This document shows, piece after piece, positions 1 through 64,000 of a stretch of 64,000 bases of DNA (position 1 is its first letter; every line of letters starts with the position of its first letter). The stretch lies in assembly GCA_029582155.1 (NCBI GenBank), contig CM055901.1, forward strand, positions 27,106,152 to 27,170,151. The letters are read 5' to 3'. A program made the translations under genes and the position numbers. A model generated the notes under the pieces. It saw only the letters and a program-made list of their open reading frames with translations, was not told the DNA's origin and did not search any database. The stretch is from Panopea generosa (Eukaryota > Mollusca > Bivalvia > Adapedonta > Hiatellidae).

Positions 1-1790
1 TATATATGTATTAACATATTTTTGAAGGCATTGTTGACAAGTGTTGCATAATTGGCACCCATAGCGATACATACAATTGTCTACGGCATTAAATCGCCTA
101 ATAAATAATAAATGGGTTAACCGAATTGTTTGTTATTATATTTCTAACTTTAAAGTAAATTACATATGCTTTTCTATCGTCAGTTGTTATATTCTTAGTT
201 GAGAAATAATTTAAATTCTAAACCTATTAAATACCAATGTTTCACTATTGTATTTTAGTTCCGCTTTATTAGGAACCACTGTTTTCTAAAGCTGATAAAA
301 GGCACAAATGTAAATAAATGTCCCTTGCAATAAATGAACAAACGCCAACACTTTTACGCCGCCTCTCACCGGTATCCATATACCACAAACTAAAGGCGTG
401 CATTTCAGTTGCAACTATTTATTGTTCAATCATATCATATCATCAATATGTTTCTTGATAAAAAGATGCTTCGCCAAAATTCCCATAAAGAAATAAATTT
501 GTAAAGACAGTCAAATGAAACATCTTGATCACATACAAGTGTATAAATATATTCACTGTCAAAAAATTTACATAGAAAAAGAATATCGTTCACCAGAATG
601 GCATTAGGACGCTAGAGAACAAGATAATACGGATAACCATTGCCACTCTATCACGCCGTATAGCCAGTATGTCTAGACTGTGTAAACAAATAGTGCCATT
701 GAAGTTCACCTATTTATCTATATAGAATGATAAGGTTTTATGATATAGTGGCAAGGTCATAACAGTTCGTGCTTGTTTGACATCGCAGATTGGGAACCTC
801 GCGTAGAACGAGACTTGGAACGTTGTTTTCGTGTTGTTTTTCTAATGACCGTTCCAATGCTGTGACCCCTGTTGCTATTTCTTCTGTTTGTTTTTTATTT
901 ATTATAGCTATTCTGTATGTCAACTACGTCCATGCTGCTTTGATGGTTGTATCTTTTGAGTGATATATTTCAAGTTGGTCGTATATTTTCTTATTGTAGG
1001 CTGGCTGCCAGCTATTCTTGTGATTGATAATATAAGCTCTGTGGTTGATAAATGAATCAATGAAACAATAAACACGGCATGAATAAATATATTATAGTAT
1101 TAGTGTTTGTTGTTGTGCAATGGAACTCCCAAGTTTTACATCGTGTGTCAGTTATCATTTCCCATCACTTTCAAACGCAATATCACCTGAGGACGATTGT
1201 CATTTTCGGGATGCTCAGGGGATATGAAGAATAAGTAAAGTCTATTTGAAAGGTAGTCCATTTTTTATTTGCGTATAACAGGTTGCCCCTAATATAACTG
1301 TTTAACCACGTGCCTTTAGTCGAGTATATTTAAACCGTATTATTCTTATTCAATTACTTAAGATATCTTGAAATAATATTAAAAAAGGATAGCAAATTAG
1401 CAAAGTCGGCATTGTTCATTACATTTAATAAATATGGTGTTTGTATAGTTACGATTACACACACCATAAAAAGACGTTAGAGTCGGTTCACGCTTGATAC
1501 ATATTGATATAATCGTTTGCACAATAACGAACGCTACAAAATGTCTTGAAGAGTGCACACATGTCATGAACGAAAAATGATTGATTTTATATATGACAGA
1601 GATAACCCTTTTCTATCAGCAGCAGCTGAGCGACGTATTAGTTAATTAGAAATGCAATCCTTGTCCTAGCAAATTGAAAAAAATCCATTAACCAAAAATT
1701 TAGTCCAATAGTCATGCAACGGTAGAACGGCAAATGTTAGAATAAGAGAGTGTTTATGTCGTTTGTGGGTTAGGAAAGTTTCTATAATCA
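1..1790. other. AT-rich non-coding DNA
   Basis: No exon with credible splice sites, no repeat array and no transposon ends were recognised. The only open frame (minus strand 738-923, 61 codons) has no supporting features. Confidence 0.6.
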
Positions 1791-1799
1791 TTATGAATG

Positions 1800-1985
1800 A
1801 ATATATATCTCACCGCTAAGGTCGTAGGTTCGAGTACCGCTATGTCCAAATATTTATGTGAGAACGTTTGCGGAAGGACGTTGGTTCTACTCAGATTCAT
1901 TCTGAGGTCTTCCTCTACCAATTAAACTGACTATGCCATATGTAACTTGAAATGTGTGGAAATTGGCATTAACCCCATTAAAAAC
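1800..1985 (+). mobile_element. SINE family C, head-truncated
   Basis: Starts within the box-B-like ggttcgagtacc and continues with the family-C body: tatgtgagaacgtttgcgg, tctactcagattcattctga, ggtcttcctctaccaatta, tgccatatgtaac. The same body recurs at 24815, 53360, 54530 and 59812. Confidence 0.75.
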
Positions 1986-1989
1986 AATG

Positions 1990-2710
1990 AAAAAGAACGA
2001 AATTTGACGGTATGACTTCCTTTACCTTTAAACACGTAAGTCATCATAAGTCAGGATATGTACCGAGAAGAGCTTACTAGACATATATATGTGTATATGT
2101 CATAACAATATTCTAAAATGTTTGATCACGGGTCACAATGACATATTTCAAATTATGTTATACAATGCACTATATTATGAAATAAAAGATGTTCTTTTCT
2201 TTGCTATATAATAAAACAGTTCGCATTACGTTGAGATTTCTAAAGCGTTAATCAATATAACATTGTCCAATAATTAAAATAATGAACAAAAAAAAAACGA
2301 AAACAATTACTTTTAGTGTGTTTTACTTTGTAAATTACTACTAAATACGAGCATTGAAAATACATGCAACTGTTCGCCTACATTGTGTAGAAGTGTGTGA
2401 TATGATGACCGCATTCTTTAACTTCCAACGCGGTTAACGTGTCCTGTGTCACCTCTGTAGCAGTAGTAAGACTGGTCAAGAGTTTTAACTGAATAAAATA
2501 ATTAAATGATAACATATATTTTACATTTATAAAAAATAATGTACAGCTTGTTTTAAAAATACCGCGTGTTCTATTTTCGTTTTTAAACTTATTCTATTTT
2601 TCATCGAATGTGAAAAAAGTTCATACATTTAAGACAAATCACGTTCGAAGTATATTTTTAAAGAACCAGTACTAAGCATCTAATATAAAGTATCTTGCTT
2701 AAAGATATAA
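1990..2710. other. AT-rich spacer
   Basis: I see no gene or ordered repeat between the two SINE remnants. Confidence 0.5.
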
Positions 2711-2715
2711 CACAA

Positions 2716-2800
2716 AGCCGTGGCGGAGGATCGAACCCACGACCCCCCAGATCCTAGGTCCGATGCTCCCCGCCTGGTATATACGTACCTCCAGTGCTCT
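2716..2800 (-). mobile_element. SINE family B, tRNA-like head only
   Basis: On the minus strand this gives box-B-like ggttcgatcctccgccacgg, the same tRNA-like head and cggc/ccgtggc junction as the family-B copies at 27672 and 62692. The body is absent. Confidence 0.6.
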
Positions 2801-2809
2801 CATTCCAGA

Positions 2810-3700
2810 GTCAGTATGGACAGCAGTTATCTCGTCGGCAGTCAACGCAGCTAAGTAACAAGAATGGCCATTGTGCAAAATCAGTTTATGCTAAAATTTA
2901 ATCAAATAAGAACATAAACAAATACTTTCTCTCATTTATGCGAAATAACTAGATTATGGATGGAGGTTTAACAACCAAAGTACTGTTTTTATGCTAGATT
3001 CGCCCTGTGCATTTTATTTATTTATTCAAAACTATTTACTCTCGATCAGTCTTAAAAGTTTATAAAAATATTGTCCAATTTACGCGTGTTTTTTTTTAAA
3101 TTTAATATTTGGTAAAAACAGTTCGCTTTTAGCGTTTACATGCCTGATCTGTAACATTTATCATTACCATACATCTTTATTGTGAGCTTATCATATTTTA
3201 TCAAATGCATGTTTTGTTGCTATAGCAAAAATTACAATATGCATAATTATTTTATTTTAATATTAACATTTTTATCTCGACAATCAAGGAACGTTAACAT
3301 ATCGTATCTAAGAAGTGTATATTTTCCGTTCATATTAAATTTTAAAAACACGGCCATTTATTACATACGTTACCGTTAACAGTTTATTTCATTTACTTTA
3401 AATTATAACTAGTGGGGAAAAAACCTTATTAAATATGTCTAGTATGTTGTCCGGTCATTATTATATACATCATGGTAATTGGACGTTTACGAACTGGCAA
3501 AATTTATAATTTGAAATACAAATACAATATAAAGACTTCTCTAGTTAATTTCTACTTCAATTCATCGTAACAAAATTGTTGTTTAATTAATACTTACGAC
3601 ATGGGGATTATAAATAAAAGAGAAATGTTCGTGCTCTGTAGGCTCCTTTGTCGGTCCTGTATGTGGGGCGTGTGTGTGGTTGGGGTCGTGAGTGTGGTGA
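2810..3700. other. AT-rich spacer
   Basis: Contains only short open frames (for example plus 3182-3379) that show no family features. Confidence 0.5.
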
Positions 3701-4717
3701 TGATGTGGATTCACTGTAGATGCACCCTGGAAAACACAGACAAACAAATATGTCTAACAAGAGTTCACTGTAGTTCCACCCTGGGAAAGACAGAAACATA
3801 AATATGTCTCTATCAATAGTTCACTGTAGTTGCACCCTGGGAAAGACAGAAACATATATGTCTAACAATAGTTCAATGTAGTTCCACCCTGGGAAAAACA
3901 GACAAACAAATATATCTTACAAGAGTTCACTGTAGTTCCACCATAGGATAGACTAAAACAAATATGTCTAATATGAGTTCACTGTAGTTGCACCCAAGGA
4001 TAGAGTAAAATACATATGTCTTACAATAGTTCACTGTGGTTCCACCCTGGGATAGACTAAAACAAATATGTCTAACAAGAATTCACTGTAGTTCCAACCT
4101 GGGATAAACTAAAACAAATATGTCTGACAATAGTTCACTGTAGTTCCACACTAGGATAGAGTAAAATAAATATGTCTGACAAGAGTTCACTGTAGTTCCA
4201 CCCTAGGATAGAATAAAATACATATGTCTAACAAAACTCACTGTAGTTCCATCCTAGAATAGACTTAAACAAATATGTCTAACAAGAGTTCATTGTAGCT
4301 CCACCCTAGTATAGACTAAAACAAATATGTCTAACAATAGTTCACTCTAATTACACCCTAGAATAGACTAAAACAAATATGTCTTACAAGAGTTCACTGT
4401 AGTTCCACCATAGGATAGACTAAAACAAATATGTCTAACAAGAGTTCACTGTAGTTCCACTCTGAGATAGACTAGAACAATTATGTCTAACAAGAGTTCA
4501 CTGTGGTTCCACCCTGGGATAGACTAAAACAAATATGTCTAACAATAGTTCATTGTAGTTCCACCTTAGGATTGAGTAAAATACATATGTCTAACAAGAG
4601 TTCACTGTGGTTCCACCCTGGGATAGATTAAAACAAATATGTCTTACAAGAGTTCACTGTAGTTCCACCATATGATAGAATAAAATAAACATGTCTAACA
4701 AGAGTTCACTATAGTTG

Positions 4718-4798
4718 CCTGTATTAAGCAACAACCTGTCTTAAAAGGCCACTTTTGCCTCTTCCTTGGCTGGCTGCTTAAGACAGGTTTGACTGTAT
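4718..4798 (+). mobile_element. MITE-derived segment, copy 1 inside 52-bp array
   Basis: The segment runs from cctgtattaagcaacaacct to cttaagacaggtttgactgt and replaces part of the 52-bp unit. Its right end matches the terminal repeat of the complete element at 29311-29494. Confidence 0.75.
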
Positions 4799-5547
4799 GT
4801 CTAACTTAAGTTCACTGAAGTTGCACCCTAGGATAGACTAAAACAAATATGTCTAACAAGAGTTCACTGTAGTTTCACCCAAGGATAGAGTAATTTACAT
4901 ATGTCTAACAGGAATTTACTGTAGTTCCATCCTAGAATAGACTTAAACAAATATGTCTAACAAGAGTTCACTGTAGCACCACCCTAGTATAGACTAAAAC
5001 AAATATGTCTAACAATAGTTCACTCTAGTTCCATCCTGGGATAGACTAAAACAATTATGTCTAACAAAAGTTCACTGTAGCTCCACCCAAGTATATACTA
5101 AAACAAATATGTCTAACAATTCACTCTAGTTCCACCCTAGGATAGACTAAAACAAATATGTCTAACAAGAGTTCTCTGTAGTTCCACCATAAGATAGACT
5201 AAAACAAATATGTCTAACAAGAGTTCACTGTAGTTGCACCCAAGGATAGAGTAAAATACATATGTCTAACAATAGTTCACTGTGGTTCCCCCCTAGGATA
5301 GACTAAAACAAATATGTCTAACAAGAGCTCACTGTGGTTCCACCCTGGGATAGACTAAAACAAATATGTCTAACAAGAGTTCATTGTAGTTCCAACCTAG
5401 GATTGAGTCAAATACATATGTCTAACAGGAGTTCACTGTGGTTCCACCCTTGGATAGATTAAAACAAATATGTCTAACAAGAGTTCACTGTAGTTCCACC
5501 CTAGGATAGAGTAAAATAAGCATGTCTAACAAGAGTTCACTATAGTT

Positions 5548-5628
5548 GCCTGTATTAAGCAACAACCTGTCTTAAAGGGCCACTTTTGCTCCTTCATTAG
5601 CTGGCTGCTTAAGACAGGTTTGACTGTA
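5548..5628 (+). mobile_element. MITE-derived segment, copy 2 inside 52-bp array
   Basis: Nearly the same sequence as copy 1 with the same junctions to the array, 830 bp further on (about 16 units). It therefore copied with the array and did not insert twice. Confidence 0.75.
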
Positions 5629-5766
5629 TGTCTAACTTAAGTTCACTGTAGTTGCACCCGAGGAAAGACGGCAAACAAATATATTTAACCAAAGACGTAA
5701 AAGAAAACAGCCGTCACAACAGCAAACATTTCGTCAATGATTTCAACAGCGATATCAAAGACGCTG

Positions 5767-8700
5767 TAAACACACATAAAAGGCTAACATAAACACAAAT
5801 AAGAGGCTAACAAAAACACATATAAAAGGCTAACATAAAACACATAAGAGGCTAACATGGACACACATAAGAGGCTAACATGAACACATATAAAAGACTA
5901 ACATAAACACACATAAGAGGCTAACATAAACACACATAAGAAGTTTACATAAAAACACATAAGAGCCTAACATAAACACACATAAGAGGCTAACATAAAC
6001 ACACATAAGAGCCTAACATAAACACACATAAGAGGCTAACATAAACACACATAAGAAGCTAACATAAACACACATAAGAAACTAACATAAACACACATAA
6101 GAGGCTAACATAAACACACAAAAGAGGCTAACATAAACACATATATGAGACTAACATAAACACACATAAGAGACTAACATAAACACACATAAGAGGCTAA
6201 CATAAAGACGCATAAGAAGCTGATATAACACACATAAGAGGCTAACATTTACACACATAAGAGCCTAACATAAACACACATAAGAGCCTAACATAAACAC
6301 ACATAAGAGCCTGACATAAACACACATACGAAGTTGACATTAAAACACATAAGAGGCAAACATAAATACATATAAGAGGCTGACATTAACACACATAAGA
6401 GTATAACATAAACACACATAAGAGGCTGACATAAACACACATATGAGCCTAACATAAACACACATAAGAAGCTGACATAAACACACATAAGAAGCTGACA
6501 TTAACACACATAAAAGGCTAACATCAACACATATAAGAGGCTAACATAAACACACATAATATCCTAACATAAACACACATCAGAATCTAACATAAACACG
6601 CATAAGAGGCTAACATAAACACCCATAAGAAGCTAACATAACCACACATAAGATTCTAACATAACCACCCATAAGAAGCTAACATAAACACACTGAAGAG
6701 GTTAACATAAACACACATATGAAGCTGACATAAACACACATAAGAGGCTGACATAAACACACATAAGAGGCTGACATAAACACGCATAAGAAGCTAACAT
6801 AAACACACATAAAAACCTAACATAAACACACATAAAAACCTGACATAAACACACTAAAGAGGCTAACATAAACACACTGAAGAGGCTAACATAAACACAC
6901 ATAAAAACCTAACATAAACACACATAAAAACCTGACATAAACACACTAAAGAGGCTAACATAAACACACTGAAGAGGCTAACATAAACACACAACAGAAC
7001 CTAACATAAACACACATAAGATGCTAACATAAACACGCATAAGAAGCTAACATAACCACACATAAGATGCTAACATAACCACCCATAAGAAGCTAACATA
7101 AACACACTGAAGAGGCTAACATAAACACACATATGAAGCTGACATAAACACACATAAGAAGCTAACATAAACAACCATAAGAGGCTAACATAAACACACA
7201 TAAGAACCTAACATAAACACACATAAAAACCTAACATAAACACACATAAGAACCTGACATAAACACACTGAAGAGGCTAACATAAACACACTGAAGAGGC
7301 TAACATAAACACACATAAGAGGCTAACATAAAAATTATATAAGAAGCTGACATATACACACAAAAGATGCTGACATAAACACAAATAAGAGGCTGACATA
7401 AACACACATAAGAAGCTAACATAAACAACCATAAGAGTCTAACATAAACACACATAAGAACCTAACATAAACACACATAAGAGGCTTACATAAACAACCA
7501 TAAGTACTAACATAAACACACATAAGAGGCTGACATAAACACACATAAGAACTTAACATAAACACACACAAGAGCATAACATAAACACACACAAGAGGCC
7601 AACATAAACAACCATAAGAGGCTAACATATACACACATAAGAGGCTAACATAAACACACATAAGAACCTAACATAAACACACATAAGAACCTGACATAAA
7701 CACACTTAAGAGGCTAACATAAACACACTGAAGAGGCTAACATAAACACACTGAAGAGGCTAACATAAACACACTGAAGAGGCTAACATAAAAACATATA
7801 AGAAGCTGACATATACACACAAAAGATGCTGACATAAACATACATAAGAGGCTGACATAAACACACATAAGAAGCTGACATAAACACACATAAGAACCTA
7901 ATATAAACACACATAAGAACCTGACATAAACACACTGAAGAGGCTAACATAAACACACTGAAGAGGCTAACATAAACACACTGAAGAGGCTAACATAAAC
8001 ACACATAAGAGGCTAACATAAACACACATAAGAGGCTAACATAAACACACATAAGAGGCTAACATAAACACGCTTAAGAAGCTGACATAAACACACATAA
8101 GAAGCTGACATAAACACACATAAGAACCTGACATAAACACACATAAGAACCTGACATAAACACACTGAAGAGGCTAACATAAACACACTGAAGAGGCTAG
8201 CATAAACACACATAAGAGGCTAACATAAACACGCATAAGAGGCTAACATAAACACACATAAGAACATAACATAAACACACATAAGAACCTGACATAAACA
8301 CACTGAAGAGGCTAACATAGACACACTGAAGAGGCTAACATAAACACACTGAAGAGGCTAACATAAACACACTGAAGAGGCTAACATAAACATACATAAG
8401 AGGCTAACATAAAAACATATAAGAAGCTGACATATACACACAAATGATGCTGACATAAACACACATAAGAGGCTGACATAAACACACATAAGAAGCTGAC
8501 ATAAACACACATAAGAAGCTGACATAAACACACATAAGAAGCTGACATAAACACACATAAGAACCTAACATAAACACACATAAGAATCTAACATAAACAA
8601 ACATAAGAGGCTAACATAAACAACCATAAGAAGCTAACATAAAAACACATAAGAGGCTGACATAAACACACATAAGAACCTAACATAAAGACACACAAGA

Positions 8701-9316
8701 GCATAACATAAACACACACAAGAGGCCAACATAAACAACCATAAGAGGCTAACATAAACACACATAAGAGGCTGACATAAACACAAATAAGAGTGTAACA
8801 TATACACACATAAGAGGCTAACATAAACACACATAAGAGGCTAACATAAACACACATAAGAAGCTAAGATTAACACACATAAGATGCTAACATTTACACA
8901 CATAAAAGGGCTAACATAAACACACATAAGAGGCTGACATAAACACACATAAGAAGCTAACATAAACACACATAAGAGGCTAACATAAACACACATAAGA
9001 ACCTGACATATACACACATAAGAGGCTAACATAAACACACATAAGAGGCTAACATAAACACACATAAGAGGCTAACATAAACACACATAAGAAGCTGACA
9101 TTAACACACATAAGAGACTAACATAAACACACATAAAAGGCTAACATAAACACACTTAAAAGGCTAACATAAACACACATAAGATACTAACATAAACACA
9201 CATAAGAAGCTAATATAAACACACATAAGAACCTGACATAAACACAAATTAGAGGCTAACATAAACAACCATAACAGGCTAACATTAACACACATAAGAG
9301 GCTAACATAAGCACAT
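5767..9316 (+). repeat. 23-bp tandem array, ~150 units
   Basis: The unit is acataaacacacataagagg plus cta. Variants cluster: 'cacactgaagaggctaac', 'aaccataagagg', 'cacgcataag'. On the minus strand three units (69 nt) make a 23-residue repeating frame (MCVYVSLLCVFMLASYVCLC...), seen repeatedly at 6288-9065. This frame exists only because 23 is coprime to 3 and the unit lacks stops on that strand; no single frame is longer than 89 codons. Confidence 0.96.
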
Positions 9317-9319
9317 TTA

Positions 9320-9976
9320 AAGTGTGAATATAAATACGTGTATAAATGCACAATTAGTAAACGAAGCTTCACAAATACAAATAAATAATTATATGATATA
9401 CACTAGTATAATTCCTGACTTTCTTGTTTTGTTTTTGGTTAAGCGTTTTATTGTAACTCAGATACGACATTTAATACTGTTACCAAACATTGTAAACAGT
9501 TAAACGTAATGGAAAAGTATTGTGTTACCTGTGATAAAGTAAAACAGAGACAACCCACTGCAACATAGATAAACACATTCATGGTTAGAAAATGGTGAAC
9601 AGACCGTCTAAAACTCTCGAGGTGAACTATGTCATAAACATTAAAAACTTTGCTTAAATACTGTCATTTAAATCGTGAACGTTTCCGTTTTTAAACTAGA
9701 TAAAAACTTTTCAAATCGTGCAGCATAACACCACCTGTGTGGATCCCAGTAATAGTTTACTTAGTCTACCAATCTGTCACATGGCCTCATCAGTGACCTG
9801 CAATTTTCGGGACTATATCGTACAAACGTGACTTAAAAGTTCATTTAGATACCACCAGTGTCCAATAGACGAACAATGTACCGTTTGACCTTACTGTCAC
9901 CATTTTCAAATTCCGCAGATAAAACATTGCTATTGGCTATTCATAAAAATACAACCTTAATGAAAATGCTCGAATA
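9320..9976. other. Spacer before putative exon
   Basis: No repeat or coding signature recognised. Confidence 0.45.
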
Positions 9977-10270
9977 ATGGGGGCAAAAGCGTTACAGTTC
10001 CTTCCAGAAAATGGCTTAATATCAATGCACTGGAGGTCCATATACTTTTTCAGCCAAACAGAAGCTTCGTGTCCGTGCAAAATTGACCTGCTTGCGTGCA
10101 AGCTGATTGCGGATGAGGCTGATTCCCGGTTCGCTGTGATAAAACCCGGGATAAATCATCGTCCCCATGCAACACTTGATCTAGTATCTATCTTAACAAA
10201 CCAATATTATTGTGACATTGATATCAAAAGAAACAGCGTGCTTATATCTGCGGAGCGTAAAGGCCTATAA
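9977..10270 (+). CDS. Putative last exon of an unrecognised gene
   Basis: The open frame runs 97 codons to TAA at 10268-10270 and is more GC-rich with more mixed codons than its surroundings. Two AATAAA signals follow at 10346 and 10366. The frame contains ASCPCKIDLLACKLIADEAD and ends LISAERKGL; four Cys are present (SCPC, LACK, YYCD). I do not recognise the family. The first residues may be intronic, because AG sites at about 9998 and 10009 could be acceptors. No upstream exon was found between the 23-bp array and this frame. It could also be a transposon remnant. Confidence 0.4.
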   Translation: MGAKALQFLPENGLISMHWRSIYFFSQTEASCPCKIDLLACKLIADEADSRFAVIKPGINHRPHATLDLVSILTNQYYCDIDIKRNSVLISAERKGL

Positions 10271-10345
10271 CGTAATGTTATCAATGTGCAATATTTTACA
10301 GTTACGATATTTGTGATAATTTTCTCTTTTTTTTTATTTGTCTTA

Positions 10346-10371
10346 AATAAAGATAAATATATTTAAATAAA
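10346..10371 (+). terminator. Two AATAAA signals after putative terminal exon
   Basis: AATAAA at 10346-10351 and 10366-10371, 75-100 bases after the stop at 10270, with T-rich DNA downstream. Confidence 0.4.
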
Positions 10372-10468
10372 GAAGTAGATGAATTTTCGTGTTTTTTTTT
10401 TGGCTCTCACAAACAAGTTACTTCGACATCTTGTCTTAAATTAAAAAAGAATAATAAAATGTTGAGTA

Positions 10469-10653
10469 TAAACCTAATACGCTATTGTGAAACTACGTCA
10501 TTCTATTTATAGTTAGACTCGTCCAATACAGGTAACATATTAATATTGAATTTATTGTATTGCATAATTTATGTAACACATAAATGTACTGTCATCCCTA
10601 ATATGGTAGGTTCCAATAGAATGACGTAGTTTCAAAATAGCGTATTCGGTTTA
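10469..10653. mobile_element. Small MITE with ~35-bp terminal inverted repeats
   Basis: The left end taaacctaatacgctattgt (continuing gaaactacgtcattctatt) is mirrored at the right end (taaaccgaatacgctatttt...) with only a few mismatches. The element is about 185 bp, flanked by TA/TTA as in mariner-type or Harbinger-type MITEs. It has no coding capacity. Confidence 0.8.
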
Positions 10654-10659
10654 TTATTC

Positions 10660-11320
10660 ATATTTAGAAATGGTCAACTGTCATTATCTATATGCCTAAA
10701 GTGTCAACTTATATTCGAGGACCGTATACTGAACAGAAAAAAAGCCTGGTCGTCCGCGTGAATTATCACCTTTACACAGACGTTATCACTACAAGGCACT
10801 GCGAAACAGTATATTTATCTCTAAATACACTGCAAACAGGTTCATGAATTGCACGGAAAACCTTCTTTCAGATAGTGTGTCGTGTGGTTCACGTCATATG
10901 GTTTAATTCCTGATTTCAATTAACTCGACATTATGCATAATTCACAACCTTGCATGTATTTAAAAATAACTGTCTGACTGTTCCTATAAAATTGATTGTA
11001 AAACATTGTCATTTTACCATTGCGGTACTATACCGGAAACTACTACGGACATTCCCATTGACCCAGTTGCTGAGTTTGGTCAAGACAAGGTGAAGCTGGT
11101 GATAATTTTGTATTATAAGCCTATACTTGTTTAAGTAGCATCTTATTCCATTAAATATATGTTACTATATATAGCATCAAACAAGGCATTGTAACTGGAT
11201 GACAAGCAACACTGTCGTTAGTAAACAACATAAAAAGTCCATCTGTGTCTTTGGCGAATTATTTAACAGACGATATATTGCTAACATAGCGATAAGTATC
11301 CACGGGCTCAAATATACTAG
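10660..11320. other. Upstream region of BRICHOS-like gene
   Basis: Nothing recognised besides the TATA-like stretch at its end. Confidence 0.4.
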
Positions 11321-11326
11321 GACTGT

Positions 11327-11334
11327 TATATATA
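11327..11334 (+). promoter_or_regulatory. Possible TATA box of BRICHOS-like gene
   Basis: TATATATA stands about 108 bases before the proposed ATG at 11442, leaving room for a short 5' UTR. In AT-rich DNA such a motif is common by chance, so this is only positional support. Confidence 0.3.
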
Positions 11335-11441
11335 CATGTGGATGTTTTAGGTTACGATGAGATAAGAATTAATAATAAAACTACATCACGATTTCGCAAG
11401 ACAGTGAAATAGACGGGAAAACAGGAAACAAAGACTAAACG

Positions 11442-11495
11442 ATGGATACGTTTTCTGCTACCGTAGCAGCGTGCCTATGTTTGTTTTTAAGCCAG
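11442..11495 (+). CDS. Signal-peptide exon of BRICHOS-like gene
   Basis: Eighteen codons from ATG: MDTFSATVAACLCLFLSQ, then donor CAG|GTAACT. The hydrophobic core ATVAACLCLFL followed by SQ-AAA from exon 2 is a typical secretion signal with a likely cleavage near AAA. This start is chosen because the next phase-0 exon continues the signal region. Confidence 0.75.
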
Positions 11496-14400
11496 GTAAC
11501 TCATTATTACTAATTTCAACTTATTTATTAGAAACTTGTTTTAGTTATGAAAGTTTAACTACAAAGTAAAATCGACTTATGCAGATCGTGTTATCTAAAG
11601 GGACACACGGGACGATTTTTGTTTATGTTTACTTGTTAAGCCAAACTTCAGATCAACCAGCTTGACATCTTAATGACAGCGTATCATCTGAAACTTATTA
11701 TTGTATAAATAAAAACAATAGTGTTCTAACCTAAGTAGTGTCTTACCAGTTATACAAATATAAGAAAACACTGCTTTGAAAATGCGTATTACTATTTCCT
11801 TCTATAAAAATTGCTATTTTATATCACCCAAAAACATCTGAAACTTATTGTAAACCTTGTGTCATGGATAGCAATATCTGTTTGGATGACTTAAAATAAT
11901 TAATCTGAGTTGTGCCCTTTTCCAAATCAGAAACGTTTTTAAAGAACTGTGTAAATGACGTGGAAGTCGAATTCGTTTAAAGTTATTTGATGATGAGACA
12001 TTTTGTTACGAAAAATAGCAACATTTTAATTTTCACAGTCATGGCTCTATATTCTAGATATTCTAAATTTGCTGTGACAATTTGTTTATATATATTTTAA
12101 ACAAAGCTTCATTCCGAACTACGTCATAAGCATTATCAGCGAAGTAATAAAACTTAAAAAGTCATGATCCAAATAACATTGCTAAAATGATAATACACCG
12201 TTAATTGCAAATGACAGTGGCTGACTAAGTTTTATAATATGGTGATATTGGGGAACATTGGCAAATAAGCAGACAGATTTACAGCGCGCCTACTCATAAT
12301 ACAAGGGAAGCATATAAGACTATATAACTCACCAATTCAATAGAAATGATTTAACTTGAAAGCATCCCTTTCAGTTAACATTTAAGTATTTAATTGTGAT
12401 AGTAGTAGATTAAAGAGGATCTTACATGAGTGCTAATGTTTTATTGAATTTATTATACGAGTAAGAAAACATATATTATACGAGGCTCTGTCGAGCATTA
12501 TATCATTTTTCCCAACGAGTTTGATAATTTCAACAATAAATGTAAGATTCGCTTCGTCAAATCACTTGGAAAAGTTTACATTCACCATTTATATAACATA
12601 TCTTCTCTTAGACTATAAGGGATGATAAAAAAATCGGGCATATTTGTTTCCGTGATTCATCGTTTGACGTACCAAGACAAATCGACGTCTTTTCTATACT
12701 CAGACAAGTATATAATCGGCAGGTTACGTACGCACTGTCGTGATCGTGATAACGAAATGTCGTGATCGTGATACGGCATAGCTTTTCCGTGTTCCGGCAT
12801 AGACAACCAAGATGGCGACAGCGATATCAACAAAAAGGTACGTCTCTTTTTCAATATGTATTTTGCATTCACTAAAGCAGTAGTTATAATTGGTATGGCT
12901 TTTTACTGAAGGGAACTAGCTATATTGTTGATTGCATATGCGTACAGATCTGGATTCCTTTTAACAAAACAGAATATCAGCGATAAATGTGTTTCTATGA
13001 TGGCGTTATTTTTCTATCGAGACAACCACCTGATTTTGGTCATTTTCTCATCCACCACGATTTCTTTTCAAATATATATATTTGTTTTTTCTTTGTGGAG
13101 TACACGGCATAGACACCGTGAAACGACGTGTACTTTCTGGAAAATAAGCACAATATTTGGATACGACATGGACTTTATTCAAGAAAAAGGATATGGTGCA
13201 GACAAGTTTTCTTTGTTTATATATATGATTATCTGAAACTATCAATTCAATTTTACAGCATTACTTTTCAGATATACACATAACATTTGCCTAATTAATT
13301 AATTGATGAGTTTTACAAATTGATCTATATATAGTTTTTGAACGGATGCCACAGTGATAACATTATATTAAAAAAACAAAATCAAGCACTTTTATGAACA
13401 CACAACAGATACGCGTTTGTCATATTTGTAGGCTGACTGTGCCTTTTTGACACGTTTTCTTTGTTTATACATTTGGTTACCTGAAACTATCAATTCAATT
13501 TTACAGCATTACTTATCAGATATTCACAGAACATTTGCCTATTCAATGTACGAAAAGCATACACGAATCTAATGATTTGATCGAGGAATTTAGAAAAATG
13601 GTTCTTAAAGTAGCTGCAGAAATGTAAAAAAAAAATAGTAATTTAAGAACCTGGATAAATATGCACGGACAGATTGAAAATGGCGATTTACCATTTGGTA
13701 ATAGTGCATTCCAACTATTCATGGACGTGTGCCGCTTCTACAATGCAATAATACATCAGGTAAAGCGATTTTAGCGCATTGGATATCGTCGTTTCCGTGG
13801 GAAATGGTTGAAGTTCACGTATGAACCAAAACACTCGGGTTAAATTTTGGCAAAGGAGTGTGAAAAAGGAAATTCCATTCCATCTGAATGTGCTATTAAA
13901 TTTGCTTTAAGAGAAATCATCATCTGAAAACGTAAGTAAAAGTTTGAAGCGCCAGTTCCTGCTTGACTTATAAGATTTTCTTTTGATGCCTCTTTGCTCA
14001 CATTCATTTTCCTGAAACACCGTATACGTCTACTCAAGCACAACACTATGTGTAAAAGATGCTGTCTCATTGTTTCTTGTCGTTTCTCCAAACTTTTAAT
14101 TGAAATATCATTCCATGATGTTTCTTGCACGAACAGTGTCGCATCTTCTGTATAGCGTGTTTCTTTATAAAAGTCTTCTCTTCGTTCAGATAATTTTGGG
14201 GAAAGTTCATAACCCAAACATCAATGTCACCTTCTTTTCCACTAGTCGAAGCATTTATCTTCTTCCCATCTAAAAAAGTGTATACGTTTTCAAAGAAGAT
14301 GACTTCTCCGACATTGCATCCCGTAAACAATGAATGAAACCAGGTATTAATTTCAACTGCTGAAACAGACTCAAGTTTTCTTGAAATAACATTCTTGTTG

Positions 14401-17400
14401 GTAAAGCAAAATTAATAGTACCTTCAGATGGAATGGATTTCCCTTTTCAAAGTCCTTTGTCAAAATGTTACCCAAGTGTTTTGTTCTACTCATGAACTTC
14501 AACCATTTCCTATGTATTTAAAACCTGATGTATTATCGAATCAATACACGTCCATGAATAGTTGGAATGCAATATGACCAAATGAAAAATCGCCACTTTC
14601 AACCAGTCTGATCGATCCAAGTTCTTAAATGACTATTATTTTCCATTTTTACAGTTACTTTAGTAACCATTTTTTTCAGTTCTTTGACCAAATCATTAGA
14701 TTTGTATATGATGTCCACATGCTCATGCGTACACTTGTCAGCAACAACAGACTACAAGGTTTGTTTTCGAGGCGTTGTATTTGTTCGTTTCTTGAACAAT
14801 GGATTTTGAAAAAATGCATCGTCATCATTCAGACCAAGAAACATGTTTTGCACAGACTCTTAGAAACACATTCAATGATGTCATTTTTTCTAATGTGTAT
14901 GTTCTATTACAATATACAGGCACCACGTTTTCTCATCTACTAGTAAATATTGGTTAGTGGTTATTTTTTGCTGTGGAAGAATTCCAAAGTTTTGAGTAAC
15001 ACATCTTGACTGCTCCGTTTGGGCATTGAACAATCTATGCTTTAACTTTAATACACTTGAATCGTGATGTGCGACGAGATGATCAACACAGTCTTGAAGA
15101 CAGTTTGTTTAAAACCCGCCGTAATAGCACTGATTATCCATAGTTTATTTTCTGGAGAAAAAAAAAACATACCGTTAATTTACGACTTTTTGTGTTGCAT
15201 TTATATGTTTTGTATATTAAAAAAGGCATAGTCAACCTACAAATATGACAAACGCGTATTTGTTGTGTGTTCATAAAAGTGCTTGATTTTGTTTTTGTTT
15301 TCAATATAATGTTATCACTGTGGCAACAATTCAAAAACTATATATAGATCAATCTGTAATACTGATCAATTAATTAATAAGGCAAACGTTGTGTATATCT
15401 GAAAAGTAATGCTGTAAAATTGAATTAATAGTTTCAGGTAGCCAAATGTATAAACAAAGAAAACGTATCTGCACCGTGTCCTTTTCTTGAATAAAGTATA
15501 TGCCGTATCCAAATATGGCACTTATATTCCGGAAAGTACATGCCGTTTCGCGGTGTCTATGCCGTGTGCTGCACAAAGAGAAAATAACCAATTTTGAATA
15601 GATAGAGTATTTTATATTTAATTTATCCGGTCTGTGCTTTACAGGGTAACAGTAAGGTATTTACTTTTCATTTATTCGGGTTTATATTTGAAAAGAAATC
15701 GTGGTGGATGAGAAAATGATCAAAATCAGGTGGTTCTCTCGATAAAAAAATACTGCCATCATAGAAACACATTTATCGCTGATTTTATGTTTTGTTCAAG
15801 GGAATCATAAACTGTACGCATATGCAATCAATATAATAGCTAGTTTCCTCCGGTACACAGCCATACCAATTATTATTACTGCTTTGGTAAACGCAAAATA
15901 CAGATTGAAAATGATACGTCCCTTTTTGTTGATATCGCTGTCGCCATCTTTGTTGTCTATGCCGGAACACGGAAAAGCTATGCCGTATCACGATCACGAC
16001 AGTGGTACGAGAGCCGAGTTATACTGAAAACACCGAACGATGAATCGGAAGTGACATTACACTACGTTAGTATCAGAAAAATGCCATGGATTAGTTATAC
16101 TCTTGCACTGTAAAGTATGTGATAAATTTATATATGTGTTCTATATAAAATAATGTTTAGGATTTCCGCTTCAAAAATATATTCCACATTGAAAAGATTT
16201 TTAAAGCAGGTATGTATCCCGACATGCAAATGCACAATAACTGGTAAGTTGACCAGCTTTTCTATTTAAAAGTGACACCCTAAGATTTAATTTTAAAAAA
16301 TAAGCATATAAATATATACAGCTGTTAAAACCTTTTATAAGTCACTTTTTTATACCAGTGATGCCAGCATTTGTTCTACTTATCTGCAGCAATAAATCAC
16401 AGCAACTATGGACCATTTTTAAAGTATTTCAAACAAATTTACACAGGGCGTTTTTAAGCGCAAGAATCGTGGCATAAAGGGGGCGCAACTGTGAAGTAGA
16501 GACGATACTGTGTCACATGTTTGGCTTTAAGTGTTACCTGTATGTCTTTCTCAGGCTGCCGCTACATTGAATCCACACCAGTCACAAGAACAAACTCACA
16601 ATCACGTGTACCGTGCAAATGACGATATCGCATTACCAGTAGAAAACGGCTCATTTTACTATGAAGTAAGTACAATGCATGATGATGTCGCAGTACAAAT
16701 AGAAAACGGCTCATTTTACTATGAAGTAAGTACGGTAAATGATGACGTCGCAGTACCAATAGAAAACGGTTCATTTTACTATGAAGTAAGTACGATAAAT
16801 GATGACGTCGCAGTACAAATAGAAAATGACTCATTTTACTATGAAGTAAATACGGTAAATGATGACGCTGCAGTACAAATAGAAAATAGCTCATTTTACT
16901 ATGAAGTAAGTACGATAAATGGTGACGTTGCAGTACAAGTAGAAAACCGCTCATTTTACTATGAAGTAAGTACGATAAATGATGACGTCTCAGTATCAAT
17001 GGAAAACGGTTCATTTAACTAAAAAGTAAGTACGATAAATGATGATGTCGTAGAACCAATAGAAAACCAATAAAATTAATTTTAGTCTGTGGATCCATTT
17101 TCGGAAAGCGTCACGGAATGAACTGGTTTACGGCAGAATCAGGAGCCTGCCGTGACCCATATCTACGACCAATGAGATTTTTTTTAATTTAAGAAAGAGA
17201 AAGAAGTCACATGGGGCAAGGTCTGGGGAGTAAGGGGTGTGTGGTACTGTAACTTTCTCAGACTTCAAACGTCTTTCTTAGTACTCTTTCAGTTTTTTCA
17301 AGTTAAACATCACGATAGTGCATTCAAGTCGCAGTATTACCCTTGTTTACCGTTACCTGTATTGCAAAACATTCAGTAGAGAAGAAAATATCATAAATAA

Positions 17401-20400
17401 TATTCTTTATACTCAAGGTCCGTTTGGCAATGACTGGCCTTCTGCCATGTTTGGTAGACCATATTTAGTTCCCAACCTTTCGCACTGGTGCAAATTCCGT
17501 ATTCAGGTTTCGTCACCAGTGACAAATTGCAAATTGCTCGTTAGATAGTTACTTTATTACTTTATTTTATTTTATTTTTTTTTTTATTTTATTTTATTTT
17601 ATTGCATTCATTATCAGTACCATATAAAAAGAGACGATTGTCAGGCAGTATGTGAAATGTTATCATAATGACAGATGACAGATTATTATGGGATCGGAAT
17701 ACCTTGTATACAATATATTTAGAACATACATACATACATAAATAGACCACGTTTCTGACATGATTGCAATGGATCAAGTAGGTGTTCTATTTGATGTTCT
17801 ATTTAATGTTCTATTTGATGTTCTATTTAATTAAAAAGACAGTGTAAACTTCGGTATAAAAGGACTGACTTGGCTTCTGTTGGTGACACTGACTCTTTGA
17901 CAATTAACGTGTTAGCTTGTTTTACAGCTGTGTGTGTGTGTTTGGTGTTTTGTGAGGTATGAATTCAGATTAAAGAAGTTATATATAAAAATTGTCAATA
18001 CAGTATCAAAATTGAAATAACAATATCTAACAAGATGATTTTTTTTTAATATAAAACGAACTGTTATATTGTTTGTTTGTTATACTTTTGACATTTTCTT
18101 CCCTAGAGTTCAACTACGCCGGAACCCAAGGAACACGAAGCGTTCACATTTAATTATGTCCCAAATACCGTAAGTATTTCATTGTCAGTTCTTGATGTCG
18201 TATGCTGTTTAGCATCCCTTCAACAATTTTATCAGTCATATCGCGACGGTGTCTACTTGAGACAGTATTCTGAGCGCTGTCACACTGGAGTATCATGCTG
18301 CAGACACATAGTATGATACCCAGTCACATTATACTAACACCGGGGCAGCTTGGGAACTTGATATTTAGTGGTTTATACGAGTAAATGATATTATATTCAT
18401 TCAGGTCACTTTAATTTGATATTTGTAAGTTGATTTTTGTGTGATGTTAAAACGCATGTCTGTATGATGCGTTTATTTACTTCTTCGCGTATATTATCAA
18501 TGTCATTAGTTCTAAACAAATAAATTTAAATTGTTTAGTATTTACCGTTCGTTCTTAGTACTACTTAAATAATTGTTCAGAACAGGTTATGGTTAATCTA
18601 GTATATTATGGTTTATAGATATAAGAAAGATATAGTCTGTCGACAATTTTTAGATATATTTTATCATTGAAACAAATTTGTCTTCTCTTGTATGAGATAA
18701 TCTTAATAACTTTTTAGGGTTTAAATATGTATTTCTTGGTCATGGAGTTGAAACTCTAAATTGTTTTTATCGAACCTTTAACTTATACAAAGGTTTGACA
18801 GTATCTTATCTTGCAATGCACTATTAAATGATTCAAGCAGGCAGTAATTTATAAACAATATATTCCTTTAATCTGCACCCATATTTGTCAAATGTAAATG
18901 TACAGAAAGTTGCTATGAGTAAACTAACGACACATAGTCTTGATGTAAAAAAAAGGGGGGTAGATTGAAGCAACAGATCACGCTTTTCAAGATATGTGAG
19001 TTGTCGAGGATGAGTATCATTTTTACTTGAATGTCGTTTATTCGAATACTTAATACCTATACATTTTAAACAGTATAATTTTATTAACCCTATTTTGTTT
19101 AGGAGCGTTTCAATTATTGGGTGTGGGGTGTGGGGTGTGTGTGTGTGAGTATGTGTGTGAGTATAAGGATGTATGAAAAAAGTATATGCTGGCCCCCCTT
19201 ACCCCCCTAATCCCCCTACTACCCCATTCCATACGTCTATGGTAAGAAACAAGTTCATTACATATACATGTACAAAGCGTTTAAACTCAAAACGAGTCTT
19301 TATCTATGATAACCTTATGCTCCGAAAGATCCAAGGACTACCAAAGTCAGTGTGGTGAAAACACGTGAAAAACAAAACTTTACAGCCACATTAAACTTCC
19401 GAAATGCACAATTTTTGATAATAACAAAAACGATTGTAATTAAATGTGTTTATAGTATTGCTAAAACCATCTTAGACCCCTTAGTGGCTGTTTTTTAAAA
19501 AGAGGGAAAATAAACGAGTTCGATCGAATGACTCGATTGCTTTCCGGCTTACTCCGCCAATGTTCGGAAATTCACATATCAAGTTAATGCGCACATTATC
19601 CAGATTCTCAGATTCGACAAAGAAGATATAAAAAATAGAGATACATCATTTTATGATCATCATAACATTACAATGGTAGAAGATAAGACAACTTTACTCT
19701 CTGAATATTTTTATTACACAGTTGGGGCTTTATGAAGTGTTAAATATTTAAGTGACGCACCAGTTTATTTTTATAATAAGCGAAATACAGTGGTAGTGTG
19801 CCGATTAAAACCGTTAGATAAGAGATACATTAACAAGATTAGAAAGGTTATGGCTTGACTGACATTAGGCATCGACAGTGGCTTTTCTTGTAATATTGAT
19901 GTCTGCAATAAAACTGTATCGAGTGTAGTAAGCATTATATTATTTATACGCACTAGAAATAATGAGTACCAAATACTAGTTTGGTCTTGTAACTCTTGCT
20001 CAGGATCCACCCTTGCATATACACTTTATACTATCGCACGCGCTGTTACGTCACGATCCATTTATTGAGGGGCTACCAAAGAGTGTTTGTTTATTACATT
20101 TATTAGAAAAGTAATTTTAGTTTTAATTTTATATGAACGGTTCGTCGTTTACGTGCAATAAATTAATTTGTGGGTTCCAGTTCATTAATACACTGTGGGG
20201 AATAAAAGGGTTGTTCTGAAAAACTATCTAACCGCAAGAGTTTATCTAATTTCAAACCGCATCCCCTACAGTTCCCCATACTATGTTTCTCTCACGACGC
20301 GTCTCCGAACAAGCTTCGTAACTCCCCGTTTTCTACCGAAGGTGTTTATCGAAAAGAGACAAACATTAATTTGTAAGCAAAACCCGTTCTTAATTATGTA

Positions 20401-23400
20401 CTAATTATGCGCTTACTACTTATTTTTTCGTTTGCAAAGTCTCTCAGTGATCAAATAAATATATATTCTGCCATCTGGAAGCGTAAATCTGACTTAAATT
20501 AAAACTACATATAAGAGAGGCCATATACAGTCCTCTGTCACTTCTATATTCTATATTTCAAAGGGAAGTGTATACCTACCTATACAGTCTATACGCCTAT
20601 AAACTTGTCTTTACACTCAAAGTAAATGGCATTCTTTACATCTTATTTTTCTGGAAGCTTATTTTAAAAAAGTATCAAATAACAAACACGTGTCATAAAA
20701 ATCATTTTGATCTGTGACAAAAACACTTTGATCTTTAGTATTTGGGGTATAACAAGATATTTGCAGTATTAAAAGGCATTTTAATTTGTGTATCATGCAT
20801 ATTGCTGAATTGACAACAAGTGGTCAGCACAAATAACTTCAACACAATTTAAATCTAAATAAATATTTTAAACTGGCGTTTATGATCAATTGGTTTCTTA
20901 ATAAATATACATATGTACAACCATACGAAAAAGTCAGAGGCACATATCCAAACAATTAAGTTGTATACGATCAAAACATTATAGGAATATTTAGTAAAGG
21001 GGGATCCAATGCAGACGTGTGTACCCACTTATCTCAAACCGCCACCTCCAGATCCATTAGTGTCCCCGTAAAAACACCACCTCTAGATTCACTGGTGTCC
21101 ACGTAAAAACACCAACTCCAGATTCACCGGTGTCCATGTAAAAACACCACCTCGTAAAAACATCACCTCTAGATTCACTGGTGTCCACGTAAAAGGTGTC
21201 ATCCCACCATTGATTTTTGTTCTTTATTCTATAATAAATAATAAAAGTTTGATGGCTTGTCATTCATAGAGAGACACAAATGAAAGAAGTGAAACCTACA
21301 TTTTACTGTTTGTCAACCTCTGCACTATCAAAATATGATGAGAAAAGTAGGGGTCATGTGCCATATAAGAGATTTTTTTCTGCTCAGTGTGTACACTGGT
21401 GACAAAGTGAAAGTAGACTTCCGAAATCATGTATTCATACCCCAATTTCCAAGCATCATTTTTTTTTTCTAAATTCACAATTCAAACATGACAATGCTGT
21501 CAAAGTGTTCAAAATACATCAATAATGCCATTCAAGTAAAAAAAATGAGCATTAAAATAAGAAAATGCATTTTTAAAGAAGAAGAAATGAGGATTATTTA
21601 AAACCGCCATTATGCGACTACCCCACGGAAGCACTTCCTTTTTGCAATGGTGGTACTATGCTAAAAACACCACCTCTAGATTCACCGGTGTCCACGTAAA
21701 AAACACCTCTAGATCCACCGGTATCCACGTAAAAACACCACCTCTAGATCCACTGATATCCACGTAAAAACACCACCTATAGATTCACCGGTGTCCACGT
21801 AAAACACCACCTCCAGATCCACTAGTGTCCCCGTAAAAACACCACCTCCAGATTCACTGGTGTCCACGTAAAAACACCACCTCTAGATTCACCGTTGTCC
21901 ACGTAAAAACACCACCTCTAGATTCACCGGTGTCCACGTAAAAACACCACCTCTAGATCTACCGGTGTCCATGTAAAAACACCATCTCTAGATCCACCGT
22001 TGTCCACGTAAAAACACAACCTCCAGATCTGCTAGTGTCCACGTAACACGATGTCATGCTGTTCCTGACTGGAACGCTATTCAACTTGATTATCTAGCAA
22101 AAAGCAATATATTAAAACGTTTGCGTGTTCATCATTTTCATTTTATACAATTGCATTTTTAATAGATTTATAATACAAAACTCATAGGATGACATATTTT
22201 CATATTTATTTCTTAAAAGTAATTAAAACAAAAAAACTGCATAACGATATGCTCGGTAATACAATCGAATTAATCCCATCTGAAAAAAATATTTGAACAA
22301 TTTCAGTTTTTATTAATTATATCTTTTATAAAATACTGAAATAGGGTCTCGTGTTATTTACTCCAATGTTAACCTGACAAAACGAACAATGCGTCGATGT
22401 TTTGTGCGTTTGTTTTAGATAATTGTTGGCAATAGTCGTTTCTGTTTAAACGATTGTTTAGTTGTGAGTCCCAGTTTCAACATATATATTAACTGTAAGA
22501 CCTAAACTCATATTTTAAGACAATCGTGACATAACAAGTTTTATATATAATTAAAATGATTTAATAGTTTAAATATGAAGCTTCATAAAGTGATACTTCA
22601 AAATTACTATTTCCATATGATTACTGGTTCATTTGTGTTACCGTTTATTCATGTGTATGACTTACATCATTATTATCTCCCTTGAGTACTCCGGACCACA
22701 GAAGATGAAGGAGATAGAAATAAAACTTTAGTTCTATTTTTCTTCTTTTTTCAGGGCTTTGTACTTCGGTGATTTAGTTTTTCCTACCATGTGTAACCGC
22801 ATCGTTGGTGAATAGTTGAAATACTAGTATTATTATTTAAAAAAATACTGGCCAAGGTATGCTTATAATTGCATACCTTGAACCAGCGAAGAATTTGAGC
22901 CCAGAGACGTATTGCAGATTTTATTTTTTCACTGTGTTTTGGACATTAATGTTACAATGGAGCCCTATGGGAAATGTAATAATGGTGTGAGACGATTAAG
23001 GTTGATGTCATCATTTGTGTGAGCTCTAGAATATTCCTGAAATGTTAATCTTTCATACAATGTTTTACAGTAAAGTTTAATTTTGAGTATGAATTATATA
23101 GACTGGATGACATCGCACCCAGGGTCATAAATGTGATTTATGAACGTTTATTTGCATTATTGTCACAAAAAGGATTACCTCGTGACAATAATTATCAGAT
23201 GTTATACTATATTCTATAGTTATTTCATAGCGTACAATGGAAGCAGAAGGATGTAAATAGATGGTAGTGGGTACACTACATAAAATTACATCAAAAATAA
23301 AAATAAAACCTGGTCGTGAATAACATGTGCCTTGTCGCAGTGTGAACTGAAATGAACTCACTGTTCTTTTAACTACCACATATAAACATGAGCGTATTTC

Positions 23401-24588
23401 ATTGTGTTGAAGCCTTTTTACGATACAGCACCTCTTCTGTTAACATCTAAGCTTGTCCCTCTTGTTTTCATAGCATTCGAACATGTGTTGTTTGTAAAAT
23501 GCCAACGGTTCCAGATTTATTTTTTCTTCAGCAAAAAATGGTATTGCACATTTCTAAGCTGTGTTACGTCGTTACGTTAAGTACGAACGATACGGTGAGG
23601 GTCCATACCGACTCTGGATTGAGAGACTTAGAGGTATGTACTTGTTATGTATTGTTTACCACCACCTTGTTAAAACTGAATGAATAATTAATGTATAACA
23701 TTATGAATGAATGAATGAATGAATGAATGAATGAATGAATGAATGAATGAATGAATGAATGGATGATTGAATGAATGAATGAATAAATTAATTAATAAAG
23801 GAATGAATGAATGTTTAAATGAATGAATGAATGAATGAATGAATGAATGAATGAATGAATGAATGAATGAATGAATCATCTAATGAATTAATGAATTAAT
23901 GGATGAATTGATGTATAACTTAACTGATAAATGAATGAATGAATGAATGAATGAATGAATGAATGAATGAATGAATGAATGAATGAATGAATGAATGAAT
24001 GAATGAATTAATGAATGGATGGATGGATGGATGGATGGATGGATGGATGGATGGATGGATGGATGGATGAATGAATGAATGAATGAATTAATTAATTAAT
24101 TAATTAATTAATTAATTAATGAAAGTATTATTTAATCAATGAATGGATGAGTGAATAAATAAATTAATTGATTAAGGAAGGAAGGAAGGAAGGAAGGAAG
24201 GAAGGAAGGAAGGAAGGAAGGAAGGAAGGAAGGAAGGAAGGGGATGGACGTGAATGCCAACTACATGGTCTATCCGCGGTCGTGCATTAACTGAAATATT
24301 CAAATTAGCTACTTCGCTGGAAAAAAAATTGTAAAATTTCGAGAGTACCAGCAATTGTTATACTAGTTTTTATCACATTAAAGGAATGTTATTTACTGGT
24401 CATGACGCTTTATATTATCAGAAAATGAGAGATAAATATACTATAAAAAATCATCAAATAATTTATATTTGCAGCTGATGATCCTTAACAACCTCGATGG
24501 TGCCAAAGAAGTGACGAAGGACATGCTTGACTTGCATGAACGTTCAAAGTGCAGCAAGCACACCGAACACTACTATACACTACCATAA
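11442..24588 (+). CDS. Secreted BRICHOS-like protein with tandem 20-aa repeats, 6 exons
   Basis: Proposed join: 11442-11495, 16555-16665 (or a later donor up to 16965), 18107-18169, 22419-22463, 23532-23633, 24475-24588. Every exon is phase 0 at both ends with GT-AG borders. The protein is 162 to 262 residues depending on how many repeats are spliced in: an 18-residue signal exon, a short linker, 1-6 repeats, then the C-terminal domain. The final ~100 residues fit the BRICHOS pattern: a hydrophobic strand ending in Asp (IIVGNSRFCLND), about 13 residues, CYVV-L, an LMILNNL helix, and a second Cys (SKCSKH) before the end. BRICHOS proteins (proSP-C, ITM2, chondromodulin families) use this domain to chaperone an aggregation-prone segment of their own precursor. 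The BRICHOS call rests on remembered family pattern, not a search. AATAAA follows at 24633. Confidence 0.7.
11496..12727. other. First intron of BRICHOS-like gene, unique part
   Basis: AT-rich intronic sequence without recognised repeats, up to the inverted-repeat transposon. Confidence 0.5.
12733..16004. mobile_element. 3.3-kb inverted-repeat DNA transposon, 5-bp target duplication GTACG
   Basis: Both ends read CACTGTCGTGATCGTGAT inward and share gatacggcatagcttttccg and onward for more than 1 kb of inverted similarity (left arm about 12733-13925, right arm about 14395-16004). GTACG stands directly outside both ends (12728-12732 and 16005-16009). The left arm has an internal 22-bp duplication of the cgtgatcgtgat motif. 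The arms and centre hold broken protein-like frames on both strands. The termini and 5-bp duplication recall Transib/RAG-type elements, whose ends start CAC(A/T)(A/G)TG, but the seventh base here is C and no transposase core was recognised. Confidence 0.85.
13840..14330 (-). pseudogene. Broken coding remnant at centre of inverted-repeat transposon
   Basis: Two overlapping minus-strand frames: 14330-14067 (GCNVGEVIFFENVYTFLDGK...) and 14217-13840 (LSERREDFYKETRYTEDATL... ending SNFYLRF). They read as one protein interrupted by a frameshift near 14150-14200. A further in-frame-like segment upstream (about 14420-14330, INFALPTRMLFQENLSLFQQ) uses another frame. The family was not recognised. The same element also carries related fragments in its arms, for example FGNSAFQLFMDVCRFYNAII on the plus strand near 13690-13755. 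Confidence 0.45.
16010..16554. other. Intron before repeat exon
   Basis: Unique AT-rich sequence ending in the polypyrimidine tract and acceptor of exon 2. Confidence 0.5.
16555..16965 (+). CDS. Repeat exon of BRICHOS-like gene (variable 3' end)
   Basis: Acceptor TTTCTCAG at 16547-16554 opens phase 0 as AAATLNPHQSQEQTHNHVYR, then 20-residue repeats of the form DDVAVQIENGSFYYEVSTIN. The ending shown is the last donor before the frame closes; donors at 16666, 16726, 16786, 16846 and 16906 would each give a shorter version. The repeats are rich in Tyr, Phe, Val and acidic residues, with an NGS glycosylation sequon in several copies. The seventh unit carries TAA at 17020-17022. Confidence 0.7.
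16621..17070 (+). repeat. 60-bp coding tandem repeat, ~7.5 units
   Basis: Units of exactly 60 bp (20 codons) without length change. They differ mainly by substitutions such as GTACAA/GTACCA and GGC/GAC/AGC at the NGS position. The constant period in phase with the gene contrasts with the ragged noncoding arrays elsewhere in the window. Confidence 0.95.
16666..16971 (+). promoter_or_regulatory. Six in-phase candidate splice donors spaced 60 bp apart
   Basis: TATGAA|GTAAGT occurs at 16666, 16726, 16786, 16906 and 16966, and TATGAA|GTAAAT at 16846. All fall between codons (phase 0), and the next exon at 18107 starts at phase 0, so any of them yields an open protein differing by 20 residues. A seventh, AAAAA|GTAAGT at 17026, lies after the stop codon and cannot give the full protein. 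Confidence 0.6.
17070..18106. other. Intron between repeat exon and exon 3
   Basis: Contains a TTTTA-rich stretch (about 17555-17605), short repeats of 'gatgttctattt' (17786-17832) and a short GT run near 17930. The open frame 17318-17548 has no family features. Confidence 0.5.
18107..18169 (+). CDS. BRICHOS-like gene exon 3
   Basis: Acceptor TTCTTCCCTAG and donor ACC|GTAAGT enclose 21 codons in phase 0: SSTTPEPKEHEAFTFNYVPN then T. EAFTFNYVPNT resembles the repeat segment GSFYYEVST in spacing of aromatics. Sequence on both sides is non-coding AT-rich DNA. Confidence 0.7.
18185..18365 (-). mobile_element. SINE family A, 3' part
   Basis: Carries the family-A body (gactgataaaattgttgaag, tactgtctcaagtagacacc, actccagtgtgacagcg on the minus strand) seen complete at 61070. 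The tRNA-like head is missing. Confidence 0.8.
18370..21035. other. Large intron, mostly unique
   Basis: Holds a GT-rich stretch at 19119-19165 and short open frames (19173-19358, 19771-20010 minus, 20195-20404) with no convincing splice-site pairs or family resemblance. An undetected small exon cannot be excluded. Confidence 0.4.
21041..21193 (+). repeat. 35-bp tandem array, block 1
   Basis: About four units of aaaaacaccacctctagatt / caccggtgtccacgt, one with an internal deletion. Confidence 0.9.
21663..22047 (+). repeat. 35-bp tandem array, block 2
   Basis: About eleven units of the same 35-bp sequence as block 1. The blocks are separated by ~470 bp of unrelated unique sequence, so one array was probably split by an insertion or spread by duplication. 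Confidence 0.9.
22419..22463 (+). CDS. BRICHOS-like gene exon 4 (conserved-Asp strand)
   Basis: Acceptor TTTGTTTTAG and donor GTT|GTGAGT enclose 15 codons, phase 0: IIVGNSRFCLNDCLV. Its alignment with the proSP-C segment ending VVYDY (small-Gly-polar-polar then hydrophobics, then Asp) has the same spacing. It also places Asp about 13 residues before the CY motif of the next exon. This exon was inferred from phase, splice sites and fold pattern; it is the least certain of the six. Confidence 0.55.
22470..23531. other. Intron 4 of BRICHOS-like gene
   Basis: Contains a strong-looking but unusable acceptor (ttcttttttcag at 22744-22755): all frames after it close quickly or need the wrong phase. 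No repeat family recognised. Confidence 0.45.
23532..23633 (+). CDS. BRICHOS-like gene exon 5 (first conserved Cys)
   Basis: Acceptor TTTTTTCTTCAG and donor GAG|GTATGT enclose 34 codons in phase 0: QKMVLHISKLCYVVTLSTND and then TVRVHTDSGLRDLE. KLCYVVTLST resembles DKCYVIPLNT of the ITM2 BRICHOS domain. Confidence 0.72.
23704..24240 (+). repeat. Compound tetranucleotide microsatellite
   Basis: Successive runs: (GAAT)n 23704-23880 with imperfections, (GAAT)n 23930-24008, (ATGG)n 24014-24068, (AATT)n 24086-24120, (GGAA)n 24176-24240. Repeating His/Ser/Phe and Pro/Ser frames on the minus strand are artefacts. Confidence 0.97.
24475..24588 (+). CDS. BRICHOS-like gene last exon with stop
   Basis: Acceptor TATATTTGCAG starts phase 0 LMILNNLDGAKEVTKDMLDL, then HERSKCSKHTEHYYTLP and TAA at 24586-24588. 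The Cys near the end followed by aromatics before a short tail matches the second conserved Cys of BRICHOS (as LC..KETYKL in ITM2B). Confidence 0.72.
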   Translation: MMILNNLDGAKEVTKDMLDLHERSKCSKHTEHYYTLP

Positions 24589-24632
24589 TACAGCAATTCT
24601 CCTTTTACCTAACATTATCTACACATATATAC

Positions 24633-24638
24633 AATAAA
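24633..24638 (+). terminator. Polyadenylation signal of BRICHOS-like gene
   Basis: AATAAA, 45 bases after the stop codon at 24588, giving a very short 3' UTR. Confidence 0.6.
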
Positions 24639-24814
24639 AGATGAATAGCACACTGATTTCTGGTTTTCGTCTATCGATTCTACGGTAACAGGTTTGAATT
24701 CGGTCATATTTATTGAACTAAATGCCTTAAAGAAGCAAAATTTAGTTTTTTTTTGTGTTTTAACAATTATTGTACCACAACCGGACCCGGGGGTGGGGCA
24801 CTTAGAGCCACAGG

Positions 24815-25025
24815 GACATCCGTGGCTGACGACTGGTCTAACGAGCCTACTCAAGATCACTTGCCTCTCACTGCTAGTGGTCGTGGGTTCAAGTCTCGTT
24901 CGCTCAAAAATCTTTATGTGAGAAAATTTGCCAGTTACTTGCGGTGGTTCTACTCAGATTCATTCTGAGGTCTTCCTCCATGAATTAAACTGGATATGCT
25001 ATATATAACCGCTCACGTTAAAGGT
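24815..25025 (+). mobile_element. SINE family C, near complete
   Basis: The tRNA-like head shows box-A-like tggtctaacgag and box-B-like gggttcaagtctc, then the body tatgtgagaaaatttgccag, ttacttgcggtggttctac, tcagattcattctgaggtc and the tail tatgctatatataacc. Short open frames on both strands here are SINE artefacts. Confidence 0.85.
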
Positions 25026-25249
25026 TGCAGATTTGATTTTCAGCTCGATCGATGCCTCTCATAAAACAACACTGACTCAGTACTAGTTCTACCCAGGAAG
25101 CGGACTCGAGAGCGGTTCATATAAGCTCTGAGCTTTCATTGCAATCGAGCATAAATAAATTAGTTGAATCTAAATGTGTCAAAAAAAACAGCGCGATGTT
25201 TTTAGTAGGGCGAAAATATATTGTATCCAACAGCTTTATTAAATTACAC

Positions 25250-25640
25250 AAGTTTGCAAACTAGTGAAATGTTCATTTCACCCCAACCTGGCCAATATAA
25301 AACAAACTTGGCCAACATAGTAAAATAAGGCCAATATAAACCTGAACCTTGCCAATAAGGTTACTTCCGGTTGTGAAAAAAATGCAATTATCTATGTGAT
25401 TTTATATTTGACTTGGAATGTGTACTCGAAAACCCATGTGTTTACGCATTCAACTGGCTTAGGCCAATATGACAAACTTTATTGATAGCACTATTTTTTA
25501 TTTTTTTTACAATATTTTGTATTAGGTTTGTCATTGAAGAAAATGCGCACCTCGTATGACGATAACTGGGCCAATATGAACAGAACTGATATGAAAAAGA
25601 CAAAGACATTTTGAACCGGAACTGGGTCAATACGACTACT
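25250..25640 (+). repeat. Loose 'ggccaatat' repeat cluster
   Basis: The motif tggccaatataa/gggccaatatga appears about seven times with irregular spacing (25288, 25307, 25331, 25355, 25462, 25570, 25625). This may be an ancient decayed array. Confidence 0.5.
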
Positions 25641-25938
25641 TACCGTTGTTTCATTTAAATGCTCTTATCCAATCATATTGTGGTAAAAACAGAAAGCATT
25701 TTTGAGATAAATATACCATTATAGGTATTTTTAATTTCAAGTGCACTGAAACAACCTATATTGTTTGCTTTCACACACGTCATTAATATATATCTCTCGT
25801 TCTCATATCAAATCCAAAATAGAATACAAAACCTTATCTATCCTATTTTACAAAAGAAAGAAAAAAAAAGGACGGCCCGTCTATCTGTTTTTGTTTATTA
25901 TAAAATAGACATTCATTAAATTATTTAATATTTGCCCA

Positions 25939-25981
25939 GTTATAGGGCCCTGGGACACATGTGACCGTAGGGCCCTATAAC
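25939..25981. repeat. Perfect 13-bp hairpin stem, 17-nt loop
   Basis: GTTATAGGGCCCT at 25939-25951 and its exact reverse complement at 25969-25981. The loop contains the palindrome acatgt. GC-rich for this DNA. Confidence 0.9.
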
Positions 25982-26287
25982 AAATAGCTGGACGGAGAAC
26001 GGAACCAATATTAAATTAGTTACATTATATTGAAATCGTAATGATGCCACGGTGGTTTTAGAAATATGATTAAAACGTCGAAAATTACAAATTGGCAATT
26101 TCTGGGATTTTTTCTGTTACAACGATTGAAAAACTGTTGAAGCTAAAATTACCAGAGCCAAGCTCCGTTGTAAAGAAAGAAACAAAAATAAGTGCTACGG
26201 ATATAAGAGAAGAGAACGTGAACCAACTTGTTTAGACCAAACCAATGCGGTTGAATAATACTGAAGATTTGTAATACAAGTCTTACG

Positions 26288-27645
26288 TATGTCTGTAAAA
26301 CGAATCATGCTCTCACGGTTGGGTCCGTTAAATAGCAATTGTTACGAGCACGCTGATTGGTCAGTTGTTCCAGGGAATGTTTGAATGACGTCATAGTTTA
26401 GTACGATTAATTGCTATGAATTAGGGGACATGCATAGAATTATATGCATTTTTTCATTGAGGGGTAACATACCTAATTTGGAATATATCCGGTTCTGTCC
26501 TATGTTAAAGTAAAACGTATCTAACCAGAAATATTATCAGTATTAATATTAGGTATATAAAGTTCAGTGAACCGTTCAATTGATATAATTTCGCCTTATC
26601 TGTTTATCTTTGTCTTGAATAATGATATATGAATCCTGTCTTTTGTGTGTAACAATCTCAAAACAGCCACTGCACTACGTAATTACTATAATAACTACAT
26701 CCATGCAATGCATTTTGCATGCTAGATGCCATTAAATGCGTTGTTACATTATAATTATGACCATTATAAAAACGATAACAAAGTAGCAAACTCTGAACAT
26801 AAATAACATTCCAATTGGAATTGTGTTTTACAAAGAACAAGCAGAACAAATAATGAAAATGTCGCCAACAGAAGATAGCGGAATTATGCAATAGATATGC
26901 ACGATTTAATAGATTAAATCTCGTGTGTACGTTTGGATCAATGCGTTAAGTGGCCTTGATTAAATATAGAGCCTAATATAGTAAGAGATAATATCTTATA
27001 TAAATTGGAGAAATTTAATGCAAGTAATAAATATCAACACGGGATGGAAATCGTATGGCTAATTGCAAAGGGAATTCCTACAAAAGACGTAAAACACTTC
27101 GATTCGGTGGTGAATTCATCATTGCAAAATGTAATCAGTTGTATTACTGCTGTATGAAATAAGAATAAAACTGAAAATTGCGTTTGTTTGTTTGTTTATT
27201 GATAAAGTTAATGTGAAGTTAGCTCAATGAATGAGCTACTTTATTATATTCACTCTTATTAAATAAAAAAAATACCAAAAGGGATAATAAAAAGCATATA
27301 AAAATAATATGGATTAGCATATCAAACATCCGCCGACCAATCACACATTTCCTCATTTAGTCGTTTCGCTGCTTTAAGTATTTGGTCAATATGTAGTGTG
27401 TTTTTATATTTTCACATCAAATCTAGTCTATCCCAGAACCTGATATCTCCCGAATTAGGTCTATTAACCACCAATGTAAAAAGCAGGAAATTCTATGCCT
27501 GTCCCACAATTCATAGTAATTGAACGCTTACTAAATTATGACGTAATTCAAACTTCCACTGAAGCAACTGACCAATCAGCGTGTTCGTAACAATTGCTGT
27601 TGAACGGTCCCAATCAAGAGAACTGAATTCGTTCTACAGACTTGG
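26288..27645. mobile_element. Inverted-repeat DNA element, ~1.35 kb
   Basis: The left arm (26288-26525) and right arm (27410-27645) are inverted copies. Shared blocks include gcaattgttacgarcacgct, gattggtcagttg and tgaatkacgtcata, plus attgctatgaatt further in. No transposase frame between them, so it is likely a non-autonomous element. Exact ends and target duplication were not resolved. Confidence 0.75.
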
Positions 27646-27671
27646 TTAATCTAAATTAAGTTACATGAATG

Positions 27672-27888
27672 ACACAGTGGAGCGCGAGGTCAAGTAGTAG
27701 AGCATCTGCCCCATGATGGAGGGTCGTAGGTTCGATCCTCCGCCACGGCTGTGTGGTGTCCATGTTCAAGAAACTTTTCCCGCAAATGCTCGGTACTGGT
27801 TCTGCCCGGATATATTTCGTGTGTGAGTTTGAAGTTGTAATAACTTGTTTCGCAATCGAAATACAATAAATAAGTTTAACTGAAGGAC
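27672..27888 (+). mobile_element. SINE family B, near full length
   Basis: The tRNA-like head has box A (gtcaagtagtagagcatctg) and box B (ggttcgatcctccgccacgg), then the body tgtgtggtgtcc, ggtactggttctgcccgg and the tail cgcaatcgaaatacaataaa ending in taagttta. The body matches 62692-62890 closely. Confidence 0.88.
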
Positions 27889-27889
27889 G

Positions 27890-28545
27890 TATTGCAAAAT
27901 CAGTGGAGAGATTAACCAGTTATACGACAAATATGGTGTAAAAATGGTGATTTGATTTTATTTCTTTATAATGTACCAGACCATATCATCATGACATCAG
28001 TGCATTTGTATTGAAATAATTAGCATATCGAACTGTTTTTTTATCAATTAGTGCGCGGACTAAAATTACTAGTTACGGTTTCAAGTTCAAGTCCAAACGT
28101 CTCATAGAGCCTTAGAGATGACTACAATGTGTTTTATATACTGGACGACAATAGAAACATCGTTCAAGTACGACTCTGTCGTCTTAGGTAACTTCTAGAC
28201 TTTGCTCATATACACTACAGTGCATTTGGTTCGGGATATACTTTGATACTGTCTCACAAACAAAAATGAAAATTTATAACAAAGACTATTTATTATGTCA
28301 CATCCATTATTTAAAAAAAAATCCACCTGTAAAATATTTTCCTGTCAGTTATTTTGAAGATGTATGTTTTTTTTAAAAGAATAGATGAGCCATTGTTTAG
28401 CTATTTTTCTGAGCAGAAAAACGCGTTAAGATAGACACTGTCTTAGATATCAACATCAGGGTACTTAACGTGCTCGCCGGAAGTGGTTAATACTAGTTTG
28501 TGCATTGGGAATCTAAGTTAAAAAACTTTAAAATATCAAAATGTC
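27890..28545. other. Spacer, nothing recognised
   Basis: AT-rich, no coding or repeat signature seen. Confidence 0.45.
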
Positions 28546-28551
28546 TAATTA

Positions 28552-28850
28552 TACGGAGCGGATCCTGTCGTCTCATTCGGTAGCGCGTCTGACTTTCAAC
28601 CCGTAAGTCATAAGTTCGATTCCTCGTCCGCCCACATTCTTTGTGATGATTGATATACGTCTTTGCGTTTAATCATCATTTGTTTTCATCGCTGATTCAA
28701 GTGGGAAAGTTACAAGTTACTTGCGGAAATGGATGTTCTCGAGAAGTGGTTGACCTTCCTTGATCCCAGGAAAGAGCGGTTTTGTTAACTGGTCGTCTGT
28801 TAGCCCTTGATGGCATAAAATGGCGCTAGATATTCAATCAGTCTAGGGTA
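28552..28850 (+). mobile_element. SINE family D, near full length
   Basis: tRNA-like head (tctcattcggtagcgcgtct, box B agttcgattcctcgtccg), then gtgatgattgatatacgtc, gggaaagttacaagttactt, tgatcccaggaaagagcgg and a tail ending attcaatcagtc. The matching copy is at 39038. Confidence 0.87.
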
Positions 28851-28924
28851 GTTATACACTACACATCCCGAAAATCGCGTTCGATCATTTATTTATTTGG
28901 ACTATTTCAATTTGACGTGTGATA

Positions 28925-29308
28925 TCAAGCACATCTAGATACCTACTTACAATATCCACCAGCTGAAGCAAAGCTTGCCACAGAATCTGTGGCTGCATTC
29001 GCATTGGAAACTACCTCAGCGGGTAATGAATTTTAGTCCCTTACAGCGTTTTGAATAAAACTAAACTTGAAACTGTATGTTCTTGCATAAGTAACAACAC
29101 ATGAAGACAGAATGGGTCCTAAAAACGTACCCTGAGGTATAACCAAGATAACCTTTACCCTCTGATTTTGTGCCATTTGTCAGAACACATTGCTGCCGGT
29201 AACAAAGGAAAATGTCGATCTACTTAATGTGTTTTCTGCAACTGAAAAACTTGCTTTTCAATGACTCATGAGGGGGAGTATCAAAAGCTTTTTTTTGATC
29301 CATAATAA
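28925..29308 (-). mobile_element. Non-LTR retrotransposon (LINE) remnant, RT and 3' part
   Basis: Minus-strand translation gives a decayed reverse-transcriptase segment (MDQKKAFDTPPHESLKSKFF..., then FLCYRQQCVLTNGTKSEG). Further on it gives the typical C-terminal FSFIQNAVRD-NSLPAEVV of jockey/CR1-like elements. Stops and frameshifts interrupt it. Confidence 0.8.
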
Positions 29309-29310
29309 AT

Positions 29311-29494
29311 ACAGTCAAACCCGTGTAAGTGGTCACCTCTATTAAGCAGCAACTTATCTTAAGCAGTCGCATTAATTTTGCTATTTCCAATTTCTATTCT
29401 ACTTGAGCAAATCAACCTGCATTAAGCAACAGCCTCTCTTAAAAGGACACTTTTTCCTTCCCTTGACTGGTTGCTTAAGACAAGTTTGACTGTA
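29311..29494 (+). mobile_element. MITE with TACAGTCAAAC ends, inserted in LINE
   Basis: Left end tacagtcaaacccgtgtaag; right end cttaagacaagtttgactgta. TA occurs at both outer ends, as in mariner-type elements. It splits the LINE remnant and is the parent type of the segments at 4718 and 5548. Confidence 0.8.
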
Positions 29495-29499
29495 CATTT

Positions 29500-29925
29500 A
29501 TTTCCTGGTTTTCACCAAGGGACTTTGACTAATCATGTATCCCAGTGTCTCGCAATTGTGATACTTCCTTAGAGCATGCTGCCTATCCGATATAATATGA
29601 TACTCATCCACCTGACCCGTTATTTTAAATCGCGTGCAATTAATACTAGTTAAAGAAACTGGTATATAGGTACTATTTTTAAGTCATACTTCCTTTCTTT
29701 CAGTGACATTTGGAAAACACTACCTATTTCACTTGCCAATGCCTTCGGTACCCTAGGATGAACTTCATCTGGTTCAAAGGCTTTTGATGGGTACACAACT
29801 TTCAACAATTTCGTAACTCCCTGTTTGGTGACCTGAATGTCTTGAATAGACATTGGGGTGAAGAGTGCACTCAAAATGAATCTACGTAGAACCATCGTCT
29901 TTCCACAAGTAACTGGCATACTTTG
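29500..29925 (-). mobile_element. LINE remnant, upstream RT part
   Basis: The minus frame 29919-29650 contains IQVTKQGVTKLLKVVYPSKA and FEPDEVHPRVPKALASEIG, the well-known start of non-LTR reverse transcriptase. Closer to the MITE, QHALRKYHNCET resembles the QHGFRxxRSCET motif. It belongs to the same element as 28925-29308, divided by the MITE. Confidence 0.85.
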
Positions 29926-30089
29926 TCACTTTGCTCAATCCCACTTACTCAGCATAATTCTTTTAAAGAGTAGGTTATGCATTTTATAAGTCATTCTCAT
30001 CTAAAATATGTAGATGTATCTCGAACTATGTTTTCTCCATCATATTTTTAATGGTGAATTATACTGCTGTGGAACTTGAAAAACAGATA

Positions 30090-31572
30090 CACCTATATAT
30101 AACCTCCAAATACAGATGCACCTATATATAAGCTCCTAATACAGATACGTCTATATATAAGCTCCTAATACAGATACACCTATATATATATATAACCTCC
30201 AAATACAGATACACCTATATACAGGTACACCTATATTCAACCTCCAAATACAGATACACCTACATATAACCTCCAAATACAGATACACCTATATACAGAT
30301 ACACCTATATTCAACCTCCAAATACAGATACACCTCTGTATATAACCTCCAAATGCAGATAAACCTATATATAACTTCGAAATACAGATACACTCATATA
30401 TAACTTCCAAATACAGATACACTTATATATAACTTCCAAATACAGATACACTTATATATAACCTCCAAATACAGATACACCTCTGTATATAACTTCCAAA
30501 TACAGATACACTTATATATAACCTCCAAATACAGATACACCTATATATAACCTCCTAATACAGATACACCTATATACAGATGTACCTATATTTGACTCTC
30601 AAATACAGATACACCTACATATAAGTTCAAGTACAGATACATCTACATATAACCTCCAAATACAGATACACCTATATATAACCTCCAAATACAGATTCAC
30701 TTATATATAACCACCAAATACAGATACACCTGTATATACAGATGCACCTATATTTAACCTCCAAATACAGATACACCTACATATAAGCTCCAAGTACAGA
30801 TACACCTACATATAACCTCCAAATACAGATACACATATATATAACCTCCAAATACAGATACATCTATACATAACCTCCAAGTACAGATACACCTACATAT
30901 AACCTCCAAATACAGATACACCTATATATTATCTCCAAATACAGATACACCTATATATAACCTCCAAATACAGATACACCTATATATAACCTCCAAATAC
31001 AGATACACCTTTATACAAATGCACCTATATTTAACCTCAAAATACAGATACACTTACATATAAGCTCCAAATACAGATACACCTATATTTAACCTCCAAA
31101 TACAGATACACCTACATATAACCTCCAAATACAGATACACTTACATATAACCTCCAAATACAGATACACTTACATATAAGCTCCAAATACCGATACACCT
31201 ATATATATCTTCCAAGTACAGATATACCTATATACAGATGCACCTATATTTAACCTCAAAATACAGATACACTTACATATAAGCTCGAAATACAGATACA
31301 CCTACATATAACCTCCAAATACAGATACACTTACATATAACCTCCAAATACCGATACACCTATATATATATATTCCAAGTACAGATATACCTATATACAG
31401 ATGCACCTATATTTAACCTCCAAATACAGATACACTTACAAATAAGCTCACAATACAGATACACCTATATATAACATCCAAGTACAGATACACCTACGTA
31501 TAAGCTCCAAGTACAGATACACCTACATATAACCTCCAAATACCGTTACACCTATATATAACCTTCAATCGA
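30090..31572 (+). repeat. 29-bp tandem array, ~50 units
   Basis: The unit is ataacctccaaatacagata / cacctatat. Interspersed shorter partial units 'atacagatacacctatat' lack the acctccaa part. A minus-strand frame at 30237-30422 is an artefact. Confidence 0.94.
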
Positions 31573-32220
31573 TATCTCAGTAACGCTGTTTCAGGGTAGA
31601 ACCTTTTACTTTATTTCAAAAACATCGACTGTGCTTAAATGTTACAAAACGGTAAACACATCTGCTTAATAATTCGTTCCATTATTAACGACGCCGAGTG
31701 ACTTTTTATTTCATTTGCATTTTTGTTTCTGTTTGCAGATGTTGCACGTTTGTTAATTAACAAATGCAGTTCTTGTTGCATGTGCGGCGTATCCAATTAC
31801 ATTTGCTCGACAAAATACGAAATCTTAATACCTAAAATGCGTCTCCAATTTATATTGAATTAATGAAACAAGAAATAAAGATTTTCAATTTTGGTTTTGC
31901 GCGTATCAACACAAAAAAATACGCGAAGAAAGATTGTATTATCATCCTTTACGTGTATGATTGACAAACTAGCACACCTATTGAAATCAAATACATACTA
32001 AAATAATGGAGAAATTGTTCACATACGTAATTAGTCGATTCTTTTCTTTACCGATTTCTGATGACTGGAGTGACCTAATGTGGCCAACAATAGTTTTTTT
32101 AACGAGTGAAGAATAGATAATAAAGGCATATGGTTTGTTATGATTTACATAATTTATGCCGCAACTGCTACTCTTGCAATGTTGGTTTTAAAGACCAATT
32201 ATTGTTCAGCCAATACATTT
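31573..32220. other. Unique spacer
   Basis: No gene or repeat recognised between the array and the palindrome. Confidence 0.5.
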
Positions 32221-32223
32221 AGT

Positions 32224-35200
32224 CGGTCAAGTTAGCAGAATGGCAGAATAGCAGAATGATTTTTTTTTCATTCTGCCAGTAGAACAGCAGAATAGCAGAA
32301 TAAAAATTGGACTAAAATTAAAGTTGTTTTTTTATCACTTATTTTAGTACAGTTACACACATGAACATACCGGAAGTCTTAAGAAATGTTTTTTTTTTAC
32401 AAACAATCACTACCCGAAAGTTAAAGGGGAACTTTTTCTCATTTCACCAAAAGGAAAATACTCATTTTATCACCGAATTTAGGCGAGTTCAAGTTCATGT
32501 ACCATTTTACACATTTTTTGTTCATACTGTGTTCAGCTAAAATTACAAACGATACTTGTACACGTGCTCAATCCGTTCCAGCAAAATGAAAATAAGAGTT
32601 TTTCATCATTTTACCTTGGATTCGCATTGTAAAACATTTTGCCTGACGTATTTCACTCGCCAACAACTTTATCTAACTTTTTTGTTCATTACTTGATCAG
32701 CGGAAATGATCCGCTGACGAGTTATTCACGAAAAACGGTTCATTTTGCCATACTGCTCATTCCGCGAGAGTAAGAAAAGTGGAAAAAAATGAAAGAATTT
32801 TTTTTTTATCATTGATTTTAGTTCGCTTTCATGCATAAACATGCAGGAAGGTTTAAGAACTGTTGTTTTTTTTTACAAACAATCACTACCCGGAAGTTAA
32901 ATGGGAACTTTTTCTCATTTCACCAAATGGACATTTCTAAATTTTCACGTTCAAACTAACAATTATATGCCGGATTCATTTCTCTGCACCATTTTCCACC
33001 TTCTTGTTCAGTGTCTTAAGCAAAATAGCGATATACTAAAAAAAAATTCATATTTCCAGCAAAACAGCAGAATAGTAAAATGAAATATTTTCATTCTGCC
33101 AGCATAACAGTAGAATAGCAGAATGAAAATTGGACGAAAATTAAAGTTGTTGTTTTATCACTTATTTTAGTACAGTTACACACATGAACATACCGGAAGT
33201 CTTAAGAAATGGGTTTTTTTTTACAAACAATCACTACCCGAAGGTTAAAGGGGAACTTTTTCTCATTTCACCAAAAGGAAAATACTCATTTTATCACCGA
33301 ATTTAACTTCAAACTAACAATTATTAGGCGAGTTCAAGTCCATGTACCATTTTATACATTTTTTGTTCATACTGTGTTCAGCTAAAATTACAAACGATAC
33401 TTGTACACGTGCTCAACCTGTTCCAGCAAAATGAAAATGAGAGTTTTTCATCATTACACCTTGGATTCGCATTGTAAAACATTTTGCCTGACGTATTTCG
33501 CTCGCCAACAACTTTATCTAACTTTTTTGTTCATTACTTGATTAGCGGAAATGATCTGCTGACGAGTTATTCACGAAAAACGTTTCATTTTGCCATACTG
33601 CTCATTCCGCGAGAGTAAGAAAAGTGAAAAAAAATGAAAGAATTTTTTTTATCATTGATTTTAGTTTGCTTTCATGCATAAACATGCAGGAAGGTTTAAG
33701 AACTGTTTGGGTTTTTTTTTTACAAACAATCACTACCCGGAAGTTAAAGGGGAACTTTTTCTCATTTCACCAAATGGAAATTTCTAATTTTTCACGTTCA
33801 AACTAAAAATTATATGCCGGATTCATTTCTCTGCACCATGTTCCACCTTCTTGTTCAGCGTCTTAAGCAAAATAGCGATATACTAAAAAAAAATTCATAT
33901 TTCCAGCAGAACAGCAGAATAGTAAAATGAAATATGTTCATTCTGCCAGCATTACAGCAGAATAGCAGAATGAAAATTGGACTAAAATGAAAGTTGTTTT
34001 TTATTACTTATTTTAGTACAGTTACACACATGAACATACCGGAAGTCTAAAGAAATGGGGGTTTTTTTACAAACAATCACTACCCGGAGGTTAAAGGGGA
34101 ACTTTTTCTCATTTCACCAAAAGGAAATTACTTATTTTATCATCGGTTTTACGTTCAAACTAACAATTATTAGCCGATTTCAACGCCATGTACCATTTTA
34201 CACATTTTCTGTTCATACTGTGTTTAGCTAAAATTACAAACGAAACTTGTACGCGTTCACAACCCATTCCAGCAAAATGAAAATGGGATTGTTTCATCAT
34301 TTCATCTTGGATTCGCATTGTAAAACATTTTGCCTGACGTATTTTGCTAACCAATTACTTTATCTAACTTTTTTGTTCATTACTTGATCAGCGGAAATGA
34401 TCCGCTTACAAGTTATTCACGAAAAACGATTTATTTTGTCAGACTGCTCATTCCGCGAGAGTGAGAAAAGTGGGAAAAAATGAAAGAATTTTTTTTCTAT
34501 CATTGATTTTAGTTCGCTTTCATGCATGAACATGCAGGAAGGTTTAAGAACTGTTTTATTACAAACAATTACTACCTGGAAGTTAAAGGGGAACTTTTGC
34601 TCATTTCACCAAAAGGAAATTTCTCATTTTTCACCGAATTTACGTTCAAACTAACACTTATTTGCCGGGTCCACGTCTGTGAATCATTTAACACATTTTT
34701 GTTCATACTGTCTCCAGCTTAATTTACAAACGAAAGTTGTATACGTGCACAATCCGTTGCAGCAACATAAAAATGTGATTTATTCATCCTTTTACAACGG
34801 ATTCGCATTTTAAAACTTTTGGTCCGATGTATTTATCAACTTATTATTGATCTAACCTTTTTGTTCATTATTTTATCAGTGGAAATAAACCGTTTAAAAG
34901 TTATTCACGAAAAACATTTCATTCATTATTACAATTCTATTGTTAAAGACGCGACGCAAAATCAAATAAAGTCTACGAATCGTGATGTATGGTTGTTTAC
35001 GAGTGTTATATTGACAAAAAAAATTATCACGATAACATTTGACAAAACATATGCAGTACAAAACACACCAGAGACAGATAAACAATTAAATACTTAAGTC
35101 ACTGGTATATCTGGCACAACGTGTTACATTGCTATACTCCAGTACACCTTGTTACATTGCTATTGCAGCATACTGTGTTACATTGGTTTATGTACGGTGT

Positions 35201-37612
35201 CGCAGATATAGCAATGTAAAACAGTGTGTTACAAATAGCAATATAACACCGTATGCTACAATAGCAATGTAACAATGTCTGTTAGATATATCTGCATAAC
35301 ACGGTGTGCCAGATATAGCTATGTAACACAGTGTTCTAGATATCACAATGTTACCCAGTATGCTACACTATCAATATAACGCAATGTACTAGATATATCC
35401 GTGTAACACGTTGTCGCAGATATAGCAATGTAACACAGTAAGCTAGATATAGCCATAAAATACAGTTTGCTAGTTGTAACGATGTAACACAGTGTATCAG
35501 ATGAATCCAATGTACTAGTTATGGCAATACAAATCAGTGAGCATGATATATAAATGTAATACAATGTAATAAATTTAGCAATGTAACACTGTATACTACA
35601 TTAGTAATGTTACACAGTGTGCTAGATATAGTAAAGTAACATGGTGTACCACACATAGAAATGCAACACAGTGTGTTACATAAACCAATGTAACACAGTA
35701 TGCTGCAATAGCAATGTAACAGGGTGTGCTGGAGTATAGCAATGTAACACGGTGTGTCAGATATACCAGTGACTTAATTATTTAATTGTTTATCTGTCTC
35801 TGGTGTGTTTTGTACTGCATATGTTTTGTCAAATGTTATTGTGTTATTTATTTTTGTAAATATAACACTCGCGTCGCGTCTTTAACAATAGAATTGTAAT
35901 AATGAATGAAATGTTTTTCGTGAATAACTTTTAAGCGGTAATTTCCACTGATAAAATAATGAACAAAAAGGTTAGATCAATAAAAAGTTAATAAATACAT
36001 CGGACCAAATGTTTTAAAATGCGAATCCGTTGTGAAAGGATGAATAAATCACATTTTTATGTTGCTGCAACGGATTGTTAGTTTGAAGTTAAATTCGGTG
36101 ATAAAATGAATATTTTCCTTTTTGTGAAATGAGAAAAACTTCCCCTTTAACCTTCGGGTAGTGATTGTTTGTAAAAAAAAATTCTTAAGACTTCCGGTAT
36201 GTTCATGTGTGTAACTGTTCTAAAATAAGTGATAAAAAACAACTTTCATTTTAGTCCAATTTTCATTCTGCTACTCTGCTGTTCTGCTGGAAATATGAAT
36301 TTTTTTTTAGTGTATCGCTATTTTGCTTAAGACACTGAACAAGAAGGTGCAAAATGGTGCAGAGAAATGAATCCGGCATATAATTGTTGGATTGAACGTG
36401 AAAATTAGAAATTTCCATTTAGTGAAATGAGAAAAAGTTCCCCTTTTACTTCCGGGTAGTGATTGTTTGTAAAAAAAAAGAACAGTTCTTAAACCTTCCT
36501 GCATGTTCATGCATGAAAGCGAACTAAAATCAATGATCAAAAAAAAATCTTTTATTTTTTTCCCACTTTTCTCACTCTCGCGGAATGAGCAGTCTGGCAA
36601 AATGAATCGTTTTTCGTGAATAACTCGTCAGCGGATCATTTCCGCTGATCAAGTTATTAACAAAAAAGTTAGATAAAGTAGTTGGCGAGCGAAATACGTC
36701 AGGCAAAATGTTTTACAATGCGAATCCAAGGTAAAATGATGAAAAACTCTCATTTTCATTTTGCTGGAACGGGTTGAGCACATGTACAAGTATCGTTTGT
36801 AATTTTAGCTGAACACAGTATGAACAAAAAATGTATAAAATGGTACATGGACTTGAATTAAAATTGGTTATAACATGATGTTTTCCTTTTGGTGAAATGA
36901 GAAAAACTTCCCCTTTAACCTTCGGATAGTGATTGTTTGTAAAAAAAACATTTCTTAAGACTTCCGGTATGTTCATGTGTGTAACTGCACTAAAATAAGT
37001 GATAAAATACAACTTTCATTTCAGTCCAATTTTCATTCTTCCATTTTGCAGTTCTGCTGGCAGAATGAAAAAATTCATTCTGCTATTCTGCTGTTCTGCT
37101 GGCAGAATGAAAAAAAAATCATTCTACTGTTCTGCTGGAAAAATGAAAAAAAAAACTGGTAAATTGCTATTCTGCTAAAGACCCTGAACTAAAAGGTATT
37201 GATTAAATGTTGCAGATATGTGAACCGGTTAATAATTGTAAGTTTGAACTTAAATTCGGTGAAGAAAAAAAGAGAGAATTTTCCTTTCGGTGAATTGATA
37301 AAAAGTTTTCCTTTAATTTCCGGGTGCTGGTTGCTTGTAAAAAAACATATCTTAAGAATAACGATGTGTTACTGCATGTAAATGCACTAGAATAAGTGAT
37401 AAAATACCAACACCATTTTGTCTAATTTTCATGCTGCTATTTTTCTGTTCTGCTGGCAGAATGAAAATATTTCATTCTGCTGTTCTGCTATTTTGCTGGC
37501 AGAATGAAAAAAAAAATTGTGCTATTCTGCTGGCAGAATGAAAAAAAATCATTCCGCTGTTCTGCTGGCAGAATGAAAAAAAATTCATTCTGCTATTCTG
37601 CTAATTTTACCG
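32224..37612. mobile_element. Giant palindromic (foldback-like) element, ~5.4 kb
   Basis: The ends are inverted: left tcggtcaagttagcagaatg and right, read inward, tcggtaaaattagcagaata. The left arm (to ~35205) contains alternating A units (near 32355, 33178, 34025: acacatgaacataccggaag) and B units (near 32830, 33673, 34523: gcatraacatgcaggaagg). The right arm (35680-37612) carries the same units inverted, fewer in number. The 'gcagaatagcagaatgaaa' blocks lie at each unit junction. Frames inside are short and not gene-like. CCAATAC occurs outside both ends as a possible target duplication, offset by a few bases on the left. Confidence 0.8.
34820..36075. repeat. Core of the palindrome with 27-30-bp 'agcaatgtaacac' repeats in the loop
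   Basis: 34820-35205 and 35680-36075 are near-exact inverted copies (for example aacacaccagagacagataa versus its complement at about 35787-35812). The ~470-bp centre is built of irregular units agcaatgtaacacagtgtgc/tagatat, which occur in both orientations toward the edges. Confidence 0.85.
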
Positions 37613-38485
37613 AGCCCAATACCTTCGCTCGACTCTGGTGGCTTTCATCAGTATTGTTTTTTCACGTGTGCCTGTTCCGCGCATATTCCATGCCACTGGA
37701 TAAACAGCATTCACCCCCGTTTTGTTTTTCACGATTTCCACGTGCCAGTGTACACCGCTACATAGGTGTGTACACTGTTACATAGGTGTGTACACCGCTA
37801 CATAGGTGTCAAAATTAAGAAGAATAAGTAGAAATATGTGTGACTCTGTCAAGAAACAATTTTATTTGCAATAAACATATGTGTATGTTTTGTGTCTCAA
37901 TAGACAGCCAATGGCATATGTCTTTCAATTATTTCTTCAGAAATGGTAAGTAACACTGCCATAAGACTTACTTCTTATTAGAATAATTTTGTTTGGAACA
38001 ATGTTAAACGAAATATGCACAACATAATCTCAGTACCTTACTGATCCAATAAGATGAAAGATTGATTTATATGAAATGCACAGTGCATGACACTTATGTT
38101 TTTACAAACACGTGCACATTGTGATATTGAACAATAACATGGCAACCAACTTTAACTATTCCGACAGTAACTAAATATGGAAACTCTAAAATAACTCCGA
38201 TGGGACTTTATTTTGAATAACATTCCGGAGAGATGTCGTAAATTTTAATTCTAGCAGAGTTTCACGTGGTAATTGAGGAAGAGAAACATAAATATTCATA
38301 TAAAATGGAAATGAATACAGTAATTTACTTTAAACACGATTATATTTTTAAAGAAACCCATTGCAATTTTGATAAATGTGTCAGTAAATACTATTTCTAA
38401 AAGTTATATATTTATATGATGCTACTATGGAATTAAAATCGATCTACCACACAGAGTATGTATGCAGAGTTTATTTCATCTCTAT
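37613..38485. other. Unique spacer
   Basis: The short cacctatgtagcggtgtaca repeat near 37755-37810 is the only pattern noted. Confidence 0.5.
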
Positions 38486-38488
38486 TTT

Positions 38489-38672
38489 GGAAAGGGGCAT
38501 AACTCGGGTAAATGGTTTAAAGGGGAATAACTCTGGTTAATGGATTAAAAACAAAGGTGCATAACTCCGGTAAATGTTTAAAGGGGTATAACTCGGGTAA
38601 ATTGTTTAAAGGGGGCATAACTCGGGTAAATGGTTTAAAGGGGCATAATTCTGGTAAATGGCTTAAAGGCTT
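38489..38672 (+). repeat. 28-bp tandem repeat, ~6 units
   Basis: The unit is aaaggggcataactcgggta / aatggttt. Its core gggcataactc resembles the motif in the dispersed repeats of the PPIE introns. Confidence 0.9.
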
Positions 38673-39037
38673 CCTATTTCACACGTTTGTTGTCATCTAT
38701 GTTGAAACGTGCATTATACTTTTTAATTTCATTGTTTCGTTATGAGGGAAAAAAACAAGTAAATTTTTTTTTTTTTTTTTAGAAATGTTTTATTCGTATT
38801 TTCAAAATTACATGTATTTTAAGCTGTAAAGTTTATCTATCGATATAAAAGAAGGAACGCTTATAGGCGATCAGTAAGTTAATTGTCCTAGAAGTTGAAC
38901 TTTTTCTTGTCTAAAGTAGGTCATTGAATCTAAGGAGATTATGTTGAATTTAAATCATGTCATTATTTTGTTCATTAATATTTACGGACTTTCTTGACAT
39001 TGATCTTTTTTCTTGTATTTATAGTCACCATTTTTCA

Positions 39038-39330
39038 TAGGGTCGATTAGCTCGGTCGATTCATCTGACTATCAATCCAGAGGTTGCGAGTTCCAATCTC
39101 TGCCCGGTAAAAGTCTCCGTGATGATTTGTATACAACACTGTCTAAGTATCAATTTTATCTCACCACTGGTATAAGAGGTATAAGTTGTCCATTACTTTG
39201 GAAGATGGGTGTACTCAAGAACTGGTTAACATTAAAGGATCCCAGGAAAGAATGGTTAGATGAACTGATCATCTGTTTGCCCTCGATAGCATAAAAATTA
39301 GGCTAAACATTCAATCAATCAATGTTTTAA
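39038..39330 (+). mobile_element. SINE family D
   Basis: tRNA-like head with box B gcgagttccaatctctgcc, then gtgatgatttgtatacaac, tggatcccaggaaagaatgg-like segment and a tail of attcaatcaatcaatg. Matches 28552-28850 along its length. Confidence 0.85.
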
Positions 39331-39394
39331 TTATTTTCTCCGCTATAAACACACCTTTTCAGCTATTTAATACGATGCGGTATCATTGGACTTG

Positions 39395-41629
39395 TTACTT
39401 GATGGTATATCGATATACTGTGCATGACATGTTACTTTATGTTCTTTAGATATGTTATACATTGTATGTTTCTTGGTGTAAAATATATCTGTTGTGCATG
39501 GTATGTTACTACAAGTGATATCGATATGTTGTGTATTACAAATGGATGTGACATAGTTTTTAAAAGACTGCAATTTTCCTGAAGAAGGCATAAGACGAAA
39601 ATTTGTGAAAAAAGAGTTAAATATATACATTGATATATATACATGGTATGTTACTGGATGTTATATAGATATGCTGTACATGGTATGTTACTTGATGTTA
39701 TATAGATATGTTGTACATGGTATGTTACTTTATATTATATAGATATGTTGTACATGGTATGTTACTTGATGTTATATAGATATGCTGTACATGGTATGTT
39801 ACTTGATGTTATATAGATATGTTGTACATGGTATGTTACTTTATATTATATAGATATGTTGTACATGGTATGTTACTGGATGTTATATAGATATGCTGTA
39901 CATGGTATGTTACTTGATGTTATATAGATATGCTGTACATGGTATGTTACTTGATGTTATATAGATATGTTGTACATGGTATGTTACTTTATATTATATT
40001 TACATGTTTAACATGGTATGTTACTGGATGTTATATAGATATGCTGTACATGGTATGTTACTTTATATTATATAGATATGTTGTACATGGTATGTTACTG
40101 GATGTTATATAGATATGTTGTACATGGTATGTTACTTTATATTATATTTACATGTTTAACATGGTATGTTACTGGATGTTATATAGATATGTTGTACATG
40201 GTATGTTACTTTATATTATATAGATATGTTGTACATGGTATGTTACTTGATGTTATATAGATATGTTGTACATGGTATGTTACTTGATGTTATATAGATA
40301 TGCTGTACATGGTATGTTACCGGATGTTATATAGATATGCTGTACATGGTTTGTTACTTTATATTATATATATATATGTTGTACATGGTATGTTACTGGA
40401 TGTTATATAAATATGTTGTACATGGTATGTTACTTGATGTTATATAGATATGTTGTACATGGTATGTTACTTGATGTTATATAGATATGCTGTACATGGT
40501 ATGTTACTTGATGTTATATAGATATGTTGTACATGGTATGTTACTTTATATTATATAGATATGTTGTACATGGTATGTTACTTGATGTTATATAGATATG
40601 TTGTACATGGTATGTTACTTTATATTATATTTACATGTTTAACATGGTATGTTACTTGATGTTATATAGATATGCTGTACATGGTATGTTACTTTATATT
40701 ATATAGATATGTTGTACATGGAATGTTACTTGATGTTATATAGATATGTTGTACATGGTATGTTACTGGATGTTATATAGATATGTTGTACATGTATGTT
40801 ACTTAATGTTATATAGATATGTTGTACACGGTATGTTACTTTATATTATATAGATATGTTGTACATGGTATGTTACTTGATGGTATATAGCTATGTAGTA
40901 CATGGTATGTTACTTGATGTTATATAGATATGTTGTACATGGTATGTTACTGGATGTTATATAGATATGTTGTACATGTATGTTACTTAATGTTATATAG
41001 ATATGTTGTAAACGGTATGTTACTTTATATTATATAGATATGTTGTACATGGTATGTTACTGGATGTTAAATAGATATGTTGTACATGGCATGTTACTTT
41101 ATATTATATATATATGCTGCACATGGTATGTTACCGGATGTTATATAGATATGCTGTACATGGTATGTTACTTTATATTATATTTACATGTTTAACATGG
41201 TATGTTACTTGATGTTATATAGATATGGTGTACATGGTACGTTACTTTATATTATATATATATATGTTGTACATGGTATGTTACTGGATGTTATATAGTT
41301 ATGTTGTACATGGTATGTTACTTTATTATATATATATATATATGTTGTACATGGTATGTTACTTTATATTATATAGATATGTTGTACATGTTATGTTACC
41401 TTATATTATATATATATATATATGTTGTACATGGTATGTTACTTTATATTATATAGATATGTTGTACATGTTATGTTACCTTATATATATATATATATAT
41501 TGTACATGGTATGTTACTGGATGTTATATAGATATGTTGTACATTGTATGTTACTTTATATTATATATATATGTTGTACATGGTATGTTACTTTATATTA
41601 TATAGATATGTTGTACATGTTATGTTACC

Positions 41630-41669
<40 letters not shown>

Positions 41670-41759
41670 ACATGGTATGTTACTGGATGGTATATATATA
41701 TGTTGTACATGGTATGTTACTTTATATTATATAGATATTTTGTACATGTTATGTTATCT

Positions 41760-41800
<41 letters not shown>

Positions 41801-42745
41801 ACATGGTATGTTACTGGATGGTATATAGATATGTTGTACATAGTATGTTACCTTATATTATATAGATATGTTGTACATGGTATGTTACTGGATGGTATAT
41901 ACATATGTTGTACATGGTATGTTACTGGATGTTTTATAGATATGTTGTACATGGTATGTTACTTTATATTATATATATATGTTGTACATGGTATGTTACT
42001 TGGTGTTATATAGATATGTTGTACATGTTATATTACTTTATATTATATATATATATGTTGTACATGGTATGTTACTGGATGTTTTATAGATATGTTGTAC
42101 ATAGTATGTTACTATATATTATATAGATATGTTGTACATGTTATGTTACTTTATATTATATATATATATGTTGTACATGGTATGTTACTTGATGTTATAT
42201 AGATATGTTGTACATGTATGTTACTGGATGTTATATAGTTTTGTTGTACATGGTATGTTACTTGATGTTATATAGATATGGTGTACATGGTATGTTACTT
42301 GATACTATATAGATATGTTGTACATGGTATGTTACTTGATGTTATATAGATATAGTGTGCATGGTATGTTACTTGATGTTATATAGAAATAGTGTACATG
42401 GTAGATTACTTGATTACTTGATGTTATATAGATATATTGTGCATGGTATGTTATTGGATATTATATCGATATAGTGTGCATGGTATGTTATTGGATATTA
42501 TATCGATATAGTGTACATGGTATGTTACTTGATGTTATATAGATATGTTGTACATGGTAGATTACTTGATTACTTGATGTTATATAGATATATTGTGCAT
42601 GGTATGTTATTGGATGTTATATAGATGTATTCACTATTGTGCATGGTATGTAACTTGATGTTATATAGATATATTGTGCATGGTATGTTATTGGATGTTA
42701 TATAGATGTATTGTGCATGGTATGTAACTTGATGTTATATAGATA
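39395..42745 (+). repeat. 37-bp tandem array, ~85 units, with (TA)n expansions
   Basis: The unit is gttatatagatatgttgtac / atggtatgttacttgat. The edges (39395-39560 and 42350-42745) hold diverged units; the centre is homogeneous. Between 41250 and 42170 the tatatagata part is expanded to tatatata runs of up to about 30 bp. Plus-strand frames with repeats of MLYMVCYFILYRYVVHGMLL are artefacts. Confidence 0.96.
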
Positions 42746-42985
42746 TGTCAAGCAGTTATTGAGATACAAGATTGTTATAAAACCTGACAAGCAGCTATTG
42801 AGATACGAGATTGTTATTAAACCTGACAAGCAGTTATTGAGATACTAGATTGTTATAAAAACTGACGAACAGTTATTGAGATACGAGATTGATATAAAAC
42901 CTGACAAGCAGTTATTGAGATACGAGATTGTTATAAAAACTGATGAACAGTTATTGAGATACAAGATGGTAAAAAAACTTTAGCA
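42745..42985 (+). repeat. 39-bp tandem repeat, ~6 units
   Basis: The unit is aagcagttattgagatacga / gattgttataaaacctgac, directly abutting the 37-bp array. Confidence 0.93.
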
Positions 42986-42989
42986 AAAA

Positions 42990-43995
42990 TTAATGCCGAT
43001 GCCAACACCAGAGCAAGTAGAATAGGTTACATTTTCTCCAGAAGTCAAGCTAAACAGCAATATTTATTTACGATTTCTATGTTTGTCGGGGCTGCTTTTC
43101 ACAAAATAACATACGATACAAATTGACGTAAGTAAATTTTTCTGCTGTGTGTTAAAATTTTGATCAACATTTAAAATGATTGTATCTTCAGAAAATATGT
43201 AACTTTCTGCATGATTTGAGCCAACTTGGCTTCATTTGGCTGAAAATTAAAAAACATTATGAATAATTGTTGATCAACATTAATTTTACCACGATTTTTA
43301 TCAGAAGTTTTTTTGTGAAACGCATTCATGGACTGTATGAATCTGAATATTATTTTCTAATACTGCAGATAAAAGACACGAAACTGAAAACATCCAGGTT
43401 TTATTAATACTTTTATTGTTTTTAAAAGTAATATGTTATACATATACATTTACCTGACATGTAAAATATACTCAATCTTTCACAAACCATTCAGTAAAGG
43501 ACAGCATGATAACAAGATATCTCAAATATGGAGTTGGATTCCCCCCAGGTGAGATATTTAAATATCAGTAGAACCAGCACACGCCATGCTCATTTCAAAG
43601 AGTAGCCTGCGCATTAAAGTGATAAGCTATCAAAATCACATTATGCCAAAAAATTGTTACAACGTTAGACCTAAATAAAATGTTTTGAACAAAATTTGTT
43701 ACGGACAACTTTTTTTATATAGAAAGTATATTGCTTTATTTATTTAATGATTTATTTAATAGTACATTAATTTTGTGTAATTATCATTACTAAATGAGGG
43801 TCATTGGTTAATGTTTATAAAAAAGGCCATCCTGGAAGATTCACTAGTTCAAATGAGTTCTCCTCTTTAAAACAAGGCCAGTAAATCATTGTACATCTCA
43901 TTTGATTTGATTATACCTAACAAACAGATAATAATTTGGATTTATATGTCTAGTAATGAACCCGTCATCTTAGTGCAGTAGCTTATGAGAAAAAT
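42990..43995. other. Unique region downstream of PPIE
   Basis: May include the end of the PPIE 3' UTR (minus-strand AATAAA at 43735). No other gene seen. Confidence 0.4.
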
Positions 43996-43998
43996 AAT

Positions 43999-44137
43999 GT
44001 GTACTGCAATGTCACATCTCAAACAGTATAACACTTGATCAGATATGATAATTATTTTAATCAGGGGTACTGCAATGTCACATCTCAAACAGTATAACAC
44101 TTGATCAGACGTGATAATTATTTTAATCAGGGATACT
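43999..44137. repeat. ~68-bp direct duplication
   Basis: Two adjacent copies of tactgcaatgtcacatctca through attattttaatcagggrtac, differing at a few bases. They lie in the probable 3' UTR or downstream region of PPIE. Confidence 0.93.
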
Positions 44138-44139
44138 AA

Positions 44140-44774
44140 ATAGAAGAATATCCATTGTTTCCAACCTACAGTGCAATTTGACATGATGAACATAGCTCCT
44201 GAATTAACCAGTCATAACATACTCGAATCACAACATCATTTAAAAGACCAAATGCTTCTACAAAATGCATTTTGCATGCTACAGACCATATAACGCACTT
44301 GTCCATCATTTTTGTTTCCATTAAAAAAAAAGGCAACTGACATGTCTTCAAATCCAAATTGATAATATGGACGACTTACGAGACCATGAAGAGGATTTCA
44401 ATTTAAATTGAACCGACATAACGAGAAATGAATTTTAGTTATATTGATTTCTTTCAGAAATCTTGACTGAAACATTTTAATATTCAAATGACATGGAAAT
44501 GAAGATAATATTTTAAATGTTCCACTCATAGTGGTGAATTCATGTCAAAGCAATGCTTGTTATTGCCTCCACAGTCCATCCATTACGTCTTATCTGTAGT
44601 TAAATACAAATTGGACTCAAGTCATTGGACAGAGCCAGCTGTTTGATAGTGTCTTTTACAGTGGTTTCCACAAATCCATTTGCATAGAGATCAGGAATTT
44701 TCAAGTGTCCTGCATTATGTACATGTAAGAAGAAGCCTGCTGTTGTCAAGGTTTGAGGGTAACGAGGTTCATCT
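44140..44774 (-). other. Probable PPIE 3' UTR
   Basis: Directly downstream of the PPIE stop. The minus frames 44791-44600 and 44357-44166 show no family features. The UTR end is not determined. Confidence 0.45.
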
Positions 44775-44843
44775 TCAAACAAGCTCTCCACTGTTTCCTA
44801 TCACAATTTTTTCAGATGGTTTTCCAGACTTTGTGCCACATTT
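44775..44843 (-). CDS. PPIE: PPIE last coding exon with stop
   Basis: The acceptor ATTACAG is followed by 23 codons in phase 0: [22 protein letters not shown], then TGA at 44777-44775. The position and KxGK...KIVI pattern fit the cyclophilin C-terminal strand. GNSG replaces the usual ADCG. The preceding 3-kb intron contains the 54-bp array. A possible minus-strand AATAAA lies at 43735-43740, about 1 kb downstream; the true 3' end is unknown. Confidence 0.9.
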   Translation of the reverse strand, partial: KCGTKSGKPSEKIVIGNSGELV

Positions 44844-47800
44844 CTGTAATTAAGACAATGTATGCAACATGATATCTATTTTCTACTATCAAATATACAA
44901 CTGACAAAACAAGCTTTTATACATGACTGTGTTGATCACTCACAACCCAATGGATCACCTACACATTAACAATAATGGATATACAGTACATTTTCGTTTT
45001 CGTACAGTATGTTTTCCATCAATTTATTTGAGTGAAATAAGCAAATACGCAGCTTATCTGGAGCACTCAATGGATATACAGTACTTACTCAATGAAGCAC
45101 CGATACATTGATAATAATGGATATACAATACATACTCATGACCAAACAAATCACTTTTACACTGATAATAATGGATATACATTACATACTCATGACCCAA
45201 CAAATCACCTATACATTGATAATAATGGATAAACAGTACATACTCATGACCCAACGAATCACTTTTACACTGATAATAATGGATATACAGTACATACTCA
45301 TGACCCAACAAATCACCTATACATTGATAATAATGGATAAACAGTACATACTCATGACCCAGCAAATCACCTATACATTGATAATAATGGATATACAGTA
45401 CATACTCATGACCCAACAAATCACCTATACATTGATAACAATGGATATACAGTACATACTCATGACCCAATGGATCACCTATACATTGATAATAATTGAT
45501 ATACAGTACATACTCATGACTCAATGAATCGTCTATACATTGATAACAATGGACATACAGTACATACTCATGACTCAATGAATCACCTATACATTGATAA
45601 TAATGGATATACAGTACATACTCATGACCCAATGAATCACCTATACATTGATAACAATGGATATACAGTACATACTCATGACTCAATGAATCACCTATAC
45701 ATTGATAACAATGGATATAAAGTACATACTCATGACTCAATGAATCGCCTATACATTGATAAAAATGGATATACAGTACATGCTCATGAACCAATGAATC
45801 ACCTATACATTGAAATCAATGGATATACAGTACATACTCATGACTCAATGGATCACCTATACATTGATAACAATGGATAAACAGTATATGCTCATGACCC
45901 AATGAATCACCTATACATTGATAATAACGGATAAACAGTACATACTCATGACCCAATGAATCACCTATACATTGATAATAATGGATATACAGTACATACT
46001 CTTGACTCAATGGATCACCTAAACATTGATAGATATGGAAGTACAGTACATGCTCATGACCCAATGAATTGCCTATACATTGATATTAATGGATATACAG
46101 TACATAGTCATGAATCAATGAATTACCTATACATTGATAACAATGGATATACAGTACATACTCATGACCCAATGAATCACCTATACATTGATAATAATGG
46201 AAGTACAGTACATGCTCGTGACCCAATGAATCACCTATACATTGATAACAATGGATATACAGTACATGCTCATGACCCAATGCCAATGGATCACCTATAC
46301 ATTGATAATAATGGATATACAGTACATTCTCATGACCCAATAAATCACCTATACATTGATAATAATGGATATACAGTACATACTCATGACCCAATGAATC
46401 GTCTATACAATGATAATAATGGATATACAGTACATACTAATGACCCAATGGATCACCTATACATTGATAATAACAGATATACAGTACATACTCTTGACTC
46501 AATGGATCGCCTATACATTGATAATAATGGATATACAGTACATACTCATGACCCAATGAATCGCCTATACATTGATAATAATGGATATACAGTACATGCT
46601 CATGACCCAATGAATCACCTATACATTGATAATAACAGGTATACAGTACATACTCATGACCCAATGAATCACCTATACATTGATAATAACGGATATACAG
46701 TTCATACTCATGACCCAATGAATCACCTATACATTGATAATTATGGATATACAGTTCATACTCATGACCCAATGAATCACCTATACATTGATAATAATGG
46801 ATATACAGTACATACTCATGACCCAATGGATCGCCTATACATTGATAATAATGGATATACAGTACATAGTCATGCCCCAATGAATCACCTATACATGATA
46901 ATAATGGATATACAGTACATACTCATGACCCAATGAATCGCCTATACATTGATAATAATGGATATACAGTACATACTCATGACCCAATGAATCACCTATA
47001 CATTTGTAACAATGGATATACAGTACATGCTCATGACCGAATGAATCGCCTATACATTGATAACAATGGATATACAGTACATACTCATGACCCAATGGAT
47101 CACCTATACATTGATAATAATGGATATATAGTACATACTCATGACCCAATGAATCACCTATACATTGTTAACAATGGATATACAGTACATACTGATGACC
47201 CAATGAATCGCCTATACATTGATAACAATGGATATACAGTACATACTCATGACCCAATGGATCACCTATACATTGATAACAATGGATATACAGTACAAAC
47301 TCATGACCCAATGAATCACCTATACATTGATAACAATGGATATACAGTACATACTGATGACCCAATGAATCACCTATACATTGATAATAATGGATATACA
47401 GTACATACTCATGACCCAATGAATCACCTATACATTGTTAACAATGGATATACAGTACATACTCATGACCCAATGAATCACCTATACACTGATAATAATG
47501 GATATACAGTACATGCTCGTGATCCAATGAATCACCTATACATTGATAATAATGGATATACAGTACATACTCATGACTCAATGAATCACCTATACATTAA
47601 TTATAATGGATATACAGTACATACTGACCCAATGAATCGCCTATACATTGATAATAATGGATATACAGTACATGCTCATGACCCAATGAATCACATGCTC
47701 ACGATCCAATGAATAACCTATACTTATACAAATCACCCTCAAAGTATTCCTGTACCAAGCATATTCGGAAAAAGTGTCTTGATCAAGGAAACCACAACTG

Positions 47801-50800
47801 CTGTGGCAGATGATGTAACCCTGAACACATCCACTAAATTAATGACAACATACCTCCATTTTTCGTACAACATCCATTCCTTCTATGACCTTACCGAACA
47901 CCACATGTTTATTGTCCAACCTGAAATAAACATAATATAGAAGCCTTCACATTGACATGTAATACAGAATTGATCATTAAGTTGGCAAATAAATAAGACT
48001 TTCCAAAGCCTTGTATTACACTTACTAATAAGTTTATTAAATTTAAAAGTGAGATTCTTTTTATCACTAGAGACAAACTAGATGCCATAGGGCAATGACA
48101 TTGAGCCTGCCAGTACAGACCAGCTCACCAACATTGTTTTATTATTGTGAACATTTGTGGTGCATTATTTTAAAATCTGTCAAGTTGTTTTCAAGATATG
48201 AAGTAGACACCAAATCTTGTACTTTTTGAAAATATTCTGAAAATTTAATAATACATGCCTTTGAGGATCAATTTTCTGCAAAGTTATTCAAATGCCAACT
48301 TAAGGCATGTGGTCCAAAGGTTTCTCATACATATGTCTTGATACATTCATTATCATTTTAAATCCTTAATGTTATAATCATGAATGCTGAGTGCCTGGTC
48401 AGAAGGTATTAAGTATCCTTTTATAGTCTGTTATGACTATCACCTGGTATGTGCTCAAAACTAGCTACTGTAGAACAGTAGACCACACATATAAGAAGTC
48501 TATAAGGCCATAATAAGTTAATTGCTAGATTATCATCCCTGCCCGCCCCCTAACTTTCATGTCACCTGACCCTTTTTTATTTTCTTAAAAAAAAAAATAA
48601 TAAAAAAAAAAATTTAAAAATAAAAAATAAAATCCTCCTGCCCTCCCTGTTTTTAAGAAAAACTTGGATGATAATCTAACGATTAATTTATAATGATGTA
48701 ACAATAAGATTTTTTTCTTTAAAATGTCACAAATGTTTAGAGTACTGGAAAAAGCAATCCAAAATTATTTTAATTATGTCATTAGTTATATAAGGATGTA
48801 CCTGTAACAAAACTCTAGAAGTCATTTGTTACACAGGAGTCATGCATTTTTGATTTTTAATTCCAAGTCTTACCAGTCTGTTTTTTCTGTACATATAAAG
48901 AACTGTGAGCCATTTGTATTGGGACCTGAGTTTGCCATTGACAGTGTACCTAAAAATAATATATCATATCATGTACTCAATCACAATTTGAAAAAACATA
49001 ATATTGACATATATGTCTAAAACAAGCTAAAACAAAATTTATTTCTTCTTTTCATTCCTTCAATTCCACTTTTACAGACATACAAAACTCTTTAACAAGA
49101 AAAATTAATGGGCATTTTCGATTGAAATAAACATAGAAGTTCTGTAAATAATTTATGAGCATGGGGTAGGATTCTTCCAGCACAGCTTTACATCTCGCTT
49201 GAAGGACGACATATTTCTAATGTAACGTGCTCAAAATAAGGCACCGAGGAAGTGTGCTTGAAAAACCCCAGACAAATAATCACAACCAGGATTCGTCTGG
49301 GACTTTGAGTAACAATGGTAACCATTAGATCCCATCTACTCCATTATATCTATTTATAAGTGCATATTTTAAACAATACGGAATAAATATATAACATATA
49401 AATACCTGGTCCCATGTGTTTTAATGTGAAGTTTTCATCTTGAAACTTGGATCCGTATATAGACTTTCCTCCCGTGCCATTGTGGTTTGTGAAATCACCC
49501 CCTTGACACATCTTGATTGAGTTAATGAACAATAAATTGGCATGTTTAGGTGAACATTCTAATTGTACGTTGTCTGTTATTTAATAGATGTCAACTGATG
49601 GAATAAAGGATCATATCTATTGTTGATGTAGTTGAACTGTGTTTAGCATCACTTTCAACAATTTTTCAGTTAAATCACAACAGTGTCTACTTGAGGCAGT
49701 ATTCTGCGTGCTGCCACACTGGAGTATCATGTTGCTGACACATGGTATGATACCCCACCCAGTCACATTATACTGATACTGAGCCAACCAGAACTATAAC
49801 AATCCTCTACATGCTGAGCATCAAGCGAGGAAGCTTCTAGTAACATTTTTCAATTCTTTGGAACGACTCGACCAGGGATTGAATCCACGACCTTCCACAT
49901 ACGAGAAGGACACTCTACCCCTAGACCACCACTGTGGCAACTGGATCATATCTCTTCAAGGGCTCCAAGAAAAACTGGTTACAAACTTATTGGGCTAGCC
50001 TCTTTAAAAACTTCATTCATTCTAGACAAAACTATTTCAAAATAAGATTAGAATATGTCTGTCAACATGAATGCCCCCCTTTATTGATACCAAGATACCA
50101 AGTCAAAAAGGGAACATAACTCCTGTATTTTTTTGACCTACAATGACAAATATCAATTTTGACAAGTATTTTATAATTATACACAAGACAATTATTAAAA
50201 ACATAGAGTGCTATAAGTAATTGATCAGAAACCAATGTTCTAACAGTCGAACAGACAGATGAAAAGACAGACAGGGGTAATACTTTATGCCCCGTCATCT
50301 TCCCTCAAGTGACGGTAGCTTGAAAAATATTTGTTCTTGAATGTATTTCACAAAACAATTTACGATAAAAATGTCGTAAACGTAAAGTATATATCATTCA
50401 TAAAATTATAAATATTGATCCAAATGAACCCAACTTGGGAAAGAATAATTCAGAAAATGATACGTTTTCTGAAAAAACAATATTAAATTCATGCAGATGA
50501 CTATGCACAATATTATGAATATTTCTAACTTTACATTTATGACAGTTTTTTCGTGAAATGCAATACTGCGGTTGCTCAATCAAACCCAATATTTGTCATA
50601 TGTCCTAAACGTCTCATTCCATACCAACATCATATGAACACCTATAACCATATCATTAACAGTGATTTCTGGAAGACAGGTGGCAGGTTATACTAGTGTA
50701 GTATAATCTGCTCCTTTTCAAAATCAATGCACTGAGGAAAGTGATTAATCATTGAAAATAACTGCACTTAGGAAACGATAAATCATTGTTTGCAAGAGAA

Positions 50801-53800
50801 GTGTCTGCATGTTAACAAACCTACCACTCATCTTTACAGACAGTTTTAACACAAGTACATATTTTCTCCTCAGAAAATAAAATAGTAAAGTGAATTACAA
50901 GAGATATAAACAACAGATAAATAATAAAGCATCTTGCATGAAGTTAAAATGATCTCTACGCACATTTTAACTGTACTGAACACTTCTATGAAGTTATTTG
51001 GAAACTGTTCAATGCACGTGGAAGTTACAGAGCAGTCACAAAAATACTGAGACTGAGAGACAGGGCGAATCAAGAAATTCTATTGTCCCCAAAACGTTTT
51101 TCAACAAGTACGAACAAAATTTATAATGGTTAATGATCAGTTATATTAAACAACTTTTATCAAATACTAATGAAAAATTATCTTAAACCCCAAACTTTTC
51201 TATAAAAAGTAATGGGAGGAGCCTAATTTCAAATGGTGGCACTTTCTTGCAATAATGTTGAATTGGGAGATGATTTTCTGTAAAACAAAGTAACAAATTT
51301 ATCATTATTTTCAAAAAGAAGTGCATTTGTAGGGACATATTTTGTCTTTATGAAAATGCCCTTTATTCACAAAAGCTCCCTGAAACAAAGTAGAAGTAGT
51401 CCTTACAAAATTGAAATATCAAGGAAAATTGCTAAATATTTGAATTTTGAACCCCGTTTGACCCTTGTCATGTGGTGTAAACAGCAACACTTGCTTGGAG
51501 ATGTGTATAACCCACTTGTGAGGAGCCATGCAGTGTTTGATATCTCAGAGTAGATTAATGTTTTGACTTTAAGTTTGGGAATTACATGATTAGGAAGATT
51601 AATCTTCAGAATATTTCTGCCCTTTTCATATATAAACAAATGATTATACATTGTAGTTTATGGCTTATCTCAGATACATGCATACATGCTTTTTTATTTG
51701 GATGCAAATAAGTTACCATTCACACTTACATTGATTGATCATTGTTTTGAATCCCATAATTCACAATAGCTTCCATTTGTAAATAACTTTAAGTTTTGTA
51801 TTTTTAGCAAATAAATGTCATTTTATTGTTTATACAGTTCTTATATCACAGCCTTCAATAAAAAACACGGAGTGCTTTATAGTGGCCTTGGATGTTTGTG
51901 TATGAACCATGTACTAGGTTCAGAACACAACATGGCATAATTTAGATCTTGGTTGGTTCAATATTCTTTACTTTTTTCTTACAAAATAAAGTAGGAACCA
52001 AACTCCTACATTTGAAAACATATTCTAGTATTTTCTGTATCTACGTTTTGGTAAATAACTGTTTATTTTCATCATCATCATCATCATCATCATCATGATC
52101 ATCATCATCATAATCACGTCATCATTTTCTCCATCTGTGCCTCAATTTTTGTCCTGATTGCCATCTGACAATAAATATTCCTTTATGTTCTGTGTCTAAC
52201 TATAGTTATTTTCATCAACATTAATTGACCAGTCTGGTGTAACTAAACAATCCTCAAAATCACACATGTAATCAAATTATTGAAATAATATTATGAAACT
52301 GTTCCCTTGAAACCTGCAAAGCATTTCTACGATTTTCTTCAATTTGTAAACTTTGCCTGGGAAATTGTGACCCCTAAATGGAATGAGTAATTCTATAATG
52401 TCAAAGGGGTTTCTGTATTTTTCAATCTTTGTATGTTTTGTCTCATAAATAATTGTTTGTCCTTTACTTGTGTCCAAGCAATTTATTTACAATTCATTAC
52501 AGCATGTATGCCTGTTTGATATAAGTCCATAATAAATAAGATAAACCATTTTTCATGAATAGTTTAATTTCCTCTAAGTAAATAAAGTACTTATCCATGG
52601 AACTTGACCAAAATAATTTCACTTTATCTCTTTGATCATGACCAGAGATGTGTTATATGTAACCCAGCATGACACTGTTAATTGGATGTACCTAATTAGC
52701 AATTTTCATTATTATGCATGCAGATAAGATGTCCATTGCAATATATTTGAGTTCTATGTTTGCTGCAGCAAATCTGAGAAAACCTTTATTTCAATCCATG
52801 ATACTGAGGAACCTGCACATACTATAAACATCATTGCTTACATTAACTACCATAATATCAATCAAATATATTTACAAGAAATTCAGAAAGTGTGTTAACT
52901 TGCAACAGGCAGTATCCACCATGGCTATGCTGGTAGTTACAGTTAATGTTGGACATGAGTATTATCAAATAACTGATGTAAACTTGTTGGCTGCTAGTGA
53001 TAAGCCCCACTTATAATACTGTGTGTAGCTGCTACCAGCGATGGGCCTTTAAGTTTTATATTTATATTAAATGTTTTCACAGAAATAAGTTTTAAACCAA
53101 ATAGCCATATTTCCCAGTATTTTTTTTATTCCAAACTCTCTATTTAGAGTAATGTTCATAAAGTCTGCTTTCTTAAGACCATATAAACTTTCCTAACTTA
53201 GTTAATAAACAAAAATCATATTTACTATGATATATGTGGGGATGCCGACTGTAAATTACTGTTATACTTCATTGATCATTTAATCATCCACCACGCAGGG
53301 AACTGACACACATACTGACATACCATACCTAGGGAAAGGCATTTTTTATATCTATTTTTTTTAATGGGTTTAACGCCATTTTCAAGACATTACAGAATGA
53401 GTAGAACTGACATCCTGGAAACTTTCTCACATGAAGTTTTTGGAGCAAGCTAGACTCGAACCCAAGACCTTAGCGGTGAGTGATCTTGAGACGGCGCCTT
53501 AGGCCACTCGGGCAAGGAGGACCCAGGATACGTCATATATATATATATATTTTTAATGTAAAACAAGTAAAACACAGAAAATCAGTTTATATTGTCCACT
53601 ATAATGACAATTTGAGATCACTATATCTGCCAACAAATTTTATCAATTTCAAAATTTTGTTAAATTTAATATATTAATGTCTTAATACCAAAATGAAACA
53701 GTTATACAAAAAACTTGAAATGTTTTTTTACAATTATTTACTCAATTTTTTTTATCTCATCCCATAAAGTTGATATTGTTTAATTTGCATAATATATTGT

Positions 53801-56800
53801 ATTATTGTTGTAGAAAATGCTTCAACTAAATCACCTGTATCTATATGTATTGTAATTGTAACATGTGTTACAGCCAGTGGCCTCTATCATTGATAAACAA
53901 TATATAACTATGACATAAAAATCAACTCAGGATTTTTTAAAATCTTATTGTTAAAAGCAAATTGATGTATCACTGGGGCTGATGGAATTTTAAAGGATAC
54001 AAATGATGGTATAACTCTGTGAAAAGTGCTGCCTTTGTATCCAAAACCTTTTTCATGGGTACACAAACAACGGAAATTCTCTGTAAAAGAAAATCATCAA
54101 TTAATATGAAACGATGAGATATGGTAACGAAATTCTTACAAAACAACAGACAAGCAGACTTTGTTTATATTATGTTGTTGTTGTTGTATGGTGTTTAGCG
54201 GTGCTTTCAACAATTTTTCATTCATATCAGGATGGTGTCTACTTGAGACAGTATCTGAGCGCTGTCACACTGGAATATCATGCTGCAGACACATGGCATG
54301 ATACCCACCAAATCACATCATACTGACACAGTCTGACCAGACCTAGAACTTTCCTCTAAATGTTGAGCATCAAACAAGGAAGTTTCTAGTACTTAAAAGC
54401 CCTTAAAGTCTTTGATATGACCCAGTCGGGGATCCAACCAAAGACCTTCCGCATGCGAGGCGGACACTCTACCACTAGACCACGCTGTGGTCCTGTTTAT
54501 ATTAAGATTAACATGGTTCGAGTCTAACACAGTCCAAACATTTTAGGTGAGAAAGTTTACCAGTTACTTGCAGAAGGATGGTGTTTCTACTCAGATTTAC
54601 TCAGAGGTCTTCCATCACCAATAAAATTGGATATGCCATATATAACCTGTCATGTGTTCAAAATGAATGTTTGAACCTTTCTGTGGTGTCAGGATGGCTT
54701 TATTTCAAAGCAAATATAATCTGTGAGAATATTAAGTACATGTATAGATTAGTCTACTAGATCATCTCCTGTCACATATGAAGTTAAACATGCTTCAATG
54801 AAATTGGAACAAGCAATTTCTGTGAATTTATGTCCACCGCTTTTTTCACAAGATTTGATTCAGTCATTCTTAAGTTATTACAATTTGTAATAAATTAAAG
54901 GGGTATAACAGCCACAATCCTTAAAATGGAACTTAGCCTGTGTTTTGTTATTATAAACATTGTATGAAAATTTCAAAAGATTTGATTCAGGAATTCTTAA
55001 GTTATTGCACGGAAAATTAGTGTCTCCCGCTTTTCGCAAAGCGGAGGACAAAAAGATGGCTTGCAAGTGCACATGTATTAGTAATAGACAAGTAATGTGT
55101 CCATAGGACATGAATGCCTTCACTATTTGTTAGTTAATCTTAATTAAAAATTAGGCCCCATAAATTCTTTTAAAAGTTTACCAATAACAACAATATTTAA
55201 AATTTTATTTCGTAACTGTACAGCTACTCGCCAAATACCAATTTAATACATAGACCCTTTCAAAAATAAAGTTGAAAAGGGCCCATAACTCCTGTAAGAT
55301 TTGACTGACACAGACGAAATCTTTCTCGGACTGTATTTTATAATTATACAGCTTCCCACCAAATATAAATTTAATACATAGACTCTTTCATAAGTTATTC
55401 AGCTGGAACCAATTTGACTGACAGACGGTGAGATGCATGCACTGACGGACAGACGGGAGTAACACTTGATGTTACTGGTAAGGGGCGAACAAAATGGTTA
55501 ATGACAACATTCATTTGACAACATGTGCTTTACCTGCAGTTTTGGGTACAATGTCTGGTCTTAGTTGTATCACAATACGACCAGCCGGTTTATTACCCAT
55601 CTTTATATCAAGGAAAACCTGTGAACTTCCTCCTTTAGTTTTTTTACTGACAGGTTCATTGTCCTGAAATTATGTCAACATAAATATCCAATGAAATGAG
55701 TTTGTGAGACAGTGTATTGAATACCCAGTAGTGGTAATCCATAAACTCTCCCAACATTTAGACCTGAAGTACATTATATTGCGTTAGCTTTGGGATCTGG
55801 ACTATTAAACAGGTCTTCCTGTTGGTGTTTTAAGTATCAAATTCCAGACAATAAATTTTTTTTATATAGGTATTCATATTAAATGCGTCCAAAGAAAGTG
55901 TTTTAAATTAATATTGGTTGACCATCTATCATCTAATGATACTATTGGTTGACCATCTATCAGTAAAAATAATATTGGTTGACCATCTATCAGTAAAGAT
56001 AATATTAGTTATTATCTACTTCCACACAATTTCTCACTTCATCATTCAGTCAATTCATTAAACCATTTAAAATGCTCAAAATGCTGTTTGATAATGGTAG
56101 CTAACGAATTAATCACTATACTATGCTTTAAAACATTATCTGTATGACAGGCAATATTGTTTAAATGACATTATATAAAAGGGGAATAACTCACAGTGTC
56201 AGACTGTGCAGTTCTCTTTGTTCCTTGTTCAGAGTCTTCTCCCTTGCTCTCTTCTGCCACTGTTTCTCCTGCATGCTCTTGTAGCCAAGTATCCTCGGAC
56301 CAAACTGAAATAAAATCAATATATTGTATAATTATGTACTAAATTGAAATGAACACAAAACAATGCTTAAAACTGATGCAATTGAAATTTGTGTTCATCA
56401 AATATGTATGCCCAGTACAAGCTGTCGGGAATACAAAAATTAACATTAGGAGTAAAACCAGGTCATGTAGCTGACAATACTTAAGCCTCAGTCATATAGG
56501 GAGGGGGGCTTGTAGAATAATTTTTTGGCTATGATGAATCTTGGGTATGACAACATCACACGTACTTTCTACTGATTGTTGCAGTCACATTGTCTAGGAG
56601 ACGTGTGCAAGTCCAAGTTTGAAAATAATGTCTACAATCGGAACAGAAATGCAGGATAATCGTACCAGCATCGTACAATAATCTGATTCTCAAGCAAGGC
56701 TAATAGGCAACTCTAGCAAGTCACATGCGATTCTCAACCAAAGTCTCGGCTGGTGCAACCTCAGCCTCTGTGGGGGTATCAGCGACATCTTCTGCATCTT

Positions 56801-59800
56801 CATGTTCCTGTGGTACAACTAGCAGTGTCCTGCGGAGGGGTATATATAGCAGGGGCTAATACTCACACGATACCTGCATGGCACATGTGTGAGGACATAG
56901 GAACACGAGTGATGTTACTCAAGGCTCACAGGGCATAGGTACGTATCATACTTCTATCACACGCAGGATTATCACACGCAGGATTATCGTACGTTAGTGC
57001 ACGATATCTTACAACAAACATACGACAATCGTATGACTTTATGCCTCCCAAGGTCCATTTGGGGCTGACGATTGTCGGATAAATCGTGTGACTGTCACAT
57101 GAGCATCACACAATGCTCGTGCAAGGGGTTCTACGATGCTTCTGAAGCCCGCGATGCTACAATTTCAAGAAAAAAATTAACTCGGAATTAAAACCATCAC
57201 AGCACTCCATGAGGCAAAAAAAAAAACTTACAGGGCTCGGAAGAATCGTTCGACACATGCAAGATTTTGCAATTTTGGACAGTTACAAACCCTGGGAACA
57301 CACGGGGAGGGCTATCTGACTAAGGCTTTAGTAATACTAACAATGAATGTAGAAACATATACATAGCTCTAAAATATACCAAACTATCAAAATGACGTTA
57401 AAATATGAAAGCATCAATATTCAAATATCACCTGCTCGCGCATGTCCCTCTTTCAGTTTCATGGGTTTGGCCAAATTGCACCTGATAGTCTTTCCAAATA
57501 ACTCTGCATCATTCTGATATAAAAGATACATTCATAAGTTTATAAACAGACAAATATTGGTATAAAACAAACAGGATTTCAGAAAATAACTCATAGGACA
57601 TGAATGCCCCAGCTATATGTAGTAAAGAGAATTTTACTAAAAATAAAGTAAAATAGAGGCCATAAAAAATTGACCAACATTGACAAATACTGATCTTGAC
57701 CTGTATTTTAAAATTATACTGCATGCTTAATATTAATTAGAAACATAGACACTTTTAAAAGTTATTATCAGTAATAAAAAAAGATGCATGCACACACAAA
57801 CATACACGGATAACACTTAATGCTGCATCATCATTCTTTGAATGGCAGGGGCATAACAGACACAGACGGTTAAATAAAATCGTGAAAACACGTCATAATA
57901 TTTATTTGTTTCTTCTTAAGGTTTTTCTATGGTATTTTCAACACACAGGTATATTACATGTACTGCTTATTTATGGTATCTGGCTTTTGTTACTGATGGA
58001 AGATCATAAATACAAACCTCTGAGTAACTAATACCAGCCATCTACATAGTACTTTAATCTTGCATAACTTAATAATCAAGCTATGGTTTTTTGTGTCTTT
58101 TTATAATCATTTAGAAAAGGTGTTTAAATAGTTTAGTAACTGATAGCCAAACATTTTATATCTGATCAATAATTGTAATGGTAGTATTGACATTCATTAA
58201 CAGTAAGCTTAGAGTATACAAATATACATCATTTTGAACATTATCTTGGTGGAGATTATGCTTAAACCATTCTCTGTAATGTGACCATAACCAATCATAA
58301 GATACTTCATATCCAAACACAAGATAAAAGCCAAGTAGTGTATAAATTAGTATTCACATTAGAAGAAATATATATACAAAAATATATAAATACATACCAT
58401 ATTATCTATGGCAGCAGCTGTGTCCTGTAATAAAGCGAACCTTATATTAGTGAGAATGAATGTATGTACATGAAGTACAGCTGCTCAGGATAACATTTTT
58501 TTTTAATAATAAGGGCCATAACTCTTATAGTAATTCCAGTGTCCCAAGTCGTAGTGAAGACAATGTTTAGTTTCATTGATGTATGAACAGCAGTTATTAA
58601 GCTATCATCTGTAAAATTAGCTTGTCAAACACTTTAACCAATATTTTTTGTAAGTAGAAAAAAAAACACAATTCTACCTCAATAAAGAAGAGAGTTATTC
58701 CACTTGTTTCTCTGAGTGGTGATGAAGACATGATTGAAGTATGACTAGTAGGTATGAAGGGTAATGGTTATGGTTTGCATTAAATCTTAAACCAAAAAAG
58801 AGCAAAAAATGTCTGCATAAAAAGTCAAAATTTCAAAATAAATTTCTCTCTCTTCTTTGTGTAAAATATCACTGGTCTACAATATATTATAGACAGTGAG
58901 AAACCAGTTTGCCATAAAGAACCTAAAACACCAATGAAAAGGTGAGCATAAAAACTTTTCCTTTTCTTCGAAAGATTTAGCTAAATGATATGTATAAATG
59001 ACAGGGCAAGTATAAAAACTTCCATTTCTTTTGAAATAAATCTGGGTAAATGTTCAGAACTTGTAACTTCCAAGTTTCTATTTCATGTGTGCAGCAAAAC
59101 AGGAACAGAAAAAAAGAAATAGCAGACATTTTTGCTATTTTTAACAGTAGTCCGGAGCCAATGACAGAGGTGAATATGTGTTAGAGAATGGGAGGTCTCA
59201 CATAATAACACAAACTTGTATATAAAAACAAACAAGTATATTTTTTAATTGCTTGTATATAATATAAACTGTCATTGTCATTTTATTATGAAAACCAAAC
59301 AATGTTTTTAACATTAATATAATATACACTGTTATGCTGGATAAGTGCTGACTTACCAAGAATTATTTAATAAATATATGTACTACAACATCATACCTCT
59401 GCCAGTTCAAATTCAATAAAAGCAAATCCTCTGTGTTTTTCTGAAACAAAAAAGAGAGGAAAATGAAGGGGAAAAAAATTCTTCAGGAAAGAAAGAAAAA
59501 CTACTGTGAACATTAGCTCCAATCAGAGAACAATTTTCCTTTTTCTACTTTATGTTTAATAATTATACTCATTAAACACTGATACATGTATATAAGGTTT
59601 AAATTCCACTTATATACATGTTGCAATTAACCATCACATACAATCAATAGTAAACCCATCACATACTTAGCAAAATAGCCATTATAACTTCAATATTTGC
59701 AGGCCAGTAATTTGGGTCTTCCATCCATGAATTATTTGCAAAAGATCAAGATTTTTTTTTTTGAGATATGTTGTTTAATATCATTTTCAAAACACACTGC

Positions 59801-60230
59801 AGATTATTTATTAAACGGGGTTTAATGCCATTTTCAACAAATGACAGGCTACATATGGCATATCTGTTTTATTGGTGAAAGACCTGTGAAAGAATCTGAG
59901 TAGAACCACTCTCCTTTCATGAGTAGCTAGAATACTTACTCACATAAAGTTTTTGGACCAACCTGGGCACTAACATAGGACCCTAGCAATGACAGACCAG
60001 TGGTCTTAAGACAGCATCTTAACTGACTTGGAGTCCTATGTCAACTTGCTTATAAACATTATTATTTTCGTAACAAACTTTAATTTGTCTGTTCAGTTTA
60101 TCAAATACAACCACAATTATGAGCACTTTACCTGTTTCATAGTCTAAAGGAATATTGATGTCCGTGATGTCACCAAATGGAATGAATGCAGCATGAAGGA
60201 TCTTCTCGTCAACTTCTTCTGATATTCCTC
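44775..60230 (-). CDS. PPIE: Peptidyl-prolyl cis-trans isomerase E (RRM + cyclophilin), 11 exons, 5' end missing
   Basis: Joined exons, 5' to 3' on the minus strand: 60230-60132, 59440-59397, 58424-58398, 57513-57432, 56304-56195, 55663-55534, 54080-54001, 49511-49406, 48949-48874, 47920-47854, 44843-44775. They total 890 nt and give 295 residues plus stop. All introns are GT-AG and phases agree at all ten junctions. The product follows human PPIE (301 aa) from its second glycine of 'LYVGG' to the C-terminus: an RRM (RNP1 is RGFAFIEF), an acidic/Lys linker, then a cyclophilin domain. Cyclophilin-A active-site positions are all present: Arg in FHRVIP, Phe and Met/Gln in SFMCQGG, Ala in SMANSGP, Phe in SQFF, Trp/Leu/His in [15 protein letters not shown] in other animals is a nuclear spliceosome-associated RNA-binding prolyl isomerase; activity here is inferred. 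The coding start (about ten residues ending at the first Gly of VGG) was not found before 64000. The last residues read GNSGELV where human has ADCGEYV. Confidence 0.95.
45086..47715. repeat. 54-bp minisatellite in last PPIE intron, ~48 copies
   Basis: The unit reads roughly aatcacctatacattgataa / taatggatatacagtacata / ctcatgacccaatg. Copies differ by a few substitutions and occasional 1-6 bp indels. Because 54 is divisible by 3 and the unit has a stop-free frame on each strand, long frames persist. Plus-strand frames of up to 326 codons repeat [18 protein letters not shown]; minus-strand frames repeat [18 protein letters not shown]. Both strands being open in phase with the unit is the mark of a repeat artefact. 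No start context, splice signal or codon bias supports translation. Confidence 0.97.
47854..47920 (-). CDS. PPIE: PPIE exon: cyclophilin KHVVFG segment
   Basis: A 67-nt exon between TTTCAG and GTATGT. It completes Trp and encodes [20 protein letters not shown] and ME. The His of KHVVFG is the active-site His126 equivalent. Most family members have Gly where this has Asn (LDGKH). Confidence 0.95.
48540..48660. repeat. C-rich then A-rich low-complexity stretch
   Basis: Reads ccctgcccgccccc, then a long A-rich run and cctcctgccctccc. Simple sequence in a PPIE intron. Confidence 0.7.
48874..48949 (-). CDS. PPIE: PPIE exon: cyclophilin [15 protein letters not shown] segment
   Basis: A 76-nt exon between TTTTTAG and GTAAGA encodes [18 protein letters not shown] and CTEKTDW. 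The Trp codon is split with the next exon. This Trp corresponds to Trp121 of cyclophilin A (the cyclosporin contact), and Phe in SQFF to Phe113. Confidence 0.96.
49406..49511 (-). CDS. PPIE: PPIE exon: cyclophilin MCQGGDF segment
   Basis: A 106-nt exon between ATCAAG and GTATTT. It encodes [20 protein letters not shown] and the following residues to HMGPG. The ATG at its start is an internal Met of the PPIase active site, not a start codon. The intron upstream is about 4.5 kb. Confidence 0.95.
49625..49945 (-). mobile_element. SINE family A, full length, in PPIE intron
   Basis: On the minus strand it starts ccacagtggtggtctagggg, has box B tggattcaatccctggtcg, and the full family-A body ending ttgaaagtgatgctaaacac. 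Matches 61070 and 54170. Confidence 0.9.
50065..50325 (+). repeat. Dispersed repeat family E, copy 1
   Basis: Order of shared blocks: catgaatgcccc, agggaacataactcctgt, gtattttataattatacac, aacatagagtg, cagacagacaggggtaatac. The same order is present at 55085 and 57590, all in plus orientation in PPIE introns. Confidence 0.7.
52069..52115 (+). repeat. (ATC)n microsatellite
   Basis: About 14 units of atc with one gatc interruption. Confidence 0.95.
53360..53520 (-). mobile_element. SINE family C in PPIE intron
   Basis: The minus strand shows a tRNA-like head (gcctaaggcgccgtctcaag, box B gggttcgagtctagc), then aaaacttcatgtgagaaagt. The body is partly deleted. An (AT)n run at 53535-53550 abuts it. 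Confidence 0.75.
54001..54080 (-). CDS. PPIE: PPIE exon: cyclophilin, catalytic Arg
   Basis: An 80-nt exon between TTACAG and GTATCC encodes [18 protein letters not shown] followed by TFHRVIPSF. The Arg of FHR corresponds to catalytic Arg55 of cyclophilin A. Confidence 0.95.
54170..54500 (-). mobile_element. SINE family A in PPIE intron
   Basis: Minus-strand head ccacagcgtggtctagtggt, with box B tggttggatccccgactggg (altered), and the body through to the ttgttgttgttgtat end. Full length. Confidence 0.88.
54530..54665 (+). mobile_element. SINE family C, head-truncated
   Basis: Body only: gtgagaaagtttaccagtta, cttgcagaaggatggtg, tcagaggtcttccatcacc, tatgccatatataacctgtc. It lies right next to a family-A SINE. 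Confidence 0.8.
54880..55490 (+). repeat. Dispersed repeat family E, copy 2 (composite)
   Basis: Contains aaaggggtataacagccac, acatgaatgccttcac, agggcccataactcctgta, gtattttataattatacagc, atacatagactctttca and gacggacagacgggagtaac. Longer than copy 1, possibly two copies merged. Confidence 0.65.
55534..55663 (-). CDS. PPIE: PPIE exon: start of cyclophilin domain
   Basis: A 130-nt exon between TTTCAG and GTAAAG. It begins with [10 protein letters not shown] (a basic stretch like human PIAKKAR) and then enters the cyclophilin domain at [16 protein letters not shown]. It ends in PKTA plus one base of Glu. Confidence 0.95.
55916..56010 (+). repeat. ~30-bp triplicate repeat
   Basis: Three units of attggttgaccatctatcag plus taaagataat, the first with a variant linker. 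Confidence 0.9.
56195..56304 (-). CDS. PPIE: PPIE exon: acidic linker
   Basis: A 110-nt exon between TTTCAG and GTGAGT starts [11 protein letters not shown], matching human VWSDDDWLKKF. It continues into a Glu/Lys/Thr-rich low-complexity linker between the two domains. The linker is divergent, as expected for this part of the family. Confidence 0.9.
56484..57327. mobile_element. Harbinger-like MITE, 844 bp, TTA duplication
   Basis: Left end agcctcagtcatataggg, right end read inward agccttagtcagatagccc (14 of the first 16 bases match). TTA stands at both outer sides (56481-56483, 57328-57330). It is more GC-rich than its surroundings and carries many short 'atcgtac/gtacgat' motifs. No transposase. 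It sits in a PPIE intron between 57432 and 56304. Confidence 0.75.
57432..57513 (-). CDS. PPIE: PPIE exon: RRM C-terminal end
   Basis: An 82-nt exon between ATCAG and GTGATA encodes [18 protein letters not shown] and a short basic tail. It leaves phase 1, and the next exon completes a Val codon. Human has NESELFGRTIRVNLAKPM here. Confidence 0.95.
57590..57860 (+). repeat. Dispersed repeat family E, copy 3
   Basis: Blocks acatgaatgccccagc, gaggccataaaaaattgacc, gtattttaaaattatactgc, aacatagacacttttaaaag, ggataacacttaatgctgca in the same order as the copy at 50065. Confidence 0.65.
58398..58424 (-). CDS. PPIE: PPIE micro-exon: RRM helix 2
   Basis: A 27-nt phase-0 exon between TTACAG and GTATGT encodes DTAAAIDNM, matching human DAAAAIDNM. 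It is too short for ORF-based detection and was found by following the family sequence. Confidence 0.93.
59397..59440 (-). CDS. PPIE: PPIE exon: RRM RNP1 motif
   Basis: This 44-nt exon lies between TTTCAG and GTATGA. It completes a split Glu codon and encodes [22 protein letters not shown] is the RNP1 octamer with the aromatic residues expected to stack on RNA. Confidence 0.95.
59812..60035 (-). mobile_element. SINE family C, near complete, in PPIE intron
   Basis: The minus strand runs from a decayed head (ccaagtcagttaagatgctg) through aaaactttatgtgagtaag and tctactcagattctttcac to the tail with gccatatgtagcc. Confidence 0.8.
60132..60230 (-). CDS. PPIE: PPIE exon: RRM first half
   Basis: Acceptor TTTCAG and donor GTAAAG flank 99 nt. 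It enters with two bases of a split Gly codon and leaves with one base. It encodes the stretch with [20 protein letters not shown], which is nearly identical to the human PPIE RRM after RNP2. RNP2 itself (LYVGG) should straddle the upstream junction, so the first coding exon is still missing upstream. Confidence 0.95.
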
Positions 60231-60664
60231 CTGAAACATAAGTCAGATAACAGTGAAATGTTTCTCTAAACAAGAACATTCAACAATTGTAAACATAATT
60301 TACAGTCAAATCAAAACTGCAAACATCCAAAATCTGAATATCAAAATGTTAACTACACAAGGATACAATAAACATGATGCAAAACTGTCAAACACTCCTC
60401 TAACCATAATGAAAATAAAAATTGAAGAATAAAAGTTAAAGAATGAAACGAGTCAAACACTCAACTAAACAAAACAATTCAATATTGAAAGCCAACATTC
60501 CTCCAAATCATTTCATGTCATTGTGGACAAACCCTCACATTGACCAGGACACTGCAAACATTTATAGCCAAGCATCCATCCAAACTGAAAACATTTAATT
60601 CCTGCACATTCAAACATTGCTTTACTCATCAAACACATTTCAAACATGACAAAAACTTGGGATT

Positions 60665-60825
60665 CTGGAAGTAACTGATAACTTTCCCATTTGAATCAGT
60701 GGTGGTATACAAATGACAATGAGATGCACTGTTGTATATCAATCATCACATCATGGAGACAGTGCCTGGATTCGGATTCAAACTCATGACCCTGAATTGA
60801 TAGCAAGACACACTATAGACTGAGT
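60665..60825 (-). mobile_element. SINE family D, partial
   Basis: The minus strand has box-B-like tgagtttgaatccgaatcc, then tgatgtgatgattgatatac and gggaaagttatcagttactt. The 3' half is missing. Confidence 0.75.
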
Positions 60826-60834
60826 TTATATGAC

Positions 60835-61050
60835 AATGAAAGCATGTTGAAAAAATTCTGGAAGAAAGCAAATGTTGTCTTCATATACAAGATGGGAGAC
60901 TGCTCCAAACCATAAAACTACCACCCTGTCTGACAGCAGTAGCCTCCAAGATGATGGAGCACATTGTGAATTCCCAGGTGATTATCCATCATGATAACCA
61001 GAAAATCCTCCATGAGAACCAACATGGAGAAGTGGTCATGTGAGTCACAA
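60835..61050 (+). mobile_element. LINE remnant, RT N-terminal part
   Basis: Plus-strand translation: WKKANVVFIYKMGDCSKP, then NYHPV and, after a frameshift, VASKMMEHIVNSQVI...ENQHG. This is the conserved opening of non-LTR reverse transcriptase (compare the usual KKGDKxxPxNYRPISLTS). It continues after the SINE at 61390. Confidence 0.82.
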
Positions 61051-61069
61051 CTGATTATGACAACAGACG

Positions 61070-61388
61070 AGACCACGGCATGGTCTAGTGGTACAGTGTC
61101 CGCCTCGTATGCGGAAGGTCGTGGGTTCAATCCCCGGCCGGGTCATACCAAAGACTTTTAAAATGGTACTAGAAGCTTCCTCTCTTGACGCTCAGCATTT
61201 AGAGGAGAGTTCTAAGTATGGTCGGCCCGGTGTCAGTATAATGTGACTGGGTGGGGTATCATACCATGTGTCTGCGGCATGATACTCCAGTGTGACAGTG
61301 CTTAGAATACTGTCTCAAGTAGACACCATCGCGATATGACTGAAAAATTGTTGAAAGTGACACTAAACACTATACAACAAAGACAAAA
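61070..61388 (+). mobile_element. SINE family A, full length, inserted in LINE
   Basis: Head catggtctagtggtacagtg (box A) and gggttcaatccccggccgg (box B). The anticodon-like loop ctcgtat between tccgc and gcgga suggests a Thr-type tRNA ancestor. The body ends aaagtgacactaaacac. It splits a LINE RT frame; the flanking gacaacagac / acaacaaagac is a possible imperfect target duplication. Confidence 0.9.
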
Positions 61389-61389
61389 G

Positions 61390-61960
61390 AGGACATAGTA
61401 AGACACCTTGACAACAACAACTAAGTCGATTTTGGATTTTTCCAAAGCGTTTGACAAGGTCTCACTCTCTTATCTTTATAAAAAAACTCAGATACTTTGG
61501 CATCCAAGGTAACACATGGCGATGGATCGGTTCATTCTTAACTGACTGCTGTGGTGGACAATGCCACATCATACAGGACAAGTATAACATCCAGTGTTTC
61601 TCAAGGATTGGTACTCGGCCCGACACTATTCCTTATCTATAACAACATTGCAAGTAACATTACATCTTCAATTATATTAGGCTCTTTGCAGACTGATGAC
61701 TGTGTCAATTACAGACCCATTAAAACACCTGAAGGCCATCACCTTCTTCAGAAGGACCTTGAGTGGCTATTGCAATGGGGAGACAATGTAAACAAACGTG
61801 CAGTCATGCAGTTCACAACAATATCAATGAAGCGCCACTTCAATAAAGGTTAGCAACTCGAATCAATACAACATCATCCATATTTAGGAGGAGAACTCAG
61901 TGACATTATGAAATTCAACTTTCACATTAACAACACCACCAAACAAGAAAATATCGGTGG
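61390..61960 (+). mobile_element. LINE remnant, RT catalytic part
   Basis: Contains LDFSKAFDKV-like (DFGFFQSV after a shift), YFGIQGNTWRWIGSFLTDC, then VSQGLVLGPTLFLIYNNIA and SLQTDDCVNYRPIKTPEGH. The last corresponds to the FADD catalytic motif region, here decayed. Several frameshifts, so not active. Confidence 0.88.
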
Positions 61961-62079
61961 AACCGATGGATGCTCCACAAGTGAGTGTTTGACGCTGTAC
62001 CATATTCCCTCAGTGCTTATGGCTACTTGGTTGAAAAATACCAAACAGCATAGCAGGAACAATATATAACTCGGCACTT

Positions 62080-62421
62080 GACAGAACTCATTCGCAAATC
62101 ATTGAACCTAAACAAAATGACAATATGTGCATATCCTAGCTAATTTTACAAAATTAAAACCAGAGGTTGTAGCGAAATAGCGTCATGAAGACAATATGCA
62201 CATCTCCACTTGGTAATCATGCATCCTAGCAAGTTTCATATAATTCCAACCAGAGATTGTAGAGAAATAGAGCGGAGAAGAGTTTGGTCACAGACAGAAT
62301 GAAAGGGTCACAACACTGTGAAAAATCATCGAACTGGAACACAAACATAGCAAATTTCATAAAACTCCAACCTGAGGTTGTAGAGAAATAGCACGGACAA
62401 TAATTTGGTCACAGACTCAAT
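62080..62421 (+). repeat. Diverged tandem/dispersed repeat 'caagtttcataaaattccaacc'
   Basis: Three imperfect units (62130-62200, 62215-62290, 62340-62420) share aattccaaccagagattgta and gagaaatagcg. The fourth copy is at 63880-64000, beyond an inserted element. Confidence 0.75.
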
Positions 62422-63804
62422 AGGGCCCGAATTTAAGCACTCCCCACTCGCAAAATGGGAGCTGTATTTGAAAATGCAATTGAAATTACTTAAGCTGGCA
62501 TTTTTTGGCGAGTGGATTTCAAGTTGAGAAAATTACTTATTGTATTCATTTTATTGATTTTTTAAATAAACAAGACTATTATCCTGGTAAAAATAACAAG
62601 TTCTTGTCAATTTTACCTAATTTCTTTCGCTTCTCGCGGCAAATTACCCTTGTCAATGACATGTATTAAATATTTATATGAGATGACTGCATCCAACGGA
62701 ACGCGTTGTCCAGTGGTAGAGCACCGAACCCATGATCGGAGGGTCGTGGGTTCGATTCTCCACTACGGCTATGTGTGGTGTCCCTGAGCAAGATACATCT
62801 CTGCATATGCTTAGTACTGGTTCTCTTCAGGAAGACTTTGAGCATGATTTGTCTAAGTTGCAAGAACTTGTTTCACAATCGAAGTAAAATAAATAAGTTT
62901 AAACTATATAACTGTTTTTGATATCGAGTTCATTCTTCAAAAAGGAAGTGAAGTTAAAACCCTTCAACAACATAATGAGTAGACTGTGTCTAGTTTTATT
63001 GATTGGGCAATCATTCTATAAAATAAAAGTAAAGTTGAAACCTGTCAAATTTATTGTTTACATATTTTGTCAGCTGATAAAATAACATCTTTTTCTCCAT
63101 TAAACCGATGAATGAAAGTCCTTCCGTTAATACTGTAATGAAACGGGCGCAACAGCTCAATATCACACTGGGCTATAATCTTGACAATGACAAAATGGTG
63201 TGTCAATTGTAGAAACCACGCGATCGACAGATCATCCATAATAATTAAACTATATTACAATGATATCACAACATTTACACATGTTAAACAATTGTCCTTT
63301 GCTAGATTTAGATCCAATTTTAAAACAAACAGCCATTTGCTATATTAATTCTATAAATAGAAATGTGTGTATGTTTCAATCTCAGTCTCTGTACACTTGT
63401 TAAGTAAGTACTGTTAAATCCATGATTCATATTTTTGTTTAATTAAAAGTGTTTATTTATGATATATCATTGTATGCATAAATTTATTTATGGTAGTATA
63501 ATAAATACCAAAGACAATTTTATTTTTTAAAATATTTTGTTTTGTAAAGTACTGCTTTGAAATTGAAATACCTTAACATATATAATAACCTAGATACCAT
63601 TGTCTATAAAATAAATACAAGCTAACAATGCATATTAAATAACATGCGGGCTTTGAAACAATTAATTTTTGGTTTATTTAGACATTTAGGACTACAAAGT
63701 TTCTGTGAAAATTGGTTTGGCTAGTTGGTTTCAAATTTGGCCAGTTGAAATTTTAGGCACTGGTCAAAACCGCCAGTGCACAAAAAAGTTAAATTCTAAC
63801 CCTG
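62422..63804. mobile_element. hAT-like non-autonomous element inserted in repeat
   Basis: Left end agggcccgaatttaagc; right end read inward cagggttagaatttaac. CTCAAT is directly repeated on both sides (62416-62421, 63805-63810), and the surrounding repeat reads through if the element is removed. It contains a family-B SINE. No transposase seen. Confidence 0.65.
62692..62890 (+). mobile_element. SINE family B, full length, nested
   Basis: Head gcgttgtccagtggtagagc, an anticodon-like loop with CAT, box B gggttcgattctccactacg, the body tgtgtggtgtccctgagc, and tail cacaatcgaagtaaaataaa ending taagttta. Inserted within the hAT-like element. Confidence 0.88.
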
Positions 63805-64000
63805 CTCAATGAAAGGGCCAAACTCTGTGAAAATCATCGAACCGGAACACAAAGAAAATTTGCGCATCTCCACTTGGTAGTGATGCATCCTAGCAAGTTT
63901 CATAAAATTCCAACATAGGGTTGTAGAGAAATAGCGAGGACAAGAATTTGGTCACAGACAAAATCAAAGGGCCATAACTCTGTGAAAAATCAGTGAACCA
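63805..64000 (+). repeat. Continuation of the 62080 repeat
   Basis: Carries gaaagggccaaactctgtga, atcatcgaaccggaacacaa, gtgatgcatcctagcaagtt and agggccataactctgtga; runs off the window. Confidence 0.75.

Follow-up and report, generated by a model that had tools for sequence, protein, structure and literature searches.

A 60-bp minisatellite repeating the splice donor of a predicted secreted-protein gene in Panopea generosa

The window analysed here (the whole 64-kb stretch of DNA) contains a 60-bp tandem array in which a splice-donor-like site recurs with every unit. The question was whether such an array might let one gene produce a series of proteins that differ in repeat number, as the initial annotation proposed in describing a repeat-number switch in a secreted protein. 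TRF placed the array at 16617..17067 on the plus strand (~7.5 copies), over the boundary between exon 2 and intron 2 of a predicted gene, termed gene B. Each of the 7 unit boundaries, the first at 16666 and the last at 17026, bore a donor-like site (GTAAGT in six, GTAAAT in one), and TATGAA closed units 1–6 directly 5′ of each donor hexamer. The annotated repeat ends and their coordinates agreed with the sequence, with GTAAAT occurring once, at 16846. The first copy agreed with the unit only from 16617 on, which indicated that the unit comprises 49 nt of exon and 11 nt of intron.

The number of donor motifs was not informative by itself. GTAAGT occurred 19 times on the plus strand of the window, six of them in the array, against ~20 expected from base composition and 15.6 from equal base frequencies, so there was no excess. 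The copies in the array come from duplication, and given the 60-bp period a single phase match fixes all six donors, which are not six separate coincidences. An exact 20-base pattern of the array was found five times in the 1.47-Gb genome, always at the gene B array. What raises the array above chance is its position, as it adjoins the edge of a predicted exon that is backed by an independent paralog.

Gene B (plus strand) was predicted to have five coding exons, based on a divergent paralog on the minus strand (gene A), and all of its introns appeared to be in phase 0. Exon 1 (11442..11495; MDTFSATVAACLCLFLSQ), found by a scan for hydrophobic ATG exons and by its match to gene A exon 1, is signal-peptide-like and ends in the phase-0 donor CAG|GTAACT. 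Exon 2 in its shortest form, with one repeat, has 37 codons (16555..16665, extended by 60n, phase 0-0), and its first 17 residues matched gene A exon 2. Exon 3 (18107..18169; SSTTPEPKEHEAFTFNYVPNT; phase 0-0) showed homology to gene A exon 2; it was preceded by a pyrimidine-rich tract ending in AG and followed by GTAAGT at 18170, and it opened in phase 0, as annotated. Exon 4 (23532..23633, 102 nt, donor GAG|GTATGT) and exon 5 (24475..24588, 114 nt with the stop TAA) came from a paired scan, with homology to gene A exons 3 and 4, respectively. The product would be a small secreted protein, its signal peptide judged by hydrophobicity only; this part of the proposed switch was retained.

The phase-0 frame was uninterrupted from the acceptor at 16555 to an in-frame TAA in unit 7 (17020..17022), and the six donors before this stop were all in phase 0, as had been annotated. 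The unit is 20 codons without a stop in the exon frame, and thus each of donors 1–6 could be joined in frame to 18107. The hexamers at 16666..16671, 16726..16731, 16786..16791, 16846..16851 (the weak GTAAAT), 16906..16911 and 16966..16971 would give one to six repeats and proteins of 147, 167, 187, 207, 227 and 247 aa, respectively. Spliced translations of the forms with one, two and six repeats were intact, in line with the claim of an intact protein for every donor, and the other three, whose lengths were obtained by arithmetic, follow from the open units. The seventh GTAAGT (17026..17031) lies 3′ of the stop and, if used, would lead to a protein without exons 3–5.

Gene A (minus strand) comprises exon 1 (9529..9582; MNVFIYVAVGCLCFTLSQ; donor CAG|GTAACA), exon 2 (3598..3726, 129 nt, donor GTC|GTAAGT), exon 3 (2789..2890, 102 nt), the counterpart of gene B exon 4, and exon 4 (2378..2488, 111 nt with the stop TAG), the counterpart of gene B exon 5; all of its introns are in phase 0. 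Its exon 2 is the uninterrupted counterpart of gene B exons 2 and 3, matching the start of gene B exon 2 and then exon 3, in this order. Since a single gene A exon encodes these residues without a break, the joining of 16665+60n to 18107, on which the annotated isoforms depend, was supported. Gene A lacks this intron, which is thus not shared by the two genes and may be young in gene B. A search of 304 kb found no further copy of gene B intron 2 at E 1e-4, and a repeat origin of this intron was unsupported.

The homology extended along both genes. The first exons shared 50% identity over 24 residues, extending into the intron (E 1.7e-8 with a 200-base target); restricted to the 18 residues of the exon itself, identity fell to 44%, with E 0.15 in a search of 304 kb. 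Against the same 304 kb, the E-values were 0.004 for exon 3, 2.5e-7 for gene B exon 4 and 9e-6 for gene B exon 5. The exons were equal or nearly equal in size (54/54, 102/102 and 114/111 nt), the stops were at matching places, and proteins A and B were 42% identical overall. None of the 20-residue repeat was present in paralog A. Among the best 8 to 14 matches per query, no further clear paralog was found in the 304 kb. A possible third copy near window position −4008 (E 0.29) was dropped, having no open exon of that size.

The last two exons were selected from scans of paired candidates. A strict scan (252 by 535 candidates) gave two pairs, neither of which was retained as an exon. In a looser scan (1537 by 2300 candidates) 23 rows passed a position filter; of these, the pairs A 2890/B 23532 and A 2488/B 24475 were kept because they are colinear with both genes and lie closest to them. 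About ten other pairs, some with stronger E-values (e.g., −109220/52909), represented one duplicated segment elsewhere.

Both genes are crowded by interspersed repeats and minisatellites, which would fit a reading in which one or both are dead or untranscribed and the donors have no present role. We consider this very improbable, because both reading frames are intact at an estimated synonymous divergence of 1.2 per site (dN 0.49), and pN was well below pS. For the aligned exons, comprising exons 1 and 4, most of exon 5 and 18 codons of exon 3, with gene B exon 2 excluded, pS was 0.60 and pN was 0.36 (Fisher P = 0.0003, from rounded counts); the last 18 codons of exon 3 alone gave P = 0.015. 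This pattern suggests that the aligned exons have been under purifying selection. The same conservation bears on the AATAAA at 17069..17074, which might serve an unspliced form as polyadenylation signal. Exon 2 might be the last exon, read to the TAA at 17020 and polyadenylated after this hexamer, and its product would then be a secreted repeat protein lacking the C-terminal part. The gap of 46 nt between stop and hexamer suits such a reading. However, with 106 AATAAA hexamers on the plus strand of the window one nearby is not rare, and exons 3–5 are conserved and require splicing, so that this reading is also highly unlikely.

Splice sites were scored with generic frequencies, which are not species-trained, and ranked among 8037 GT and 6124 AG sites. 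On this generic scale, the five GAA|GTAAGT donors before the stop were in the top 1.2% of GT sites, and donor 16846 was weak (top 13.7%); the scoring suggested in the initial annotation was thus favourable for five donors and unfavourable for one. The 9-mer of donor 1 recurs unchanged at donors 2, 3, 5 and 6, and the donor at 17026 beyond the stop scored equal to the others by these frequencies. Among AG sites the acceptors at 16555 and 18107 were in the top 0.8% and 3.5%, respectively, and acceptors at 17293, 17458 and 17928 in intron 2 outscored 18107, again with generic frequencies. At −1 the array donor has no G (GAA|GTAAGT), and it pairs less strongly with U1 than the exon 1 donor does (pairing energies −5.1 and −8.0, respectively).

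Substitutions in the array offered a view of how its later units have evolved. Units 2–6 carried 19 substitutions, of which 12 were nonsynonymous and 7 synonymous with no stop, where random placement expects 12.3, 6.1 and 0.66. No selection on these units, for coding or for donors, was seen in this comparison. The donor 9-mer of units 2–6 had one substitution against 2.85 expected, numbers too small to judge. The array variation looks neutral, and nothing seen here supports use of more than one donor or the annotated switch itself. The open frame over the array was rejected as evidence of coding, being weak for a 60-bp repeat whose substitutions match random placement, and in units 2–6 the donor hexamer may be merely a codon pair (Val-Ser).

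These counts favour a rival explanation in which splicing takes place at 16666 only; units 2 to 7.5 would then be an intronic minisatellite open by chance, and a single 147-aa isoform would be made. The absence of the repeat from paralog A points the same way, as does an array in gene A (described below) which lies at the opposite exon edge and cannot code through to its exon. In human ABCA7, moreover, the VNTR opens with the two bases of the canonical donor (PMC5954066). Nevertheless, four later donors have a 9-mer identical to that of donor 1, and some later-donor use is reported for the known cases (PMC5954066, PMC4526556), so that we regard exclusive use of the first donor as rather unlikely.

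At the other extreme, the array might be constitutive coding sequence in which only the last usable donor (16966) serves, so that a single long six-repeat protein is made. The frame open across six units agrees with this, and the array reading weakly matched the Pfam family Bflower_3 (6-fold beta flower, PF21786; E 4e-8, 33.7 bits, just below the curated cut-off of 34). A bias to the 3′-most donor is also conceivable, given that SRSF1 activates intron-proximal donors and hnRNP A1 intron-distal ones, according to one paper (PMC5585400). However, the donor closest to the intron is 17026, beyond the stop, and the units lack visible purifying selection. AlphaFold2 folded the array reading into a beta-solenoid, but predictions of this kind are reported as an artefact for repeats (PMC11795689). 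A PDB sequence search with the array reading gave six matches up to E 1 (best E 0.11). Taken as a whole, constitutive six-repeat coding seems improbable.

We slightly favour an explanation between these two. The sequence itself shows the array, the donors and their phases, the gene model and the homology flanking the junction. A 60-bp segment, made up of 49 nt from the 3′ end of exon 2 plus the adjoining 11 nt of intron 2 with the donor, would have expanded from a presumed ancestral exon boundary to ~7.5 copies. Any donor through the sixth could join exon 3 at 18107 in frame, and we infer that the donor at 16666, beside the original exon, is the usual one, with the next ones used in part, as reported for ABCA7 and IFI6. 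The proteins would mainly have one to three repeats, longer forms being rarer, and the number of repeats may have some function. With several donors in use, gain or loss of repeat units would alter the protein repertoire in one step with the gene unbroken, and isoform ladders could differ between individuals. The natural series of five identical 9-mers, the weak site at 16846 and one donor beyond the stop could also serve as a test of how the spliceosome selects one of several equal sites.

The initial annotation knew of no standard example with this layout, and here precedents were found. The minisatellite unit of human IFI6 (G1P3) is 12 bp. Two downstream repeat units of this gene (IFI6/6-16) are stated to act as splice donor sites, with three mRNA species (PMC4526556, citing Turri 1995). 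In human ABCA7, the exon 18 donor lies within a 25-bp VNTR of intron 18, and alternative use of the next unit's donor was observed in a transcript that keeps one VNTR unit (PMC5954066). For the miR-137 host gene a VNTR and new donors are reported, and the passage does not place the donors inside the repeat (PMC6692358). The gene B array has two features of the ABCA7 and IFI6 kind, since it spans the exon–intron boundary of a predicted gene and has a donor-like site in each unit. The ABCA7 and gene B arrays both start at an exon edge with a unit containing the donor; however, the 25-bp unit is not a multiple of three and one retained unit shifts the frame, whereas the gene B unit of 60 bp is 20 open codons and includes 49 nt of exon. 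IFI6 is likewise stated to use minisatellite units as several donors, whereas in gene B 20-residue segments would be inserted, and an acceptor array is present in the paralog. Splice-donor minisatellites are thus already known; what is unusual in gene B is that the unit is in frame and that its paralog carries the opposite kind of array. Among the matches listed from the open-access literature, no case of an in-frame unit this long or of paralogous donor and acceptor arrays was found, which does not prove absence.

The acceptor array of gene A (TRF, minus strand, 3742..5547) has a 52-bp unit, made up of the acceptor of gene A exon 2 and the bases with which that exon begins, in 34.7 copies. 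Counting the true exon start, 33 units were in register, and 24 of these 33 had AG at the splice position; coding through to the exon is not possible. It may be that both edges of one exon independently seeded minisatellites in the two paralogs and that, in addition, several gene B donors are used with copy number setting the isoforms, a joint claim that we hold only tentatively and think rather doubtful. If it is true, the gene B array would be a heritable, fast-mutating isoform generator. The pair of genes also allows one to ask whether splice-site edges tend to seed minisatellites.

The family of the predicted proteins was sought by several routes. By eye, proteins A and B resemble BRICHOS-domain secreted proteins, with a signal peptide, a linker and then a region with two cysteines and a CY motif. 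Two conserved cysteines in the C-terminal domain are a BRICHOS feature, and C72 and C121 of protein A were invariant in the two-row A/B alignment, the spacing being 49 residues in both proteins, which is not specific. As single sequences, A and B matched no Pfam family up to E 5, a search that a distant BRICHOS member could escape, and the A/B alignment had no PDB match up to E 10. Three plus-strand frames of ~1–30 kb (one of them without 14800–16530) contained no gene domain in Pfam, giving only the array matches and one match at E 0.25. A comparison with viral contigs found one stretch that fits a pattern, with no relative confirmed. For eight ORFs picked from the two strands, Pfam returned two weak matches, RuBisCO_large_N (E 0.017) and CD1375-like (E 0.17).

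At the edge of exon 2 and intron 2 of gene B, a plus-strand gene with five coding exons, the 60-bp unit forms an array of 7.5 copies with 87% matches (16617–17067, plus strand; Tandem Repeats Finder). Translation in the frame that acceptor 16555 defines gives VYRANDDIALPVENGSFYYE and then five VSTINDDVAVQIENGSFYYE-like units; unit 7 terminates in a stop (17020–17022), and unit 8 is degenerate. The repeat and donor layout described in the initial annotation was borne out: TATGAA was followed by GTAAGT at the ends of units 1, 2, 3, 5, and 6, and by GTAAAT at the end of unit 4. A seventh GTAAGT was found at 17026, past the in-frame stop. An exact 20-base pattern of the array occurred five times in the genome (1.47 Gb, 39 contigs), always within this array, and its reversed control had no occurrence across the 1.47 Gb. 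The size of the genome, its introns, and its repeats suggest an animal.

Searching the window with the peptide of gene B exon 3 (18107–18169) gave a match on the minus strand, which located the divergent paralog, gene A. The single exon 2 of gene A (3726–3598, minus strand) reads GASTVNPHHHHTHDPNHTHAPHTGPTKEPTEHEHFSFIYNPHV and matches, in the same order, the opening of gene B exon 2 (AAATLNPH...) followed by gene B exon 3 (...EPKEHEAFTFNYVPNT). Both genes begin with a hydrophobic 54-nt ATG exon ending in CAG/GTAAC (gene A, 9582–9529, minus strand; gene B, 11442–11495, plus strand), and they lie head to head with start codons 1.86 kb apart. A scan of acceptor-led frames over 304 kb for downstream exons yielded two colinear A/B pairs (102/102 and 111/114 nt), with stops at corresponding positions. 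The gene A protein has 131 aa and that of gene B, in its one-repeat form, 147 aa; the two share 42% identity. For exons 1 and 4 together with most of exon 5 and 18 codons of exon 3, pS (0.60) exceeded pN (0.36); a Fisher test on rounded counts gave P 0.0003, and the exon 3 part alone showed a synonymous excess (P 0.015). Taken singly, some exons matched weakly (E-values over the 304 kb were 0.15 for exon 1, 0.004 for exon 3, 2.5e-7 for exon 4, and 9e-6 for exon 5); the combined order, phase, size, and splice sites give a firm predicted gene model. Because one gene A exon spans both flanks of gene B intron 2, the joining of an array donor to 18107 in phase 0 is predicted by homology. This supports in part the earlier proposal that one to six repeats may be joined to that exon.

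The first copy is unit-like only from 16617, and 11 bases at its start differ from GTAAGTACGAT. A unit made up of 49 bases of exon and 11 of intron would fit this mismatch, and 16666 would then be the original donor. Gene A carries a 52-bp minisatellite (3742–5547, minus strand), whose unit combines the acceptor of exon 2 with the opening bases of that exon; the amplified exon edge is thus the acceptor side in gene A and the donor side in gene B. The AG at the splice position was kept in 24 of 33 in-register units, including the true exon start. All 32 upstream units met a phase-0 stop ahead of the exon, so the gene A array cannot give intact isoforms, which shows that arrays at splice edges can form without coding purpose. 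This speaks for the plain alternative that the gene B units past the first donor are an intronic minisatellite and only 16666 is used; it also counts for a shared tendency of the paralogs toward splice-edge arrays. A 23-bp minisatellite of ~154 copies (5767–9315, gene A intron 1) adjoins the 52-bp array.

GTAAGT was not enriched in the window (19 observed, ~20 expected), and the equal donor phases are one coincidence rather than six, since the repeat period is a multiple of three. The substitutions among units 2–6 (12 nonsynonymous, 7 synonymous, 0 stop) fitted random placement (12.3, 6.1, and 0.66, respectively). Therefore, the array alone proves neither coding nor donor use, and the argument rests on its position at the exon edge.

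The initial annotation knew of no comparable example, which did not hold: the gene B array belongs with the donor-carrying minisatellites, which have been described in two human genes. In ABCA7, the donor of the first unit is reported as canonical and one-unit retention was observed (PMC5954066); in IFI6, two downstream repeat units are described as giving three mRNA species (PMC4526556). Unlike these arrays, that of gene B has an in-frame 20-codon unit, and its paralog bears a counterpart acceptor array. When sites were scored by a simple weight matrix of generic frequencies, donors 1, 2, 3, 5, and 6 (16666, 16726, 16786, 16906, and 16966) came out alike, in the top 1.2% of 8037 GT sites; 16846 was far weaker (top 13.7%), and 17026 almost equaled the best (top 1.4%). 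Among 6124 AG sites, acceptor 16555 ranked within the top 0.8% and acceptor 18107 within the top 3.5%; the intron 2 sites 17293, 17458, and 17928 outscored 18107. Some factors are described as favoring intron-proximal and others intron-distal donors (PMC5585400). Given such factors and the ABCA7 and IFI6 precedents, we would expect isoforms with mostly one to three repeats and a tail reaching six. If 17026 were used, or exon 2 were left unspliced, the protein would lack its C-terminal part; an AATAAA lies at 17069 (plus strand).

Both proteins are putatively secreted, as judged from the hydrophobicity of the first exon. They have two cysteines 49 residues apart and a linker rich in His in A and in Gln and His in B. 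They may resemble BRICHOS proteins, but neither protein had a Pfam match up to E 5, and their alignment had none among PDB sequences up to E 10. The repeat reading matched the Pfam beta-flower family just below the cut-off, and an AlphaFold2 solenoid for it was discounted.

Gene B intron 1 contains an imperfect long inverted repeat (12758–16001; arms ~12758–13909 and 14402–16001, separated by ~490 bp), with pieces 74–90% identical. At E 1e-8 it was not found again across 304 kb, and four of its ORFs had no convincing Pfam match. Directly past gene B exon 3, an interspersed repeat (18188–18344) has six other copies in 304 kb (85–88% identity). Farther along, a segment is repeated in several copies ~0.85 kb apart in both orientations (32300–37015), and large minisatellites have 37-bp (39640–42748) and 54-bp (45090–47694) units. 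A ~1.6-kb segment (51300–52900) has a diverged opposite-strand copy ~160 kb off, between about -107500 and -109200 in window coordinates.
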